From Cannabis sativa (Eukaryota; Streptophyta; Magnoliopsida; Rosales; Cannabaceae), in the NCBI RefSeq assembly GCF_029168945.1, contig NC_083605.1, positions 4,533,280 to 4,597,279 on the forward strand: a stretch of 64,000 bases of DNA, written 5' to 3'. This document shows, in pieces, positions 1 through 64,000 of this stretch (positions are counted from its first letter, which is position 1; each line of letters begins with the position of its first letter). A program made the translations under genes and the position numbers. A model generated the notes under the pieces. That model made no database searches. It was not told the origin of the DNA and saw only the letters and a program-made list of their open reading frames with translations.

Positions 1-1
1 C

Positions 2-1945
2 TTCTAGGCCCATCCTATTAAGGTACTTACAAACCATCTGCTTTGGCAAGTCTTGCAGAAGTTGGAAGCCTCAGGAAGACTCCTTAAATGGGCCATGGAA
101 CTGAGCCAGTTCAACATACACTATGTTCCATGCATTTCCATAAAAGGACAAGTCCTGGCAGACTTCATAACGGAATGCAATGAGGCAGAGGCTAGCTCAA
201 GTATATTGGCCCCGCAGATACCAGCATGGAAGGTGTTCGTTGATGGGGCATCAAATGAAAGTGGATCCGGCGCCGAGATAACAATAATATCACCGGACGG
301 ACTTCGGCTCCAGGCCACCTTGCGCTTCGCATTCCCAGCTTCTAACAATGAAGCTGAGTACGAAGCCTTAATTGCAGAACTAAGGTTGGCAAAAGTTGTA
401 GGGGCTACAAGGGTAGAAGTCTTCAGCAATTCACAGTTAGTGGTTAATCAGGTATCAGGGGAATACTGGACGCGTGGAGAAAAAATGGTCGTTTACGTGG
501 CAATTGTCAGGGAACTGCTCCATGAGTTCACTGAATACATAATGGAAAGAATCTCACGAGAAAAGAACGCTCACACAGATTGTTTAGCTAAGTTAGCCTC
601 AGATAGCGAAATAGAGAAACAGGGGGTGGTACCCGTTGAACACCTCGCGGAGCCAAGCATTAGAATCAAAGAAACGGTAGCTGCAAATGAGCAAGAACTG
701 GGTTGGATGGATTCCATCATCAAATACATAACGAAAGGAGAGTTGCCTCAGGAAAGGATTGTATCCAGGAGATTACAGTATGAGGCACATCGATATATAA
801 TGATGGATAATATCCTTTACCGGAGAGGGCTCAACATGTCGTACTTAAGGTGTGTGTCGGACCCTGAAGCTAGACGGATCATGCAGGAGGTCCATGAACT
901 TGAAGGGTTCTGTGGAGATCACATCGGAGGTCCAAGTCTCTAAAAAAAAATACTGAGACAAGGATATTTTTTGCCAATAATGAAGAAAGATTGTGTAGAC
1001 TACGTCCTAAAATGTGATTCGTGCCAAATATTTGCGAACATACCTAGAGCCCCACCCATCGAAATTACTCTAATGACTAGCCCCTGGCCCTTTGCGGTGT
1101 GGGAAATAGATCTCATTGCGTCCATACCCATTGGAAAGGGAGGGGTAAAGTATGCCATAATATCCGTAGACTATTTCACAAAATGGACGGAGGCCTAGCC
1201 TATGAAGACCATAACTGCTAAGAAAGCATTAGACTTTGTTATCAAAAACATCGTGTGTCAATACGGCCTGTCTCACAAAATAGTCTCAGACAATGGAAAG
1301 CATTTTGACTGCGAGGAATTCACAAACTTCCGCAACCAACACGGAGTCGTTAAAAGCTTCTCTGCGGTTGCAAGGCCACAAACAAATGGACAGGCAGAAG
1401 CCGTCAACAAAATACTAAAAGTCACCCTAAAAAAGAAGCTGCTGGCCTACAAGAACAACTGGCCTGAAGAATTGCCAAGAGTATTATGGGCCTACCGGAC
1501 CACCCCAAGAACTACAACCGGACACTCACCATTCTCAATGGTATACGAGTGTGAAGCTATGGTCCCGGTGGAAACCTTGTTCCCATCCCATAGAAGGGCG
1601 ACATATGATCCGGCAACGAACAAAGCCTTATTACAAGAAGCGTTGGATCAAATCGACGAGCTCCAGGATGAGTCTCTAGTACGAATGGCAGCTTACCAAA
1701 GAAAGGTGGCTAAATACTTCAACGCCAATGTCAAAGATAGAAAATTCACCATTGGCGAACTAGTCTTAAGAAGAGTCTTCCCAGCCACTCAAGAACTCGG
1801 AGTGGGAGTACTTGGGCCAAATTGGGACGGACCACACGAAATTGAGGATAAAATCGGCTCTGGGACCTATAAGCTAAAAAGAATGGACGGAACCACAGTG
1901 CCTAGGGCCTGGAATGCTAACCACCTCCGAAAGTACTATCAATAG
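2..1945 (+). pseudogene. Ty3/gypsy pol remnant: RNase H, second RNase H, integrase
   Basis: One reading frame runs from the window edge to 1945 and is interrupted by three in-frame stops: TAG at 5-7, TAA at 941-943 and TAG at 1196-1198. Order: the tail of the reverse-transcriptase RNase H (about 50-180); a second RNase H starting at the WKVFVDGASNESGSG motif (about 228-600); the integrase zinc region with HxxGxCGDH near 890-930 and CDSC near 1012; the integrase core with WEID, SDNG and QAEA supplying the D, D and E catalytic positions; and a C-terminal part ending in HLRKYYQ. A second, archaeal-like RNase H is known from the plant Tat lineage of Ty3/gypsy, so I assign it there. The stops make the copy inactive. 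The 5' part lies outside the window. Confidence 0.9.
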
Positions 1946-2294
1946 TTAAGAACAATGTATGTATTCTGTAAAAGAATCTGTGCCGGACAAGTGTATGCAA
2001 CCTCTTATATAATTTTTTAAGACTAAGTGACCTAAAAATTTCTTTTCATGTCACTTAAGGGGGTATTAAGGCATATCATACGGGCAAATATAAATAGGAT
2101 AAACATAAGAAAACTGAAAAGTTAAATATATTCAAAGACATAGGTTGTTCAAAAAAGTAAAAGAATCCTAAAAAGAAAAGGCCTAGGGACGGGCCATAAA
2201 AAGTCTCTCCTTAAAAGAAAGCAGAAATTGTCTTATAAATGAGGGGAAGGAAAAGATAAAAAAAAGAAGTAACAACAAGAAATATACAAGCAAA
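1946..2294 (+). other. Non-coding 3' flank of the gypsy pol
   Basis: No coding potential. A short purine stretch (AAGGGGG, about 2057-2063) could be a polypurine tract of the upstream element, but no LTR beginning with TG follows it directly. The stretch ends where the oppositely oriented gag remnant begins. Confidence 0.4.
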
Positions 2295-2899
2295 TCACTT
2301 AGTCAGCCCGAGGAGGAAGACGAGGGCCCCTGCGCTCTTCCAACACTGCATCCAGCCTCTTCTATTTATCCCGGAAGCAGAACAGAACCTCTTCAGGTTG
2401 GGAATAAAAAGGAAGACGAAGGTTGTAGTCGTTAGTTGTCCAACACATGAAAACCCCATCGCCAAAGCGCTTCTGACACTGTTGACAGGTGACTGGGATG
2501 GCCTTGGGATGTATATGTCTCCCTGCCGTTTCCATGGCTTTTTGCATGACAACCATCACCTCTTGCATCCTTTTATTCTGTTCCTTTTGAGCTTCAAGTT
2601 CGACTTCATGATCAGCCGCCTTTTGCCTCAAGACCATTAATTCTGTATAGCTGCCTTCGTCATAGGTGTCGTACCCTTTGAAGTTTTCCTCGCATTCTTC
2701 ATCGTTTGCCCCATCTTGCTTCTCAAAGCCCACATTTACTCGTGAGGCCACTTCTTCGCCTTTTGGGTTTCGAGCATCTTGAGGAGGACGGGGCTGACGT
2801 GTATTGTTACGAGTATCTACCATTGTTACTCTGACTCTTTTGTTTTGACTGTTGTCTTTTTGACGATGCTTCCTTCAGCTCTCAATGAAAGCACCAAAA
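2295..2899 (-). pseudogene. Gypsy gag N-terminal remnant with leader
   Basis: On the - strand an ATG at 2823 opens a protein beginning MVDTRNNTRQP, which continues through a charged, coiled-coil-like stretch to 2362; a second frame continues to 2295, suggesting a frameshift. MV(D/N)TR starts are common in plant gypsy Gag proteins. Between the ATG and the LTR edge at 2900 there is a leader whose LTR-proximal bases on the - strand read TTTTGGTGCTTTCATTGAG, in the place and form of a primer-binding site (TGG start). No capsid core or zinc knuckle is present, so the copy is truncated. It opposes the upstream pol in orientation. Confidence 0.6.
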
Positions 2900-3657
2900 T
2901 GTTGACCGAGATTTTCGGCAACCAATTAAATAATAAAATGAGAAGAGTTGTAGAAGCTTTAATGCAGGTGATTTTTACGTGGTTCGGGCATTAATGAGCC
3001 TTAGTCCACGAGTCTTTGTTATTTATGAGAGTATTTATACAGATAATGTTCTTGGTGAATCTCTCTCTCTCTTCTTTACTCCCTTCGATTCTTTAATTAA
3101 TCGATCGACCCCTTTTCCATTCTGCCTTTGGGGTATTTATAGTATTTTTTGGGAGAATCCCTAGAAAGGGATCACTTGCCTTTTTGTGTTAGCCTCTTAG
3201 GGGCACAAATTTCTAACAGATACAAAATAGGAAATACATGACCTATGCCGTAGGTATCTTAGAGATTAGGTGAATATAATCTTTTATCCTTCCTTGATTG
3301 ATGTGAGTCTTCATAACAGAGCTGTCACTAGACTCGTCGATTATCGTGTAATCGCTGTAAGAGAGGCTTACCCCATCTGTCAAATCTTCTTATGGAGGTT
3401 CTGATATGTTTCCCCCCATGCAACATTAAATACGAAGTGAATGTTCGAACAATCTTTTTCCCTCCCGGAGATGCCTTGTTACAACTCCAGCCTCTAGGAG
3501 AGTAAAGGTGTGTCTTATGCTCTCCTCCGGGAAGCTCACTCCGTGAGATGCACTTCACTACCTATGACTTTACTAATTTTTGTGAGTGAATATTCTTTGA
3601 GATCTACGTATCGCATGCAGCCGCTGCCACGTATTTTAGGAAAAATCTGAGACAACA
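2900..3657 (-). repeat. LTR of the - strand gypsy element (758 bp)
   Basis: The boundaries read TGTTGACCGAGATTTTCGG at 2900 and GAGACAACA at 3657, giving TG...CA ends with an imperfect terminal inverted repeat (TGTTG...CAACA). Inside, on the - strand, there are TATAAATA-type boxes near 3040 and 3138. On the - strand this LTR is followed immediately by the primer-binding-like site and the gag ATG, so it is the 5' LTR of an element running leftward. I saw no second copy of the LTR in the window. Confidence 0.7.
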
Positions 3658-5054
3658 TTAATAATTTATATTAAATAATTAAATGATAATTTATAGTGTA
3701 TATTATATACCATATATAATATAATATATATACATTATATACATATACATATATGCCCAAAAATATATGTACTATGTTCGATCAGGTTCGGGTCAAGGGT
3801 CGACCACCATGGCCATGGCGACCACGAAAAAAGGAGCAACTCACACAAAGAACGAGTCAAAGGACTCGAGATCTAGATCGGTCACATGCAGTAGGCGGAG
3901 GAGGGCGAAGGGTCGGACCTTCGGTCTTATTGGCTCACGGTGGCAACAGGAGAGGTCCGAAGACCTCAGAACCCAATAGGTTCCTCCTCCGGTTACAACC
4001 AGAACCAATCCTACAAATCTGAGTGATATTAACCAAGTATATATAAATAAAAATAAAAATAAAAATATAACTTAATGTATATAAATATATGTATGCAGAT
4101 TGTTTGTTATCAACTTGAGTATAACCAAAAGTTGATACATTATGATTGACTCATAATTAATTTATTAATTTGTTGATAATAATAATAATAATTAATATAT
4201 TAATGATCTATAATCATCATGTTTGGATTATGGCATATCAGGTCTATAACTTATCACAATAACATTAATATATACAGAACATATATATGAAATTTTTGTT
4301 TTTTTTTTCTTTATTTATTATAATAGTTATCCTCGTGATAAAAATAAATAGGAAGACCAATAAAAAATAGAATAAAACACAATATATATTTATTTGTAAT
4401 TATCCATTAATCAGGAAAATAAATAAATAAATAGATAAACATTACTTGTAAAATTAAATTCTCAAGGAAGAAAGGTCAACTATAAATTTTGTTTGTACAA
4501 GTGAACTGGTCAACTTTAATTAATTATTATGAAAATAGCAACTTGTCAATAACTTAACTGCCAACGAATATAGTAATTACATATTACCATTTTATAATAA
4601 TTACACAAAATTTACATTTGATAATTAATTCAACAAAGTGACGTGGAAATTGACTTATCATAATTTATTTATTTTATATTAAAACGTATATTAATTTCTA
4701 TAGAAGAAACATATTTGCTACTAGCTAGTTGGGCATTATAAAAAAGAAAATCAATAACATAATTCTTTAAATAACATCTGAAAATCATAACTATAATTAA
4801 TAAGCGTGCACACGTTTCTTTTAATTCTGATTAATAAATTATACATATAATTTATTTTTTATCTTTTTTTTTGTTTGACATGATAATTTATTTTTATCTT
4901 AATTGTTAATAAGTGGACATAATTAGTTGTATTTTTCATTTTTTCTAAATCTTAGAAAATTAAATTAATTTTTAAATACATAAAACGTTGAGCGAAAGGA
5001 GTGTGTGTGGTGCATTTCACAGCTTGATAATTTGATATTAAAGATAAAAGAGCA
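3658..5054. other. A+T-rich intergenic DNA with one GC-rich island
   Basis: No gene found. About 3778-4010 is clearly richer in G+C than its surroundings and carries an open frame of about 90 codons on the + strand with no recognisable motif. The rest is A+T-rich with short AAT runs. Confidence 0.5.
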
Positions 5055-5634
5055 ATTTGCGGCGAAACTCCCTTATGTTTTGATTTTTATACACTTAACC
5101 CCCTTATCTTTATTTTTGGTGGCAAAACCCCCTTATGTTTTAATTTTTATACACTTAACCCCCTTATTTTTTTTTTGTGGCAAAACCCCCTTATGTTTTA
5201 ATTTTTATACACTTAACCCCCTTATCTTTTTTTTGGTGGCAAAACCCCCTTATGTTTATTTTTCTTTGCAAATTTGACACGCCAGTTAAATATTACCGTT
5301 AAATATCAACTGGATGACCACTGTATACACCTTTGTATATGTAACGGTAAAATCTCGAAGTCGATACAGTAGTAATCCAGTTAGTATTTAACGGTAATAT
5401 TTAACTAAAACTTTAAATTTGCAAGGAAAAGTAAACTGAAGGGTTTTGCCACCAAAACAAAAGATAGAGGGGTTAAGTGTATAAAAATTAAAACATAAAG
5501 GGGTTTTGCCACCAAAAAAAAAGATAAGGGGGTTAAGTGTATAAAAATTAAAACATAAAGGGGTTTTGCCACCAAAAATAAAGATAAGGGGGTTAAGTGT
5601 ATAAAAATCAAAACATAAGGGGGTTTCGGCTAAA
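5055..5634. mobile_element. Foldback (long inverted repeat) element with internal tandem repeats
   Basis: The left arm (about 5055-5310) and right arm (about 5370-5634) are near reverse complements, including the inner segment around GTTAAATATTACCGTTAAAT. Each arm contains three head-to-tail copies of a unit of about 58 bp containing CACTTAACCCCCTTAT and GGTGGCAAAACCCCC. The outer end, GAGCAATTTGCGGCGAAACT, resembles the ends of the Mutator-type element at 16889. The open frames on both strands are by-products of the repeat. I could not identify a target-site duplication. Confidence 0.75.
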
Positions 5635-5717
5635 TGATTTTAATATTTATAATTTATATACATATCATTCTAATTAAAAAATTACAGTAAAAATATTTTA
5701 TTTTACGATTTTGTTGC

Positions 5718-5976
5718 CGTTGTTATAAATATTAATAATTATGGGGATGTCCAAATCTTTTATTTATTACCATTAATTGTAATTAACATTCATCTTTTCT
5801 TAGTTTCCTTTTTTTTTTTTTAATTTCTTAATATCTCACTCTTGTATTTGTATAAATAGGGGTTCACCCCATTGGAATAAACAACTCAAAAATTCTCATT
5901 CACTTTCTCTTTCTCTCTTCATCTTCTACTTCTTTCTTCTCATCTACTTTATATTATTTTATATTATTTTATGACA
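5718..5976 (+). repeat. Left LTR-like copy with TATA box and primer-binding-like site
   Basis: From about 5797 to 5974 this matches 9779-9956 closely. It contains a TATA box (TATAAATAGG), an AATAAA-type signal, a CT-rich leader and an end reading TTTTATGACA. Immediately after comes CGTTATCAGCACGAG, which resembles the TATCA-type primer-binding sites of plant Ty1/copia elements (from family knowledge). The left boundary at about 5718 (TGTTATAA...) is a guess; the right-hand copy does not contain the first part. Confidence 0.55.
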
Positions 5977-5999
5977 CGTTATCAGCACGAGTCTCTGCC

Positions 6000-8900
6000 C
6001 AAGCTTCAAGCATGAGTCTCTGCCCAAGTCCCAATGTAAGTATTTTGTTAAAGTTCTTGAATTATTTCAAAGTCACGATACACTAAATATATATTTATAT
6101 ATATACTTATCTGACTGAAACAATTTCAAGAATCCCTTTTCTTTTTATCTATATATCTATATATTATATATGTATGTATATGTTTTTATATATTTACTAT
6201 TGATTTCATATATATATACATATTATATTCTTATCATTCATAATATTTACAATATATGTTTGCCTATGATATTATAGAGAAAATCTATATAAATTATACA
6301 TATATCCTGAAGATTATGTATCCTCGATAAAATATTGCATATATCTTAAAGATTATGCATCATCGATAAAATATTGCATATATCCTGAAGATTGTGCATC
6401 CTCGATAAAATATTGCATATATCCTGATGATTATGCGTCCTCAATAAAATCTTGCATATATCCTGAAGATTATGCAAACGTAATATTCATTATATAGTTG
6501 ATGGATATATAATGAAAGAGATGAATACATATTTATATATATGTTCTTGTATTCTTTGAGGACAATGAAAAGTAATCTAATATCGATATAGATTTTGACA
6601 AACATTTCCTGAAGTAAATGTTTTATATTTGTCAAAAAAAAAATGATTGTATTTATGTAAATACAACTAAAGAATCATTAAAAATGATTATTATTGATGC
6701 AATTTTATAGTGGGTTTTGAATACCTAAACAGAATGTTAAGAAAATTGCATTGAAACATCAAAGTATAAGAATAACAGTGAGCATGACTAATGTTATTTA
6801 AATACATGAGACATGTATTTATTGTTCATCATTCCCTGCAGAGAATGATACGAATTGAATTCAACTACTTTTAAAGATTGTTTGTATTAGTCATGTTACT
6901 ATACATTGTTATTACTTGCAATGTTGGAAATTATTGCATGTGACATATATTAAAGATCAAATTTTGCATACATCTTGGAGATTATGCAAAAATTGTATTC
7001 ATATATTCTTTGAAATATTGTTAAAGAAATTGCTGAGTAATTTCTTTTTATATATGAACAAGTAATAAATTTTTAAGAAATTTATAATAATGTTCTACTT
7101 GTTCAACGTCATTCCCCGAAGTGAATGTAATGATTTTAAACAATCGATGGCATTATTTACTCAAATATTTCCAGAAGAAAGTGGAAACAACCAAAAGATG
7201 AGATACCACACACAATCAAAGTGTATAAAATCTATATATCATGTGTGGAATTGAATAATAGTAGTCGCGTACCTGTAGTACGGACACACTTATAATCAAG
7301 ATAAAAGTATATTTGATTATTGAATAGAATGTGAATTGTACAAATTTATTGTACATTTAGAATATTTAAATATCATTCCCTGAAGAGAATGAATAGACAT
7401 GAAATTCTATTTCAAAGAATATAGATTTCACATATATTGGCAATGCCAGAAGTAAATTTATATATACATATTTTATTATTTCTTGAAATTAATAGTTTCA
7501 AACTATTATTGGTACAGGATATGTATATATATAGTTACTATATAATTCAGTTTGCATATTTCCAGAAGTGAATATATAACTTACTAATATTTGTTAGTGA
7601 TCCAATATAATCAAAGTGATAAAGAATCACAAAATGATTATTTGAAAAGCTTCCTGAAGAAGTCTTACATACAATTGCTACTTTGAGTAGTAAAATATCT
7701 TTGTATGTACCTAGATGTATAACTTTTATCTAGTTATGAAAGTAATAAGAAATAACTTATTATATGTACTTATTATACATTTAAATATATAATATATCAA
7801 GTCATGATAGTTAGACTGATGAATAGTCTATTAATAAATTAGACGACTTGTTAAAAAGATATTAGGAAAAATGAATGGTATATTACGGTTATATCTATTT
7901 GACAATTACAATAACATGATGAAGTTGTCATGTATTTTTCAAATTATACACATCATTGAATTGATGATAGTGATTCCTGAAGAAATATAAAGTTTGATAA
8001 ACATAATAGTGACTCCTGAAGAGTGTATATGTTTTGGAGAATAATATAATTATATTATTCGTGTATATAAAAATGAAACTTGTAATGATTATGTTGTAAT
8101 GAATTTACATTACCTTTTGAAAGTTTCATTGAAATACAAATTATAGTGAACCTGAAGTTCATGAATTGAATTTTTTGACATGATCAATCATATGCAATAA
8201 ATTGTCAAAGAATTTGACTAAATTTTGTTGAAGAACCAGAAGATTCTTCTCATTGTTAATTTATAAGGCTCAAAAGAAGAATGTGCATATATTTGCACAT
8301 AGAAAATATTTAAATTATATTTCTTTAACAGTCTTGAGCTATTATTAGATTTTTATTGCATAGTTTCTTATCGATGTGATAAGATTATATGATCATGTAT
8401 TTACAAAATGTGTAAATTTATGTATTTCTAATTATACATGTATGACTCATTCTTAGAAATGAATTAAGTTCATAATGATTGAACTTGAAACTAAAGTTTA
8501 TTGAACTTGAAGTTCAATGTCATATAGTATATATGAGTTTAAATAAATATTGATTCATTGTGATATACTGAAATCCCTACAGGTATATTAATATTATTAG
8601 ATATCACAATTTTTAAAAATTCTCTCGATCAGGGGGAGAGAAGCAGTTGGGATCGATAATAATTTTTGAAAATGATCCTTGCACAAAGTATATAAGAACA
8701 ATATAGTTCAAAATGATATATACCAACTGCAAATCAATATTATTTAAAGTTGAGATAGAATGAGTTGAAAACGCCTGAAGCGTAAATGAACAATATAGAA
8801 ATTATTAGTAAATGTTCATTTGATTTGCACTGAAATTGTTAAATCTAGAGGTACTCATGAAGATACCTTAATGTTATAAAGTATTGATGATTTAAAAATG

Positions 8901-9775
8901 ATAACCGTGATGAAAACGGTACTCTAGAAGAGACTCCCAAGAGAAGTTAGACATAACACATTTGATCATAATTGAATCCCTGAAGTGATTCTATATAGGT
9001 ACCTATAAATGATAAACATATTTGAAAAATATGTAATTTAAAGAGATCTCTATAAGTTATGTCAATATGGGAGGAAATTATCATATAATGAAATTTTTGT
9101 CGACAATAGATGTTGAATGTTTGCATATGCAATAAACTAACATGAGATAGCAAGGATCATGGTATTAGATTTGTCGAGAATTATCGACATACATTTTGAT
9201 TTTTGGCCAAAATATTATGACGCAGTCCAGGCAAATTTACTCACATAAAGTGAAGTAAGACCTGTAGGGTGTGCAAATAAATATTTCTAATGAGAAATTT
9301 GCATATATGTATTTGTACATAATGAATTGTTGTACAAAGTTTGCATAGACATGAGATTGATTGAAGTAAGGCTTAAATATTAAGAAAATATAATCATGAT
9401 TTGATTATAGCCTGGAATATATTTTATGAGGATTTATAAGCGTCACATAAATGTTGCAATAAAAGGTTATTTATTTGGAGCTCCTAATATAGTGAGAATT
9501 TGAAATAAGTCTTATCTAAAAATTCTAGAAGAATTTAATACATGTCTTAAGTGATATAAATTCAAAGTCGCGCGCACTATATGACAAAGATCTTTGTATG
9601 AAATAAAGACATGTAAGTAAATTATTATTTGAAAAATACCTATGGTTGTCTATGCAATATAAATTCGTAAATTATACGTTGTGATAGGCTCTTGAAGAGT
9701 TTTTGATTAATTGAAGAACAAACTTTTATTTCTTTTGTATTTCGAGAAATATTAATGTATAAAGTTTGTTCATTA
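6000..9775. repeat. Dense array of short hairpins and palindromes
   Basis: This interval has no open frame of note but is packed with perfect short inverted repeats. Examples: 6296-6321, 6593-6637 (10 bp outer plus 7 bp inner stem), 6800-6820 (9 bp stem, 3 nt loop), 6828-6849, 6962-6991, 7065-7085, 7337-7355, 7373-7392, 7812-7830, 8039-8060 (22 bp perfect palindrome), 8147-8161, 8230-8249, 8281-8300, 8466-8486, 8501-8517, 8620-8642, 8728-8829 (9 bp outer stem enclosing 8771-8783 and 8784-8821), 8974-8991, 8994-9007, 9121-9132, 9201-9212, 9312-9338, 9584-9597 and 9716-9771. About twenty loops carry CCTGAAG or a close variant. The flanking LTR-like copies suggest a non-autonomous LTR retroelement. 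I know of no described family with this interior. Confidence 0.75.
6296..6482. repeat. 39-bp tandem repeat, five copies
   Basis: The core ATCCTGAAGATTATGC recurs with exact 39-bp spacing (TCCTGA-type cores at 6305, 6344, 6383, 6422 and 6461), with linker CCTCGATAAAATATTGCATA. Each unit folds into a hairpin GCATA...TATGC around the CTGAA loop. It lies at the start of the hairpin array. Confidence 0.85.
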
Positions 9776-9777
9776 GT

Positions 9778-9958
9778 TTGTTCTTAGTTTCCCTTTTTCT
9801 TAGTTTCTTAATATCTCACTCTTGTATTTGTATAAATAGGGATTCACCCCATTGGAATAAACAACTCAAAAATTCTCATTCACTTTCTCTTTCTCTCTTC
9901 ATCTTCTACTTCTTTTTTCTCATCTACTTTATATTATTTTATATTATTTTATAACAGC
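9778..9958 (+). repeat. Right LTR-like copy
   Basis: Nearly identical to 5797-5974 from CTTAGTTTCC through the TATA box to an end reading TTTTATAACA. No purine tract precedes it, and the part upstream of the TATA box differs from the left copy, so this copy may be truncated or its 5' half replaced by the array. Confidence 0.6.
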
Positions 9959-10379
9959 CGTTATATTTTTTTAATAGTTAAGTGTTAATTAAGTTCTTTA
10001 AGTGTCAGTTAAAAAACACATATATATTTTTTTTAATTTATTTAATATGAAATTGTAAAATAATATATTTTTAGTGTCATTTATTATTAAAATTATATGT
10101 GTAATAATTATAAATATTAAAAAAAAATTATTACAAATATTTTAAAAATAAATAAAATAATAATTGTTATTTATTATAAATAATAAATTAAAAGGATGAA
10201 AGTGAGAGGCGAAAGCGATCGTGGAGGTTTTAAAAAAAAGGTTGTTTGGCCTCGAAAAGGAGACAGTGTTGTAATTTTCTCGACCCCATTTGGAGGGAAT
10301 AGCTAAGAAAGCTGTGATCTTTTCAACTTGACAAACTAAAAAGACTATTATTAATATTAATTATTATTATTATTATTAT
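9959..10379. other. A+T-rich upstream region of the CBL gene
   Basis: No gene seen. A+T-rich with a short (TTA)n run at about 10345-10380. It would include the proximal promoter of the CBL gene. Confidence 0.4.
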
Positions 10380-10389
10380 ATAGTTTCTC

Positions 10390-11597
10390 TCTTCTTTCTA
10401 TATACATAATACAAATTCAATTGCATTACATAACTTTTTCTTCATAATCACTCTTACAGGTATATATTTCTTCTTTCTTTCTGGTTAATCATCTTTGGGA
10501 TTCTTGAATTATGTTTTTTGCTTTTTTTAATGCTGTGTGGCATTTGTGAATTGGGTTTTCAGTTTGGTACATTTTCGTCTCCTTTTCAATTATTGAATCA
10601 TGTTTTTTGTCTTTTTGGGACTTTATTTTTCAAACAGTAATGCAGCTGTGAACTGGGTTTTGAAATTTATGCATTTTTGTTGAGCTTTTTCTTATACTTG
10701 TTTGGTTGATGAGAAAACATGGGAAAAAAAAAATAGAGAGAAAGCGATGATCTTTAGGAGCCGTGTTTGTCTTTCTTGGTGTTTTCTCTGCTTTCCATTA
10801 TCTCCCAAGTCCTTTGCATCTAGTTTAAAAGATGAACAATCCAATGATTTTCATGCATTTTCCCAGCTACCAAAAGGGGCAAACTTGATTTTGACATCTC
10901 TCAGAATTTGAGCATGATTTATTAAAGATGACTTGTTGGTTTATAAATGGTTGGATATTCTGCATTATTTAATCAAGTACTGTATATTGAAAATGATTAA
11001 TTTGATTTTCAAAAACAATTACTGTTTATAGCTTAGCCAGCTTGATCTCTCAGTTCAAATTTCCTGAAATGAGATCTTACTTTTATGCAAAGAGAATCTA
11101 AAGACATGTATGTAATAATTTATTTCATGTGAGAAAAGTTAGGAACAAGAGCCAAAGTAATGAGTAAAAGGTCAGTTTTTGTGTTTTTTCTGTTACTTGA
11201 TTTACAACATGAGTTCCTTGAAATATGTATTTTATATTTAGATTATTCAAGGGAAGACCAGATCTGAACCTTTAATACTAAAGAACTAGATACTGTGCAG
11301 CTAAAGTTTCCACCACATAAATCCACTGATTTTTAGACACTGGGAGCCATATTCTGCTTGCTTGGTCCCACTAGAATCTGTATCTGAATACTTAATAATT
11401 ATAGTAATGTAGTAGCCCTTAGAAGATTTTGGTTATGGGTGACTGTATGTCTAGCCATTCCTATATCATATGGTCCATAGGGAGTGATAATATGGTGTGT
11501 GTGTGTAAGGAAATATTTACATATCACTGATCATCACTGGTTTTGTTTACTGTTTCTGCAGCCCTTAATAGTTTTGATCTTGAGTTATGCTTCAATA
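10390..11597 (+). promoter_or_regulatory. Inferred 5' UTR and leader intron of the CBL gene
   Basis: A leader exon ending at 10459 (ACAG|GTATAT), a 1.1 kb intron and a second leader exon starting at 11562 (TTTCTGCAG|CCC) fit the GT-AG rule and place the ATG 36 nt into the second exon. TATA-like sequences lie near 10378-10400. The transcription start is not determined. Confidence 0.4.
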
Positions 11598-13193
11598 ATG
11601 GGCTGTTATCCATCCAAGCAAGTGAAAACGCCTGGCTATGAAGAGCCTACTGTTCTTGCAGCCGAAACACCATGTGAGTTGCATAAAAACCACTGTCATA
11701 ATCTCATATCTGAATTAATAAAAACTCTTGTTTGTTTAACTTATTATCAGCACCATTTTGGAAAAATTTCAAGAGATGTCATTGTAATTTGCAAGAGTTT
11801 TCGATTCAGAAGAGATTGTGTGATTGTTAATGTTTTGAAACAACATCATGACTCCATTGTCAAGAACTAGACATGGGAATAAACAATTGATCTATTTTCC
11901 AATTTTTTGCAGTCACAATAAGTGAAGTAGAAGCTTTGTATGAGCTTTTTAAAAAGTTGAGCAGCTCTATAATTGACGACGGTCTTATCCATAAGGTGCA
12001 TTTCCTAAGGTCACATTTTGTAAAGTGACTAATAAATTAGCTTCATATTATATCAGCTATGCTATATTACTGCTCTGAAATAAAATTTTCCATCTTGTCC
12101 TTGTTTACCAGGAAGAATTCCAGCTTGCACTTTTCAGAAACAGAAATAGAAGGAATCTTTTTGCAGATAGGGTGAGTAATGTTGGCTCCTCTTCAATATA
12201 ATATGGCATCTAGTAGTTCATGGCTCTGTGAAATGTTCCAATATCAATGGTCATGTCTCTTGGAAACAAATGGTTTGATTATCTATCATTCTAAACTGAG
12301 TTATTTTGAGTGTTCTTGTAGATTTTCGATTTGTTTGATGTTAAGCGTAATGGGGTTATTGAGTTTGGAGAATTTGTTCGATCACTCGGTGTCTTTCACC
12401 CAAATGCAGATGTTGAAGACAAAATTGCATGTAAGTTAAAGATTTCTAGTACTTTTATGTTCTAACTGTTGCCACCATTAGAATAACAAAACAGAAGCCA
12501 GAACTAGTTAGTCAAAGAAAACCATACATTACTTTCTTCTAATTGACTAAGTTGGTGGATGGGATTTATCTTTTTGCAGTTGCTTTTAGATTGTATGATC
12601 TGAGACACACGGGCTATATCGAGCGCGAGGAGGTGAGTACAGCAAAATATTTTATTTCCTTACCTTCTCATTGTTTTCTCTAAAGGTTTCGCTTTATCTG
12701 AGTTACTAAATGTGCATTTTATTGACAGTTGAAGGAGATGGTTTTGGCCCTTTTGCACGAATCAGATCTAATACTTTCCGATGATGAAATCGAACAAATT
12801 GTGGATAAGGTGCAAATTTGTATTTATTTATGTAATCAAGATCCTTTCTTTTTTCAACCAAACACTTCTGAAATCTTTATTTTCTTCAGACATTTGGTGA
12901 TGCTGATTCAAAAGGCGATGGAAGGATCGACCAAGAAGAGTGGAAAGCATTTGTGTTGAAACATCCTACTCTGATAAAGAACATGACTTTACCATATTTA
13001 AAGTGAGTAATAAATTGTGTTAAAAGGCGCCATTGATCATCGAAAAAATCTGAGCTTCCATGTTGGAGTTATTTGTTCTTATTCCAATTACGAAACAGCT
13101 CATTGCATTTGTGTTTTCTCCATTTTCAGGGATATAACTCTAGCTTTTCCTAGCTTTGTGCTGAGCTCTGAAGTAGAAGATTCAGAAATATGA
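11598..13193 (+). CDS. CBL: Calcineurin B-like (CBL) calcium sensor, CBL4/SOS3-type
   Basis: Eight coding exons: 11598-11673, 11913-11995, 12112-12171, 12322-12430, 12580-12632, 12729-12809, 12890-13002 and 13130-13193, joining in frame to a 212-residue protein, the usual CBL length. It starts MGCYPSK, an N-myristoylation signal with a palmitoylatable Cys3, as in membrane-anchored CBLs. Four EF-hand regions follow: a non-canonical first ([15 protein letters not shown]), then loops at [24 protein letters not shown] and [14 protein letters not shown]. The C-terminus has the FPSF motif (198-201), whose Ser200 is the known CIPK phosphorylation site in the family. CBLs bind calcium and recruit CIPK kinases to membranes; the CBL4 branch is linked to sodium tolerance. 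The GYEEP...ETPFT N-terminus fits the CBL4/5/8 group; the exact paralogue is uncertain. Confidence 0.95.
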
Positions 13194-13573
13194 GGCATAA
13201 AGATATAAATATGAAGAGGATATCAACAATGTATCATCCTTCTATGATGAAGCAATTCAAAGATGAAACAGCTTCATAACTAAGATGACATTACAAGGAA
13301 TGGAAAATTGAGGAAACCTGCAAAATAAATCATTCCTTGAGCTGCAAGTTACGACCGCAATCTTCGAAATCTCATCTAGTTGGTCAGATTGCAGAACTAA
13401 CAGAGAGCTAGGGAAAAGTTGTAAATAAAATCATATATGTGCAAGTTATTGTCATTTGGAACCTCTTTCCTTTTTTAATGTTTGGCATAACTAAAGAAAG
13501 CAAAAATAAAAACTCCTCAATTTGTGTTGTTATTAGTTAATAATAGTAAATGATTGTATGGTAATTATAATAA

Positions 13574-13973
13574 GGATAATTAGGATTTTTGATCCTTAAA
13601 TTTTGACATGTATTAAATTATGTTCTTTGGATTTTTCTGGCCCCTTAAATTTTTTTCCAGAATTATTGAGATTGTTGGATTTAAGGATTTTTATCAAATT
13701 TTATTTAATTTTACTAATTCGGTGGATTCTCAATGTATTAAATTATGCTTCTTAGACTTTGATACCCACCAAATTATGTCCCTTAAACTTTGACACGTAT
13801 TAAATCATGTCCTTCAAACTTTGATTTATATTAGACTTTTCTTACTAAAATTAGATAAAAATCCTTAAATCAAATAATTTCAATAATTCATTAGAAATTT
13901 TTAACTGCCTTAAAAATTCAAGAGCATGATTTGATACATGTCAAAGTTTAGAGGACAAAAATCTTAATTAACC
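13574..13973. mobile_element. Mutator-type MITE with 9-bp target duplication
   Basis: Terminal inverted repeats start GGATAATTAGGATTTTTG on the left; the right end is the reverse complement of GGTTAATTAAGATTTTTG. Homology continues about 45 bp through TTTGACATGTAT. A perfect 9-bp direct repeat TTATAATAA flanks it (13565-13573 and 13974-13982). Length 400 bp, no coding capacity. It lies just beyond the CBL 3' UTR. Confidence 0.85.
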
Positions 13974-13974
13974 T

Positions 13975-13975
<1 letters not shown>

Positions 13976-14022
<47 letters not shown>
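13976..14022. repeat. (AAT)n microsatellite
   Basis: About 15 uninterrupted AAT units, beginning inside the right target duplication of the neighbouring MITE. Confidence 0.95.
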
Positions 14023-14023
<1 letters not shown>

Positions 14024-14211
14024 TCTTTCTTTCTTCTAGACTAAACACACATCTTACTTTATTTTATTTTCATTCCAAAAATTTATATGGATACCTTACT
14101 TTAATAAGTTTTATTTTATGTAAAATGTACATTTTTTTTAAAGTTTACTATTCATGCTTTACATTTATAGAATATTATTAATTGCTTTAAATATATTTTA
14201 TTAATTATTTT

Positions 14212-14649
14212 GAGTTTGGGTCTGGGTTTGGGTCTGGGACTGGGTCTGGGTCTGGGTCCGGGTCCGGGTCTAAGTCCAGATCCGGGTCTCGTGTCCATGT
14301 CCGGGTCCGGGTCTCGATCTAGGTCCCAAGTCTTGGGTCCGGAACTCGGGTCCTAGGTCTGGGTTTGGATCTGGGTCAGAGTCTGGGTCCCGTGTCTGAG
14401 TCTGGGTTCGAGTCCAAGTTCAGGTCCGGGTTCGGGTCTTGGATCCCGAGTCTCGGTTTGGGTCTTGGGTTTCGGTCCGAGTCCAAGTCTCGGGTTAGGT
14501 CTCCAGTCTAGGTCCGAGTTCGGGTCTAGTCTGGGTCTACGTTCGGATCGGGTCCGGATCCCGGGTCTGGGTCCTAAGTTCGGGTCCGGGTTTGAGTTTG
14601 GTCTCGTGTCCAAGTTTGGATCTTGGACAGGTTCGAGGTCTGAGTCTTG
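14212..14649. repeat. Degenerate GGGTCY hexamer array, G-rich on the + strand
   Basis: About 435 bp built from GGGTCT, GGGTCC, GGGTTT and related hexamers, with occasional register changes. Closely spaced GGG tracts, densest at about 14217-14272, could form G-quadruplexes on the + strand. Long open frames on both strands come from the repeat, not from a gene. Confidence 0.9.
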
Positions 14650-16888
14650 AATAAAGTTTTTTTAATATATTAAAATCGAATCGAATTAGATCCGATTCGG
14701 AAAAAAATTAAGCGAGATAGAGCGGATCTAATCATCCAATAAGTATCCGAATATTTTGGGTCATAAGTGATCTGTCAGATCGGAACTCTGACCTATTCCA
14801 ACTAAATGGATCTTTTTGACATCCCTAACCAAAACAATAAAAATACCTATTACATTCAAAATCACCAAAATCCTTTCATTCACTCTTCTCACAGATCATC
14901 GCTCACTTTCTAAATTCAAAAACATTAAATAACATCACATTGAGTTTATTTAGGTATTTTATGAACTCATTTATCATTTTTTACTCTCGTTTTCTTTGAG
15001 TTGTGTTATAAACATAACAACCTCAGTTTGAATCAATCAAGCCTTAATTACAAAACCAAAAATTAAAATAAGATAATGCAATGAAAGGAAATTAAGAATA
15101 GAAAAGTAAGCAACAAGCAAATTTAAAGGGGTTCGAACGTTCCTCTACAATTTGTAGAAAGCCTATTCTCTTTGAATTCCTTCCAAAGAATCCTCCTTTT
15201 ACTATGATAATGTCAAATTACAAATTTTGGTTTAAGATAACTTAAATTGTTACAATGATGATCTTCTCCTTTGAGCAACATCCAATTAAAGCTTGAACAC
15301 TTAGAAAACTTCCTTGAAGATCTCTTCTTCCCTTTGATTTCTCAATTTTGTTCATCTATCTTCATCTTTAACATTCTTGCTACAAGTTACAATTAAATCT
15401 CGCCATACATTAATAGTTCTCTCAGTTCTCTCTCTAATTATTTTCTATTATTTTACAATTAATGAATAAAGGCTTCCGTTTCTAATAAAATTAACAACTT
15501 ATTGCTAACCGAATTAACTAACTCTAAAATATCTAACCCGAATTGTCTTGAAACATGCCATGTCATCAAAGTCGTTAATTGTTTGGTTTATTTAGGTTTG
15601 ATATAACAAGTTTTAGTTTGGATTTGTTAGAGTTAGTTAAAAATGTTTGTTAATACTGGTTTAGTGAGTTAATCGTTGTTGTTTCTGTTGTATTTTATTG
15701 TTTAGTTGTTCTCTTAACAGCCTTTTTGTAAGTATTAGCTAATTCTCATTAGGTTGCTTACTAGTTAAGATTATGTTTAATAGAGGTGTAAACATTGTAT
15801 TATATTTGACTTAAAAAATAATTTTATGATATATTTATATTAATTTATAGCATTGTGCTCCAATGCACAAATACAAACTTGATGAAAAATTTAATAATTT
15901 TCTTAAGAGCATAAAAAAAAAAATTCTATCATTAATTTTATTATTATTTTATCGTATAAACAATAAAAAATGTAAAAAAATTATAATTTAATCCAATAAT
16001 TGAATTTAATAATGAAATATAAAAATAAAATAAAAGTAAATAGTGCATTTATTGTGATGTAAATTTTACATAATATCATATTATGATCTAAATTTAGATC
16101 AATTTTTATTATGTAATAAATTTAGATCGACTTTTAACTCACTATTTGAGCAAATTTTTTATAAAATAAACTATATTTTAGTAATAGATCACCAATTTAC
16201 ATTTATATTAAAGATGTTCTTAGTACTCTATAATACTTTAACAATTCTTCACTACACCAATAATAAAATGAAAATTTTGTTAAATGTGCTATCTTAAAAG
16301 GATTCAATGTTATTATTTTTTTTTTTTTGGAACTGGTTAAATGTGCAAGATACTTAAAATGAAAATTTTGTTATTTAGTGAGATTATTAAGTCAATGTTT
16401 GACTACGTTCTTATACTTTTTTCAAAGAATTTGTGAAGTACAAAGTTGTAAATCTCTTTATTTTGTTAACATTTTAAATTGTCTCATTTATTGAAGATGA
16501 TCAAAACAAAAAGAAAAACATATTAAGCCTGTCTATGGTGATACACCTATTCTTTACTTTGTTGGCAATGCAGTCCTCTTGTGTCACTTACATAAGAAAA
16601 ATCCTCTTTTCACATATTCTTCTCCCAAATTGAAAGTAATACTTTGACTTAGAATGCATTTAAGGGCTAAGGAACAACCAAAACACCTATAAAATAAGTA
16701 AATATATTTAGAGAGCTAATTTTAAGAGTTTTCAACATTCTTCAATCATCTTTTCCTCGTTCTTTTTATTATTTGGTATGGTTATGACGGTTAAACATTC
16801 TCAATTATTATTTTATTTGCACTTAATTTTTTAAATTTAAATTTTGAAAATAAAATCCTCTAAACTACTAAATTATTAGCAAATTTAA
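14650..16888. other. Intergenic DNA, no gene seen
   Basis: A+T-rich, with no coding region or clear element boundary. The stretch around 15100-15600 has less biased composition and may be old LTR debris, but no ends could be found. Confidence 0.4.
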
Positions 16889-17221
16889 GAGTAAATGGCG
16901 GTAAAACTCCAAAAATTTTCATTTTGATTTCACTTAACTCCCAAAACTCAAATTTGAGCGGTAAAACCCACAATACTCGTATTCTTTTAGCAATTTAACA
17001 TTTCCGTCCATTTTAGGTGTTAAGTGCCATGTTGGATTGAACACAGTGTACACGTGGCACAATTTTATTGGTCCACGTAAAAAATTATTTAAAAAAATTA
17101 AAAAATTAAAATAAAATTAATTTAAAATTAAAAAAAAATTATAAATAATAAATAATTTCTTTTTTTTTTCTTTCTTTTTTTCCTTTATTTTTTTTTTCTT
17201 TTCTTTCTTTTTCTTCTGCAG

Positions 17222-17261
<40 letters not shown>

Positions 17262-18181
17262 CCATTTTGTGCAACAACCAAAAAACTCAAAGCTTTCTCT
17301 CTCTAAAACCTCCCCAAAACCATGGCTTCCAATCCAAAACCCCACCAAGCTTTGATCTTTCTCCTTCAACTCTTCTTCTTCTTAGTCTCTACAACCACCG
17401 GTACCTCATCTTCTTCTTCACCTCCGGCACCGACTGTCTTCGACATCCTCCGGCCTTGACGAACCCAGAACTTGCTCCTTTCTCGGTTCACACAACCCAA
17501 AAAACTCACATCTCAAACTCAAGAACACAAGAACACGAACCCAGAAATTTCTAGCTCACAAAACAAAACCCAGAAAATTTCTTGCAAACTCTCGGGCAAA
17601 CTTACCACACCAAACTGGCAGTAGCTCCAAGCTCGTTCTTCTGCGCCGCCCACCCGAATGGCTGCCTAGCTGATGAAATCCCAGCTCCATACTTGTCGGG
17701 CGTGCGAAGAGGCAATCACTGGATCTGCAACTCTGGTTTTGACCTTACTCGGAGTCTTATCAACCTTACTCCGACCACTGCCCATTTCTTGTTCTTGCGT
17801 TAGGTTTAGGTTAGGATTTTTTTTAGGGAAGAAGAAGAAGAAGAAGAAAGAGAAGGAGGGGGTTAGGGAATGGAATTGGGAAATAGGTTTTTTTTTTTTT
17901 TAATTTTTATTTTTAAAGAAAAATAATTTTTTTATTTTATATTTTTAAAATAATTAATTTTTTAATTTTTTTAAATAATTTTACGTGGACTAATAAAATT
18001 GTGCCACGTGTATATTATGTCTACGTGGACAATCCAACCTGGCAGTTAACAGCTAAATTTGGACGGAAGTGTTAAATTGCTAACAGAATACGAGTATTGG
18101 GGGTTTTACCGCCCAAATTTGGGTTTTGGGGGTTAAGTGAAACCAAAATGAAAGTTTTGGGAATTTTGCCGCCATTTACCC
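16889..18181. mobile_element. Mutator-like element (possible Pack-MULE), 9-bp target duplication
   Basis: Left end GAGTAAATGGCGGTAAAACT, right end the reverse complement of GGGTAAATGGCGGCAAAATT; the inverted repeat continues about 150 bp through the segments with AATACGAGTATT and TTAGCAATTTAACA. The perfect 9-bp direct repeat CAAATTTAA flanks it (16880-16888 and 18182-18190). No transposase is present. The interior (about 17160-17900) is richer in G+C, has a (CT)17 run at 17225-17259, and carries an ATG-initiated frame described separately. Confidence 0.85.
17322..17459 (+). pseudogene. Captured gene fragment: signal peptide plus DUF538-like start
   Basis: A 45-codon frame with ATG in good context (ACCATGGCT) encodes a hydrophobic leader (ALIFLLQLFFFLVSTTTG) followed by a Ser/Pro-rich linker and PTVFDILRP, then a stop. 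Many plant DUF538 (At5g01610-like) secreted proteins begin with a signal peptide followed by PTVY(D/E)(I/V)L and then a GLPxGLLP stretch, which is missing here. It sits inside a Mutator-like element, so I infer a captured, truncated gene 5' end preceded by CT-rich leader DNA. The family match is by short motif only. Confidence 0.4.
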
Positions 18182-18190
18182 CAAATTTAA

Positions 18191-19079
18191 TATGCTACAT
18201 ACAATTATATGTTAAAGAATGTTGACCCTCAAAAGTCATATAGATAAGTGGTTAAAAAAGTGTATGTATAGCATAGAGACAAAATAATAGTCACCACCGT
18301 AGAATTATTCTACAAATGTAATACAACCAAAAATTTTAAATAATTAAAATAACAATATTTCTAAATAATAAAATAGAACAAAACATCATGAAAATAAATA
18401 CACAAAACAACTAAGTATTACAAATTCAATACACAAAAAATCTAATAAAATATAATTAATATATATTATATTTTTCAATATTTTTATTATATAAATAATT
18501 TTTTAACATTTATTAATTGAATTGGATCGATTTTTAATTGGATTTCGAGATTGACATCTAATAACTAATTCAATCAAATAAGAATCTAACTTTAACATCC
18601 AATCCAAAATTGTAATTGGAATTTTTAACTTTTTGTAATTGGATTGAATTGAATTGGATCGATTCGATTCAATTGGATTGGATTAAATGATACCCACCCC
18701 TATTTATTTGTTCCTAGTTCCCATTTTTAACTTCAATATTTTTATTTGATTTTACCAATGTAAAATAAATAAATAAAATGAAGTAAATAGAATAGAAATG
18801 AGATTTTAGTGGATATAGAGAATCTTCAAACAAAACATATACTACAAATAAAGGAAATTAAGCCATTTGGTCAAAATGAATGGTTATTTTGATTAAACCG
18901 TTATGAATTTATCTGTAACCGAGAATTAAAATTATGTAATTACACCGCAAATTAATCATTTATGAATATATATTTTTTTTTGAAACAAAATTTATAAATG
19001 TTCTTTTTTTATCTCAAAAAAAAAGTCTCTTTTTCTTATTTGACAACAAATTCAGTCTAGTTTAGTAATTTTCATCAAT
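18191..19079. other. Intergenic DNA, no gene seen
   Basis: A+T-rich. Around 18510-18690 there are repeated GAATTGGAT-type words with partial inverted symmetry, perhaps an old MITE; its ends could not be defined. Confidence 0.35.
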
Positions 19080-19088
19080 AGATAAATG

Positions 19089-19492
19089 AGAGTTATATTT
19101 GCACCCCTTAAACTTATAAATACACCCTATTATTAAAAAAAATATAAACTTAAATAATTTTTAAAAATTACTCTTAATATTTTTTTAAAAATTTTTCTTC
19201 ACATTATTTTATGTTAATTTTAATACTTATTTTGATTTTATTTTCATAATTTTTTTTTTTCTAACTCATGTGTATTTTTTTTTAAAAAAAAATTCACATA
19301 ATTTTTTATTTTAATTTTTTTATCATAATATTTAAAATACACTTTATTTTTGTTTGATAGGTATATTTTTTAAGAATATGAATTGAAAAAAAAAAGTTAA
19401 AAAAAAATTAGTACAATTAAAAATATAAATTTTATATAAAATAAAAATTATCAAAATGAGGTAACTTTTTGGGGTGTAAATAAAATTTCCCT
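19089..19492. mobile_element. Mutator-type MITE upstream of the peptidase gene
   Basis: Left end AGAGTTATATTTGCACCCC and right end the reverse complement of AGGGAAATTTTATTTACACC form a short inverted repeat. The perfect 9-bp direct repeat AGATAAATG flanks it (19080-19088 and 19493-19501). Length 404 bp, non-coding. It ends about 200-300 bp before the likely transcription start of the next gene. Confidence 0.8.
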
Positions 19493-19669
19493 AGATAAAT
19501 GGGGAAAAAGAAAAAGAGTAAGAGAACGAACACGCGCTTTTAGTGCGTGAAGTAAACGCGTCTCAACTTCAAGTTCCTTCCTTCAAAGATGAACAAAAAC
19601 TAGCAGTAGCAGACACCGAGTGAGATAGAAAGGAACCGAGTTGACTCACCTCACCATATTCTCCCATTA

Positions 19670-20579
19670 GATCTATATTTATATATATATATAATATGTT
19701 TTCTATTCCTCATTACCCTTTTTATAATTCTTATTCAAATATAAATACTATATACGACAATAATATAACTTTGTAGACAATCCAAATTCCCATATCTTCT
19801 TCTTCCTTTCATGGCCGATCGTTTTCTCAGGTCCCATTTCATTTTTCTTTTAAAAAAAAGTTTAAACCTTTGTTTTTATTGTCTTTTCAAGTTTATCACT
19901 TTTCAATTGATTTAACTTTATTTTTCTTTTGGGTTGTGTGTGGTTGTGATGCAGTTTCATATTCTGTGATCGGATCCACTGGATACCTATCCTTGGTGTT
20001 GAAAAAGGACTGATTCGAGGGATTTCTTGGTAGGTAATTGCTGTTCAAGATTAATAATCAGTCTTAATTCTCCATTTTATGCTTAAAAATCTTTAGTCTT
20101 CTGCTTGATGAAACTGAATGGGAATTATTGATTTGTAAGTTTATTATTTGGGTTGTAATTATTTTTCTGTAATTTCGATTTAGTTTCTGCTGTTTGGTTG
20201 CTGAGAAACTAGTTGAGAAATGTGTGGATAATGTTGATTTGGGTATTTAAAATTAGTATTTTTTTTATAATTATTTTGGTGAAAAGCTTGGAATTGGAAA
20301 AAAATGTTTAAAGGGTTTTTATATTGGATTCTTGTTCCATCTTACAAAATCATATTCATACTTAACTATGAACTATCAACCACCTTAGTAAATTGCTAGA
20401 TTAATTTTCATATGGAGTATAATGAAGCCTTTTCACATTTGGTTCTGAAATTTTCTATTTAGCTAATTAGAATTGAGATTTGACAAATTTAAGCTTAATG
20501 GTTTTTACCAGTTGTTGATTTGTTTTTCCTGTTATTTTGAATTTCAGATTAATGATCTGACCAAGTTATCTGATTTGTA
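19670..20579 (+). promoter_or_regulatory. Inferred promoter and two-intron 5' leader of the peptidase gene, with uORF
   Basis: A TATA-rich stretch lies at about 19675-19700. The leader can be spliced by GT-AG signals at 19831/19954 and 20034/20547. Joining 19811-19830 to 19955-20033 creates an ORF starting at the ATG at 19811 (context TTTCATGGCC) and ending in TAG at 20031-20033, directly at the second donor: 32 codons, beginning MADRFLSFIFC. It closes upstream of the main ATG at 20580. RNA evidence would be needed to confirm the exons. Confidence 0.45.
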
Positions 20580-23500
20580 ATGCAATCATTTGGTGATGAC
20601 AATAAGAAAAATCTGAAGCGTTCGAGATCCAACTCTTGCAACATGCCAGTCACAGACTCCAACATTGTTGATGAATGTAATCTTTTCCCTGTTGAAGAGA
20701 TTGTACAGTACCCATTGCCCGGATATGTTGCCCCAACTTCAATCAGTTTTAGTCCCGATGATAGTATTTTAACTTTTTTGTTTAGTCCTGATCAAACTTT
20801 GAGTAGGAAAGTTTTTGCTTATGATCTAAAAAGTTCCAATCAAGATTTGTTTTTCAGTCCGCCTGATGGCGGGCTTGATGAGAATAATATTTCCCCGGAA
20901 GAGAAGTTGAGGAGAGAGAGGTTGAGGGAGCGGGGATTGGGAGTGACACGCTACGAATGGGTGAAGACGAGCTTGAAAAGAAAATCAATTATGGTGCCAT
21001 TGCCAGCAGGGGTTTGTTCCTAAATTATTCCTCTACAATTTCTTTTTCATATCTTTATATTAATATATAGAGATTAGACAAGTATAGAGCTTTTAGAAAT
21101 TTTCATGAATTTTGCTAATATAGCTTTTAAGGATGCTGTTTTTAATACCTTTATTGCAAGTTGGGATTTAGTGAAAGTGGAATATTTGTACTAGAATCTA
21201 GTATTTATTCATGAAGAAAGTCATGCTTTTTTCCCAAAGTATCTATCTCAAATTCAAATAAGCTTGTTTATTAGGAAACACAAAGTTATTCTCTATTGTT
21301 TATTCTTTTTTTTTTTTGGCTTGAACATTTCTCATTTCTTATAACTCTACTCTCATTTTGTAACACATTGAGTTACTTTTACTGTAATAATTTTTCCTGT
21401 GAAACAGCAATACTCTATATGCATCTCTTACTTTAGTGTTATTTACATTGACAGATATACTTTCAAGATCTTTCCAGTTCAACGCCAGAGCTTAAACTTC
21501 TGAGCACCCCTTCTTCGCCAATTATTGACCCACATCTATCCCCTGATGGTTCAATGCTTGCTTATGTTAGAGATTGTGAGCTGCATGTTCTAAATTTGCT
21601 GTACAATGATACAAAACAACTAACATTCGATGCTAAAGAAAGTGGCGTGGTAAGGTTTTATACAAGATTATTTGGAATCTGGAGTTTCATTCAGCTGTAA
21701 TCTATGTAGAAAGTTCACTTTTAGATTTCGGCTTTTGACTGATTAAACTCAAATTTTCTGTTTTTTGTAGACTCATGGACTTGCTGAATATATAGCTCAG
21801 GTGAGAATATCATTTGAACAACCCCGAAATTCCCCCTCATAAAGTGTACTTTCTTTGAATTTATAGGGTCTTGTAGGTTTGTCCTGTCTTTGATGGTTAT
21901 GACACATTCTTTTGTTTCAGTAACAAGAAACTAATTTCAAAATGCAAGTGATGCTTTGTTTCTTTTTTCTAGGATTCATGAAATTGTTTCAGAGATTTCG
22001 AAATGTATTCTTATTACAGGAGGAGATGGACAGGAAGAATGGATACTGGTGGTCACTAGACGGCAGATATATTGCATTCACAGAAGTTGATTCTTCTGAG
22101 ATACCCCTTTTTAGGATTATGCACCAAGGTAAAAGTTCTCTTGGTTCCGATGCACAGGAAGATCACGCGTATCCATTTGCCGGAGCTTCAAATGTCAAAG
22201 TTCGTCTTGGGGTTGTTTCTTCTGTTGGAGGTCCTGTTACTTGGATGGATCTTTTATGCGGAGGAAAAGATCAACCAGAAAATGACGAAGAATACTTGGC
22301 CCGAGTAAATTGGATGACGGGAAATGTGTTAACCGTGCAGGTTTTGAACAGATTGCACACCAAACTAAAGATCCTACAGTTTGATATCAGAACAGGCGAA
22401 AGAGAAGTTATGTTGGAAGAAGAACATCCCACTTGGATTAATTTACATGACTGTTTCACCTCGTTGGATAGAACAAGCACATTTTATGGTGGATTTATCT
22501 GGGCAAGTGAAAGAACAGGTTTTCGACATCTTTATCTTCACGATACAAATGGAAACCTCTTAGGAGCTATAACTGAAGGAGACTGGATGGTGGAACAAAT
22601 TGCCGGTGTCAATGAAGCTTCAGGGCTAGTGTACTTTACCGGAACCTATGATGGGCCCTTAGAATCTAACCTTTATTGTGCTAAACTCTTCAGAGATGAA
22701 AACGAACCGTTGCAGGCCCCAGTGAGACTAACTCATTGCAAGGGGAAGCATGTTGTTGTCCTTGATCATCATATGAGGAACTTTGTCGATATTCACGACT
22801 CACTCGACTCTCCTCCTAAGGTTTTACTACGCTCCTTGCATGATGGTAGCTTAATAATGTCACTGTATGAACAGTCATTCACAATTCCAAGGCATAAAAA
22901 GCTTCACCTTGAGCCTCCAGAAATAGTTCAGTTACAGGCTAATGATGGATCTCCATTATATGGGGCTCTATATAAGCCTGACGAAACAAGGTTCGGACCA
23001 CCACCTTACAAAACTATGATCAGCGTCTATGGTGGACCGTGTGTACAGCTTGTTTCTGATTCTTGGATAAACACAGTCGACATGAGAGCACAGTATCTGC
23101 GAAACAAAGGGGTATTAGTATGGAAGGTAATTACTTAGCTTATTACACAGCATTTAATATTTGATTTGTTATGTTTCAGGTCATAATCATAGCCATTTAC
23201 TTGTTTTTTACAGTTGGACAACAGAGGAACTGCTAGACGAGGATTGAAGTTCGAAGGTTCTGTTAAGCACAAGTTCGGTAGCGTTGATGCTGATGATCAA
23301 CTAACTGGGGCAGAGTGGCTTATCAAACAAGGTCTAGCAGAAGCAGGACAGATTGGATTATATGGCTGGAGCTATGGTGGATATCTTTCAGCTATGACTC
23401 TAGCCAGGTATCCCGACGTCTTCCAATGTGCTGTTGCAGGCGCACCAGTTACCTCATGGGATGGATACGACACTTTCTACACCGAGAAGTACATGGGACT

Positions 23501-23765
23501 GCCATCTGATAATGCGATGGCTTACGAGTTAGGATCGGTTATGCATCATGTTAACAAGATGAAAGGTCGCCTGCTGATTGTTCACGGTATGATAGACGAA
23601 AATGTTCATTTTAGGCACACTGCTAGGCTTGTGAATGCGCTTGTGGCTGCCGGGAAGCCTTATGAACTTCTGATATTTCCAGACGAACGCCACATGCCTC
23701 GCGGGCAAAGAGATCGAATTTATATGGAGAAGAGAATTTGGGACTTCATAGAGAAAAATCTTTGA
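20580..23765 (+). CDS. Prolyl oligopeptidase family (S9B) dipeptidyl peptidase, DPP8/9-like
   Basis: Five coding exons: 20580-21011, 21455-21649, 21771-21800 (only 30 nt), 22020-23126 and 23214-23765, giving 771 residues. The N-terminal part is a DPP-IV-type beta-propeller. The double Glu at 220-221 (AEYIAQEEMDR, encoded across exons 3 and 4) matches the substrate N-terminus-binding motif of DPP4, DPP8 and DPP9. The C-terminal alpha/beta hydrolase has the nucleophile Ser641 in GWSYGG, Asp716 in HGMIDENVH and His748 in DERHMP, so the triad is complete. The family removes dipeptides after penultimate Pro or Ala. No signal peptide or membrane anchor is evident, as in DPP8/9, suggesting an intracellular enzyme. 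The start follows a leader with upstream stops. Plant substrates are not established. Confidence 0.93.
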
Positions 23766-24639
23766 GAGCTTAGCTAACTTTTGTGTGAATATATGATGCT
23801 GTTTGGAATAAGTTGGTTATTTTCCATTTTGTAATAACAATTAACAATAACACATATCCAGGTAAATTACCATATGTTGTGGAACAATATTGTTATACTG
23901 TGGAATTCATTCTAGAACTGACTCTAATTAACAATAACACATATCCACTTTTTTTTTCCTTCTTTCAAGCACACAACTTTTTTTCTTTGATTTGACTAAG
24001 GCTTCTTCATTAGAGGCGTGAGCAAATAGGTGGATCAAAGGCGAAATTATAAATTTTATGGGTTTTTATACTTTTTTTGTGCAAAAATGAGGTTTTTTTT
24101 TTTTTTTTTAATTTTTCGAAAAAGTTATTTTATGGAAAAATTAAAGAAAAAGTTGAAGAATATGGGAAAATCAAGTAAGGGTAATCTGATACTCTTATGG
24201 TAATGAGAGGGGTAACCAGTTACCATAAAAGGCTAACCAGATAAATTGTATTTGAGATTTTTCTTTTAAGTTGATTTTTTTTTTTTTTTAATAAAAAAAG
24301 TAATTAATTGGTATTTTAGCAGCTTATTTTTCTATCTAGAAAAATTTTAAAGTTCGGGAAGTGAGATTTTTCAAATTTTTCTCAAATTCTAATATTAATT
24401 ATTTTAGATTCTAGTATTTTAGGCTGATATGATACTGGTATTATTATAAATAGGTTAGTTAGAAATATTTTTGTAATTATTTTATATTTTAGGTTAGAAT
24501 TGTAAAACACTAAAACTTCTTAACTTTTTTTTACATGTTTTGTTTTCTAGGTTGTAATGGTATGTATCATAACGAGTTTAGAATGATCTAGATTTTTTTT
24601 AGATGATATTTTTAGTGTGGAGTGACTTTCGTTAAGGAT
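23766..24639. other. 3' UTR and intergenic DNA
   Basis: The first 100-200 bp should be the 3' UTR of the peptidase gene. A 20-bp direct repeat (ATTAACAATAACACATATCC) occurs at 23840 and 23927. No gene in the remainder. Confidence 0.4.
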
Positions 24640-25020
24640 TACACAAGTTTTATTTTGTGGGTGGTCACTAACAAGTTTAAATTTGTTGATCCCCAAATTG
24701 AAGAAGCTGCGACTTTTCAGTTGACTATAGAGAAAACCATGCTTTGAAACGCCATTTGCGTTAATTGAGAGTGACTCGGAGATAGTTATCAATGAGTTGA
24801 ATGGAACCAGTTTGAGTTGGGGTATTAGTAACTATATTCACCAATGTAATATGCTCTTTAATTTATTTTGAAGTTGTAATTTTTTTTTTATTTCCAGATT
24901 TTATAACTTTACAACCCATAATGTGACTAAGTGGGCTTACGCCAACAATGTAATTGGCATGATTGACCCGCCAATCATCCCGACAAATATTATTTGTAAT
25001 GACTGTAAGGTCTAATTTGT
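24640..25020 (+). pseudogene. Decayed LINE-type RNase H fragment
   Basis: Read across frames, the + strand shows VDPQIEEAATFQ, then ESDSEIVINELNG and further on VTKWAYANNVIGMIDPP. These are in the order of the plant L1 RNase H domain (substrate-strand helix, the SDS.xVV motif, then the H/N-x-AA-x-LA segment and C-terminal tail). Frames are broken several times. It is probably the 3' end of a LINE. Confidence 0.45.
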
Positions 25021-25556
25021 TTCTATCTATAAACTATTTTCCTTAAAATAAAAAGATATTTCTAGTCTATTGTCTAATTTTCTTAAGACATTCCTGATAC
25101 ATATACATTGTTCGATCAATATGGCTGCACGCGTATTGATTAATTTTGTATGTACTCAGAGTCGATCCTGAGTTTTGTATTAGGCCTTATGAAAAGTAAA
25201 TTTTTTTGAAGCCCTTATTATATAAATAGATGGTATTTTAAAAAATCATTAAAAAACATGTGTATTTTTTAAAGAATCTTTTCTTTATTTGGGTCTCTAG
25301 ATTAGTGGCTTCTAGGCACAGGCTTAGCCTGCCTTAGTCTAGGGTCGGTCATGCCTGGAGTTAGAGTAAATAATGAGCTAATTTTGATGGAGAATTTTCT
25401 ATCTTTTGTTTATAATATACTAAACGCTTTTTTTTCATTGAAAGTTTATTGTTCAAGAAAAAAAAAATTACGAAACATATTCAAAAGAAAAAGAGAGAGA
25501 AAGTTTAGATACATAAATTTTCAAATTAATAAGTTCACTAATTAATAACATAATTA
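25021..25556. other. Intergenic DNA between LINE remnants
   Basis: No gene seen. The stretch 25140-25350 has a short region of higher G+C resembling old repeat debris. Confidence 0.3.
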
Positions 25557-28500
25557 TTTTTTTTTGAAAAGGAATCTGAGAAATTCCATTAAAAGGCATC
25601 AAGCTAAAAGATCGGGATACAAAAGATAGGCAATTTAAACAGCTAAATCAGCGGGCAAGCCCGACCACCACACCCGAGCCTCATCTAAATCTAATGCTCG
25701 TTTTGCTAAAGAATGAGCAACATGGTTTTTTGACCGATTACAATGCGACATGAATATGCTACTGAAAGAATTCCTAATATGATTAATTTCATTGAGAATA
25801 ATACCAAACTCATTGAGACAAGGGACCTTGCTATTGACAGCAAGAACTACCCGCTGACAATCAGAAAAGACAGTATTCACCGTATACCCCATCTGCACGC
25901 AGCAAGGAAGCCCATAGAGCAAAGCTTTGGCTTCGGCAACGTGCGGTTCCAACAATCCCACACAAGGAGTCGCACTCAAGAATAGGACATGCCCCATACG
26001 GTTGGAAACCAAAGCCCCCATCCCTATTTTTGATTCTCAACACACACCTCAAAATCCACAAAAAGATTGAACTCACCAAGAACTAGGCCAGTCTCAATTG
26101 AGGCCAGTCGATTACTTGCATTGCCAGAGACCGGACCCATATGAGCTGGCTCAACATTATTAGCATCTTGATATTTCCATAAATAATCCATGGCCCAAGC
26201 ACTAACCATGTTATCAGAGAGGTTCTTGCGATCATGCAAAAATGTATTTCTCCTATTCCAAATATGCCAACTAAGGGTTATAAACTGCTCAAGTTCCTGT
26301 CTTTTCAAGATATCCATACACCCCAGTAACAACTCATAATAGCAAGAAGCGTCCTTCAAGGAGTCGAGGCCACTCAACAACCAATCCGAATGAATAAACT
26401 TAAGAGAAGGGCAGAGCCACAGAGCATGAATAGTAGTTTCGTTATTCTGAGAGCAAATTGGACATATTATCGAAACCTTCATACCATGGCGAGATAAGTT
26501 GGCATAAGCCGGGATGAAATTCAGACATGCCTTCCACACAAAATTTTTTATCTTAGGCGGGAGATTCAGCTTCCAAAGAATTTTCTATCACCGAGAAGAA
26601 CCAGAGGAGCCTGAAGCTTGGCCCCACCCTAACCTGGACATAGTGCTCCAATATCCACTCTAACCGAGAAAGAACCATTATCAGAGAAATACCAAATAAG
26701 CCTATCCTGACTATCAAACAAGGAGCACGGGATGGACAAAATGGCAGTAGCCTCCCCTACATCAAAACACTCCTCCACAAGATCAGAATTGCATCTTCCA
26801 AAATCAATTTTGAGGTCACTAACCCTTTGTAGGTGCGGCCCACCCGAGAAGGAGTACGTCTGACCCACATGATCCTTTGGGATCCAAACGTCTTCACGAA
26901 TTCTGATTGACTCACCGGAGCCAACACTCCAACGACAGCCGTCCTTCTAGAGATCACGACCCCATAAGATACTTTTCCAAAGAAAAGAAGCACGCTTTGT
27001 CACTTCTACAGTTAATAGGGAGCCATTACCGAAGTAGAACCCTTTCATTACTCTGGCAGCCAGGGAGTCAGGCAAGTTATATAACCGAGCAGCCTGTTTA
27101 GCCAGAAGAGACTGATTAAACAAAAACATGTCTTGGAAGCCCATACCACCATCATTTTTATGCCAACAAAGGCGAGGCCATGTACACCAATGCATCTTTT
27201 CCTTATCATCGTCCCCACCCCACCAGAAAGTGGCACACATACGGTGAATCTCATTAATAATACCAACCGGTAAACGAAACAAGCTCATAGCATAAGTAGT
27301 AATGGCCTGGATAACCGATTTTAGCAACACTTCACGCCCACCAGAGGAGAAGAGCTTTGACTTCCAACCAAAAGTTTATTCCAAATCCTATCTTTAATCG
27401 ACTGAAACAGACCACTTTTACTTTTACCCGCAAAACAAGGCAACCCAAGATATTTGTCATGACAAGGAACAAGCGGGACCCCGAGAATGTGGGCCAAATA
27501 CTCACGAAAATCAAGAGGAATACTAGAAGAGAAGCATACCGCTAATTTATGCAAGTTCACAAGTTGTCCCGAAGCATTCTCGTACTGATGTAGAGTTTCT
27601 CTAAATCGAACACAACTAGCCACCGAGGCTTCTAGAAAGAAGAAACTGTCATCTGTAAACAAAAGATGTGAAATCACAGGACCCCTTCTGCCACATTGAA
27701 GACCCGAGATTGTCCCTCGACCAATATCATGCTTGATGAGAGAAGTCAACCCCTCAATACACACCAAAAACAAAAAAGGGGAGAGTGGGTCCCCTTGTCG
27801 CAAGCCTCGAGAAGGCGAGATATGGCCAATAATTTCTCCGTTAATGTTAATAGCATAAGACACCGAAGTAATACAACGCATAAGTAACCCAACCCAACCA
27901 GGGTGAAACCCGAGTTTAATTAACATACCGCGCAGTAAAGTCCAGTCGACCCTGTCATAAGCCTTAGCCATATCAGCCTTGTATGCCAGAAACCCTTTCC
28001 TTCCTCTCTTGTGCCTTTTAATAGCATTGAGACACTCAAAACCAATCATTGCATTATCAGTTATCAAGCGCCCCGGTATGAATGCACTTTGCTCCTCTGA
28101 AATAACATTCCCCAGAACCTCCCGCAGTCGATTAGTAATCATCTTACTAATTATTTTATACAGCACATTACAGAGGCTGATTGGTCGAAATTCACTAGTG
28201 AGGGTATGAGATTTGACCTTAAGAATCAAAGTAATAATGGTTTCATTAATAGAAGAAGCAGAGGCCGACCCATCAATAAAACTCAAACAAGCCTTACACA
28301 CATCAGCTCCAACAATGTCCAATTTTTTTTGATAAAAACCAGCATTCATACCATTCTTACCTGGGCTCTTAGCTGGATGCATTTGAAACAGTGCAATTCG
28401 AACATCAGCTTCAGCAAAAGGTCTCATTAACACATCATTGAGCTCATTAGTTACCCTAGCTTGAATCGAATCCAACACCATATTTAGAACCTCATCAGGA

Positions 28501-29722
28501 GGACCATGAGAGGTGAACAAAGAGCTGAAATATTCCTCAAACACTACAGCGATGCCACGGGGCGACTTAACCCAAACATTATTCTTATAAAAAATTCCAC
28601 CAATAGCATTTTTCTTTTTACGATGAGTAGCACTTTGATGAAAGAAAGCTGAGTTTTTGTCACCCAATTTCAACCAAGAGTTCTTAGCACGAGAGAACCA
28701 ATACTTTTCGTCTTTGTAGAGCAGAACGTCAAGCTCTTTTTCCAATTTCTTGTAAGACAACCAATTGCTATCATTTAAGTTAGAGTCAAGCACCTCTAAC
28801 TCCTTCTTCTTGCGGATAGCCTCGCTTGTCCTCTTGAAAACCATACCATTCCAATCATTAAGAGCCCCCGAAACACCCTTAATCTTTTGTTGTACACCAC
28901 CAATATTAGTCGACTCAGATGACCCCCAGTGATTGCAATAATTTCCCGGCAACCAGGATCATTCGCCCAAGCCATTTCAAAGTGAAACCAGCCTTTTTGC
29001 TTAGGGCATCTCCTAGATTCACAAGCACGAAGGATACAAGTCAAGAGAGGTCTATGATCCGACCCCCAGAGCTTCAGGTGCGAGACATAAGAATTCGAAA
29101 ACATTAAATGCCAGCTACTAGAACACACCATGCGATCCAGACGTTCTTGTAAGAATGAGCCATTCGTATGCTTATTACACCACGTGAAACGAGCTCCTTC
29201 ATAACCCATATCAACAAGACCACATTTTGCCAAAACCATCCATAAGACTTTGAGCACAGACCGAACCACCACTTTTCTCATAGGAGAAAAGAATCTCATT
29301 AAAATCACCACCCCCAAACCAAGGTCCAGAATACCCATCAGCCAACCGCTCAAGAAGACACCAAAATTGGGACCTAAGGTGCGCCTCCGGTTGGCCATAG
29401 AACCCAGTATAGAGCCACCATAAATCACCATGCGAGCACACCATAACGTCGATATGGTTGCGAGAATAACCCTTAAGCACCACAGTAACATTACTACTCT
29501 AGAATAGACACAACTCGCCACTACTACCGATTTTCGCAACCACTAACTTTCCAACAAAGCCCAATCTAACCCACATAACTTCAAGAACCAAGTGAGTCAC
29601 AAGCGTTTCCGACAAAAAATATTATTTGGAGAAAATTCTTTGACATGGGAACTAAGAATTTGGAACGTTCGGTCATTTTCAAGACCCTGAACATTCCAAG
29701 CCAAGCAATTCAATTATCTAAT
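25557..29722 (-). mobile_element. L1-type LINE A, ORF2 region, frame-broken
   Basis: Reads right to left. Endonuclease starts at about 29722 (CLAWNVQGL), with GGDFNEI near 29310 and GSDHRPLL near 29060. Reverse transcriptase is mostly open in 28952-27321 (SAFIPGRLITDNA, DMAKAYDRVDW, GLRQGDPLSPFLF, LLFTDDSFFF). A zinc-finger reverse-transcriptase-associated part follows (about 27330-26400, CPICSQNNETTIHALWLCPS), then a C-terminal RNase H (26080-25635, SDCQRVVLAV, NHVAHSLAKRA). The A-tail appears as T9 at 25557-25565. At least four frameshifts or stops separate the pieces, and ORF1 is missing, so it is a 5'-truncated inactive copy. The RT motif reads FTDD where FADD/YADD is usual. Confidence 0.88.
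27321..28952 (-). pseudogene. LINE A reverse transcriptase reading frame
   Basis: A 543-codon open stretch covers the linker after the endonuclease and fingers-palm of the RT. Motifs in order: NGMNAGFYQKKLDIVG, FRPISLCNVLYKIISK, SAFIPGRLITDN, KADMAKAYDRVDW, RGLRQGDPLSPFLFLVC and LLFTDDSFFFLEA. It is part of LINE A and the longest surviving frame there. The thumb continues in another frame from 27330. Confidence 0.85.
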
Positions 29723-29837
29723 TATCTTTTTTTTTTTGCTGTAAATAATTGTTCAATTAATAGAAATCAAAATGAATTATCAGCAAAAAGCATTAAACAA
29801 TTAGAAGCGAGTCACGCCATCAAATATTTCCTTAATA
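29722..29837 (-). repeat. Possible LINE 3' tail fragment
   Basis: A T12 run (A-tail on the - strand) at about 29727-29738 is followed by sequence patterned like the 3' ends of LINEs A and B in this window. It lies directly next to the 5' end of LINE A, so LINE A may have inserted beside, or been joined to, another LINE tail. Confidence 0.35.
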
Positions 29838-30343
29838 TTTCCTTTGCCTAACTTGATTAAGGTAAACGTGGATGGTGCTATCTTTGCGACGGAGCACAAG
29901 TTTGACTTTGGTTGTGTGGCTCGAGGTGCTGATGGGAAGTTAATTGAGGCAGTCTCGGGTAGTCGGTTTGAGGTTGTAGGGCCTGAGATTGCTGAGGTTA
30001 TAGGGGTGAAAGAAGCATTGAGTTGGATCAAGCGCAAAGGGTGGACTGATGTGGAGATTGAGACAGATGCGTTGGTGGTGGTGCATCTGTTCCAAGCTCA
30101 GTTCAAATGTCGTCTCAATTTGGCTTGTCGGTTCAAGATTGTCGCTCTTTACTTTCATGTCTAAATCATGTGTCTTTAAATTTTATTAAACGATCTGCTA
30201 ATAGGGCTGCTCATTGTATTGCACGAGCGTCTTGTTTATCTTCAGATTGTATTTTTAGTGAGCGAAATGCTTCTCCTAAACTTATATCTATTGTTGAAGC
30301 TGAATGTTTTTTATTGAATAAACTATTTTTTGCTAAAAAAAAA
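29838..30343 (+). pseudogene. LINE 3' fragment with RNase H domain
   Basis: On the + strand IKVNVDGAIFA starts an RNase H domain very like that of LINE B (VKINVDGAIFAD), continuing through KEALSWIKRKGWTDVEIETDA. A frameshift near 30110-30160 switches to NFIKRSANRAAHCIARAS. It ends in an A9 tail at 30335-30343. It is a severely 5'-truncated insertion, in the opposite orientation to LINE A. Confidence 0.75.
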
Positions 30344-32610
30344 GTGGGTGGACCAAATCACCAATGTGTGTTTGGTATTGGAATATGATTACTCATCTAA
30401 ATGAACTATTTTTTTTTAGATTAGATTAGAATTTTTAATTTATTTTATTTTTGTGTAAGTATTTTAGATTTTAAATATTAAGATTTAGATATGGTGATAA
30501 GATTGACAATAACGTGTGTTCGAATGTAAGTGGAAAGTATTATAGATGGAGATAAATGTAAAACTTTATTACTTTGGATAAATCATATTTACTGATAGAT
30601 GAATATATTTAAAAATTAAAAACAATTTTGTTAAGTGAGTGAAGTTCATACGTGTAATTAGATTTGTGTATAATTAAAAGTAATTAAATTTTGTATGTTT
30701 ATTTGACTGTAATTACACAATAAGTATGATTTGAGGTAATTGATGAGTATAATTATATTTTCTAATTCTCATAATCTCTATAAAAATTAAGTGTAACTAT
30801 ACTTATACTGTGTAATTATTAAAAAAAAATCAATTTTAAATATTAACTATTAAAAAATATTATTTTCATGTATAATAGTTAATTATTTTATCAAATAAGA
30901 TATTATAATTTTATATGTAATTACCATCTCATATGTAAAAACACTTTGTATTTAAAAATATAGCGTAATTACTAAATTGTGTAATTACCATCAAATAATT
31001 ACACTCCCTAATAATCATACAGTTACACCCAAACATACCGTAAATATTACATTATGAGAAATATGATAGGATTGTCATAATGTACTATAATATGTAAGGT
31101 TAATTATAAATGAAAATAAAAGAAATTAGGAATTTCTTAAAGGAGTTTGGCTGATTCGAAGATTACATATTCTGTTTACTATTATAAGATGACTATTTTC
31201 TGAGATCTCTATTACTTTTGGATGATATATCAATTCAAAATTAGCTCACAAAAGAAACTAAATTTTTTATAAAAAAATAAACTATTGTTATACAGCATAT
31301 AATAGTTGAGGATTAGGGTGAGAGTTATTTATTTTGATACTATAATTATCAATAAATAGAAATAAATTACTTGGTTCATTAAATTTATACACAAATTCAA
31401 AAAATAACAAATAAAGAAACATGTTTACAGAAATAGCAAAATAAAACATATTTAATTATTTTCAAAATTTCTAACAAACCGATATAATGTCCCGTTTAGG
31501 CGAGAGTCATAGATATAATTCATTGAATAGAGTAGTCAGTATCTAAAATGGACACTATTCTAACAACTTTTTATTCGATTGAAAAGAGAATCTGACATTA
31601 TCCCGTTTAGGCGAGAGTCAAGGTCATTCCTATTTCATGAGCTTCCACTATTGTTTCATACTTTGTAAGCCTTACTCTTAGCAGCCACTATTAGGGTAGA
31701 CGTTACTAAGAATAAAAGACTTACAATAATACTTATCATTCGAGATTCTACGACGTTAAATTATTAATGAACGAATATCTATTAGGGATGAATCTCACTA
31801 AAATGAGAACTATACAGAACTAACAATGGATATTGAATGTCTTTTTAAGTAAAGCTTATTATTTAAAATAAAGTATTTTTAATTAATCATTAATTTTAAT
31901 CTATATATTTCAATAATAAAAATTATTTAATTTATGTTGATATAAAATTAATTAAAAAATTTAATGTTAAAATTATATTTTTCAATATTAATTTAACATT
32001 AAATTTAAATTTTAATTAACACTGTAGTTACCATTAAAGTGTATTAGCACCATATGATAATGGCTAATTATATATATAGATATATAATATAATATTTATC
32101 ATGTTGTGTTTTGTGTATCACTTTATAAAAGTGCCAAGAATTAATCCTTATCCATATTTCATGTACAAAATGTATGCAAAATTTTCTTATTATTTAATCT
32201 TTAAATAGAAAACACCTCATTCTTAAAAAAAAAAACCCTTATTCTTAAAAAAATAATACCAAACATATAATAATATATATATATCTAATTTATATAAAAT
32301 GTGGTTATGTAACAGAATTCTTAATTTAATAGTGTTTTTTAATTTTTTACGTTAACTTTAACAGAATATCCAACTATTTAACATAATATTCTTTATTAAT
32401 TTTATAATATTATTATATATTTAAAAATAAAAAATATGTAGATATTTTATATAAAAAATTAATTTTATTATATATATATATATTTAAAAATAAAAATTAC
32501 ATATATATAATCACTATGTAGATATTTTATATGAAAAATTAATTTTATTATATATATTTAAAAATAAAAATTACATCTATATATATATATTTTCACATTT
32601 ATTATATATA
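30344..32610. other. A+T-rich intergenic DNA
   Basis: No gene. The 19-mer CCCGTTTAGGCGAGAGTCA occurs at about 31493 and again at about 31603. A stretch at about 32095-32240 is repeated directly at 41930-42075. Confidence 0.5.
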
Positions 32611-32640
32611 CTAGCAAAAAGTTACGTGCGAGGCACGTAT
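32611..32640 (-). mobile_element. Helitron-like 3' terminus
   Basis: On the - strand the sequence reads ACGTGC-3 nt-GCACGT, a 6-bp stem hairpin (32638-32624), then 9 nt, then CTAG followed by T. A hairpin about 10 nt before a CTRR end followed by T is the diagnostic Helitron 3' end. The 5' end (TC) was not identified. Confidence 0.4.
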
Positions 32641-32743
32641 ACTAAATTTTATGTTAGTTTTTTCTACGTTATTAAAAAGTGATACAATTAAAAATAAAAA
32701 ATATATATATTATTTTTTTTTTTGAATGAAAATTCAAGCTTTA

Positions 32744-33694
32744 TTAAGCATCAAACTCTGTTACCAAGCACGATAACAACTCAGTTGGGACATCCCCCAA
32801 GCTGAAGATACGATCAGGATATGAACGGGACGCTCTAGCAAAACTATGAGCAACCACATTCGCAGATCGTTTAACAAAAGAAAACGAAATAAAGGATAAA
32901 TCATTAAGCATCAACTTACAATCATTAATCAAATCACCAAACACAGAAATCATTCTAAAGGAGCTCCTTAATGATTGTACCACAAGCAAACAGTCGGTTT
33001 CCACAATAACTTGTGGCCAATTTGGATTTTGTTTTATCCAACTGAGCGCTTCTCTGAAGCTCAAAGCTTCAGCCACTTCCGCAGCCACTTTCCCATGGAA
33101 AATCCTTGTCTTCCCTTCCACTAAGAACCCTTTGTCATCACGAACAACAACACCAAGGCCGAACTCGTTGGTATCTGCAAAAATAGCTCCATCTACATTG
33201 ATCTTGACACTATTCGACGGTGGTAATCTCCATTGCTCCGCTCCATCATCTTTGGTTAAACCAGATAATGTAGTTTCGAATCCCGAAACTTGAGCAACTT
33301 TCCATTGTTCAAGATAACTCTTTGCAGATGACACTACTTCCATTGTATCAGTGTTTTTTTGGTTCCAAACCTTGTCGTTACGGGCCCCCCAAAGCGCCCA
33401 ACATGTTGCAGCAAGCATGTCTCGGCTGTCTTCATTTGACTGCTGGAAACACGCCTCAAACCAGCTGGAAAAACCAGCAACCGTAGCCACCCCAGTCCCG
33501 ATTCCCACTCTGTTCCAGCATCTTTGTGCCGCTGGACAATCAACCAAACAATGAACAATTGACTCCTCACTCTCATTACACATCGGGCACTCTATTGCAA
33601 CATCCACATGCTTAGTACGGAGTTGAATCATGGTGGGAAGGCAATTTGTACAAGCCCGCCAGACCATGTCCTTCATCTTGGGTGGTATGTGCAA
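32744..33694 (-). pseudogene. LINE B zinc-finger and RNase H part
   Basis: 316 codons: MHIPPKMKDMVWRACTNCLP, then a Cys/His motif (CPMCNESEESIVHCLVDC), then an RNase H domain with DGAIFAD, ETDCL and the NVVAHSFARA segment. It is separated from the preceding RT part by one stop. RNase H at the end of ORF2 is typical of plant L1 lineages. Confidence 0.85.
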
Positions 33695-33697
33695 CTT

Positions 33698-34918
33698 TCA
33701 AAACTTCTTCCAAAACTCAGAGGAGGTGGCGCTATTCCATGAACCATTTGTTTCTTGTAGCAGTTTGTAAGCCGACTTGACTGAGTACAACCCCGACACT
33801 TCCTTAATCCATACTATCTTGTCTTCATGGGTCGTCAAATTTAGAGGAATGCTAAGAATAAGAGTGCGATCACGAACATTAAACATATCATTGATTAAAT
33901 CCACATCCCATTCACGAGACGATGGGATCATGAGATTATGCACCCTTGCTTCTTGCAGGCCGAGAGGGCTAGAAGTCACCATAGGATTAGTCATATCTGG
34001 TAGCCAAGCATCTCCAATAACCTTAATCTGCTCACCCGATCCAACTAACCATCTAGAGCCATTGCGAACCAAGGATTGAGCCTCTAAGATACTCCTCCAA
34101 ACAAAGCTAGGATTACTTCCTAACTTGGCTGAAAGAAAGTTATCGTGTGGAAAGTACCTTGCTTTAAAGACCTTGGACGCCAAAGTATTCGGGTGATGAA
34201 GGAGACGCCAACCTTGTTTGCCAAGCATAGCAAGGTTAAAATCCCGTAAACTTCTAAAACCCATGCCCCCGAGCTCCTTGTGCTTGCACATTCTATCCCA
34301 AGACATCCAATGAATTCCTTTATTTTGTTTCGATGAAGACTTCCACCAAAACTTAGTCATTAGCTTCTCAATATCCCTTGTGATCTCAAGTGGCAGTAGA
34401 AACACGTTCATAGCGTAGCTTGGAAGAGATTGAGCTACTGTTTTGACTAGAACCTCTTTTCCAGCTCGAGACAACAATTTTCCTTCCCACCCCATTAGTC
34501 TTTTTTTAACCTTATCAGTCAAGTAGCCCAAAACAGCGGTTTTTTTCCTTCCCAACGTACTAGGGAGTCCTAGATAAAGACTATCCTTATCCGCTTCTTG
34601 GACTTGTAATGCTTGGCAAAGGATATCCTTCATGTCTTGTCTTGTATTGGTGCTGAAAAAGATGGAGGACTTTTGTAGATTCACCTTCTGCCCCGAAGCC
34701 CTCTCAAACTTGGATAACAACTCTTGGACGCGACCTCTAGTTGGCGAAATTGGTCCAATCTCATGCCCACCATGGATGATTGTATATTGAACCGAAGATA
34801 CACAAAGCATAACACGATCCACCCATACTCCGGCAAAACCCATCTTGAGAAGAACCGCTCTTAAAAAACCCCACTCGATACGGTCGTAAGCTTTGCTCAT
34901 ATCAAGCTTCAATGCCAT
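33698..34918 (-). pseudogene. LINE B RT palm/thumb remnant lacking the FADD motif
   Basis: The frame starts at MALKLDMSKAYDRIEW (RT motif A, Asp present), reaches GPISPTRGR and then jumps to VQELLSKFERASGQKVN. LINE A has about 65 residues between the equivalent points, including RQGDPLSPFLF and the FTDD catalytic box. About 195 nt are therefore deleted without breaking the frame. Confidence 0.8.
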
Positions 34919-36513
34919 GTAGCCTTCCTTCCCTTGACACTTTCTCTTGAGATAGTGTAAGACTTTGTGATGACCTTATAGAGTACATTACATAGTGCAA
35001 TAGGGCGAAGGTCCGTCAATTTCTCTGGGTTCGCTTTCTTTGGAATAAGCACCATGTTAGTCCCTTTGCCAATGTCCTCTAAAGAGCCGAAACTGAGGAA
35101 ATTCTGAACCATCCGAACCACTTCGTCCCCAACAATAGACCAACTTTTCTGAAAAAAGGCTGGTGTCATTCCATCCGGACCCGGACTCTTATCCGGGTGC
35201 ATTTGAAAAACCGCACTCTTCACCTCTTCCCTTGTAACCGGCAACATGAGGTCTTCATTTTGTTGAGCCGAAATAGATGGCAGAATGCAATCTATGACCT
35301 CCGGACATGATGAATTTGAAGCAGTAAACAGAGAAGCGTAGTATTCCCCTATTAAATCAGATAAGCCATGATCCCAATCTACCCACTCATCACTATCATT
35401 ACGCAGCTTCAAAATCTGGTTCTTCTTCTTTCGTGTACTAGCCGAGACATGGAAATACTTGCTATTTTTGTCGCCCTCTTTTAGCCAAAATTGTTTTGAC
35501 CTTTGCTTCCAGAAAATTTCTCTTTGGTCTAAGATTGCAAACAAAGTCTTCTTCACCTCTTTAAACCTCTGCACCGAAATCTCATCTTTTTTATTCTTCA
35601 AACATTTCAACTCTTGCTTACACTCTTTCAATCTTTTGCCAAAGTTCCCAGTAATCGATTTACCCCATTCCGCAAGAGACATAGCACAATTTTGTAATTT
35701 TTGTGGCAAATCATCACCCTCGGCCCATTGGGATTTAATTATCTCCAAACACATAGGTTCTTTAAACCAAGCATTTTCGAAGCGAAAATGTCGATATTGT
35801 GAAGACGGTGGAGCCACAATAGGTTCAAGCAAGAGAGGACTATGATCAGAAGATGAAAATTCAAGGTTATGAAGAAGAGCAGAAGTAAAAACCTGGGCCC
35901 AACTAGGAGTGAACAATGCTCTGTCAAGCTTGCTTTCGATCCATGATGGTGAGCCTCTCCCCCTTTCCCACGTGAATTGATAACCCAACATCTCCATGTC
36001 TGTCAGATTGCTGTCCAACAATGCTTGTGCGAAGCCCTCCATCAAGTTCCTTGGATACAGATGACCACCACGTTGCTCTTTTAAGTGGAGCAAATTGTTC
36101 ATATCTCCCATTACGCACCAGGGTAGGTCCGAAGTTGAAGACAAATCCCTAAGAAGATTCCATGTTTTCCACCTTAGGCTTCGATCGGGTTCACCGTATA
36201 ACCCAGTGAAACGCCAAGTCGCCTCACCCTCCCTTTGAATCTCAACATCAATATGATTTTTTGAGTAGCCCACTACCCGACCCTCACTCTGCCAACGCCA
36301 CAAAAAGGCCAGCCCACCACTTCTCCCTTGGGCTTCTACAATAAATAATCCTTCAAAGCCCAAACAAAGCTTAATCCATTCCATTCTATTTTTAGCACAT
36401 TTGGTTTCACATAAAAACACAAAATTGGGTTGCTTTTGAGAAATAACCTCTTTTAGGAATTGAACACTCCGCGGGTTCCCAAGCCCACAACAATTCCAAC
36501 TTAGGAAACTCAT
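34909..36513 (-). pseudogene. LINE B ORF2, endonuclease and start of RT
   Basis: A 534-codon frame starting MSFLSWNCCGLGNPRSVQFL has an apurinic endonuclease-like domain (about residues 1-230), then the RT start with KSPGPDGMTPAFFQ and LRPIALCNVLYKVITK. After that the frame goes out of register: compared with LINE A about 100 nt (SAFIPGR region) are missing. Its ATG overlaps the stop of the upstream ORF1 as ATGA at 36513-36510. Confidence 0.8.
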
Positions 36514-36866
36514 AATGCTTGGCGGGTCTGGATACCAGAACCCGCCCCATTGAAGTTTTTTGTCACCATCTCATCCTCACAACCCATGGACTCATCAGAA
36601 ATAATAATCGGCCCAGTATTTAAATTACCATTATCAGGCCCATCTTTCAAAGATTCACCATTGGCCCTTCTTCTCTTATTATCAATAACCACAATTGCAT
36701 TGTTTTGTACGTTACTAGCTGGCCCCACATCAGATATTCCCATGTTTGACTTTCCAAAATTATCTTTGTTTCTAATACCTGGAAAGATATTCTCATTAAC
36801 TGTTCCACTAAAAGTGGAAAGATTAACTCTACCACCCTCGATTATGGGAGAGTTATTGATAATTCC
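36510..36866 (-). pseudogene. LINE B ORF1 C-terminal remnant
   Basis: The last ~118 codons of an ORF1-type protein, low in structure and rich in Asn/Gly/Ser (IEGGRVNLSTFSG..., DNKRRRANGESLKDGP), ending QTRQAL. The zinc knuckle and upstream parts are missing. It stops at TGA (36512-36510), sharing bases with the ORF2 ATG. Confidence 0.55.
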
Positions 36867-39800
36867 TAAAAAAATATATATATTATTAGTTATTAGGTTC
36901 AACATCATTACCCTGTGTTCATTTTTAAGAAAAAAATATATATTTATGAAATAATAATTTGTTGCTAATATTAAGTATTTGATATTTGAGTGGTGAACTC
37001 TTATTTGTCTGCTTTTCAAATTTTTCTAACACTCTTATTTTATTCTTCCAACTTTCTGTAGTTGGGGTGATGTCCTTAATTGTTGTATATAATGTAGTCA
37101 TTTATTCACCTGTTTTCAAATAAAACAATAGATATACGAAATAAAATATATAATTAAGCTCATATTAAAATCAATCTCACCTTTCAATATAGTGAAAGGA
37201 TTTTAAATTGATTCATTCTAATAATTGTGACAGACCTAACGAATAATAATATTATGTTACCTAATAACAAAATAGGAATCTACCAAACAACATTATCAAA
37301 ATTAATTCCAAGTATAATTATATAAATCTATTACTCATTGAAGTCTATTAGACACTGTAAAAAGCTCACAATACAAAATTTCACATCAAAAATCTAAAAA
37401 TGATCAACTATGTAGCAGCAATGATAATACAATAACCAAAATTGCCTAGTCATATACAGTCTTAAAACTTAAAAGAGTGGCATTATTCATTCAAGTTTCG
37501 ACTAAGTGTTTATGAGTTTGAGTTATAATATTGTGTCCTGTGTTTATGTCCAAATAATATTGTGTGTCTGGCTAATCTAGTGGAGAAGATTGAAGTTTTG
37601 ATTCTCAATAAATAGAATGAATATAAGTGTATACTTTGTAGTAGGTCATTATTGTGTCATTTTTAAGTTAATGTGTCAACTTGAAAACAATTCATTTAAT
37701 AAACGGAATAGAGGAGTCAATCTGAAAATATTTTTCTACCTTAATAAGTAGAGCTATAGAAAACAAACTTGGTAACTTTTTGAGTGTTAAAAAATTGTAA
37801 ATGGTTATAAATTTAGAGTAAGTAACTTGTGTGTGTCAGCTGGTTAAATAAGCCAAAATTGAGGTTATGTATATGCTGACAACTCATGTTCACATTTCAA
37901 GTTTTGTAAGACTATACTCTCTTCCCTGGCCTATTAACAAAAATTTAACGTACACATAACACATGAATATGACTTTCTGCCCGAAACCAAGAGATGATTA
38001 GAAAGTAAAAGCACCGCTAGAACTTTCCTTTGTTTGAAGTAATAATATAATAACTAATATCTTTTATTACATATTGATAATTAATTCAAGATGAACTTTC
38101 AAAAGTATTTTTGAAACATCGTGGGATATATAAATGCAATACTTTTGTATAATAGTATGTAGCATGTTGTCTTCATTAGTATTTTTCAAATTTTAATATG
38201 AAAATTAAAATTATAAAATATAGCTTAAGAAATTATAACTAAGGTTATAAACTGGTAAACGTTATGTTGGAGGCTGGGATTTTTGCTCTAGAGAGAGAAA
38301 TTTGTTAGATTAAATTTTGGTAGGATTATTTATCTAAAATTAATCAATTATAATTAACGTTTTCTAATCAGAATATTTTATCAAGTATTAGAATATTCTG
38401 TTAATATTTTAACAGAAAAATAAATAATAATATTAAGCCAAGAATTCTGTTACATAGCCACATTTTATATAAAAAAAGATAATATTTTTAAAAAAAGTCA
38501 GTCAATAATTTCTCATAAACCAAGAATTCGTTTATATAGCCACATTTTATATATTAAGATTTAGTGGAGGCAAACAATTATAACCTGATCGAGCCAAAAA
38601 AATAAATACAAAAATTATTTAGCAATATATATATAATATATAAAGCAAAAACCCAATTGTATTTTTTTTAGATTTAATGAGATTTATTTTATTTATTTCA
38701 TTATATAAAGTAACCCATGAATTTCTCGTAAACTATATTATTTTTATTAATAAACCATTTTATTTTTAATATAAATAAAAAGTCATCCATGAATTTCTCA
38801 TAAACCAAAAATTCTGTTATATAGGCACACTTTATATAGAAAATAGATATAACAATCAATTTTATAGATTATAATAATTATTATTGATATTTATTTTAAA
38901 ATCTATAGAATAATTGTTTTAATAATATTCTACATATATAACCATACCTATTATTTAACGTAGTTAATTTTATTAATAATAATATGCTATATTAATTAAT
39001 TTAAAAACTTAGTCATACATATATAATGTGAAAATATATACATATTCTAAAATAATTCTTAAGATAATTTGAGAAAAAATAAAAGTTATATATTTTTTGA
39101 AAAATATCTTAAGTATAGTTTACATTTAAACTTAATTTAATTTTTTATTATCATAATTTTTTAATTGAATTATTGTTTTAATTTGAAAAATAAGAATTGA
39201 TTATTATTGTTTCAAAAAATATCTTAGCCACTATATGAAATTGAATATAAACTCTACCTTAAGAAAATATGATATATATATATATATTACCACTTTATAA
39301 TTGGCACATAAAAAATATAAAATAAAATTAGCACAAAATTATAGAAACCAATAAACTATGTATTGCTTAAGGAGAATGGAGATTTCATGAATAGTACTAA
39401 ATATAATCATTATAAATATAAGGATTAGATTAATAAAGAATAACTATACATGGAAAGAAAGTAAATATATAACTCAAAATTTGAGATTTCTACACAAATT
39501 ATAATTGATTCACTAAATAAATGTCTTCTTTATAACATTTGTAACAATTTTTCTTATTCTTTATTGTATTTTCAACAAAATACAACCTCAAGCATCTCGA
39601 ACCCAATGTTATCATCACTGAAATTTGCAATAAATTAATAAAAATTATAAATACAAATATAATTCAAAGAGATAGGAGATGAAGAGATAAAGAGAAAAGA
39701 AAGAATACTTATACTATTTGTACTCGCTCTTTACTCACACATTGATCGTCTATCGACCTCAAGTACATTGTTGCAAGAAAGCCACTACCACACTATCACT

Positions 39801-41014
39801 GAGATTAGTCAAGTCAAATACAAGTTCAATATGTAACGAAAACAATTTATAATAATAATAAAAAAGAATGCACACTATTATATTTATGGGGAACAATAAA
39901 AGATTAATCAGTGAGAGTAAAATATATGTCATTATATAATATATATACTTGAGACATTTAAATTCAGTTAAAAGTATAAGATTAAAGAAAACAAACATCA
40001 GAATCTTAAATATCAGTTCAAATATTAATGAGATTGGTTTTATTATTATTTTATTATATATAAATAATATTTTATTAAATAAAAATAAAAAGTCACCCAT
40101 AAATTTCTCATAAACCAAGAATTTTAGTTATATAGGCACACTTTATATAGAATAGATTTAAACTTTAATTTTACGATAACATTTTGTTTTAAAAATAACT
40201 AATGCTATATATATACATACTTCTAATAATTTGTACATTTTATTATAACCGTACACCCTCCTAACTACAAATTAAGAATATTGTATCTATCACTATTATT
40301 ATTTTTTATAATATATATATTTGGACATAATATATTTCGTCAAAATATTTTCTAATATAATTCTTATATATAGAGAAAAATTAATATAAAATACGTATGA
40401 TAATGAAATTTACATAATTTTTTATTTTACATATATAAAATATATATATATAATCACATCTAATGAGTACACTAATGTAACCGCAATAGCTAAAAAAAAT
40501 TTAAAGATCAAAATCTCAAATCCTATTTCAAAAATTTAAAAATAAAAATATCTTACCTAATGAAAAAATTGAACATGCATGTATTGCATTTAACATCACT
40601 TAATTAAACTTATTAAAAAAAACTAATTATACGTGCATTGTACGTAACATCAACCTAGTTTATTTATATACTAGGTTATTGTTACATACATTGCACATAT
40701 ACTTAATTATATTTATAGTTTTTATTTTTATTATGTGTATTTTTAAAATTTTATAAATTAAAGGAAACTACTTATTAATTTTTTATTTTTTTAAAAAATA
40801 ATATTTAAATTTTTAAAAATTAATATAAAGTTTAAAAATATTAAAATTGAACATACTTCAATATTAAAAATCACAATAAAAAAATAATAATGTTATAAAT
40901 AATATATTACTATTTATATATATTTAAATTAATCTAAAACTGATATAGGTTCAATTAACCTAAAATAAATAATATTAATATTTATATATATTTAAATTTA
41001 TCTAAAATATTTGA
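36867..41014. other. Very A+T-rich intergenic DNA with dispersed short repeats
   Basis: No gene supported. A unit containing CCAAGAATTCTGTTATATAG and CACATTTTATATA occurs near 38437, 38519, 38790 and 40100 (+) and 32290 (-). Two Helitron-like ends face each other at 40631-40711. A hydrophobic open frame at 39759-40118 (-) is a composition artefact. Confidence 0.5.
40631..40711. mobile_element. Two facing Helitron-like 3' ends
   Basis: On the + strand ACGTGCATTGTACGT (hairpin with one mismatch) is followed by 9 nt and CTAG|T at 40655-40658. On the - strand GTGCAATGTATGTAAC leads to CTAG|T at 40674-40671. The ends are 12 bp apart and the two arms are imperfect reverse complements. The hairpin of the - strand end is weak. 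Confidence 0.3.
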
Positions 41015-41588
41015 TAGGGTTATTCATATCAATCAGAAAACCTCAGTTTAAATTCGGACTGTGACAATCTGAACCACTGTAGACCGTAATCGGGGAAACC
41101 GTTTTTGGTGGTTTGGTTAATTCGGACCGTTTACGGCGTAATGGTTCAGTTGCGGTTCGTAATAAATAGTTAACAATTATTAAACCGGACCGGACCGTTT
41201 ATAATAAATAATTGATTTATATATATATGTATATGTATAATTTAATTTTTTTTGTGTCAAGTTTTGTAGGATTTTTATATTATGTTTGACTTTTGAGAAT
41301 ATTTTTATATTGTTATTTATATGTTATACATATATTACTTATCATGTTAAATATATATTTTGAAAAATAAAATTAAAAACTTATTAAAAATAATACAATT
41401 ACTTAAAAAATATGAATAATTATAAATTTTACTTACACCGTGGTTTCGAGCCAAATTAAACCGTTCTTAATGGTTTGGTTTGAGAAATTTATTGGTCTGG
41501 TTTGGTTTCCAATATTCAAAACACTGTTATACTGGTTTGCTTCAAAAATTATGAAAATCTGGATCAAACCAATCCATGAGCACCCCTA
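41015..41588. mobile_element. hAT-type MITE, 8-bp target duplication
   Basis: Ends TAGGGTTATTCAT and (reverse complement) TAGGGGTGCTCAT, flanked by ATATTTGA (41007-41014) and ATATTTAA (41589-41596), 7 of 8 matching. Length 574 bp. The interior has GGTTTGGTT/AACCGGACC-type words on both sides and no transposase. Confidence 0.75.
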
Positions 41589-42628
41589 ATATTTAATGTT
41601 CAAAAAAATTGAGAAAAATAAATATAAAATTTAAAAATATTAAAATTGAACATACTCCTAATATTAAAAATAACAACAAAAAATAATAATATTACAAATA
41701 ATATATTAATATTATATATATTTAAATTAATTTAAAATTGGTATAAGTTGAATTAATCTAAAGAAAAATAATATTATACATATTTAAATTAATTTAAATA
41801 AATAATATTAATATATATTTATAAAATTGACTTTATTAATACGTACGGTTAACAGAATATTTTTATATTCTTAAATTATTTTATTAAAAGTTAAACAATT
41901 ACATTTTATATCTAGAATAAATATTAATATCATGCTGTGTTTTGTGTATCATTTTATAAAAGTGACAATAATTAGTCCTTATCCATAGTCTCATATATAC
42001 AAAACATCTATAATTAATGCAAGAGCAAAATTTTCATATTTTTTAATTTTTAAATACAAAACACCTAATAATATATATATTCATATTATATGATTTCCCC
42101 ATGCAGTATTGCAGTAGATTAGATCTTATCCTTATTCATATATTTCTGATTCATTGCCACCATTACATGCATGTCTATAATTAGAGTGTACTATACCTAT
42201 ATATATATAACATATAATAATAATAATAATAATTTATAATAATAAAAAAATAAGTAGTGATCTAATTTATATATATTTGAACATTCACGATTGGGTCGGA
42301 ATCAATCAATATCATTTAAAGTTCTTTAGAATTTTATTTAATTAATAATTTATTTTATTTTTGTTTTTCCACACAAATAGCTTATTCTCATCCATTTACT
42401 TGTATGAGTTGTAATCCTCACCTTTTGAGGTTGGCCATTCTCACTCTAGCTACTCTCTTTGTCGATCTCTATAAAAATTAAATAAAAATCAAGAAGAAAA
42501 AACTCTCACGTACTTCATCAATTAATTAATTCTTCTCCATATTATATATCCCAGATTTCCAATACTATAATCTCCATTCACAATTTTCTTCCTTTCTTTA
42601 TATTCATACATATATAACACAATTAAAG
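41589..42628. other. Intergenic DNA and BCAT promoter/leader
   Basis: A+T-rich. The proximal part has a TATA-like CTATAAAAATT at about 42470, roughly 160 bp before the BCAT ATG. A block at 41930-42075 repeats 32095-32240 in the same orientation. Confidence 0.4.
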
Positions 42629-45600
42629 ATGTTTAGTAATATGATGATTCAATTTCTCAGAAGAAGCCATACTCTTTCATCATCAAATTTTAAGGTTTAT
42701 ATATTTCTCTTCTTCTTCTTCAAATTTCCATTTTTTCAAAAATTGATTAAAAATCAAACAATTCATATTTATTTTTTTAATTTTTTGACATGAAGTTGGG
42801 ACGATTTGGATTTGCATCTCGAGCTGCATCTTTGCCTCAACAAACATATGGGTAAGATTAATTATATTACCAGATTTTATTATTTTTTTCCAGAAAAAAA
42901 AATCATGAATAATTAATAATGGTAGAATTGGGGTGTGGGTAATGATTATTATCTTGTAATTAAGCTGTAAAATTGATATAATTATTATTATATATTAAAT
43001 TTGGTGACGTAATAAATGGGAGAGCAGAAATGTAGGGGGTGATGTGGATGAATATGCTGACGTGGAATGGGATAAAATTGGATTTGGTGCAATTCCAACT
43101 GATTACATGTACGTTATGAAGTGTTGTAAAGACCATGATTTTGAACATGGACAACTTAATCCCTATGCAAATATCCAGATTAGCCCTGCTGCTGGCGTTT
43201 TAAACTACGGTCAGGTAATTAATTAGTATTTTCTTAAATTATAAATTTAATGTATGAGTTTTATCTTTGAATAGTTGGTACTAGAAAAAAAATATAATTC
43301 TAGTACGTTAAAATGGGTGTACTGATGCAACCCCTAACTGTTTCGGTATCTATAAGAATTTTTTAGTTTAAATTTTTTTATTTTTATAGTCGTGTATCTT
43401 ATAGTTGTTTAAGACATCCTGCAAAATTTTAAGAAATTTGAAAAAATTTAACACGTCGAAAATAGTGTTTAAAGAGTTTGTTGTACGTGTAATTTTTTTA
43501 TTTTATACGCGTGTGAAATAGACGGTTTAAATATTGATTTTTATATTGTAAATTATTCTGAATTTTTCAAAATTTTACAAGAAGTCTTAAATAACTATAA
43601 CGTACACGATTATGAAAAAATTTAAACTAAAAGATTTATATAGATACAGAAGTAATTAGAGATTGCATCAGTGTATCGTAAAAGTAGCCTATGATTTATC
43701 TTTGAATAGTTTTTTTTTTTTTTTTTTTTGAAATGATTTATCTTTGAATAGTTGGTACTAGAAAAAAATGTAATTTCTATAATTATTAATTAATTTATTA
43801 AACACGTCAACCTCAATAAGTTGAAAATTCGTAGGTAGAATGATGTCAAAGTCAACACAAGACATCTATCTATCCTTTTCCTTTTTTCCACGTGGCCTTA
43901 TCATGTTACAGCACATAGTCAAAGTGAAAATGTTGAGTTACTATAAAGAGAACCATTTTATAGATTTTCCTTTTTGTCTTTTTTGGGTAGTGCGTTCACT
44001 CTTTTTTTTTTTATTATTATTTTTAAAAAGAATTATTAGTGTATTTTTAAGTCTTATATAATTTTAAAAAATATTATTTATTTGAAATATTATTATAGAA
44101 TATGTTAAACATATATATCCAATAAGAATACTCATTTCAAAATACATTCTTCTAATCAGTAATTTTATAAAAATTAATGCATCACGTTATATAAAAAATT
44201 TAGCATTTCTTATTAAATTATTATACATAGCTCGCTATTATTTTTTTTCACTAAATGTTACATAAGAACATTTAACACGTGGTTGTGCAATATATATATT
44301 TTAATATAAAAGATGTTTTCTTTTATTATTGGTTAGTTAATATATTATTGGGTAAGTTTAGAAAATCTATTATATCTTTTGGCACTTTTGAGAATTTTTT
44401 AATATATTATGTTATAATTATTATTTATAAATTTTTAGAATACCAATATTTTACATATTTTATTGTACATATTATTTTTTATATATAGTAATGAACTATT
44501 TAAATTTTATTTTATATATTGTAAATTATTCAAAAAAAAAAAAAAAATTTACAAATAGTATTAAAAATAGACTAAAAAGTTTAAAAACATAATAAGTAAA
44601 AAGAAGGGTTAATTTCACAAATGCACGGAAACAACAAAAAAATAACAAAAATACGGTTTCACGGAATTTTAAATATTTTTACGATTTTTTTGATTTTATT
44701 TACATAAAATACGGTCTTTTTATGTTGAAATTTTGTTCATTTGTGGTTAATTTTTTGTTATATGTATGTTATTTTTTGTTGTTTTTTGTTGTTATTTTCA
44801 TGTTAGTTATGTTGTTTTCTTGTTTATTTTATGTTGTTTTCGTGTTATTTTTTGGAAAACCGTAAAAATGTAAAAAAATATTCTTTGAACGTAAAAATAT
44901 AAATATTTTACAAAAAATTGTACCTCATGTAATTATTCCTAAAAAGAATGATGATGTTAAGAATTTTGAAAGTAATATATAATTAATAAAAGAAGAGAGA
45001 ATTAATTATACACGTACAGGGAGTGTATGAAGGAACAAAAGCTCAAAGAAGGTCAGATGGAAGAGTCCTTCTATTCCGTCCAGACCAAAATGCCATTCGC
45101 ATGAGGGAAGGTGCACACAGACTCTGTATGCCCGCACCTTCCACCAATCAATTTCTCCATGCACTCAAACAAACTGTTCTTGCCAACAAACGTTGGGTAC
45201 GTACGACTACTATTAATTAATTATTACACATAATTATATATGTTGTTAAAATATATTATTATTATTAATTAATTCTCATCATCAAAATGTATAGATTCCT
45301 CCTCCTGGAAAAGGGTCTTTATATATTAGGCCTATGCTAATTGGAAGTGGTCCTATATTGGGCTTGGCTCCATCACCAGAATACACTTTCCTCATTTATG
45401 CTTCCCCTGTTCGCAACTATTTCAAGGTCACTATTACATTTTTCAGAATGTGAATTAAGTCTTTTTTTTGCTTAAAATATATATATTAATATACATCATT
45501 TTATTGTGATTTAAAAGGAGGGAATTGCAGCTTTGAACTTGTATGTTGAAGAAGAGTATGATCGAGCCTCTCCTGGTGGAGCTGGAGGTGTAAAAAGTAT

Positions 45601-48600
45601 TACCAATTATGCCCCAGTAAGATTTTTCTTTTACTTTATTACTTATCTGTTGGAAATATTGTGAATATTTTAACAAAATATATAAGTGTCTTAGTGTGTG
45701 TGAGTTGGAAAGAGTCCCACATGGGATATGAACCCTCATTGACAAGGGTATAAAGAGTGCAACTTTGGCATTTGGGTTTGGGCCCCAAGGGGTACCCAGT
45801 TTTGTGCGAATGGGTGAGGACACACACACTTGACCCACCACACACGCGCGCGCGCGCCGTCCGTCCGATCCGAGCCGGGTTGGGTTGGTTGGTGTGGTGT
45901 GACACAATATTATTTTTTACAGAAAAATTATTTAATAAAATATTTATTTTTTTATTTATTAATTTAATTAAGAAACGTGTTTAATTAAACTGATTACTTA
46001 GTCGTATCAGTTAATGGGACACGTTCAAAGGACCAACTCACCCCACTTCAGAAAACGTTATTCTTCCCGTTATGTTTATTCAATCCATTCGCCTATATAA
46101 TGCGATTGAACTGATGGGAAGAAAACATCTCTTTTTCGTATCAGAAAAATACAGTTTTTCATAAAATTAAAATTCCATCTGCGATATCAAATTTTTTGGG
46201 TGTATTCGACGGTGCTCTACAGTGCAGTGGGGTTCCGATACAGTGCAACGATCGGGCCGTTTTATCCTGGGGACGACCGGCAATTTCCGACTGCTTGCAC
46301 ACTCCTGGGCAGTGCCGCGAACGTCTTAAAGAGAGCGACTTAGTCCGCGACTCAACCCAGAATTCTTCATTCGGTAATATCGTTCCTCTTTTATTTTGCT
46401 AGCAGTTTACTCAACAATTTTAAGACGTTCTTTCTGCTATGACTACTACCGATGAATGTTCTGGTTCTACTGCTGATATTAACAAGCCTTTTCGTTTTGA
46501 GGGTTTGCACTTTAAACGTTGGAGACAGAAGATGTTGTTTTTTCTGACCATGAAAAAAGTTGCGTATGTGCTTACTGTTTTGAAACCGATTGTTTCGAGA
46601 CTCCACCTCCGCCGAGAAGAAGGATGAAGTCGAGAAGTACGAATCGCGAGGTTAAGGAAAGGGACTCCTGGGTAGAGAATGATTTTCTGTGTAAAGAATT
46701 TTATTTGAATGGGTTTGTCTGATGATTTGTATGATTATTATAATTCTGACAAATCTGCCAAGGAGATATGGGAAGCATTACAGAAAAATATGACACCGAG
46801 GAGGCGGAACAAAGAAATACGCTGTCAGCCGCTACTTGAAGTTTCAAATGACCGATGATAAATCAGTCGAAGCTCAGTCTCACGAGCTTCAGAAAATAGC
46901 TCACGAAATTCTTTCTGAAGGTATGACTATTGATGAACAATTTCAAGTTGCTGTTATGATTGATAAATTACCCCCTTCGTGGAAAGATTTTAAAAATACT
47001 CTCAGGCATAAAACAAAAGAGTTTTCGTTGGAAAGTCTGATCACTCGTCTTCGAATTGAGGAGGAAGCTCGAAAACAAGACCAAAAGGAAGAGGTGCTTG
47101 TTGTTGGAAACAACAACAACACTAATAAAAGATCCACTGCTGTTCTGAAACCCAATGGGAAAAACTTTAAGAATCAGAATCGCAAAGCGAATCCAAACCG
47201 CAACAATCAACCTCGAACCAATAACAACAATCAGAATTGGAACCATCAAAGGAACCATAATAACAGGCAGCAACCACCCCCTAATAGAAATGACTCTGGT
47301 TTGTTCATGTGTTACAACTGTAACAAGCCAGGTCATATGGCACGAAAGTGTAAGAACAGGCCTAGTTCGCTCCGCAGCTAACTCGACGTAAGAGCTGCCT
47401 TTTACAGCTATGATTTCAGAGATCAACCTTATTGGTGGATCTGAAGGGTGGTGGGTAGATACTGGCGCTTCTCGCCATGTCTGCTATGATAGAAATATGT
47501 TTAAAACATATGTTGCTGCTACTGAGGATCAGAAAGTGTTGTTGGGTGACTCCCACACCACTATAGTTGCTGGTACTGGAAATGTGGAATTGAACTTCAC
47601 CTCTGGAAGAACTGTGATTCTAAAAGATGTGATGCACACTCCAGAGATGAGGAAGAATTTGGTCTCGGGCTACCTTCTCAACAAGGCGGGGTTCACTCAG
47701 ACTATAGGAGCTGATTTGTTTACTTTAACTAAGAATGGGATATTTGTGGGGAAGGGGTATGCAACTGAGGGAATGTTTAAATTGAATGTTCAAGTCAATA
47801 AAGTTAATGCTTCTGCTTATATGTTGTGTTCTTTTAATACTTGGCATGCTAGACTTTGTCACGTAAATAAACGCATAATCAAGAACATGAGTAGTTTAGG
47901 CCTAATTCCTAAATTATCTTTAAATGACTTTGAAAAATGCGAATTTTGTAGCCAAGCCAAGATTACTAAAACACCACATAAATCTGTGTTAGAAAAAGAA
48001 ACCGAGCCTCTAGATTTAATCCATTCTGATATTTGTGAACTTGATGGAACTTTGACTAGAAATGGTAAACGCTACTTTATCACTTTTATTGATGATTGTT
48101 CTGACTTTACCTATGTGTATTTAATGAAAAATAAAAGTGAAGCTCTTGATATGTTTAAGATTTTTGTGGCTGAAATTGAAAATCAACTTAGTAGAAAAAT
48201 CAAGAAGTTTCGTAGCGATAGAGGCACTGAATATGATTCTACTGCTTTTATTGAATTTTATAACTCACATGGAATCATACACGATAAGACTGCACCTTAT
48301 TCACCTGAAATGAATGGCAAAGCTGAAAGAAAAAATAGAACTCTTACTGAATCTGTTGTTGCTATTTTATTGAATTCGGTGTCGCTTCTCATTGGTGGGG
48401 AGAAATTTTATTAACTGTATGTTATGTGCTTAATAGAGTTCCTAAATCTAAAAGGAAAATTTCTCCATATGAAAGTTTGAAAAATAAACAACCCAATATC
48501 TCATATTTTAAAACTTGGGGTTGTTTGGCATATGTTAGAATTCCTGATCCTAAGAGAATTAAATTGGCTAGTAGAGCATATGAATGTGTTTTTATTGGAT

Positions 48601-51600
48601 ATGCTGTTAATAGTAAAGCATATAGATTTTATGATTTAAAAGCGCATACTATTTTGGAATCTAATGATGCTGATTTTTTCGAACATAGATTTCCATTTAA
48701 ATTGAGAAATAGTGGGGGTGCATCATCTAGTAACATGACTGCTTTTAGGGATAATGAGCATGAAAAGGGTATAGAAACTGAACCTAGAAGAAGTAAAAGA
48801 GCTAGAATTACCAAAGATTTTGGTTCTGATTTTTGTGCATATACTCTAGAGGAGGATCCTTCTAACCTCCAAGAAGCCTTGACTTCACTAGATGCTGATT
48901 TATGGAATGAAGCTATTAATGATGAAATGGACTCTCTTGAGTCAAATGGAACTTGGCATTTAGTTGTGTTACCACCGAGTTGTAAGACAATAGGTTGTAA
49001 GTGGATTCTGAAAAAGAAATTAAGACCCGATGGTACTGTTGAAAAGTACAAGGCACGACTTGTTGCCAAAGGGTTTAGACAAAGAGAAAATGTAGATTTC
49101 TTTGATACATTTTCACCTGTTACTAGAATTACATCTATTCGTGTGCTTTTTGCTCTTGCTGCTATTCATAATCTTGTTGTGCACCAAATGGATGTTAAAA
49201 CTGCTTTCTTGAATGGTGAATTAGAAGAAGAGATTTACATGGACCAACCTGAAGGTTTTGTTGTTCCTGGTCAAGAACATAAAGTGTGTAAATTAGATAA
49301 ATCTTTGTATGGTTTGAAACAGGCACCTAAGCAATGGCATGAAAAATTTGATAATCTTGTCATCTCACATGGCTTTAAAGTAAATGAAAGTGACAAATGC
49401 ATTTACTATAAATCTGAAAATAATGTGTGTACCATTATTTGTTTATATGTGGATGACTTGCTAATTTTTGGATCTAATATTCATGTCGTGAACAATGTGA
49501 AATCTTTGCTATGTGAAAATTTTGACATGAAAGATCTAGGTGAAGCGAATGTAATCCTTGGTATACGTATCACTAGATCGAAAAGGGAATTTCTTCGGAT
49601 CAATCTCACTACATTGAGAAGATCTTAAAGAAAGATAATTACTTTAATCAGAACCCGCATGTACACCATATGATCCCAAAGTGTAAAATTATTTAAGAAC
49701 ACCGGTGATGGTGTAAGGCAATCTGAATATGCGAGCATCATTGGCAGTCTTCGATATGCCACTGATTGTACTAGACCTGACATTGCCTATGTCGTGGGAT
49801 TATTATGCAAGTTTACTAGTAGACCTAGTCCAGAGCATTGGAATGCTATAGAGAGGGTCATGAGATACCTCAAAAGAATATTGACTCTTGGATTACATTA
49901 TCAAAAGTTTCCAGCTGTACTTGAGGGGTACAGTGATGCTGACTGGAACACTTTATCAGATGACTCCAAGGCAACCAGTGGCTATATTTTTAGCATAGCT
50001 GGTGGAGCTGTTTCATGGAAATCTAAGAAACAGACTATTCTGGCTCAATCTACAATGGAGTCTGAAATGATAGCGCTAGCTGCTGCTAGTGAAGAAGCAG
50101 GTTGGCTGAGAAGCCTGCTAGCTGAGATTCCTTTATGGGAAAAACCTATTCCAGCTGTGTTGATCCATTGCGATAGTACCGCGGCTATTGCAAAAGTACA
50201 GAACCGTTACTACAACGGTAAGAGACGACAAATACGTCGTAAGCACAGCACTGTTAGAGAGTTTCTCTCAACAGGAGCTGTTAGAGTGGATCATGTACGC
50301 ACTGATGATAACTTGGCTGATCCTTTGACGAAAGGCTTAGCTAGAGAGAAAGTCCTTAAAACATCGAAAGGAATGGGACTGTTGCCCTTAGATTGATGAA
50401 TCACTCATAATGGCAACCCGACCTATAGACTGGAGATCCCAAGAAATAGGTTCAATGGGTAATAACAAGTTATGAAGTGATAAAAGTGAGATCATGCTAT
50501 AATTATACGAAAAGAGAAGCATGAATTCCTGAAGCGATTTAAGGTTGAGTTAATAGAAACTCTTAATGAGATCTATACTCCAAGTGGAGTGGAGTACCGA
50601 GCTACGGGAGTACTCTTGATAGACTCACCTATGTGAATGTGGGAGTGGGGCCGCTTCCTATGAAATTTTGGGCAAAATTTCTAGAGCGTTCACTATACTG
50701 GGATAGACGTGCATGGCCATTAACGCACGGGCTTTTGATTACACCCTTGAAAAGGTTGTTGCGTGGTACAATGTTAGAGATAGAGTTCAAGACTACGGTC
50801 ACTCTAGTAAAATCTAAATCGTATTCACTACGCAGAGGTTCAAATCGAAAGATACCTTTGTTTATGCTCAATCTTATTGTTGAATGATACTAGTAGATGG
50901 AAATATTTTTTAAAAAATTCAAGTGGGGGATTGTTGGAAATATTGTGAATATTTTAACAAAATATATAAGTGTCTTAGTGTGTGTGAGTTGGAAAGAGTC
51001 CCACATGGGATATGAACCCTCATTGACAAGGGTATAAAGAGTGCAACTTTGGCATTTGGGTTTGGGCCCCAAGGGGTACCCAGTTTTGTGCGAATGGGTG
51101 AGGACACACACACTTGACCCACCACACACGCGCGCGCGCGCCGTCCGTCCGATCCGAGCCGGGCCGGGCCGGGCCGGGTTGGGTTGGTGTGGTGTGACAC
51201 AATATTATTTTTTACAGAAAAATTATTTAATAAAATATTTATTTTTTATTTATTAATTTAATTAAGAAACGTGTTTAATTAAACTGATTACTTAGTCGTA
51301 TCAGTTAATGGGACACGTTCAAAGGACCAACTCACCCCACTTCAGAAAACGTTATTCTTCCCGTTATGTTTATTCAATCCATTCGCCTATATAATGCGAT
51401 TGAACTGATGGGAAGAAAATATCTCTTTTTCGTATCAGAAAAATACAGTTTTTCATAAAATTAAAATTCCATCTGCGATATCAAATTTTTTGGGTGTATT
51501 CGACGGTGCTCTACAGTGCAGTGGGGTTCCGATACAGTGCAACGACTGGGCTGTTTTATCCTGGGGACGACCGGCAATTTCCGACTGCTTGCACACTCCT

Positions 51601-52794
51601 GGGCAGTGCCGCGAACGTCTTAAAGAGAGCGACTTAGTCCGCGACTCAACCCAGAATTCTTCATTCGGTAATATCGTTCCTCTTTTATTTTGCTAGCAGT
51701 TTACTCAACAATATCTTTGGTAATAAATGATTTTAGCATAGATTCTAAAATGGGGTTTTCGGGTACAATATTTTTAGGTATTAAAAGCTATAACAAGAGC
51801 CAAAAACAGAGGATTTTCTGATGTGTTATACTTGGACTCGGTTAACAAGAAGTATTTGGAAGAGGTTTCTTCTTGCAACATTTTTATTGTCAAGGTATAT
51901 ATATATATATATTTGTTTAATATCACTACTGTAAAGGATTGGATACAGATTATATACCAACAATAATAATAATAATAATGATAATAAATTTTGTAGGGTA
52001 ATGTTATTTCAACTCCTCCAACAGCTGGGACTATTCTTCCTGGTATCACAAGAAAAAGTATCATTGAAATTGCTCGTGACCATGGTTACAAGGTTATATT
52101 TATATATATTCATATATATTAATTTTTGTTCTCAATATTATTACGAATAACATCAGAGTACTTCTGGTAGAATACGATCGTAACCATTCATGAAATTACA
52201 ATATATATTACGGTAAGGTATTTGGTTATTTCGTTAATGGTTACAATCTAAATAAAAATGTATTTTTTCAAATTCATAAAAATTTTCTTAATATTTATAA
52301 TTATTACACGTATCACTTTAAAAAAAAATAATAGTAAAAGTATTTTATCTTACCACAATGGCCTTTTTTATAAATATAAATATCCAAACAAATAAGTTAA
52401 AATATTTACAGTTTACTTATAAAAATTAATTTTTCAGGTTGAGGAGCGTGGTGTTATGGTGGATGAGCTAAGTGAAGCTGATGAAGTGTTCTGTACAGGA
52501 ACTGCTGTTGGTGTTGCTCCTGTTGGTAGCATTACATATAAGAATCAAAGGTCATATATTTTACTTGTAATTTCTCGAAATTTAATAGTTAATTTATTAA
52601 TGATATAATAATAAATCTTAAATTTATTTTAGAGTTGTGACACTAATATTTAAAATTAAAATATTGTATATATATATAGGATGGAGTTTAGAGTTGGTGA
52701 TGAATCAACATGTTCAAGACTCTACTCAACCCTTGTGGGAATTCAAACAGGGGTTATTGAAGATAAGAAAGGGTGGATAGTTGAAGTAGTTTGA
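42629..52794 (+). CDS. BCAT: Branched-chain amino acid aminotransferase, probably mitochondrial
   Basis: Ten coding exons: 42629-42694, 42796-42851, 43028-43214, 45020-45196, 45295-45426, 45518-45616, 51778-51894, 51997-52092, 52438-52550 and 52680-52794, giving 385 residues. It is a fold-type IV PLP aminotransferase that interconverts Leu, Ile and Val with their 2-oxo acids. The N-terminus [18 protein letters not shown] is basic, Ser-rich and amphipathic, fitting a mitochondrial presequence. Family motifs: [37 protein letters not shown], the PLP lysine Lys232 in [42 protein letters not shown] and [12 protein letters not shown]. No lesion is seen in coding exons. Intron 6 carries a whole copia retroelement and intron 3 a foldback MITE. 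Targeting is inferred. Confidence 0.95.
43310..43686. mobile_element. Foldback MITE in BCAT intron 3 (family copy 1)
   Basis: The arms are long imperfect inverted repeats: left GTACTGATGCAACCCCTAAC... and right ...GAGATTGCATCAGTGTATCG, with further pairing through AGTTTAAATTTTTT and its complement. Words such as AAATTTAACACG and TATTTTATACGCGTGTGAAA link it to two copies near 59490 and 60120. The adjacent intron sequence TTTGAATAGTTGGTACTAG occurs on both sides (43266, 43744), indicating a flanking duplication. Confidence 0.65.
45648..46416 (+). repeat. 5' LTR of the copia element (769 bp)
   Basis: Starts TGTTGGAAATATTG and ends TTTACTCAACA. It has a CACACGCGCGCG tract and a CCGGGTTGGGTTGG repeat where the other LTR has extra GGGCC units. 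A TATA-like CTATATAATG lies near 46093. Confidence 0.95.
46439..47381 (+). pseudogene. Copia gag, frame-broken
   Basis: Starts at ATG 46439 ([24 protein letters not shown] is the usual plant copia Gag start). At least two frame changes occur between about 46600 and 46840. From 46836 the frame is open through a basic Asn-rich part to the zinc knuckle [14 protein letters not shown] near 47310, ending at 47381. Gag would form the particle and bind RNA; this copy is broken. Confidence 0.85.
47410..48414 (+). pseudogene. Copia pol part 1: protease and integrase
   Basis: 334 codons with the protease active site [10 protein letters not shown] (about residues 15-24), the integrase zinc motif with WHARLCHVN and CEFCSQAK, and the catalytic D (LIHSDICE), D (FRSDRGTEY) and E (NGKAERKNR). 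The frame is lost near 48385, where the expected continuation lies in another frame. Confidence 0.9.
48426..50396 (+). pseudogene. Copia pol part 2: reverse transcriptase and RNase H
   Basis: The frame from 48426 to 49628 contains the RT ([49 protein letters not shown] catalytic box). A frame change near 49600 and another before 49794 lead back to the same frame. The RNase H follows ([27 protein letters not shown]) and ends at 50396. All catalytic residues are visible, but translation through the region would need two corrections. Confidence 0.9.
50932..51710 (+). repeat. 3' LTR of the copia element (779 bp)
   Basis: About four substitutions, one homopolymer length difference and one GGGCC/GGTTG repeat-tract difference from the 5' LTR over roughly 770 bp, counted by eye. 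Confidence 0.95.
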
Positions 52795-53267
52795 GTATAA
52801 ATAAAATATTAGTTTATTAATTTTATAATAATTAATTAATTGTATTATTTTAAAGTGTGAGATAACTATATATATATATATCTACATATATGGGAAAATG
52901 ATACAGAAGTTTTGAATACTTTTGTGTTGTTTATGAAGTTATATATATACCTAATTACATTATTATACTTATAATCCTTGTAAATGACTAAAATGTAATA
53001 CATATGTATCTTGTAAATAAATAAATGAAAGTATTTTTTTGTGGTACTTATTAGCCTTTTGTGTCTTAGAGATGAGTCAAATTAATAAAACTAAAGAGAA
53101 TAAAACCATTTAATTATAAATATAATTTTCAATTAAAGTATATGATAAGAAAATAAGGTTTAGGAATCATAATTCATATATTAATAATGGTTTATGGTAA
53201 ACTTCTTAAATCATGAATTATATTTTATGGTATGAAGTTTAATTTTGAATATCAAAGATTAAAAGGG
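52795..53267. other. BCAT 3' UTR and flank
   Basis: A+T-rich; AATAAATAAATG near 53017 could serve as a polyadenylation signal. No further gene. Confidence 0.4.
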
Positions 53268-53276
53268 AAGATATAA

Positions 53277-55534
53277 GAGTAAATGCTATTTTTGACCTTA
53301 TGTTTTGTAAAAGTTATAATTGGATCTTCTGTTTTGTTAAATGACAAAATAGATCTTGTATTTTTTAAAATTGTATAAATATGACTCTGAACTAATTTTT
53401 TGTAAAAATAAAACTTAATAATAATTTGATCTATAGATGTTATGACAAAACTGGTTACATTTTTGTATCTATTCGTGTTAGAAATTGTCTTAAATTTAGT
53501 GATATTAAAAAATAAAATTGTTGAAAGTTAAGTTTAAAGTTCTATTTTTACCATTTTGAAAAATATAAGGTCTATTTTATTATTTAACAAAATAGAGAGT
53601 TCAATGTTGGGTTTTATGCCCTAAATAAAACTCATTTCAATATAATCAGATTTACTTATTAATATAGATCAGAAATAACATTTAATGTTGCATGGTTCAC
53701 ATGATTTATTTCATGATTATATGTACATAATGTATAAATTCATCTGAAACCCTTTTCACATACTTGATCCTGTTTATTGTGCCGTCAACACATTGGAAAG
53801 TAAACATGACTATGTGAATAAAGTTTCCTAGATTTATCAGACATTTTACTGATATGATAATCTACAACAGAGTTTACTTGCATTTGGAGAAGTGCTATGT
53901 TCTTTTCAGAGCATTGGTTAAAGTAAAGCTCAGGTTGGATGCATGGAGTATGCATCGGAAGGGACCGATATTGAACTTTGACTTAGATTTAATTAAACTT
54001 ACCGTAAAATCTATTCAAGTCAATATCGCCTAGTTGATCCTAGATCAAATGATCTTAATCCTGATATGATTAGGCTCAATCTTGAAAGGCTATTCGTGTT
54101 CTTTGATTTGTTAGTTAAGCCTACTTTTAGGTCAGGGTGATACGTACATTTTGGGAACACGGTAGTGCAATTGAGTGGGAGCGCTATCATAAACATGGAA
54201 TCTATAGCTTCTATCTGGCGAATAGTAAGCAAAGGATGATCTCCTTCGAGCTTGACCAAACGAACATAAATGGTGGAGTACTCATTTCACATAAGCTGAA
54301 ATATCATTTATACGGGGTCAAGTGTTTTAAGGATAAAATACATTGTAGGGTGTAACGGTAATTTAATCCCTTTACAGTGTAGATCATTCATATAGAGGAT
54401 CATTGATCACATTAGGATTATAACAATGGATAACTAATGATGTGTCTATATGGTGGAACATATAGAACATTCTATATACTGAGAGTACAATTCTAAGTTC
54501 TATGCGTGGATTCAACGAAGAATTAATAAGTTAGTGAATTTTAGTGCTAAATTCTTGATCTACTTATTGGAAGCTCGGTTATATAGACCCATGGTCCCCC
54601 CACTAGTTGAGATAATATTGCTTGTAAGACTCATGTAATTGGTTTTGATTAATCAATTATAATTCTCAAATTAGACTATGTCTATTTGTGAATTTTTCAC
54701 TAAGTAAGGGCGAAATTGTAAAGAAAGAGTTTTAAGGGCATATTTGTTAATTATGATACTTTGTATGGTTCAATTAATAAATATGATAAATGACAATATT
54801 ATTTAATAATTATTTATAGTTATTAAATAGTTAGAATTGGCATTTAAATGGTTGAATTAGAAAATTGGCGTTTTTGAGAAAATCAGATGCAGAAAAGTTA
54901 AAACTGCAAAATTGCAAAAAGTGAGGCCCAAATCCACTAGTATAGGGCCAGCCACTTTTATAGGAATTTACCTCTGATATTTTCATTATTTTAATGCCAA
55001 ATAATTCAAACCTAACCCTAGTGGAATGCTATAAATAGATAGTGAAGGCTTCAGGAAAAATACACTTTTCTTCTAACACTTCTGATTCAGAAAAAACTGA
55101 GCCTTCTCTCTCCCTATCTTTAGCAGCCACTTCCCTCTTCTTTTCTTCTTCAATATTTCGAAATCCTTAGTGTATGAGTAGTGCCCACACACAGCAAGTG
55201 ATACCTCAATCATAGTGAGGAAGATCGTGAAGAAAGACTTTCAGCAAGAAGGAGTTTCAGCATCAAAGATTCAGAGAAAGAGATCCAGGTTCAGATATTG
55301 ATAATGCTCTGCTACAGAAAGAAATCAAGGGCTAGATATCTGAACGGAAGGAGTCATTTAATTCCGCTGCAGGTTTTCTAAACTTTATATGTGTTTATTT
55401 CATCGTTTTAGAAAGTTCATATTTAGGGTGTTAATAAACATACTTGTGAGTAGATCTAAGATCCTGGTAAAATAAATTTCCAACATTCAATTGATAACTT
55501 TTGCAAAACACAAGGTCTAAAATAGTATTTACTC
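53277..55534. mobile_element. Mutator-type MITE interrupted by a solo LTR
   Basis: Left end GAGTAAATGCTATTTTTGAC; the right end is the reverse complement of GAGTAAATACTATTTTAGAC, with pairing over about 38 bp. The perfect 9-bp direct repeat AAGATATAA flanks it (53268-53276 and 55535-55543). Removing the solo LTR and one TTCAA leaves about 372 bp of original MITE. Confidence 0.88.
53605..55485 (+). repeat. Solo LTR (1881 bp), copia-like
   Basis: Starts TGTTGGGTTTTATGCCCTAA and ends AAATTTCCAACA, with an identical 5-bp TTCAA on both sides (53600-53604 and 55486-55490). A TATA-like CTATAAATAG lies near 55030. There is no internal domain, so it is the product of LTR-LTR recombination. The TGTTGGGTTTTATGCCC start is common in large plant copia LTRs; the orientation is inferred from the TATA box. 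Confidence 0.88.
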
Positions 55535-55870
55535 AAGATATAATGATTATGCAATTTTTTTTCACAGGAGATAGATTAATATTAACATCAATAAACACAT
55601 TTGAAAGATGAAAACACAATTCAATAATCAAATACAAAATTTGGGATTAAAAGGGAAAATATTTTTATGTAGAGCACCAAGTCTTATACACGATTAATAT
55701 TTTAGCATTAGTGTTTAATCGACAATCACAAATGCTTTGGAGAGATTTAACTTGGGTGAGCTTGCTTTAGATTTATCACTGATGTAAATGAGTATTTTGT
55801 GTCACCTTCAAAGTGACACAAAAAACACTTTTGTTGTAATGAGACAGAAAATCAGAAAAATGTGATCTAT

Positions 55871-56118
55871 GGGCTCGTTTGGAATGCCGTATTAGGTCGT
55901 ATTGTATTGTATTGTATTATATTGAATTAGATTATACATTATATTTTTATATAATACTATGTCAAACTTTAAGTTATACTAAAATATTATATATTTAAGT
56001 GTCCATAAAAGTTAATGCCACATATAGTTTTACATAAAAATCTTACATAAAATACAATTCAATATAATACAATACAATACAATACAATACGACCTAATAC
56101 GGCGTTCCAAACGAGCCC
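55871..56118. mobile_element. GGGCTCG MITE, copy 1
   Basis: Ends GGGCTCGTTTGGAATGCCGT and the reverse complement of GGGCTCGTTTGGAACGCCGT, continuing through GTATTAGGTCGTATTG with (TATTG)n/(CAATA)n runs inside both arms. 248 bp, non-coding. The target duplication is unclear. Confidence 0.8.
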
Positions 56119-56744
56119 TATATAATTTAATTTATAAAATATAGGTGTGATTATGTAACTCTCATTAAACTAGCATATAACTAACTTGTTTGTAACACCC
56201 TATTTATTTAGGGACATCGCATTGGAATTTAACAAATAGCTTATAATAATAAGTTTGGAATTTAGACTTTAAAATTATGGTTAAATCAAAACTTTCATAA
56301 AATAAAGAAAGTTATATAAAGCTTTTAACCTTTAAACATTTACAAGTATTGGGATCTCCATTTAAAACATTTGTACAATTAATTTTGTGTTCAAAAACTA
56401 GTGAGGCTATTGAGATTTGAACTCTAAACATCTTAGTTCATAAACTAATCAAATTACCACTAAACTACAACACATATTTAACATTAAAAGTATTATTATT
56501 TATTTTATTACTAACTATATTTTAATTTTTTTTTTTTGAAATGGGCCCTGAGCGGTGGGGGGCCTAAGGCGGTCGCCTCTTTCGTCTTAGCTCAAGGTCA
56601 GCCCTGTTCATCATTCCACTACATAAGTTTACAAAATAGTGCTAGTCTTGTTAAGCAAGACTATTTTTAATCAACATGTGTCTTATAAATTGAAATTAGT
56701 GATAAATTACTCTTTGCCACTCGATCAAGAGCATGATTGCCTCA

Positions 56745-56945
56745 ACTCTTTAATCTCCTTCAATTCACAAAAAAAATGATCTTTGTCGATCGAAGAATAC
56801 ATTCTCAAAATGAAACAGTATGTTCATTCCCTTTCTGCAATTGACAACCCTTAACTAATGATGATCTAGTTCTGTATATTCTTAACAGCCTTGAATCTGA
56901 ATATGAAGTTGTCGTAGTTAATCTCACTTGTAGGCCTTAAGTCCA
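56745..56945 (+). pseudogene. Copia gag fragment
   Basis: Read across two frames: QLFNLLQFTKKNDLSIEEYI, MKQYVHSLSAIDN, then NDDLVLYILNSLESEYEVVV. This is the conserved UBN2-type Gag stretch of plant copia elements (sLSdeDLilYILnGL.seYe). It has an internal stop and no ends. Confidence 0.55.
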
Positions 56946-57029
56946 TTCTGTAGGCCGAATGTAATAAGATACGCGAACAAAAATGCACATAAATGAGAAA
57001 TGTTAAAGGACACTTATAATGTTTAGTAC

Positions 57030-58229
57030 TAGGGCTACACACTGGTCAGATTTTCGGGTTTCCAGGTAGTCGAGTTCGGGTTTTCGGATGTCGGGTGTTT
57101 AAATTGTGTAACTGAACTCGATTTTTGGGTGGTCGGGTTTGGCGGGTTTTGGGTCAGGTACATCGGATTCTATGTGGACGGGTTCGGATTGTAATGGACC
57201 AAGTCGTAATGAAAGATTTTTAGGCCCAAATGAAATTTTATTTTTAAAAATACTTTTTTTTTTCTATTTTTAACAATTAACAGTAAGGGTCTTGTGTCTT
57301 CACTTGACTTTTCTCGTCTCAATCAGTCGATGATGAACAAAAATGGGTAAGGGTCCTGTGTCTTCATTGAGAAATAAATGTATGAATTTTCGAATAACAA
57401 ACAAATACTATTAATAGCATTAGAGTAATATATTGATATTACAGTACAGCTACAGAGAAAGAGAAGTAACGAAATCAAAATTGAAAAATATACACTATTT
57501 AAATCATATTTATAACGTATACATCATGGGCTTGTTTAGAACGTCGTATTAAGTCGTATGGTATTGTATTGTATTATATATTATATTTTTATATAATACT
57601 ATGTTAAACTTAATTTATACTAAAATATTATATATTTAGATTTCCATAAAAGTTAATACCACGTATAGTTTTTACATAAAAATATTGCATAAAATATAAT
57701 ACAATACGACCTAATACGGCGTTCCAAACGAGCCCTATATATAATTTAACTTTAAACTTAAAGAACTGAATAAGAGAGAAAGAAGATACCTAAGTACTTA
57801 GTAGCGGTGGACAACTTCCTTTGAGGAATTGAACTGAGCCGGTCCCAGGAATGAGAACTCGTTGGAGAAGATGAGATGATGACTGATCAATTTGATTCAG
57901 GTCTTTCTTCTTCTCTTCTATTTCATTTGGGGACGAATCGATTAGGATTTATATTTACTAAATACTAATACTTTTTACTTATTTAGGTTTATTTACTATT
58001 TATTAGGGATGAATTTTTTTTTTTTTTTTTAAAAATGTTTATTTATTCGGGTTTCGGGTGGAGACCCGAGTTCCACAATATGCATTTTAAACACCTGAAC
58101 CTGATACCTTTATATACCATTTTCAGGTGAGACCCGACTCGACCATACGGGTTTTCTTTTTTTTTTCGGCTTTTTTGGCAGCAGGTCGGGGCAAATTGGT
58201 GGGTTTCCGGGTCCAAATATTCAACCCTA
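57030..58229. mobile_element. hAT-type non-autonomous element, 8-bp target duplication
   Basis: Starts TAGGGCTACACACTGGTC and ends TATTCAACCCTA (reverse complement TAGGGTTGAATA). The perfect 8-bp direct repeat TTTAGTAC flanks it (57022-57029 and 58230-58237). 1200 bp; the subterminal parts are rich in GGGTTTTCGG and GACCCGA words; no transposase. A smaller MITE is nested at 57538-57735. Confidence 0.85.
57538..57735. mobile_element. GGGCTCG MITE, copy 2, nested in the hAT element
   Basis: Left end GGGCTTGTTTAGAACGTCGT, right end the reverse complement of GGGCTCGTTTGGAACGCCGT. It matches copy 1 at 55871 through most of its 198 bp, including ATAAAAATAT and the (TATTG)n parts, but is shorter. 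Confidence 0.78.
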
Positions 58230-58237
58230 TTTAGTAC

Positions 58238-59485
58238 TATTGTGAGATGTAATATCGTTATTAGTGTAATTCAATGTCAGTTATTATTTATTTTACTTTA
58301 ATAAAGATTATAAAAAATTACTAACTAATTATACGACATCACCTTATAATGGTGTAGGCACCTTAGTACCTCATAACAATTCTGATATTAAGTGATTAGA
58401 TTATGTTTTCTTTCCGGACCTTATATGACATGTGTGTAACGGTTAAAAGTCACATTTTAAAAAAAAAATAATAATTATAATACGGAAATGGTGAAAAAAA
58501 AAATCAAGAGACAAGTAGACAAGTCTAAAAAAAATCATAATTATGAGATAAATTTATTTATTGTCATTGTAATGTCTTAGAGAAGAAGTTAAATAATTTA
58601 TAAAGTCATTTAAGAACAAAATTAAAAATAGTAAGAATAATAACAATAACGCCATTTGTTGCGCGACTGAGGACCGAGCACCACGTCTATAAACTTAACG
58701 CCCGTTAACTTAGTGTACGGACGTGTTTATAGAAATAGAAAACTTCTAGAGAAGTCTATGCCACATAATCTTATATTATTTTATTAAAATTATATATATA
58801 TATTTTTTTTCTTTTTTTAGTTTATGAGCTGTAAAACATTATTACAATTTACAATTTTTTTTTTCTTTTTTGAAGTCTACAATTTACAACTTTCTATTCC
58901 TATTTCCTTTACGAAATAAAACTGAGGAAAATTTTATAATGGATATTTTTAATAAAAAATTTAGTCTATTTTTTTTATATAATTGTTTAAAATATTTTAT
59001 AAATTTTTTAAAAAAATTATTATATTATTTAAAATTTATTTTTGACATATTAAATTTTTCTAAATTTTTTAAATGTTGTAGACATAATTTGTTTTTGAGA
59101 TGAAAAAAATATTAATGCATGGATGAACTTTTTTTGAGAGGGATTGTAGAATTTTTTATAATATATATGTGACTATATGCATATATATTTAATTTTGAAA
59201 AAGAAATATTCAATATCTTAATCTTTTATTTTATATTCATTATACTTTGTTCGTGGGATAAATAAAAGGAAAAGGAATCGAATAATAGGTGTCTCCCACA
59301 AAATATATTAACACGTAAATTTAAGTTTAAACTTAATAACCTCCAAATTTTATTTACATTTCTAAAATGTCATTGCATTAAAAAATTCAGATTCCCCTAC
59401 CTAAAAATTAAAATCACACACACAGAAAAATCTAATAGTGTAGAAATATAAATAAGTACTATTCAAAAATTATGCAATATATATT
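58238..59485. other. A+T-rich intergenic DNA
   Basis: No gene seen. A Phe/Leu-rich open frame at 58870-59103 is due to composition. A short inverted pair (CACGTCTATAAAC and GTGTTTATAG) lies near 58682-58732. Confidence 0.4.
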
Positions 59486-59858
59486 TTAAAAAGAATGTAC
59501 CGATACATCTTTATATGTATTTCAGAATGTAAAAAACAATTAATTTATTTTTTTTTTCATGTTCATATACGTTATATATATTTAAGACACTCGGTAAAAT
59601 TTTGAGAAATTCGTAAAATTTAACACGCTAAAAATATGGTTCAAACATTTTATTGTATGTGCGATTTTTTTTATTTTATACGCACGTAAAATAGACTGTT
59701 TGAATATTAATTTTTATATTGTAAATTATTCAAAATTTATCAAATTTTGTAAGATGCTTTAAATAATTATAACGAGCACAACTATAAAAAAAAACTAGAC
59801 TAAATTTTTTTGTAGATGTCGAAAAAGATAAAAAGTACATCGATTCACCTTTTTTAGA
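59486..59858. mobile_element. Foldback MITE, family copy 2
   Basis: Arms AATGTACCGATACATCTTTA and (reverse complement) AGGTGAATCGATGTACTTTT; shares AATTTAACACGC, TTTATTTTATACGCACGTAA and ATTGTAAATTATTC words with the copy in BCAT intron 3. Confidence 0.6.
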
Positions 59859-60119
59859 AGGATGTAAAGCATAAGCACCCAATATCATTTTAGCTTTGTA
59901 AAAATCATTGATTACATTATTTTTTTTTTTTGTTAAATAATAAATCGAATCCTTTGTTTTATGAAATGGTACAAAATAATATCATAAGCTTAATTTTCGT
60001 TATTTTTTAATATAACTAATCTAAAACTAATTTATCGCACAACCAGATTCGAAAATATAACCATTCAAGTCATAACACATCATTAAAAAATTTATTTGGT
60101 GATTCTACAATGCACTATT

Positions 60120-60465
60120 TTAAAAGCGATGTACTGATACATCATCTACTTGTTTCGATATCCTAAATATTTTTTTTTTATATTTATGTATGTTATAATT
60201 ATTTAAGATATTCTACGAAATTTTGAAAAATTAAAAATAATTTACAATATAGAATATAATGTTCAAGGGTATAAAATAAAATATTTACGCGTACAATCCA
60301 CTGTTTGAAAGCAGTTTTTTGGCGTGTTAAACTTCTCTGAATTTTTTAAAATTTTACAAAATGTCTTAAATAACTATAATTTACATAAGTATGAGAAAAA
60401 ATTTGACTAAAAAATTATTTTAAATACCAAAACAAATAAAGATATATTTATCCTAATAAATAAAT
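60120..60465. mobile_element. Foldback MITE, family copy 3, near the PI4K promoter
   Basis: Left arm GATGTACTGATACATCATCT..., right arm ...AAATAAAGATATATTTATCC; shares TTTAAGATATTCTACGAAAT and GTCTTAAATAACTATAA with the other two copies. It ends about 150 bp before the TATA box of the PI4K gene. Confidence 0.6.
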
Positions 60466-60611
60466 GCATAATAAGTGGAATAAAATTATAAAATAAATGA
60501 AGGAGAAAATAACGTCTGTTAAGTTTTAAGTGTTAAGAGTAGTAACGACGTTAATGATAGGGCGTGACTTTCGTTACAAGACATTGACGAGACCAAAGCT
60601 TTTTACAGTCC

Positions 60612-61535
60612 TATAAATACCCATTTCCGAATCTGTTATTTTTCCAACTATCCAAATTCAAAAACACACTCTCTCTCTTTCTCTAAGTTTTCTTTGTTCT
60701 TTTTCTCGGGAAAAATGTAATTGTGTTGTTGAAAATTCCGGTTTCTCGGGAAAATTTGGGAGGAAAGTACTCAAGAAATCTTTTGCTTTCATCGATCGAA
60801 AATTTCTTCCATTGCTGCCGATTACTGGAATTTTGTTTTGAACGTTTTAGCTTTTTTCGGTAAGATAAGATTATTCTTTGCTTTTCTTTGATTTGTTTTA
60901 TTCTTTCTGTTTTGACAGTGATTTTTATGATTTATCATCTAAGCTTTTTGTTTGGAAATGAGAACGATGAAGCGAGAATGATTAATCGATTTAATTGCGT
61001 GTTTTGATTTCATTTCTCATGCAATGGTGACAATTTTTTTTTATTACTTTCTCTGCATTGATCATATTATGTTCTCAATTTCGATCACGAGGAAAAAAGA
61101 TTAAGCTTTTGGCAAACGTTACATCTCTTCATTCCTGTTCTCCTGTTAATTTTCGTTTCTCAAATTTAATTATGGAAAGCATGTAAGGTTATTCGGTCAT
61201 AGTTTTTTCATTTGATCTTTTAATATACTACGATCAGTTAATTAACATTGATAATGATAAATATTCTTCTGTTAATTTGTAGGTTTTTTGTATTCCAGAG
61301 TCTGGGATATTTCTTTTCAGCAATCGAAATTGGATTTTTTCTGGGTTTGCAGTCGAGAACTTAAAGCACCAATTTTGGGTTCTGTCCGTTGCGATTGACT
61401 GTTTTAGATTTTATTGTTAAAATACTGTTCCAGAATGAAGCCATGGACTACATTTGGTGTACTTTTACAGTTTGAGGTCTGTAGATTGGTTTTGTTTAGT
61501 CAGTAGGATTGATTGGTTTAGGATTTGAAGGATCA
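60612..61535 (+). promoter_or_regulatory. TATA box and inferred two-part 5' UTR of the PI4K gene
   Basis: TATAAATA at 60612-60619. A leader exon would run from about 60645 to 60859, with a donor at 60860 (TTTCG|GTAAGA) and a probable acceptor at 61282 (TTTGTAG|G) or 61298 (TTCCAG|A), then a leader continuing to the ATG at 61536. The leader has CT-rich DNA (60665-60690). Boundaries are inferred. Confidence 0.5.
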
Positions 61536-63782
61536 ATGATGTCGATTGCAAGGGTAGCTCTAAGTCCAGGATATGAAGTCTCTTTGAATTATCCTGGTAA
61601 TGGCATAAGCAGCTCCCCTCATTCAATCTTGATTTACCTTACTGTTGCTGGTTCTGTGATTCCCATGCGTATTATGGAGTCTGATTCTATTGCGTCAGTG
61701 AAGCTGAAAATCCAGGCTTCTAAGGGATTTTTTGTAAAGACACAAAAACTCGTGTTTGAAGGAAGAGAACTGGCTCGGAACAATTCTTGTATAAGAGACT
61801 ATGGAGTTTCTGATGGACATATGGTTCATTTGGTGCTAAGGCTTTCTGATCTCCAAGCTATTACAGTTAGCACTGTATGCGGGAAGGAGTTTGAGTTCCA
61901 TGTTGAGAGGAATCGAAATGTGGCTTATGTAAAAGAGCAAATTGCTAAGAAAGGAGAAGGGTTTCCAAATCTCAATGATCAAGAACTGTTATGCAATGGT
62001 GAGGAGCTTGAAGATCAGAGACTCATCAATGATATTTGCAAAAATAGCGATGCCATGATTCACCTGTTGGTTAGGAAATCTGCCAAAGTAACAGCCAACC
62101 CTGTTGAGAAGAATTTTGAAGTGTCTATTGAGGCATCCGATTTAGGTGAGACAAGGTCTTATTTAGTGAACAAATTGAGCACAAAGCTTGCGAGGCAGCA
62201 GATTGTAGAGAACAACTCAGTACAGAGAGATTTTCTTTTGGAACCTCTAGTTGTAAATTCTGTTGTTGAACTGTCACTAATTGAAGAGCTACTTAACTCT
62301 ACTTTTGATGGTTTAGCAAAAGGGAATGACCCCATTCGGTCTTCAGATGGATCTGGAGGAGCTTATTTCATGCAAGATTCATCTGGTCTAAACTATGTTT
62401 CTGTTTTTAAGCCAATTGATGAAGAGCCAATGGCTGCAAAGAACCCGCGTGGTTTGCCCTTGTCTCTGGATGGCGAGGGATTGAAAAAAGGAACACGGGT
62501 AGGAGAAGGAGCATTGAGAGAAGTTGCTGCATACATTTTGGATCATCCACTGGATGGACCTCGCAAGTCCTACAGCGAGAAGGGATTTGCTGGTGTGCCT
62601 CTTACTGTTATGGTCAAGTGCTTGCACAGAGGATTTAATCATCCAGATGGCTATGAGTATGGTCATCCCAAGAATGTAAAGATTGGGTCACTGCAGGTGT
62701 TTGTGAAGAACGACGGAAGTTGTGAGGATATGGGTCCTCGAGCTTTCCCTGTATCTGAGGTTCATAAAATTTCTGTGTTGGACATAAGATTGGCAAATGC
62801 AGATAGGCATGCTGGAAACATACTGATTCAGAAAGATGGTGAAGGAAGCCCAATTGTGCTCACTCCAATTGATCATGGATATTGCTTGCCGGAGAATGTA
62901 AGCCTCTACCGTTTTATTGCTTTATAATATCTAATGTAGTTTGCTTATATTGTGCTTTGATTATTAAGTTGAGAGATCAAGTTTGTATATATTTTTCTTT
63001 TCCAAAAGGAATTAGGATTGCACTCTGTATAGTCTAATTTGTTTCGTGACATTATTAATCCTTGCATATTGTTTATAAAATCTAATTTACTTTCACAACT
63101 ATTTGTTCAGTTAAGCCACTAATGTTGGTAGATTGAAGATTACACTTCAGAAATTATGGGCATGTCTCTCTGTAACTGCTTTGATAATTAAGTTTGAGAT
63201 ATGTATAGATTCCTTGTATATTTGGTCATCAAAGACAGCTACCCAAATGCAAGTTTTCAATAGGGATTGCACTCTATACAACCTAATTCATCACTATTTA
63301 TCCAAATTAGAAAAGTGTTTAGATTCACATTATGTGTTAATTAGAGCTTTTAGGCTTGCCATTCACATTTGTGTTAACTGCAGTTTGAAGATTGCACCTT
63401 TGACTGGCTCTACTGGCCACAAGCTCGCAAACCTTATTCTGAGGGCACAATCGACTACATCAAATCACTAGATGCCAAGCGAGATATTGAACTTCTCAAG
63501 TCTCACGGGTGGGAGCTCCCGCCCGAGTGTGCTCGAAACCTTCGAATCTCAACCATGCTTCTGAAGAAAGGAGCGGAGAGAAGGCTGAGTCCCTTTTCAA
63601 TTGGAAGCATAATGTGCAGGGAAACCTTGAAGAAGGAATCTATTATCGAAGAGATTATTCGAGAAGCAAATGAAGCTGAGCTCCCGGGAACTAGCGAAGA
63701 TGCATTTCTTGAGACCGTTTCTTCGATCATGGATCGACGCCTTGATGAGGTATCTAAAGAAGGTGGTGTTGTTAATACTTAA
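61536..63782 (+). CDS. PI4KG: Gamma-type phosphatidylinositol 4-kinase with two ubiquitin-like domains
   Basis: Two coding exons, 61536-62897 (454 codons) and 63384-63782, giving 586 residues, the usual length for plant PI4K gamma with ubiquitin-like domains. The first ubiquitin-like domain is at about 31-103, the second at about 107-178, and the PI3/PI4-kinase domain at about 255-530. Kinase motifs: YVSVFKPIDEEP (ATP-binding Lys), the catalytic loop RLANADRHAGNIL (Asp423-Asn428) and the metal-binding IDHGYCLPE (Asp446). Family members add phosphate to PI at the 4 position or, in characterised plant cases (UbDK gamma), act as Ser/Thr protein kinases linked to ubiquitin receptors, so lipid kinase activity is not certain. 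ATG 61536 is the first in-frame ATG; a second lies at 61539. No lesion is seen. Confidence 0.94.
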
Positions 63783-64000
63783 AGACATATATACATACAT
63801 ATATATACTATATAATATATTCATGACTATGTTTTTGTTGCTGGACATTTTGTTACTTTTAAGGGACCTGTAAAGTTTAGTATAAACTAATATGCTTTAT
63901 TAGTAATAATCGGAACTTAGGCAGTGTCCCAGACAGAGACAACCTTTATTTTGGTCAGTATATTGAAAATGCCTTTCGAGCATTTCTTGTCACATTTGCC
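63783..64000 (+). other. 3' UTR and downstream flank of the PI4K gene
   Basis: TA-rich sequence after the stop, no recognised further gene before the window ends. Confidence 0.4.

What the first reader, a model, noticed from the sequence alone, without database searches (positions are those of the whole stretch)
6000..9775. A 3.7-kb chain of short hairpins and palindromes between two LTR-like copies
Seen: more than 25 perfect stems of 5-11 bp with short loops, plus exact palindromes (for example 22 bp at 8039-8060, 14 bp at 8994-9007, 14 bp at 9584-9597, 12 bp at 9201-9212), often end to end, some nested (6593-6637; 8728-8829). Rough estimate: at about 70% A+T two random bases pair about 28% of the time, so stems of 7 bp or more with loops up to 12 nt should occur only about four times here. 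The arms differ in sequence from hairpin to hairpin, so this is not one repeat copied many times. I know no retroelement interior, gene or non-coding RNA with this build. Possible origins (inference): repeated snap-back synthesis by reverse transcriptase, or selection for a highly structured RNA.
Basis: partly seen in the sequence, partly recalled or inferred. Interest (0 to 1): 0.9.

Follow-up and report, generated by a model that had tools for sequence, protein, structure and literature searches.

The report
Hairpin-chain interior of a jumping element
A family of plant jumping elements has lost its protein genes, and what remains has become a long chain of hairpins whose paired stems appear to be preserved while the element is still copying itself, so the structure itself may be what the element needs.

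Summary
The hairpin excess is real: 30 non-overlapping perfect stems of at least 7 bp in 6000-9775, against 6.9 ± 2.2 in shuffles. The chain is the interior of a non-autonomous Copia-type LTR family; 27 other places in the same 770-Mb plant genome match the whole stretch at 93-99%. Complete copies are about 5.4 kb; the window copy has lost its 3' end.

A relative with open gag and pol frames shares LTR, PBS and leader. The chain is a collinear but strongly diverged derivative of that relative's gag-pol. Hairpin excess is strongest where divergence is high and absent from the last 1.1 kb of a complete copy.

Variants shared by at least 4 copies hit stems at 0.26 of the expected rate (0.10-0.42 over 34 reference copies); rare variants hit them at 0.93. 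Mirror repeats, the control, give about 1. So stem letters are maintained while the element replicates and hardly after insertion.

Selection for a structured genomic RNA is the best reading; homogenisation by reverse-transcriptase template switching is the main rival. A loop shared by 14 sites (CCWGAAGW-like) is striking but is not itself conserved among copies.

The parts
5716..5720 (.). 5' copy of the target-site duplication GCCGT
   Evidence: exact 5-bp match to 9957-9961, flanking TG...CA ends
5721..5976 (+). 5' LTR (TG...CA), with a TATAAATA box at about 5851-5858
   Evidence: boundary by TSD, TG/CA and by the LTRs of other copies; TATA box read by eye
5977..5991 (+). primer-binding site CGTTATCAGCACGAG directly after the LTR
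   Evidence: core CGTTATCAGCACGA also found at L056 637 in the coding relative; which tRNA it pairs with was not tested
5992..6290 (+). leader shared with the coding relative, without hairpin excess
   Evidence: LTR plus leader align at 74-89% per 100 nt; 1 stem vs 1.2 expected in 6040-6290
6291..6485 (+). 39-nt tandem repeats, several with the CCTGAAG loop; repeat number varies between copies
6486..9775 (+). hairpin chain: collinear, strongly diverged derivative of Copia gag-pol without long open frames
6608..8986 (+). 14 sites outside the 39-nt block with the loop CC[T/A]GAAG or a one-letter variant (6608, 6835, 7115, 7171, 7379, 7446, 7562, 7653, 7976, 8015, 8151, 8236, 8774, 8979); 9 of the 14 have at least 4 of 6 flanking positions paired
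   Evidence: 61 of 84 positions paired vs 43.6 with arms swapped
8630..9611 (+). decayed reverse-transcriptase part of pol, aligned to L057 97-1100
   Evidence: local alignment score 101 vs 29.1 ± 3.3 in 20 shuffles
9776..9780 (.). approximate junction of a deletion in this copy (end of RT, RNase H, PPT and first part of the 3' LTR missing)
   Evidence: L002-L008 continue for about 1.1 kb to PPT and 3' LTR; none of the 38 other fetched copies has a 3' LTR within 600 bp of this point
9781..9956 (+). 3' LTR lacking about its first 76 bp
9957..9961 (.). 3' copy of the target-site duplication GCCGT

Best explanation
The window holds a 3'-deleted copy of a non-autonomous Copia-type LTR retrotransposon family. 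Shown: its LTR, PBS and leader closely resemble those of a Copia relative with open gag and pol frames in the same genome. Its interior descends from the relative's gag-pol, no longer has long open frames, and has become a chain of perfect short hairpins. Variants that spread in the family avoid the stems, whereas variants confined to one or two copies hardly do. Inferred: the element is moved in trans by Gag and Pol of such relatives, and its full-length + strand RNA is the selected object. The stems fold the AU-rich, untranslated RNA into a compact string of stem-loops that is stable and fits or recruits Gag particles. Copies whose stems are broken are packaged or reverse-transcribed less and leave fewer descendants. 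After insertion the DNA drifts freely.
For: Hairpin excess. A replicating family: 27 other whole-query matches at 93-99%; the two LTRs are identical over 240 letters in L003 and L004 and differ at 1, 2, 5 and 9 sites in L006, L008, L005 and L007; exact TSDs at predicted ends in 3 of 8 loci, window included, or 5 of 8 when the 3' LTR ends printed are read by eye, the other 3 with one mismatch. Coding relatives: 64 places scored of 20101 candidates, 9 of them with frames over 1000 codons and no stop in the match; same PBS core; LTR and leader at 74-89% and the last 400 nt or so up to the 3' LTR at 80-95%. Collinear descent: gag z 5.3, first pol part 4.4, RT 21.8, RNase H 67.5; two off-register controls 0.8 and 1.2. 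No hairpin excess in the last 1.1 kb of L003 (1 vs 1.0). Stem constraint: base-adjusted shared variants in stems 7 vs 21.6, none of 3100 shifted masks as low; 0.26 on average over 34 reference copies; 0.36, 0.26 and 0.23 for stems >=5, 6 and 7; rare variants 0.94, 0.93, 0.84; mirror repeats 1.15 and 0.93.
Against: No strand signature of RNA was found. G.U-keeping and A.C-making transitions in stems are 58:45 among rare variants against 190:212 elsewhere, p 0.12, and by my count 5 to 5 among the shared stem variants listed. The minus strand folds about as anomalously as the plus strand. Compensatory changes are few: 6 Watson-Crick of 10 double changes at predicted pairs, 23 of 97 at slid pairs. 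Copies differ from the window by at most about 4% in substitutions (L058 7.5% with gaps), so covariation is hardly testable. Rare variants are also slightly low in stems (0.84 for stems >=7). Sites homologous to H hairpins in the coding relative are not hairpin-like (n 32, p 0.54). The coding relative and an unrelated Copia show a modest stem excess too. No transcript, particle or small-RNA data were available.
Confidence: 0.55

Rival explanations
1. Mutational origin and upkeep: during each reverse transcription the polymerase switches template inside imperfect hairpins and copies one arm from the other. Stems are thereby perfected and stem variants erased without any benefit to the element.
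For: Template switching can create and maintain hairpins (PMC8794818, abstract and part of the introduction seen). It predicts equal behaviour of both strands, as seen, and acts only while replicating, as seen.
Against: If erased variants were copied to the other arm half of the time, about as many double changes as missing variants (about 14) would be expected in stems. The one clear double difference in a stem, T-A in the window at 7490/7508 against C-G in 34 of 41 copies, has its single-letter intermediate C.A in the other 7, so it need not be a one-step copy. No inverted-copy insertion was recognised in the list from 41 copies (by eye), and 12 insertions relative to L056/L057 are not inverted copies of their flanks (3.92 vs 4.04). 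The last 1.1 kb of the element, replicated the same way, has no excess.
Confidence: 0.27
2. Loop-recognised packaging signals: hairpins with the loop CCWGAAGW bind Gag of the coding relative, like the dispersed coat-protein sites of some RNA viruses.
For: 14 sites outside the 39-nt block share the loop while their differing flanks pair: 61 of 84 positions vs 43.6 ± 3.6 when arms are swapped among them, 0 of 20000 as high (one search gave 58 of 78 for 13 sites after its filter had dropped 7171). CCTGAAG occurs 11 times on + and its complement CTTCAGG 0 times in 6290-9610, 0.05 expected for CCTGAAG from base composition. At several homologous sites the relative has a hairpin too (n 12, p 0.049, tested after I had looked).
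Against: Only 9 of the 14 sites have at least 4 of 6 positions paired. The motif letters are not conserved among copies: 7 shared variants vs 7.1 expected, 45 rare vs 44.6 (which used a slightly wider motif list). Proline-glutamate codons can explain some of the motif in the coding ancestor (inference; the relative has CCTGAAG 3 times).
Confidence: 0.17
3. The chain is a substrate or decoy for Dicer-like enzymes and small-RNA loading, so that hairpins protect the transcript or make regulatory small RNAs.
For: Many perfect short stems in an element with its own LTR promoter; inference only.
Against: Stems of 5-11 bp are too short for Dicer (established knowledge, not tested). No Rfam match at gathering score in the window or at E<=1 in 5700-9990. 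No expression data.
Confidence: 0.06
4. Ordinary decay: an A+T-rich dead pol gene with chance hairpins.
For: The interior is a decayed gag-pol. A modest stem excess is also seen in coding Copia sequence.
Against: Excess over dinucleotide shuffles; no such excess in the decayed 3' part of L003; stem-specific loss of shared variants with mirror-repeat control.
Confidence: 0.03

Closest known systems
LARD elements (large retrotransposon derivatives, e.g. Sukkula)
   Same: Non-coding LTR elements with a sizeable interior, assumed to depend on autonomous elements; described as specifying well-conserved RNA secondary structures (PMC7215508, passages seen; the original 2004 paper is not held)
   Different: LARDs are recalled as having LTRs of several kb and no recognisable gag-pol; here LTRs are about 256 bp, the interior is traceable to Copia gag-pol, and the structure is a dense chain of short perfect hairpins with measured stem constraint
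Ty1/Copia retrotransposons (coding relative L056/L057; Arachis Copia-like polyprotein P0121)
   Same: LTR, PBS, leader and remnants of RT and RNase H
   Different: Open gag and pol frames and only a modest hairpin excess there
Retrozymes
   Same: Non-autonomous plant LTR elements without coding capacity whose RNA structure matters (PMC4918200, abstract seen)
   Different: By that abstract retrozymes have LTRs of about 350 bp with hammerhead ribozymes around 600-1000 bp, and Ty3-gypsy-type domains; no hammerhead was found here
TRIMs, including Cassandra, Helenus and Ajax
   Same: Non-autonomous LTR elements; 5-bp TSDs in plant members (PMC7215508 passages, PMC10886601 abstract)
   Different: TRIMs lack internal domains almost entirely, and Cassandra-type elements carry small-RNA-like sequences in the LTR; the first does not hold here, and no small-RNA match was found
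Dispersed packaging signals of small RNA viruses (satellite tobacco necrosis virus)
   Same: Stem-loops with a recognised loop motif (PMC3593212, search listing and start of abstract only; the rest recalled)
   Different: No protein binding is shown here and the loop letters are not conserved among copies
Template-switch-made hairpins (Monttinen and Loytynoja 2022)
   Same: A mechanism that makes and repairs perfect stems (PMC8794818, abstract and part of the introduction)
   Different: There in DNA replication of RNA genes; here no direct footprint was found

Membership tests
Ty1/Copia LTR retrotransposon (non-autonomous derivative) | LTR with TG...CA ends and 5-bp TSD | tested here: met
   window GCCGT/GCCGT; exact at predicted ends in 3 of 8 loci, window included; 5 of 8 exact and 3 with one mismatch when the ends printed are read by eye
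Ty1/Copia LTR retrotransposon (non-autonomous derivative) | PBS after the 5' LTR and PPT before the 3' LTR | tested here: met
   PBS shared with the coding relative; CCAAGGGGGAG before the 3' LTR in 5 of 7 loci L002-L008, single-letter variants in 2; absent from the window copy by deletion
Ty1/Copia LTR retrotransposon (non-autonomous derivative) | pol homology of Copia type | tested here: met
   RNase H remnant of L003 matches Copia-like polyprotein P0121, E 1.5e-14 in the database search and 1.2e-19 in a single-sequence comparison; RT part by DNA alignment to L057. Pfam scans of window pieces gave no Copia hit, and searches with or against another Copia gave none either
LARD | non-coding multi-kb interior | tested here: met
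   longest open stretch in 5800-9960 is 77 aa, stop to stop
LARD | LTRs of several kb, no recognisable gag-pol (recalled) | tested here: not met
   LTR about 256 bp; interior traceable to gag-pol
LARD | conserved RNA secondary structure | tested here: inconclusive
   stem sites conserved among copies; covariation across distant relatives could not be tested
Retrozyme | hammerhead ribozyme in the LTR | tested here: not met
   no Rfam match in 5700-9990 at E<=1
TRIM | interior almost absent | tested here: not met
   L002-L008 are about 5.36-5.42 kb
Dispersed packaging signals | binding of the loop by a capsid/Gag protein | not testable with these tools
   needs a binding assay

The most novel reading that the evidence does not exclude
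A satellite-like RNA parasite of a plant Copia element has rewritten its helper's gag-pol into an array of dozens of stem-loops that works only as RNA structure. These are packaging or compaction signals read by the helper's Gag, many with one shared loop. It would be a retrotransposon counterpart of the multi-site packaging signals of RNA viruses, an LTR element whose only 'gene' is a hairpin array.
Probability: 0.25. Interest if true: 0.88.

Novelty: new variant of a known kind. Interest (0 to 1): 0.72.

Why it matters
How non-autonomous LTR elements win access to another element's particles is, to my knowledge, largely open. This family shows a coding interior turned into a hairpin array whose stems are conserved mainly while the element replicates. 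The conservation comes with an internal control, because shared and rare variants are counted in the same copies. That makes the question testable: break or restore stems and measure packaging and mobilisation. It also gives a natural test of whether reverse transcriptase can build and maintain hairpins without selection.

Tried and rejected
Coding potential: no open stretch over 77 aa in 5800-9960. Pfam on five ORFs and on read-through pieces gave no Copia hit; the only sub-threshold names (a poxvirus domain and two others, E 0.006-0.44) fall on the ORF over the 39-nt repeats and were disregarded. A PDB sequence search gave only E>=0.6 matches. A first protein search with the RT remnant found nothing at E<=1 among 217 candidates. 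A profile of 38 database Copia proteins and the window's other Copia did not beat shuffles (-4.2 vs up to 0.5, 40 shuffles), and tblastn with that other Copia gave only noise. The RNase H remnant of copy L003 then gave the Copia link.

Hairpins inherited from the coding ancestor: rejected as a general account (n 32, p 0.54). For the loop-motif subset p was 0.049 with n 12, chosen after looking.

Snap-back insertions: not found. Ribozyme or known RNA: no Rfam match. Transition asymmetry on whole folded structures pointed in opposite directions for the two strands' folds, is confounded by G.U pairs in the fold, and was not used. Viral contigs: no match to a PBS-region 23-mer. Literature: the PBS core as a text term, 0 papers; four word searches for hairpin-rich or structured LTR interiors (one search listed 12 of 76 papers) and one for Copia packaging signals (0 papers) listed no description of this build by title or abstract start. 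They cover only openly licensed PMC papers.

Corrected on re-reading: LTR differences were overcounted, because the query took in PBS letters beyond the LTR; one search recounts them over the first 240 letters (L002 aligned badly there, 206 letters with 3 differences, and is not used). The motif count had dropped site 7171 through its filter; one search counts all 14.

Rows dropped: 8 of the 41 fetched copies with under 3000 nt (34 references remain, window included); sites where the reference copy does not carry the commonest letter; the 39-nt block; letters inserted relative to the window in all variant counts.
Full report
OBSERVATION. In 6000-9775 there are 30 non-overlapping perfect stems of at least 7 bp with loops of 3-12 nt; 60 dinucleotide shuffles give 6.9 ± 2.2, at most 14. 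Among the 32 overlapping stretches of the same length across the window, the highest count not overlapping the element is 20, in a stretch of 21% GC where shuffles already give 11.1. Folding of 400-nt pieces with 12 shuffles each gives negative z on both strands for all nine pieces of 6001-9600, from -0.9 to -9.5. The excess starts near 6290, not 6000: 14 vs 2.9 in 6290-7700, 9 vs 2.0 in 7700-8630, 4 vs 1.1 in 8630-9610, but 1 vs 1.2 in 6040-6290 (100 shuffles each).

WHAT IT IS. The window lies in a 770.7-Mb plant assembly without a name (that it is a plant is inferred from its genes and retrotransposons). The interior is repeated: 43 matches were listed after scoring 39 of 1527 candidates, 27 places other than the window covering the whole query at 93-99% identity. 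Complete copies L002-L008 are about 5.36-5.42 kb with two LTRs of about 255 bp and CCAAGGGGGAG (single-letter variants in two of seven) directly before the 3' LTR. Their two LTRs are identical over the first 240 letters in L003 and L004, and differ at 1 (L006), 2 (L008), 5 (L005) and 9 (L007) sites, so the hairpin-bearing form itself has been copied recently. Exact TSDs at the predicted ends are found in 3 of 8 loci, the window's GCCGT among them; read by eye at the ends printed, 5 of 8 are exact and 3 have one mismatch. The window copy lacks the last 1.1 kb and about the first 76 bp of the 3' LTR; complete copies continue into a decayed RNase H. That remnant matches a Copia-like polyprotein of Arachis (P0121, E 1.5e-14; 55% over 82 residues).

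THE RELATIVE. P0121 finds 64 scored places of 20101 candidates in the same genome; 9 of the 64 have frames over 1000 codons with no stop in the match. One of these, read as L056 and L057, has an LTR at 87% to that of the hairpin family (196-nt match), the same PBS core, a related leader, a gag frame of 368 codons and a pol frame. That it is autonomous is inferred from its frames. Per 100 nt, identity in LTR and leader is 74-89%, in the RT part 61-81%, and 80-95% in the last 400 nt or so up to the 3' LTR. Gag, the first pol part, RT and RNase H each align to the matching part of the hairpin element better than to 20 shuffles (z 5.3, 4.4, 21.8, 67.5), while gag against the RT part and pol against the gag part do not (0.8, 1.2). 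So the chain is a collinear, strongly diverged descendant of gag-pol, and the cis-acting ends are much less diverged than the interior. Hairpins are in clear excess only in the strongly diverged part. The relative's coding pieces show a weaker excess (4 vs 1.1, 1 vs 1.5, 5 vs 2.0 for stems >=7), as does the unrelated Copia at 46794-50396 (7 vs 2.8), so part of the signal is common to such genes.

ARE THE STEMS KEPT? 38 copies and later three more were laid on the window coordinates. Variants were split into shared ones (in at least 4 copies, so mostly inherited from replicating ancestors) and rare ones (1 or 2 copies, so mostly mutations after insertion). With base composition allowed for, in 6490-9610 shared variants in stems of at least 6 bp number 7 against 21.6 expected; none of 3100 shifted copies of the mask is as low. 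Loops outside the motif have 12 vs 9.3, motif letters 7 vs 7.1, the rest 95 vs 83.0. Rare variants in stems are 115 vs 127.8 (0.07 of shifted masks as low). Using each of 34 copies in turn as the one in which stems are defined gives 0.26 (0.10-0.42) for shared and 0.93 (0.88-0.99) for rare variants. The effect grows with stem length (0.36, 0.26, 0.23; rare 0.94, 0.93, 0.84), and mirror repeats, which cannot pair, give 1.15 and 0.93. The 34 values are not independent, since they use the same variants. The finding is that letters in stems change less in the replicating line, and that mirror repeats do not show it.

SELECTION OR REPAIR BY COPYING. Both predict the above. Repair by copying one arm from the other should also spread about half of the changes to both arms. 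About 14 single variants are missing, but the only clear double difference seen in a stem is at 7490/7508: T-A in the window, C-G in 34 of 41 copies, and the single-letter intermediate C.A in 7. No recognisable inverted-copy insertion exists in the list from the copies (by eye) or among 12 insertions relative to the relative. Against RNA selection, there is no clear preference for changes that keep G.U pairs on the + strand (58:45 vs 190:212, p 0.12; 5 against 5 by my count), and double changes at folded pairs are too few to judge (6 of 10 against 23 of 97). I therefore hold selection on the RNA at about 0.55 and template switching at about 0.27.

THE SHARED LOOP. CCTGAAG occurs 11 times in 6290-9610 on the + strand (0.05 expected from base composition) and its complement never. 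Outside the 39-nt block 14 sites with this loop or a one-letter variant have flanks of differing sequence that pair far better than when arms are swapped among them (61 of 84 vs 43.6 ± 3.6, 0 of 20000 as high), though only 9 of the 14 have at least 4 of 6 positions paired. This is what a family of protein-binding stem-loops would look like, but the motif letters are free to vary among copies, so either the loop marks a common origin or binding tolerates change. Some motif hairpins coincide with hairpins in the relative, e.g. window 7110-7127 with L056 1580-1597, and 8147-8161 with L056 2653 onwards; the subset test is weak (p 0.049), and hairpins in general do not coincide (p 0.54).

MECHANISM COMMITTED TO. 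Shown: a repeated, recently copied, non-coding Copia derivative with helper-like ends; stem letters conserved in the replicating line. Inferred: mobilisation in trans by relatives; selection acts on the packaged + strand RNA; stems serve compaction, stability or many weak Gag contacts. Not shown: transcription, packaging, and which strand or molecule is selected.

WHAT IS KNOWN. Non-coding LTR elements with conserved RNA structure have been described as LARDs (passages of PMC7215508). Retrozymes (abstract) and TRIMs (abstract) fail defining features here. I did not find a Copia-derived interior made of short perfect hairpins with measured stem constraint in the searches named in Tried and rejected.

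Noticed in passing
window 5056-5626: Large imperfect inverted repeat built of about 60-nt units (CCCCTTATGTTTTAATTTTTATACACTTAAC...), just upstream of the LTR; among the strongest local folds of the window (z about -11 and -15 at 5201-5600). A weakly similar pair of inverted arms lies at 16882-17010 and 18060-18188.
   Followed up: no
window 6291-6485: 39-nt tandem repeat whose number varies between copies of the family; most length variation listed lies in the leader and this block, little in the hairpin chain.
   Followed up: partly
window 5721-9611 versus L056/L057: The interior differs from the coding relative far more than the LTR does (LTR 87%, RT part 61-81%, gag and first pol part barely alignable), although nothing codes there; either the ends are exchanged with helpers or the interior evolved fast.
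   Followed up: partly
L003 about 5695-5873: Two copies of a direct repeat of about 79 nt (89% alike, about 100 nt apart) between the RT and RNase H remnants.
   Followed up: no
G000:C1:26140646-26147000: Two members of the family lie head to head, one matching the whole query on the minus strand and a fragment on the plus strand beside it.
   Followed up: no
window 3601-4000, 13601-14000, 40401-40800, 43201-43600, 53201-53600: Other 400-nt stretches with strongly negative fold z on both strands, possibly small inverted-repeat elements.
   Followed up: no
window 46794-50396: A separate Copia element in several open pieces; its piece 48351-49625 is 71-88% identical to proteins named from Trifolium and Glycine soja.
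   Followed up: partly
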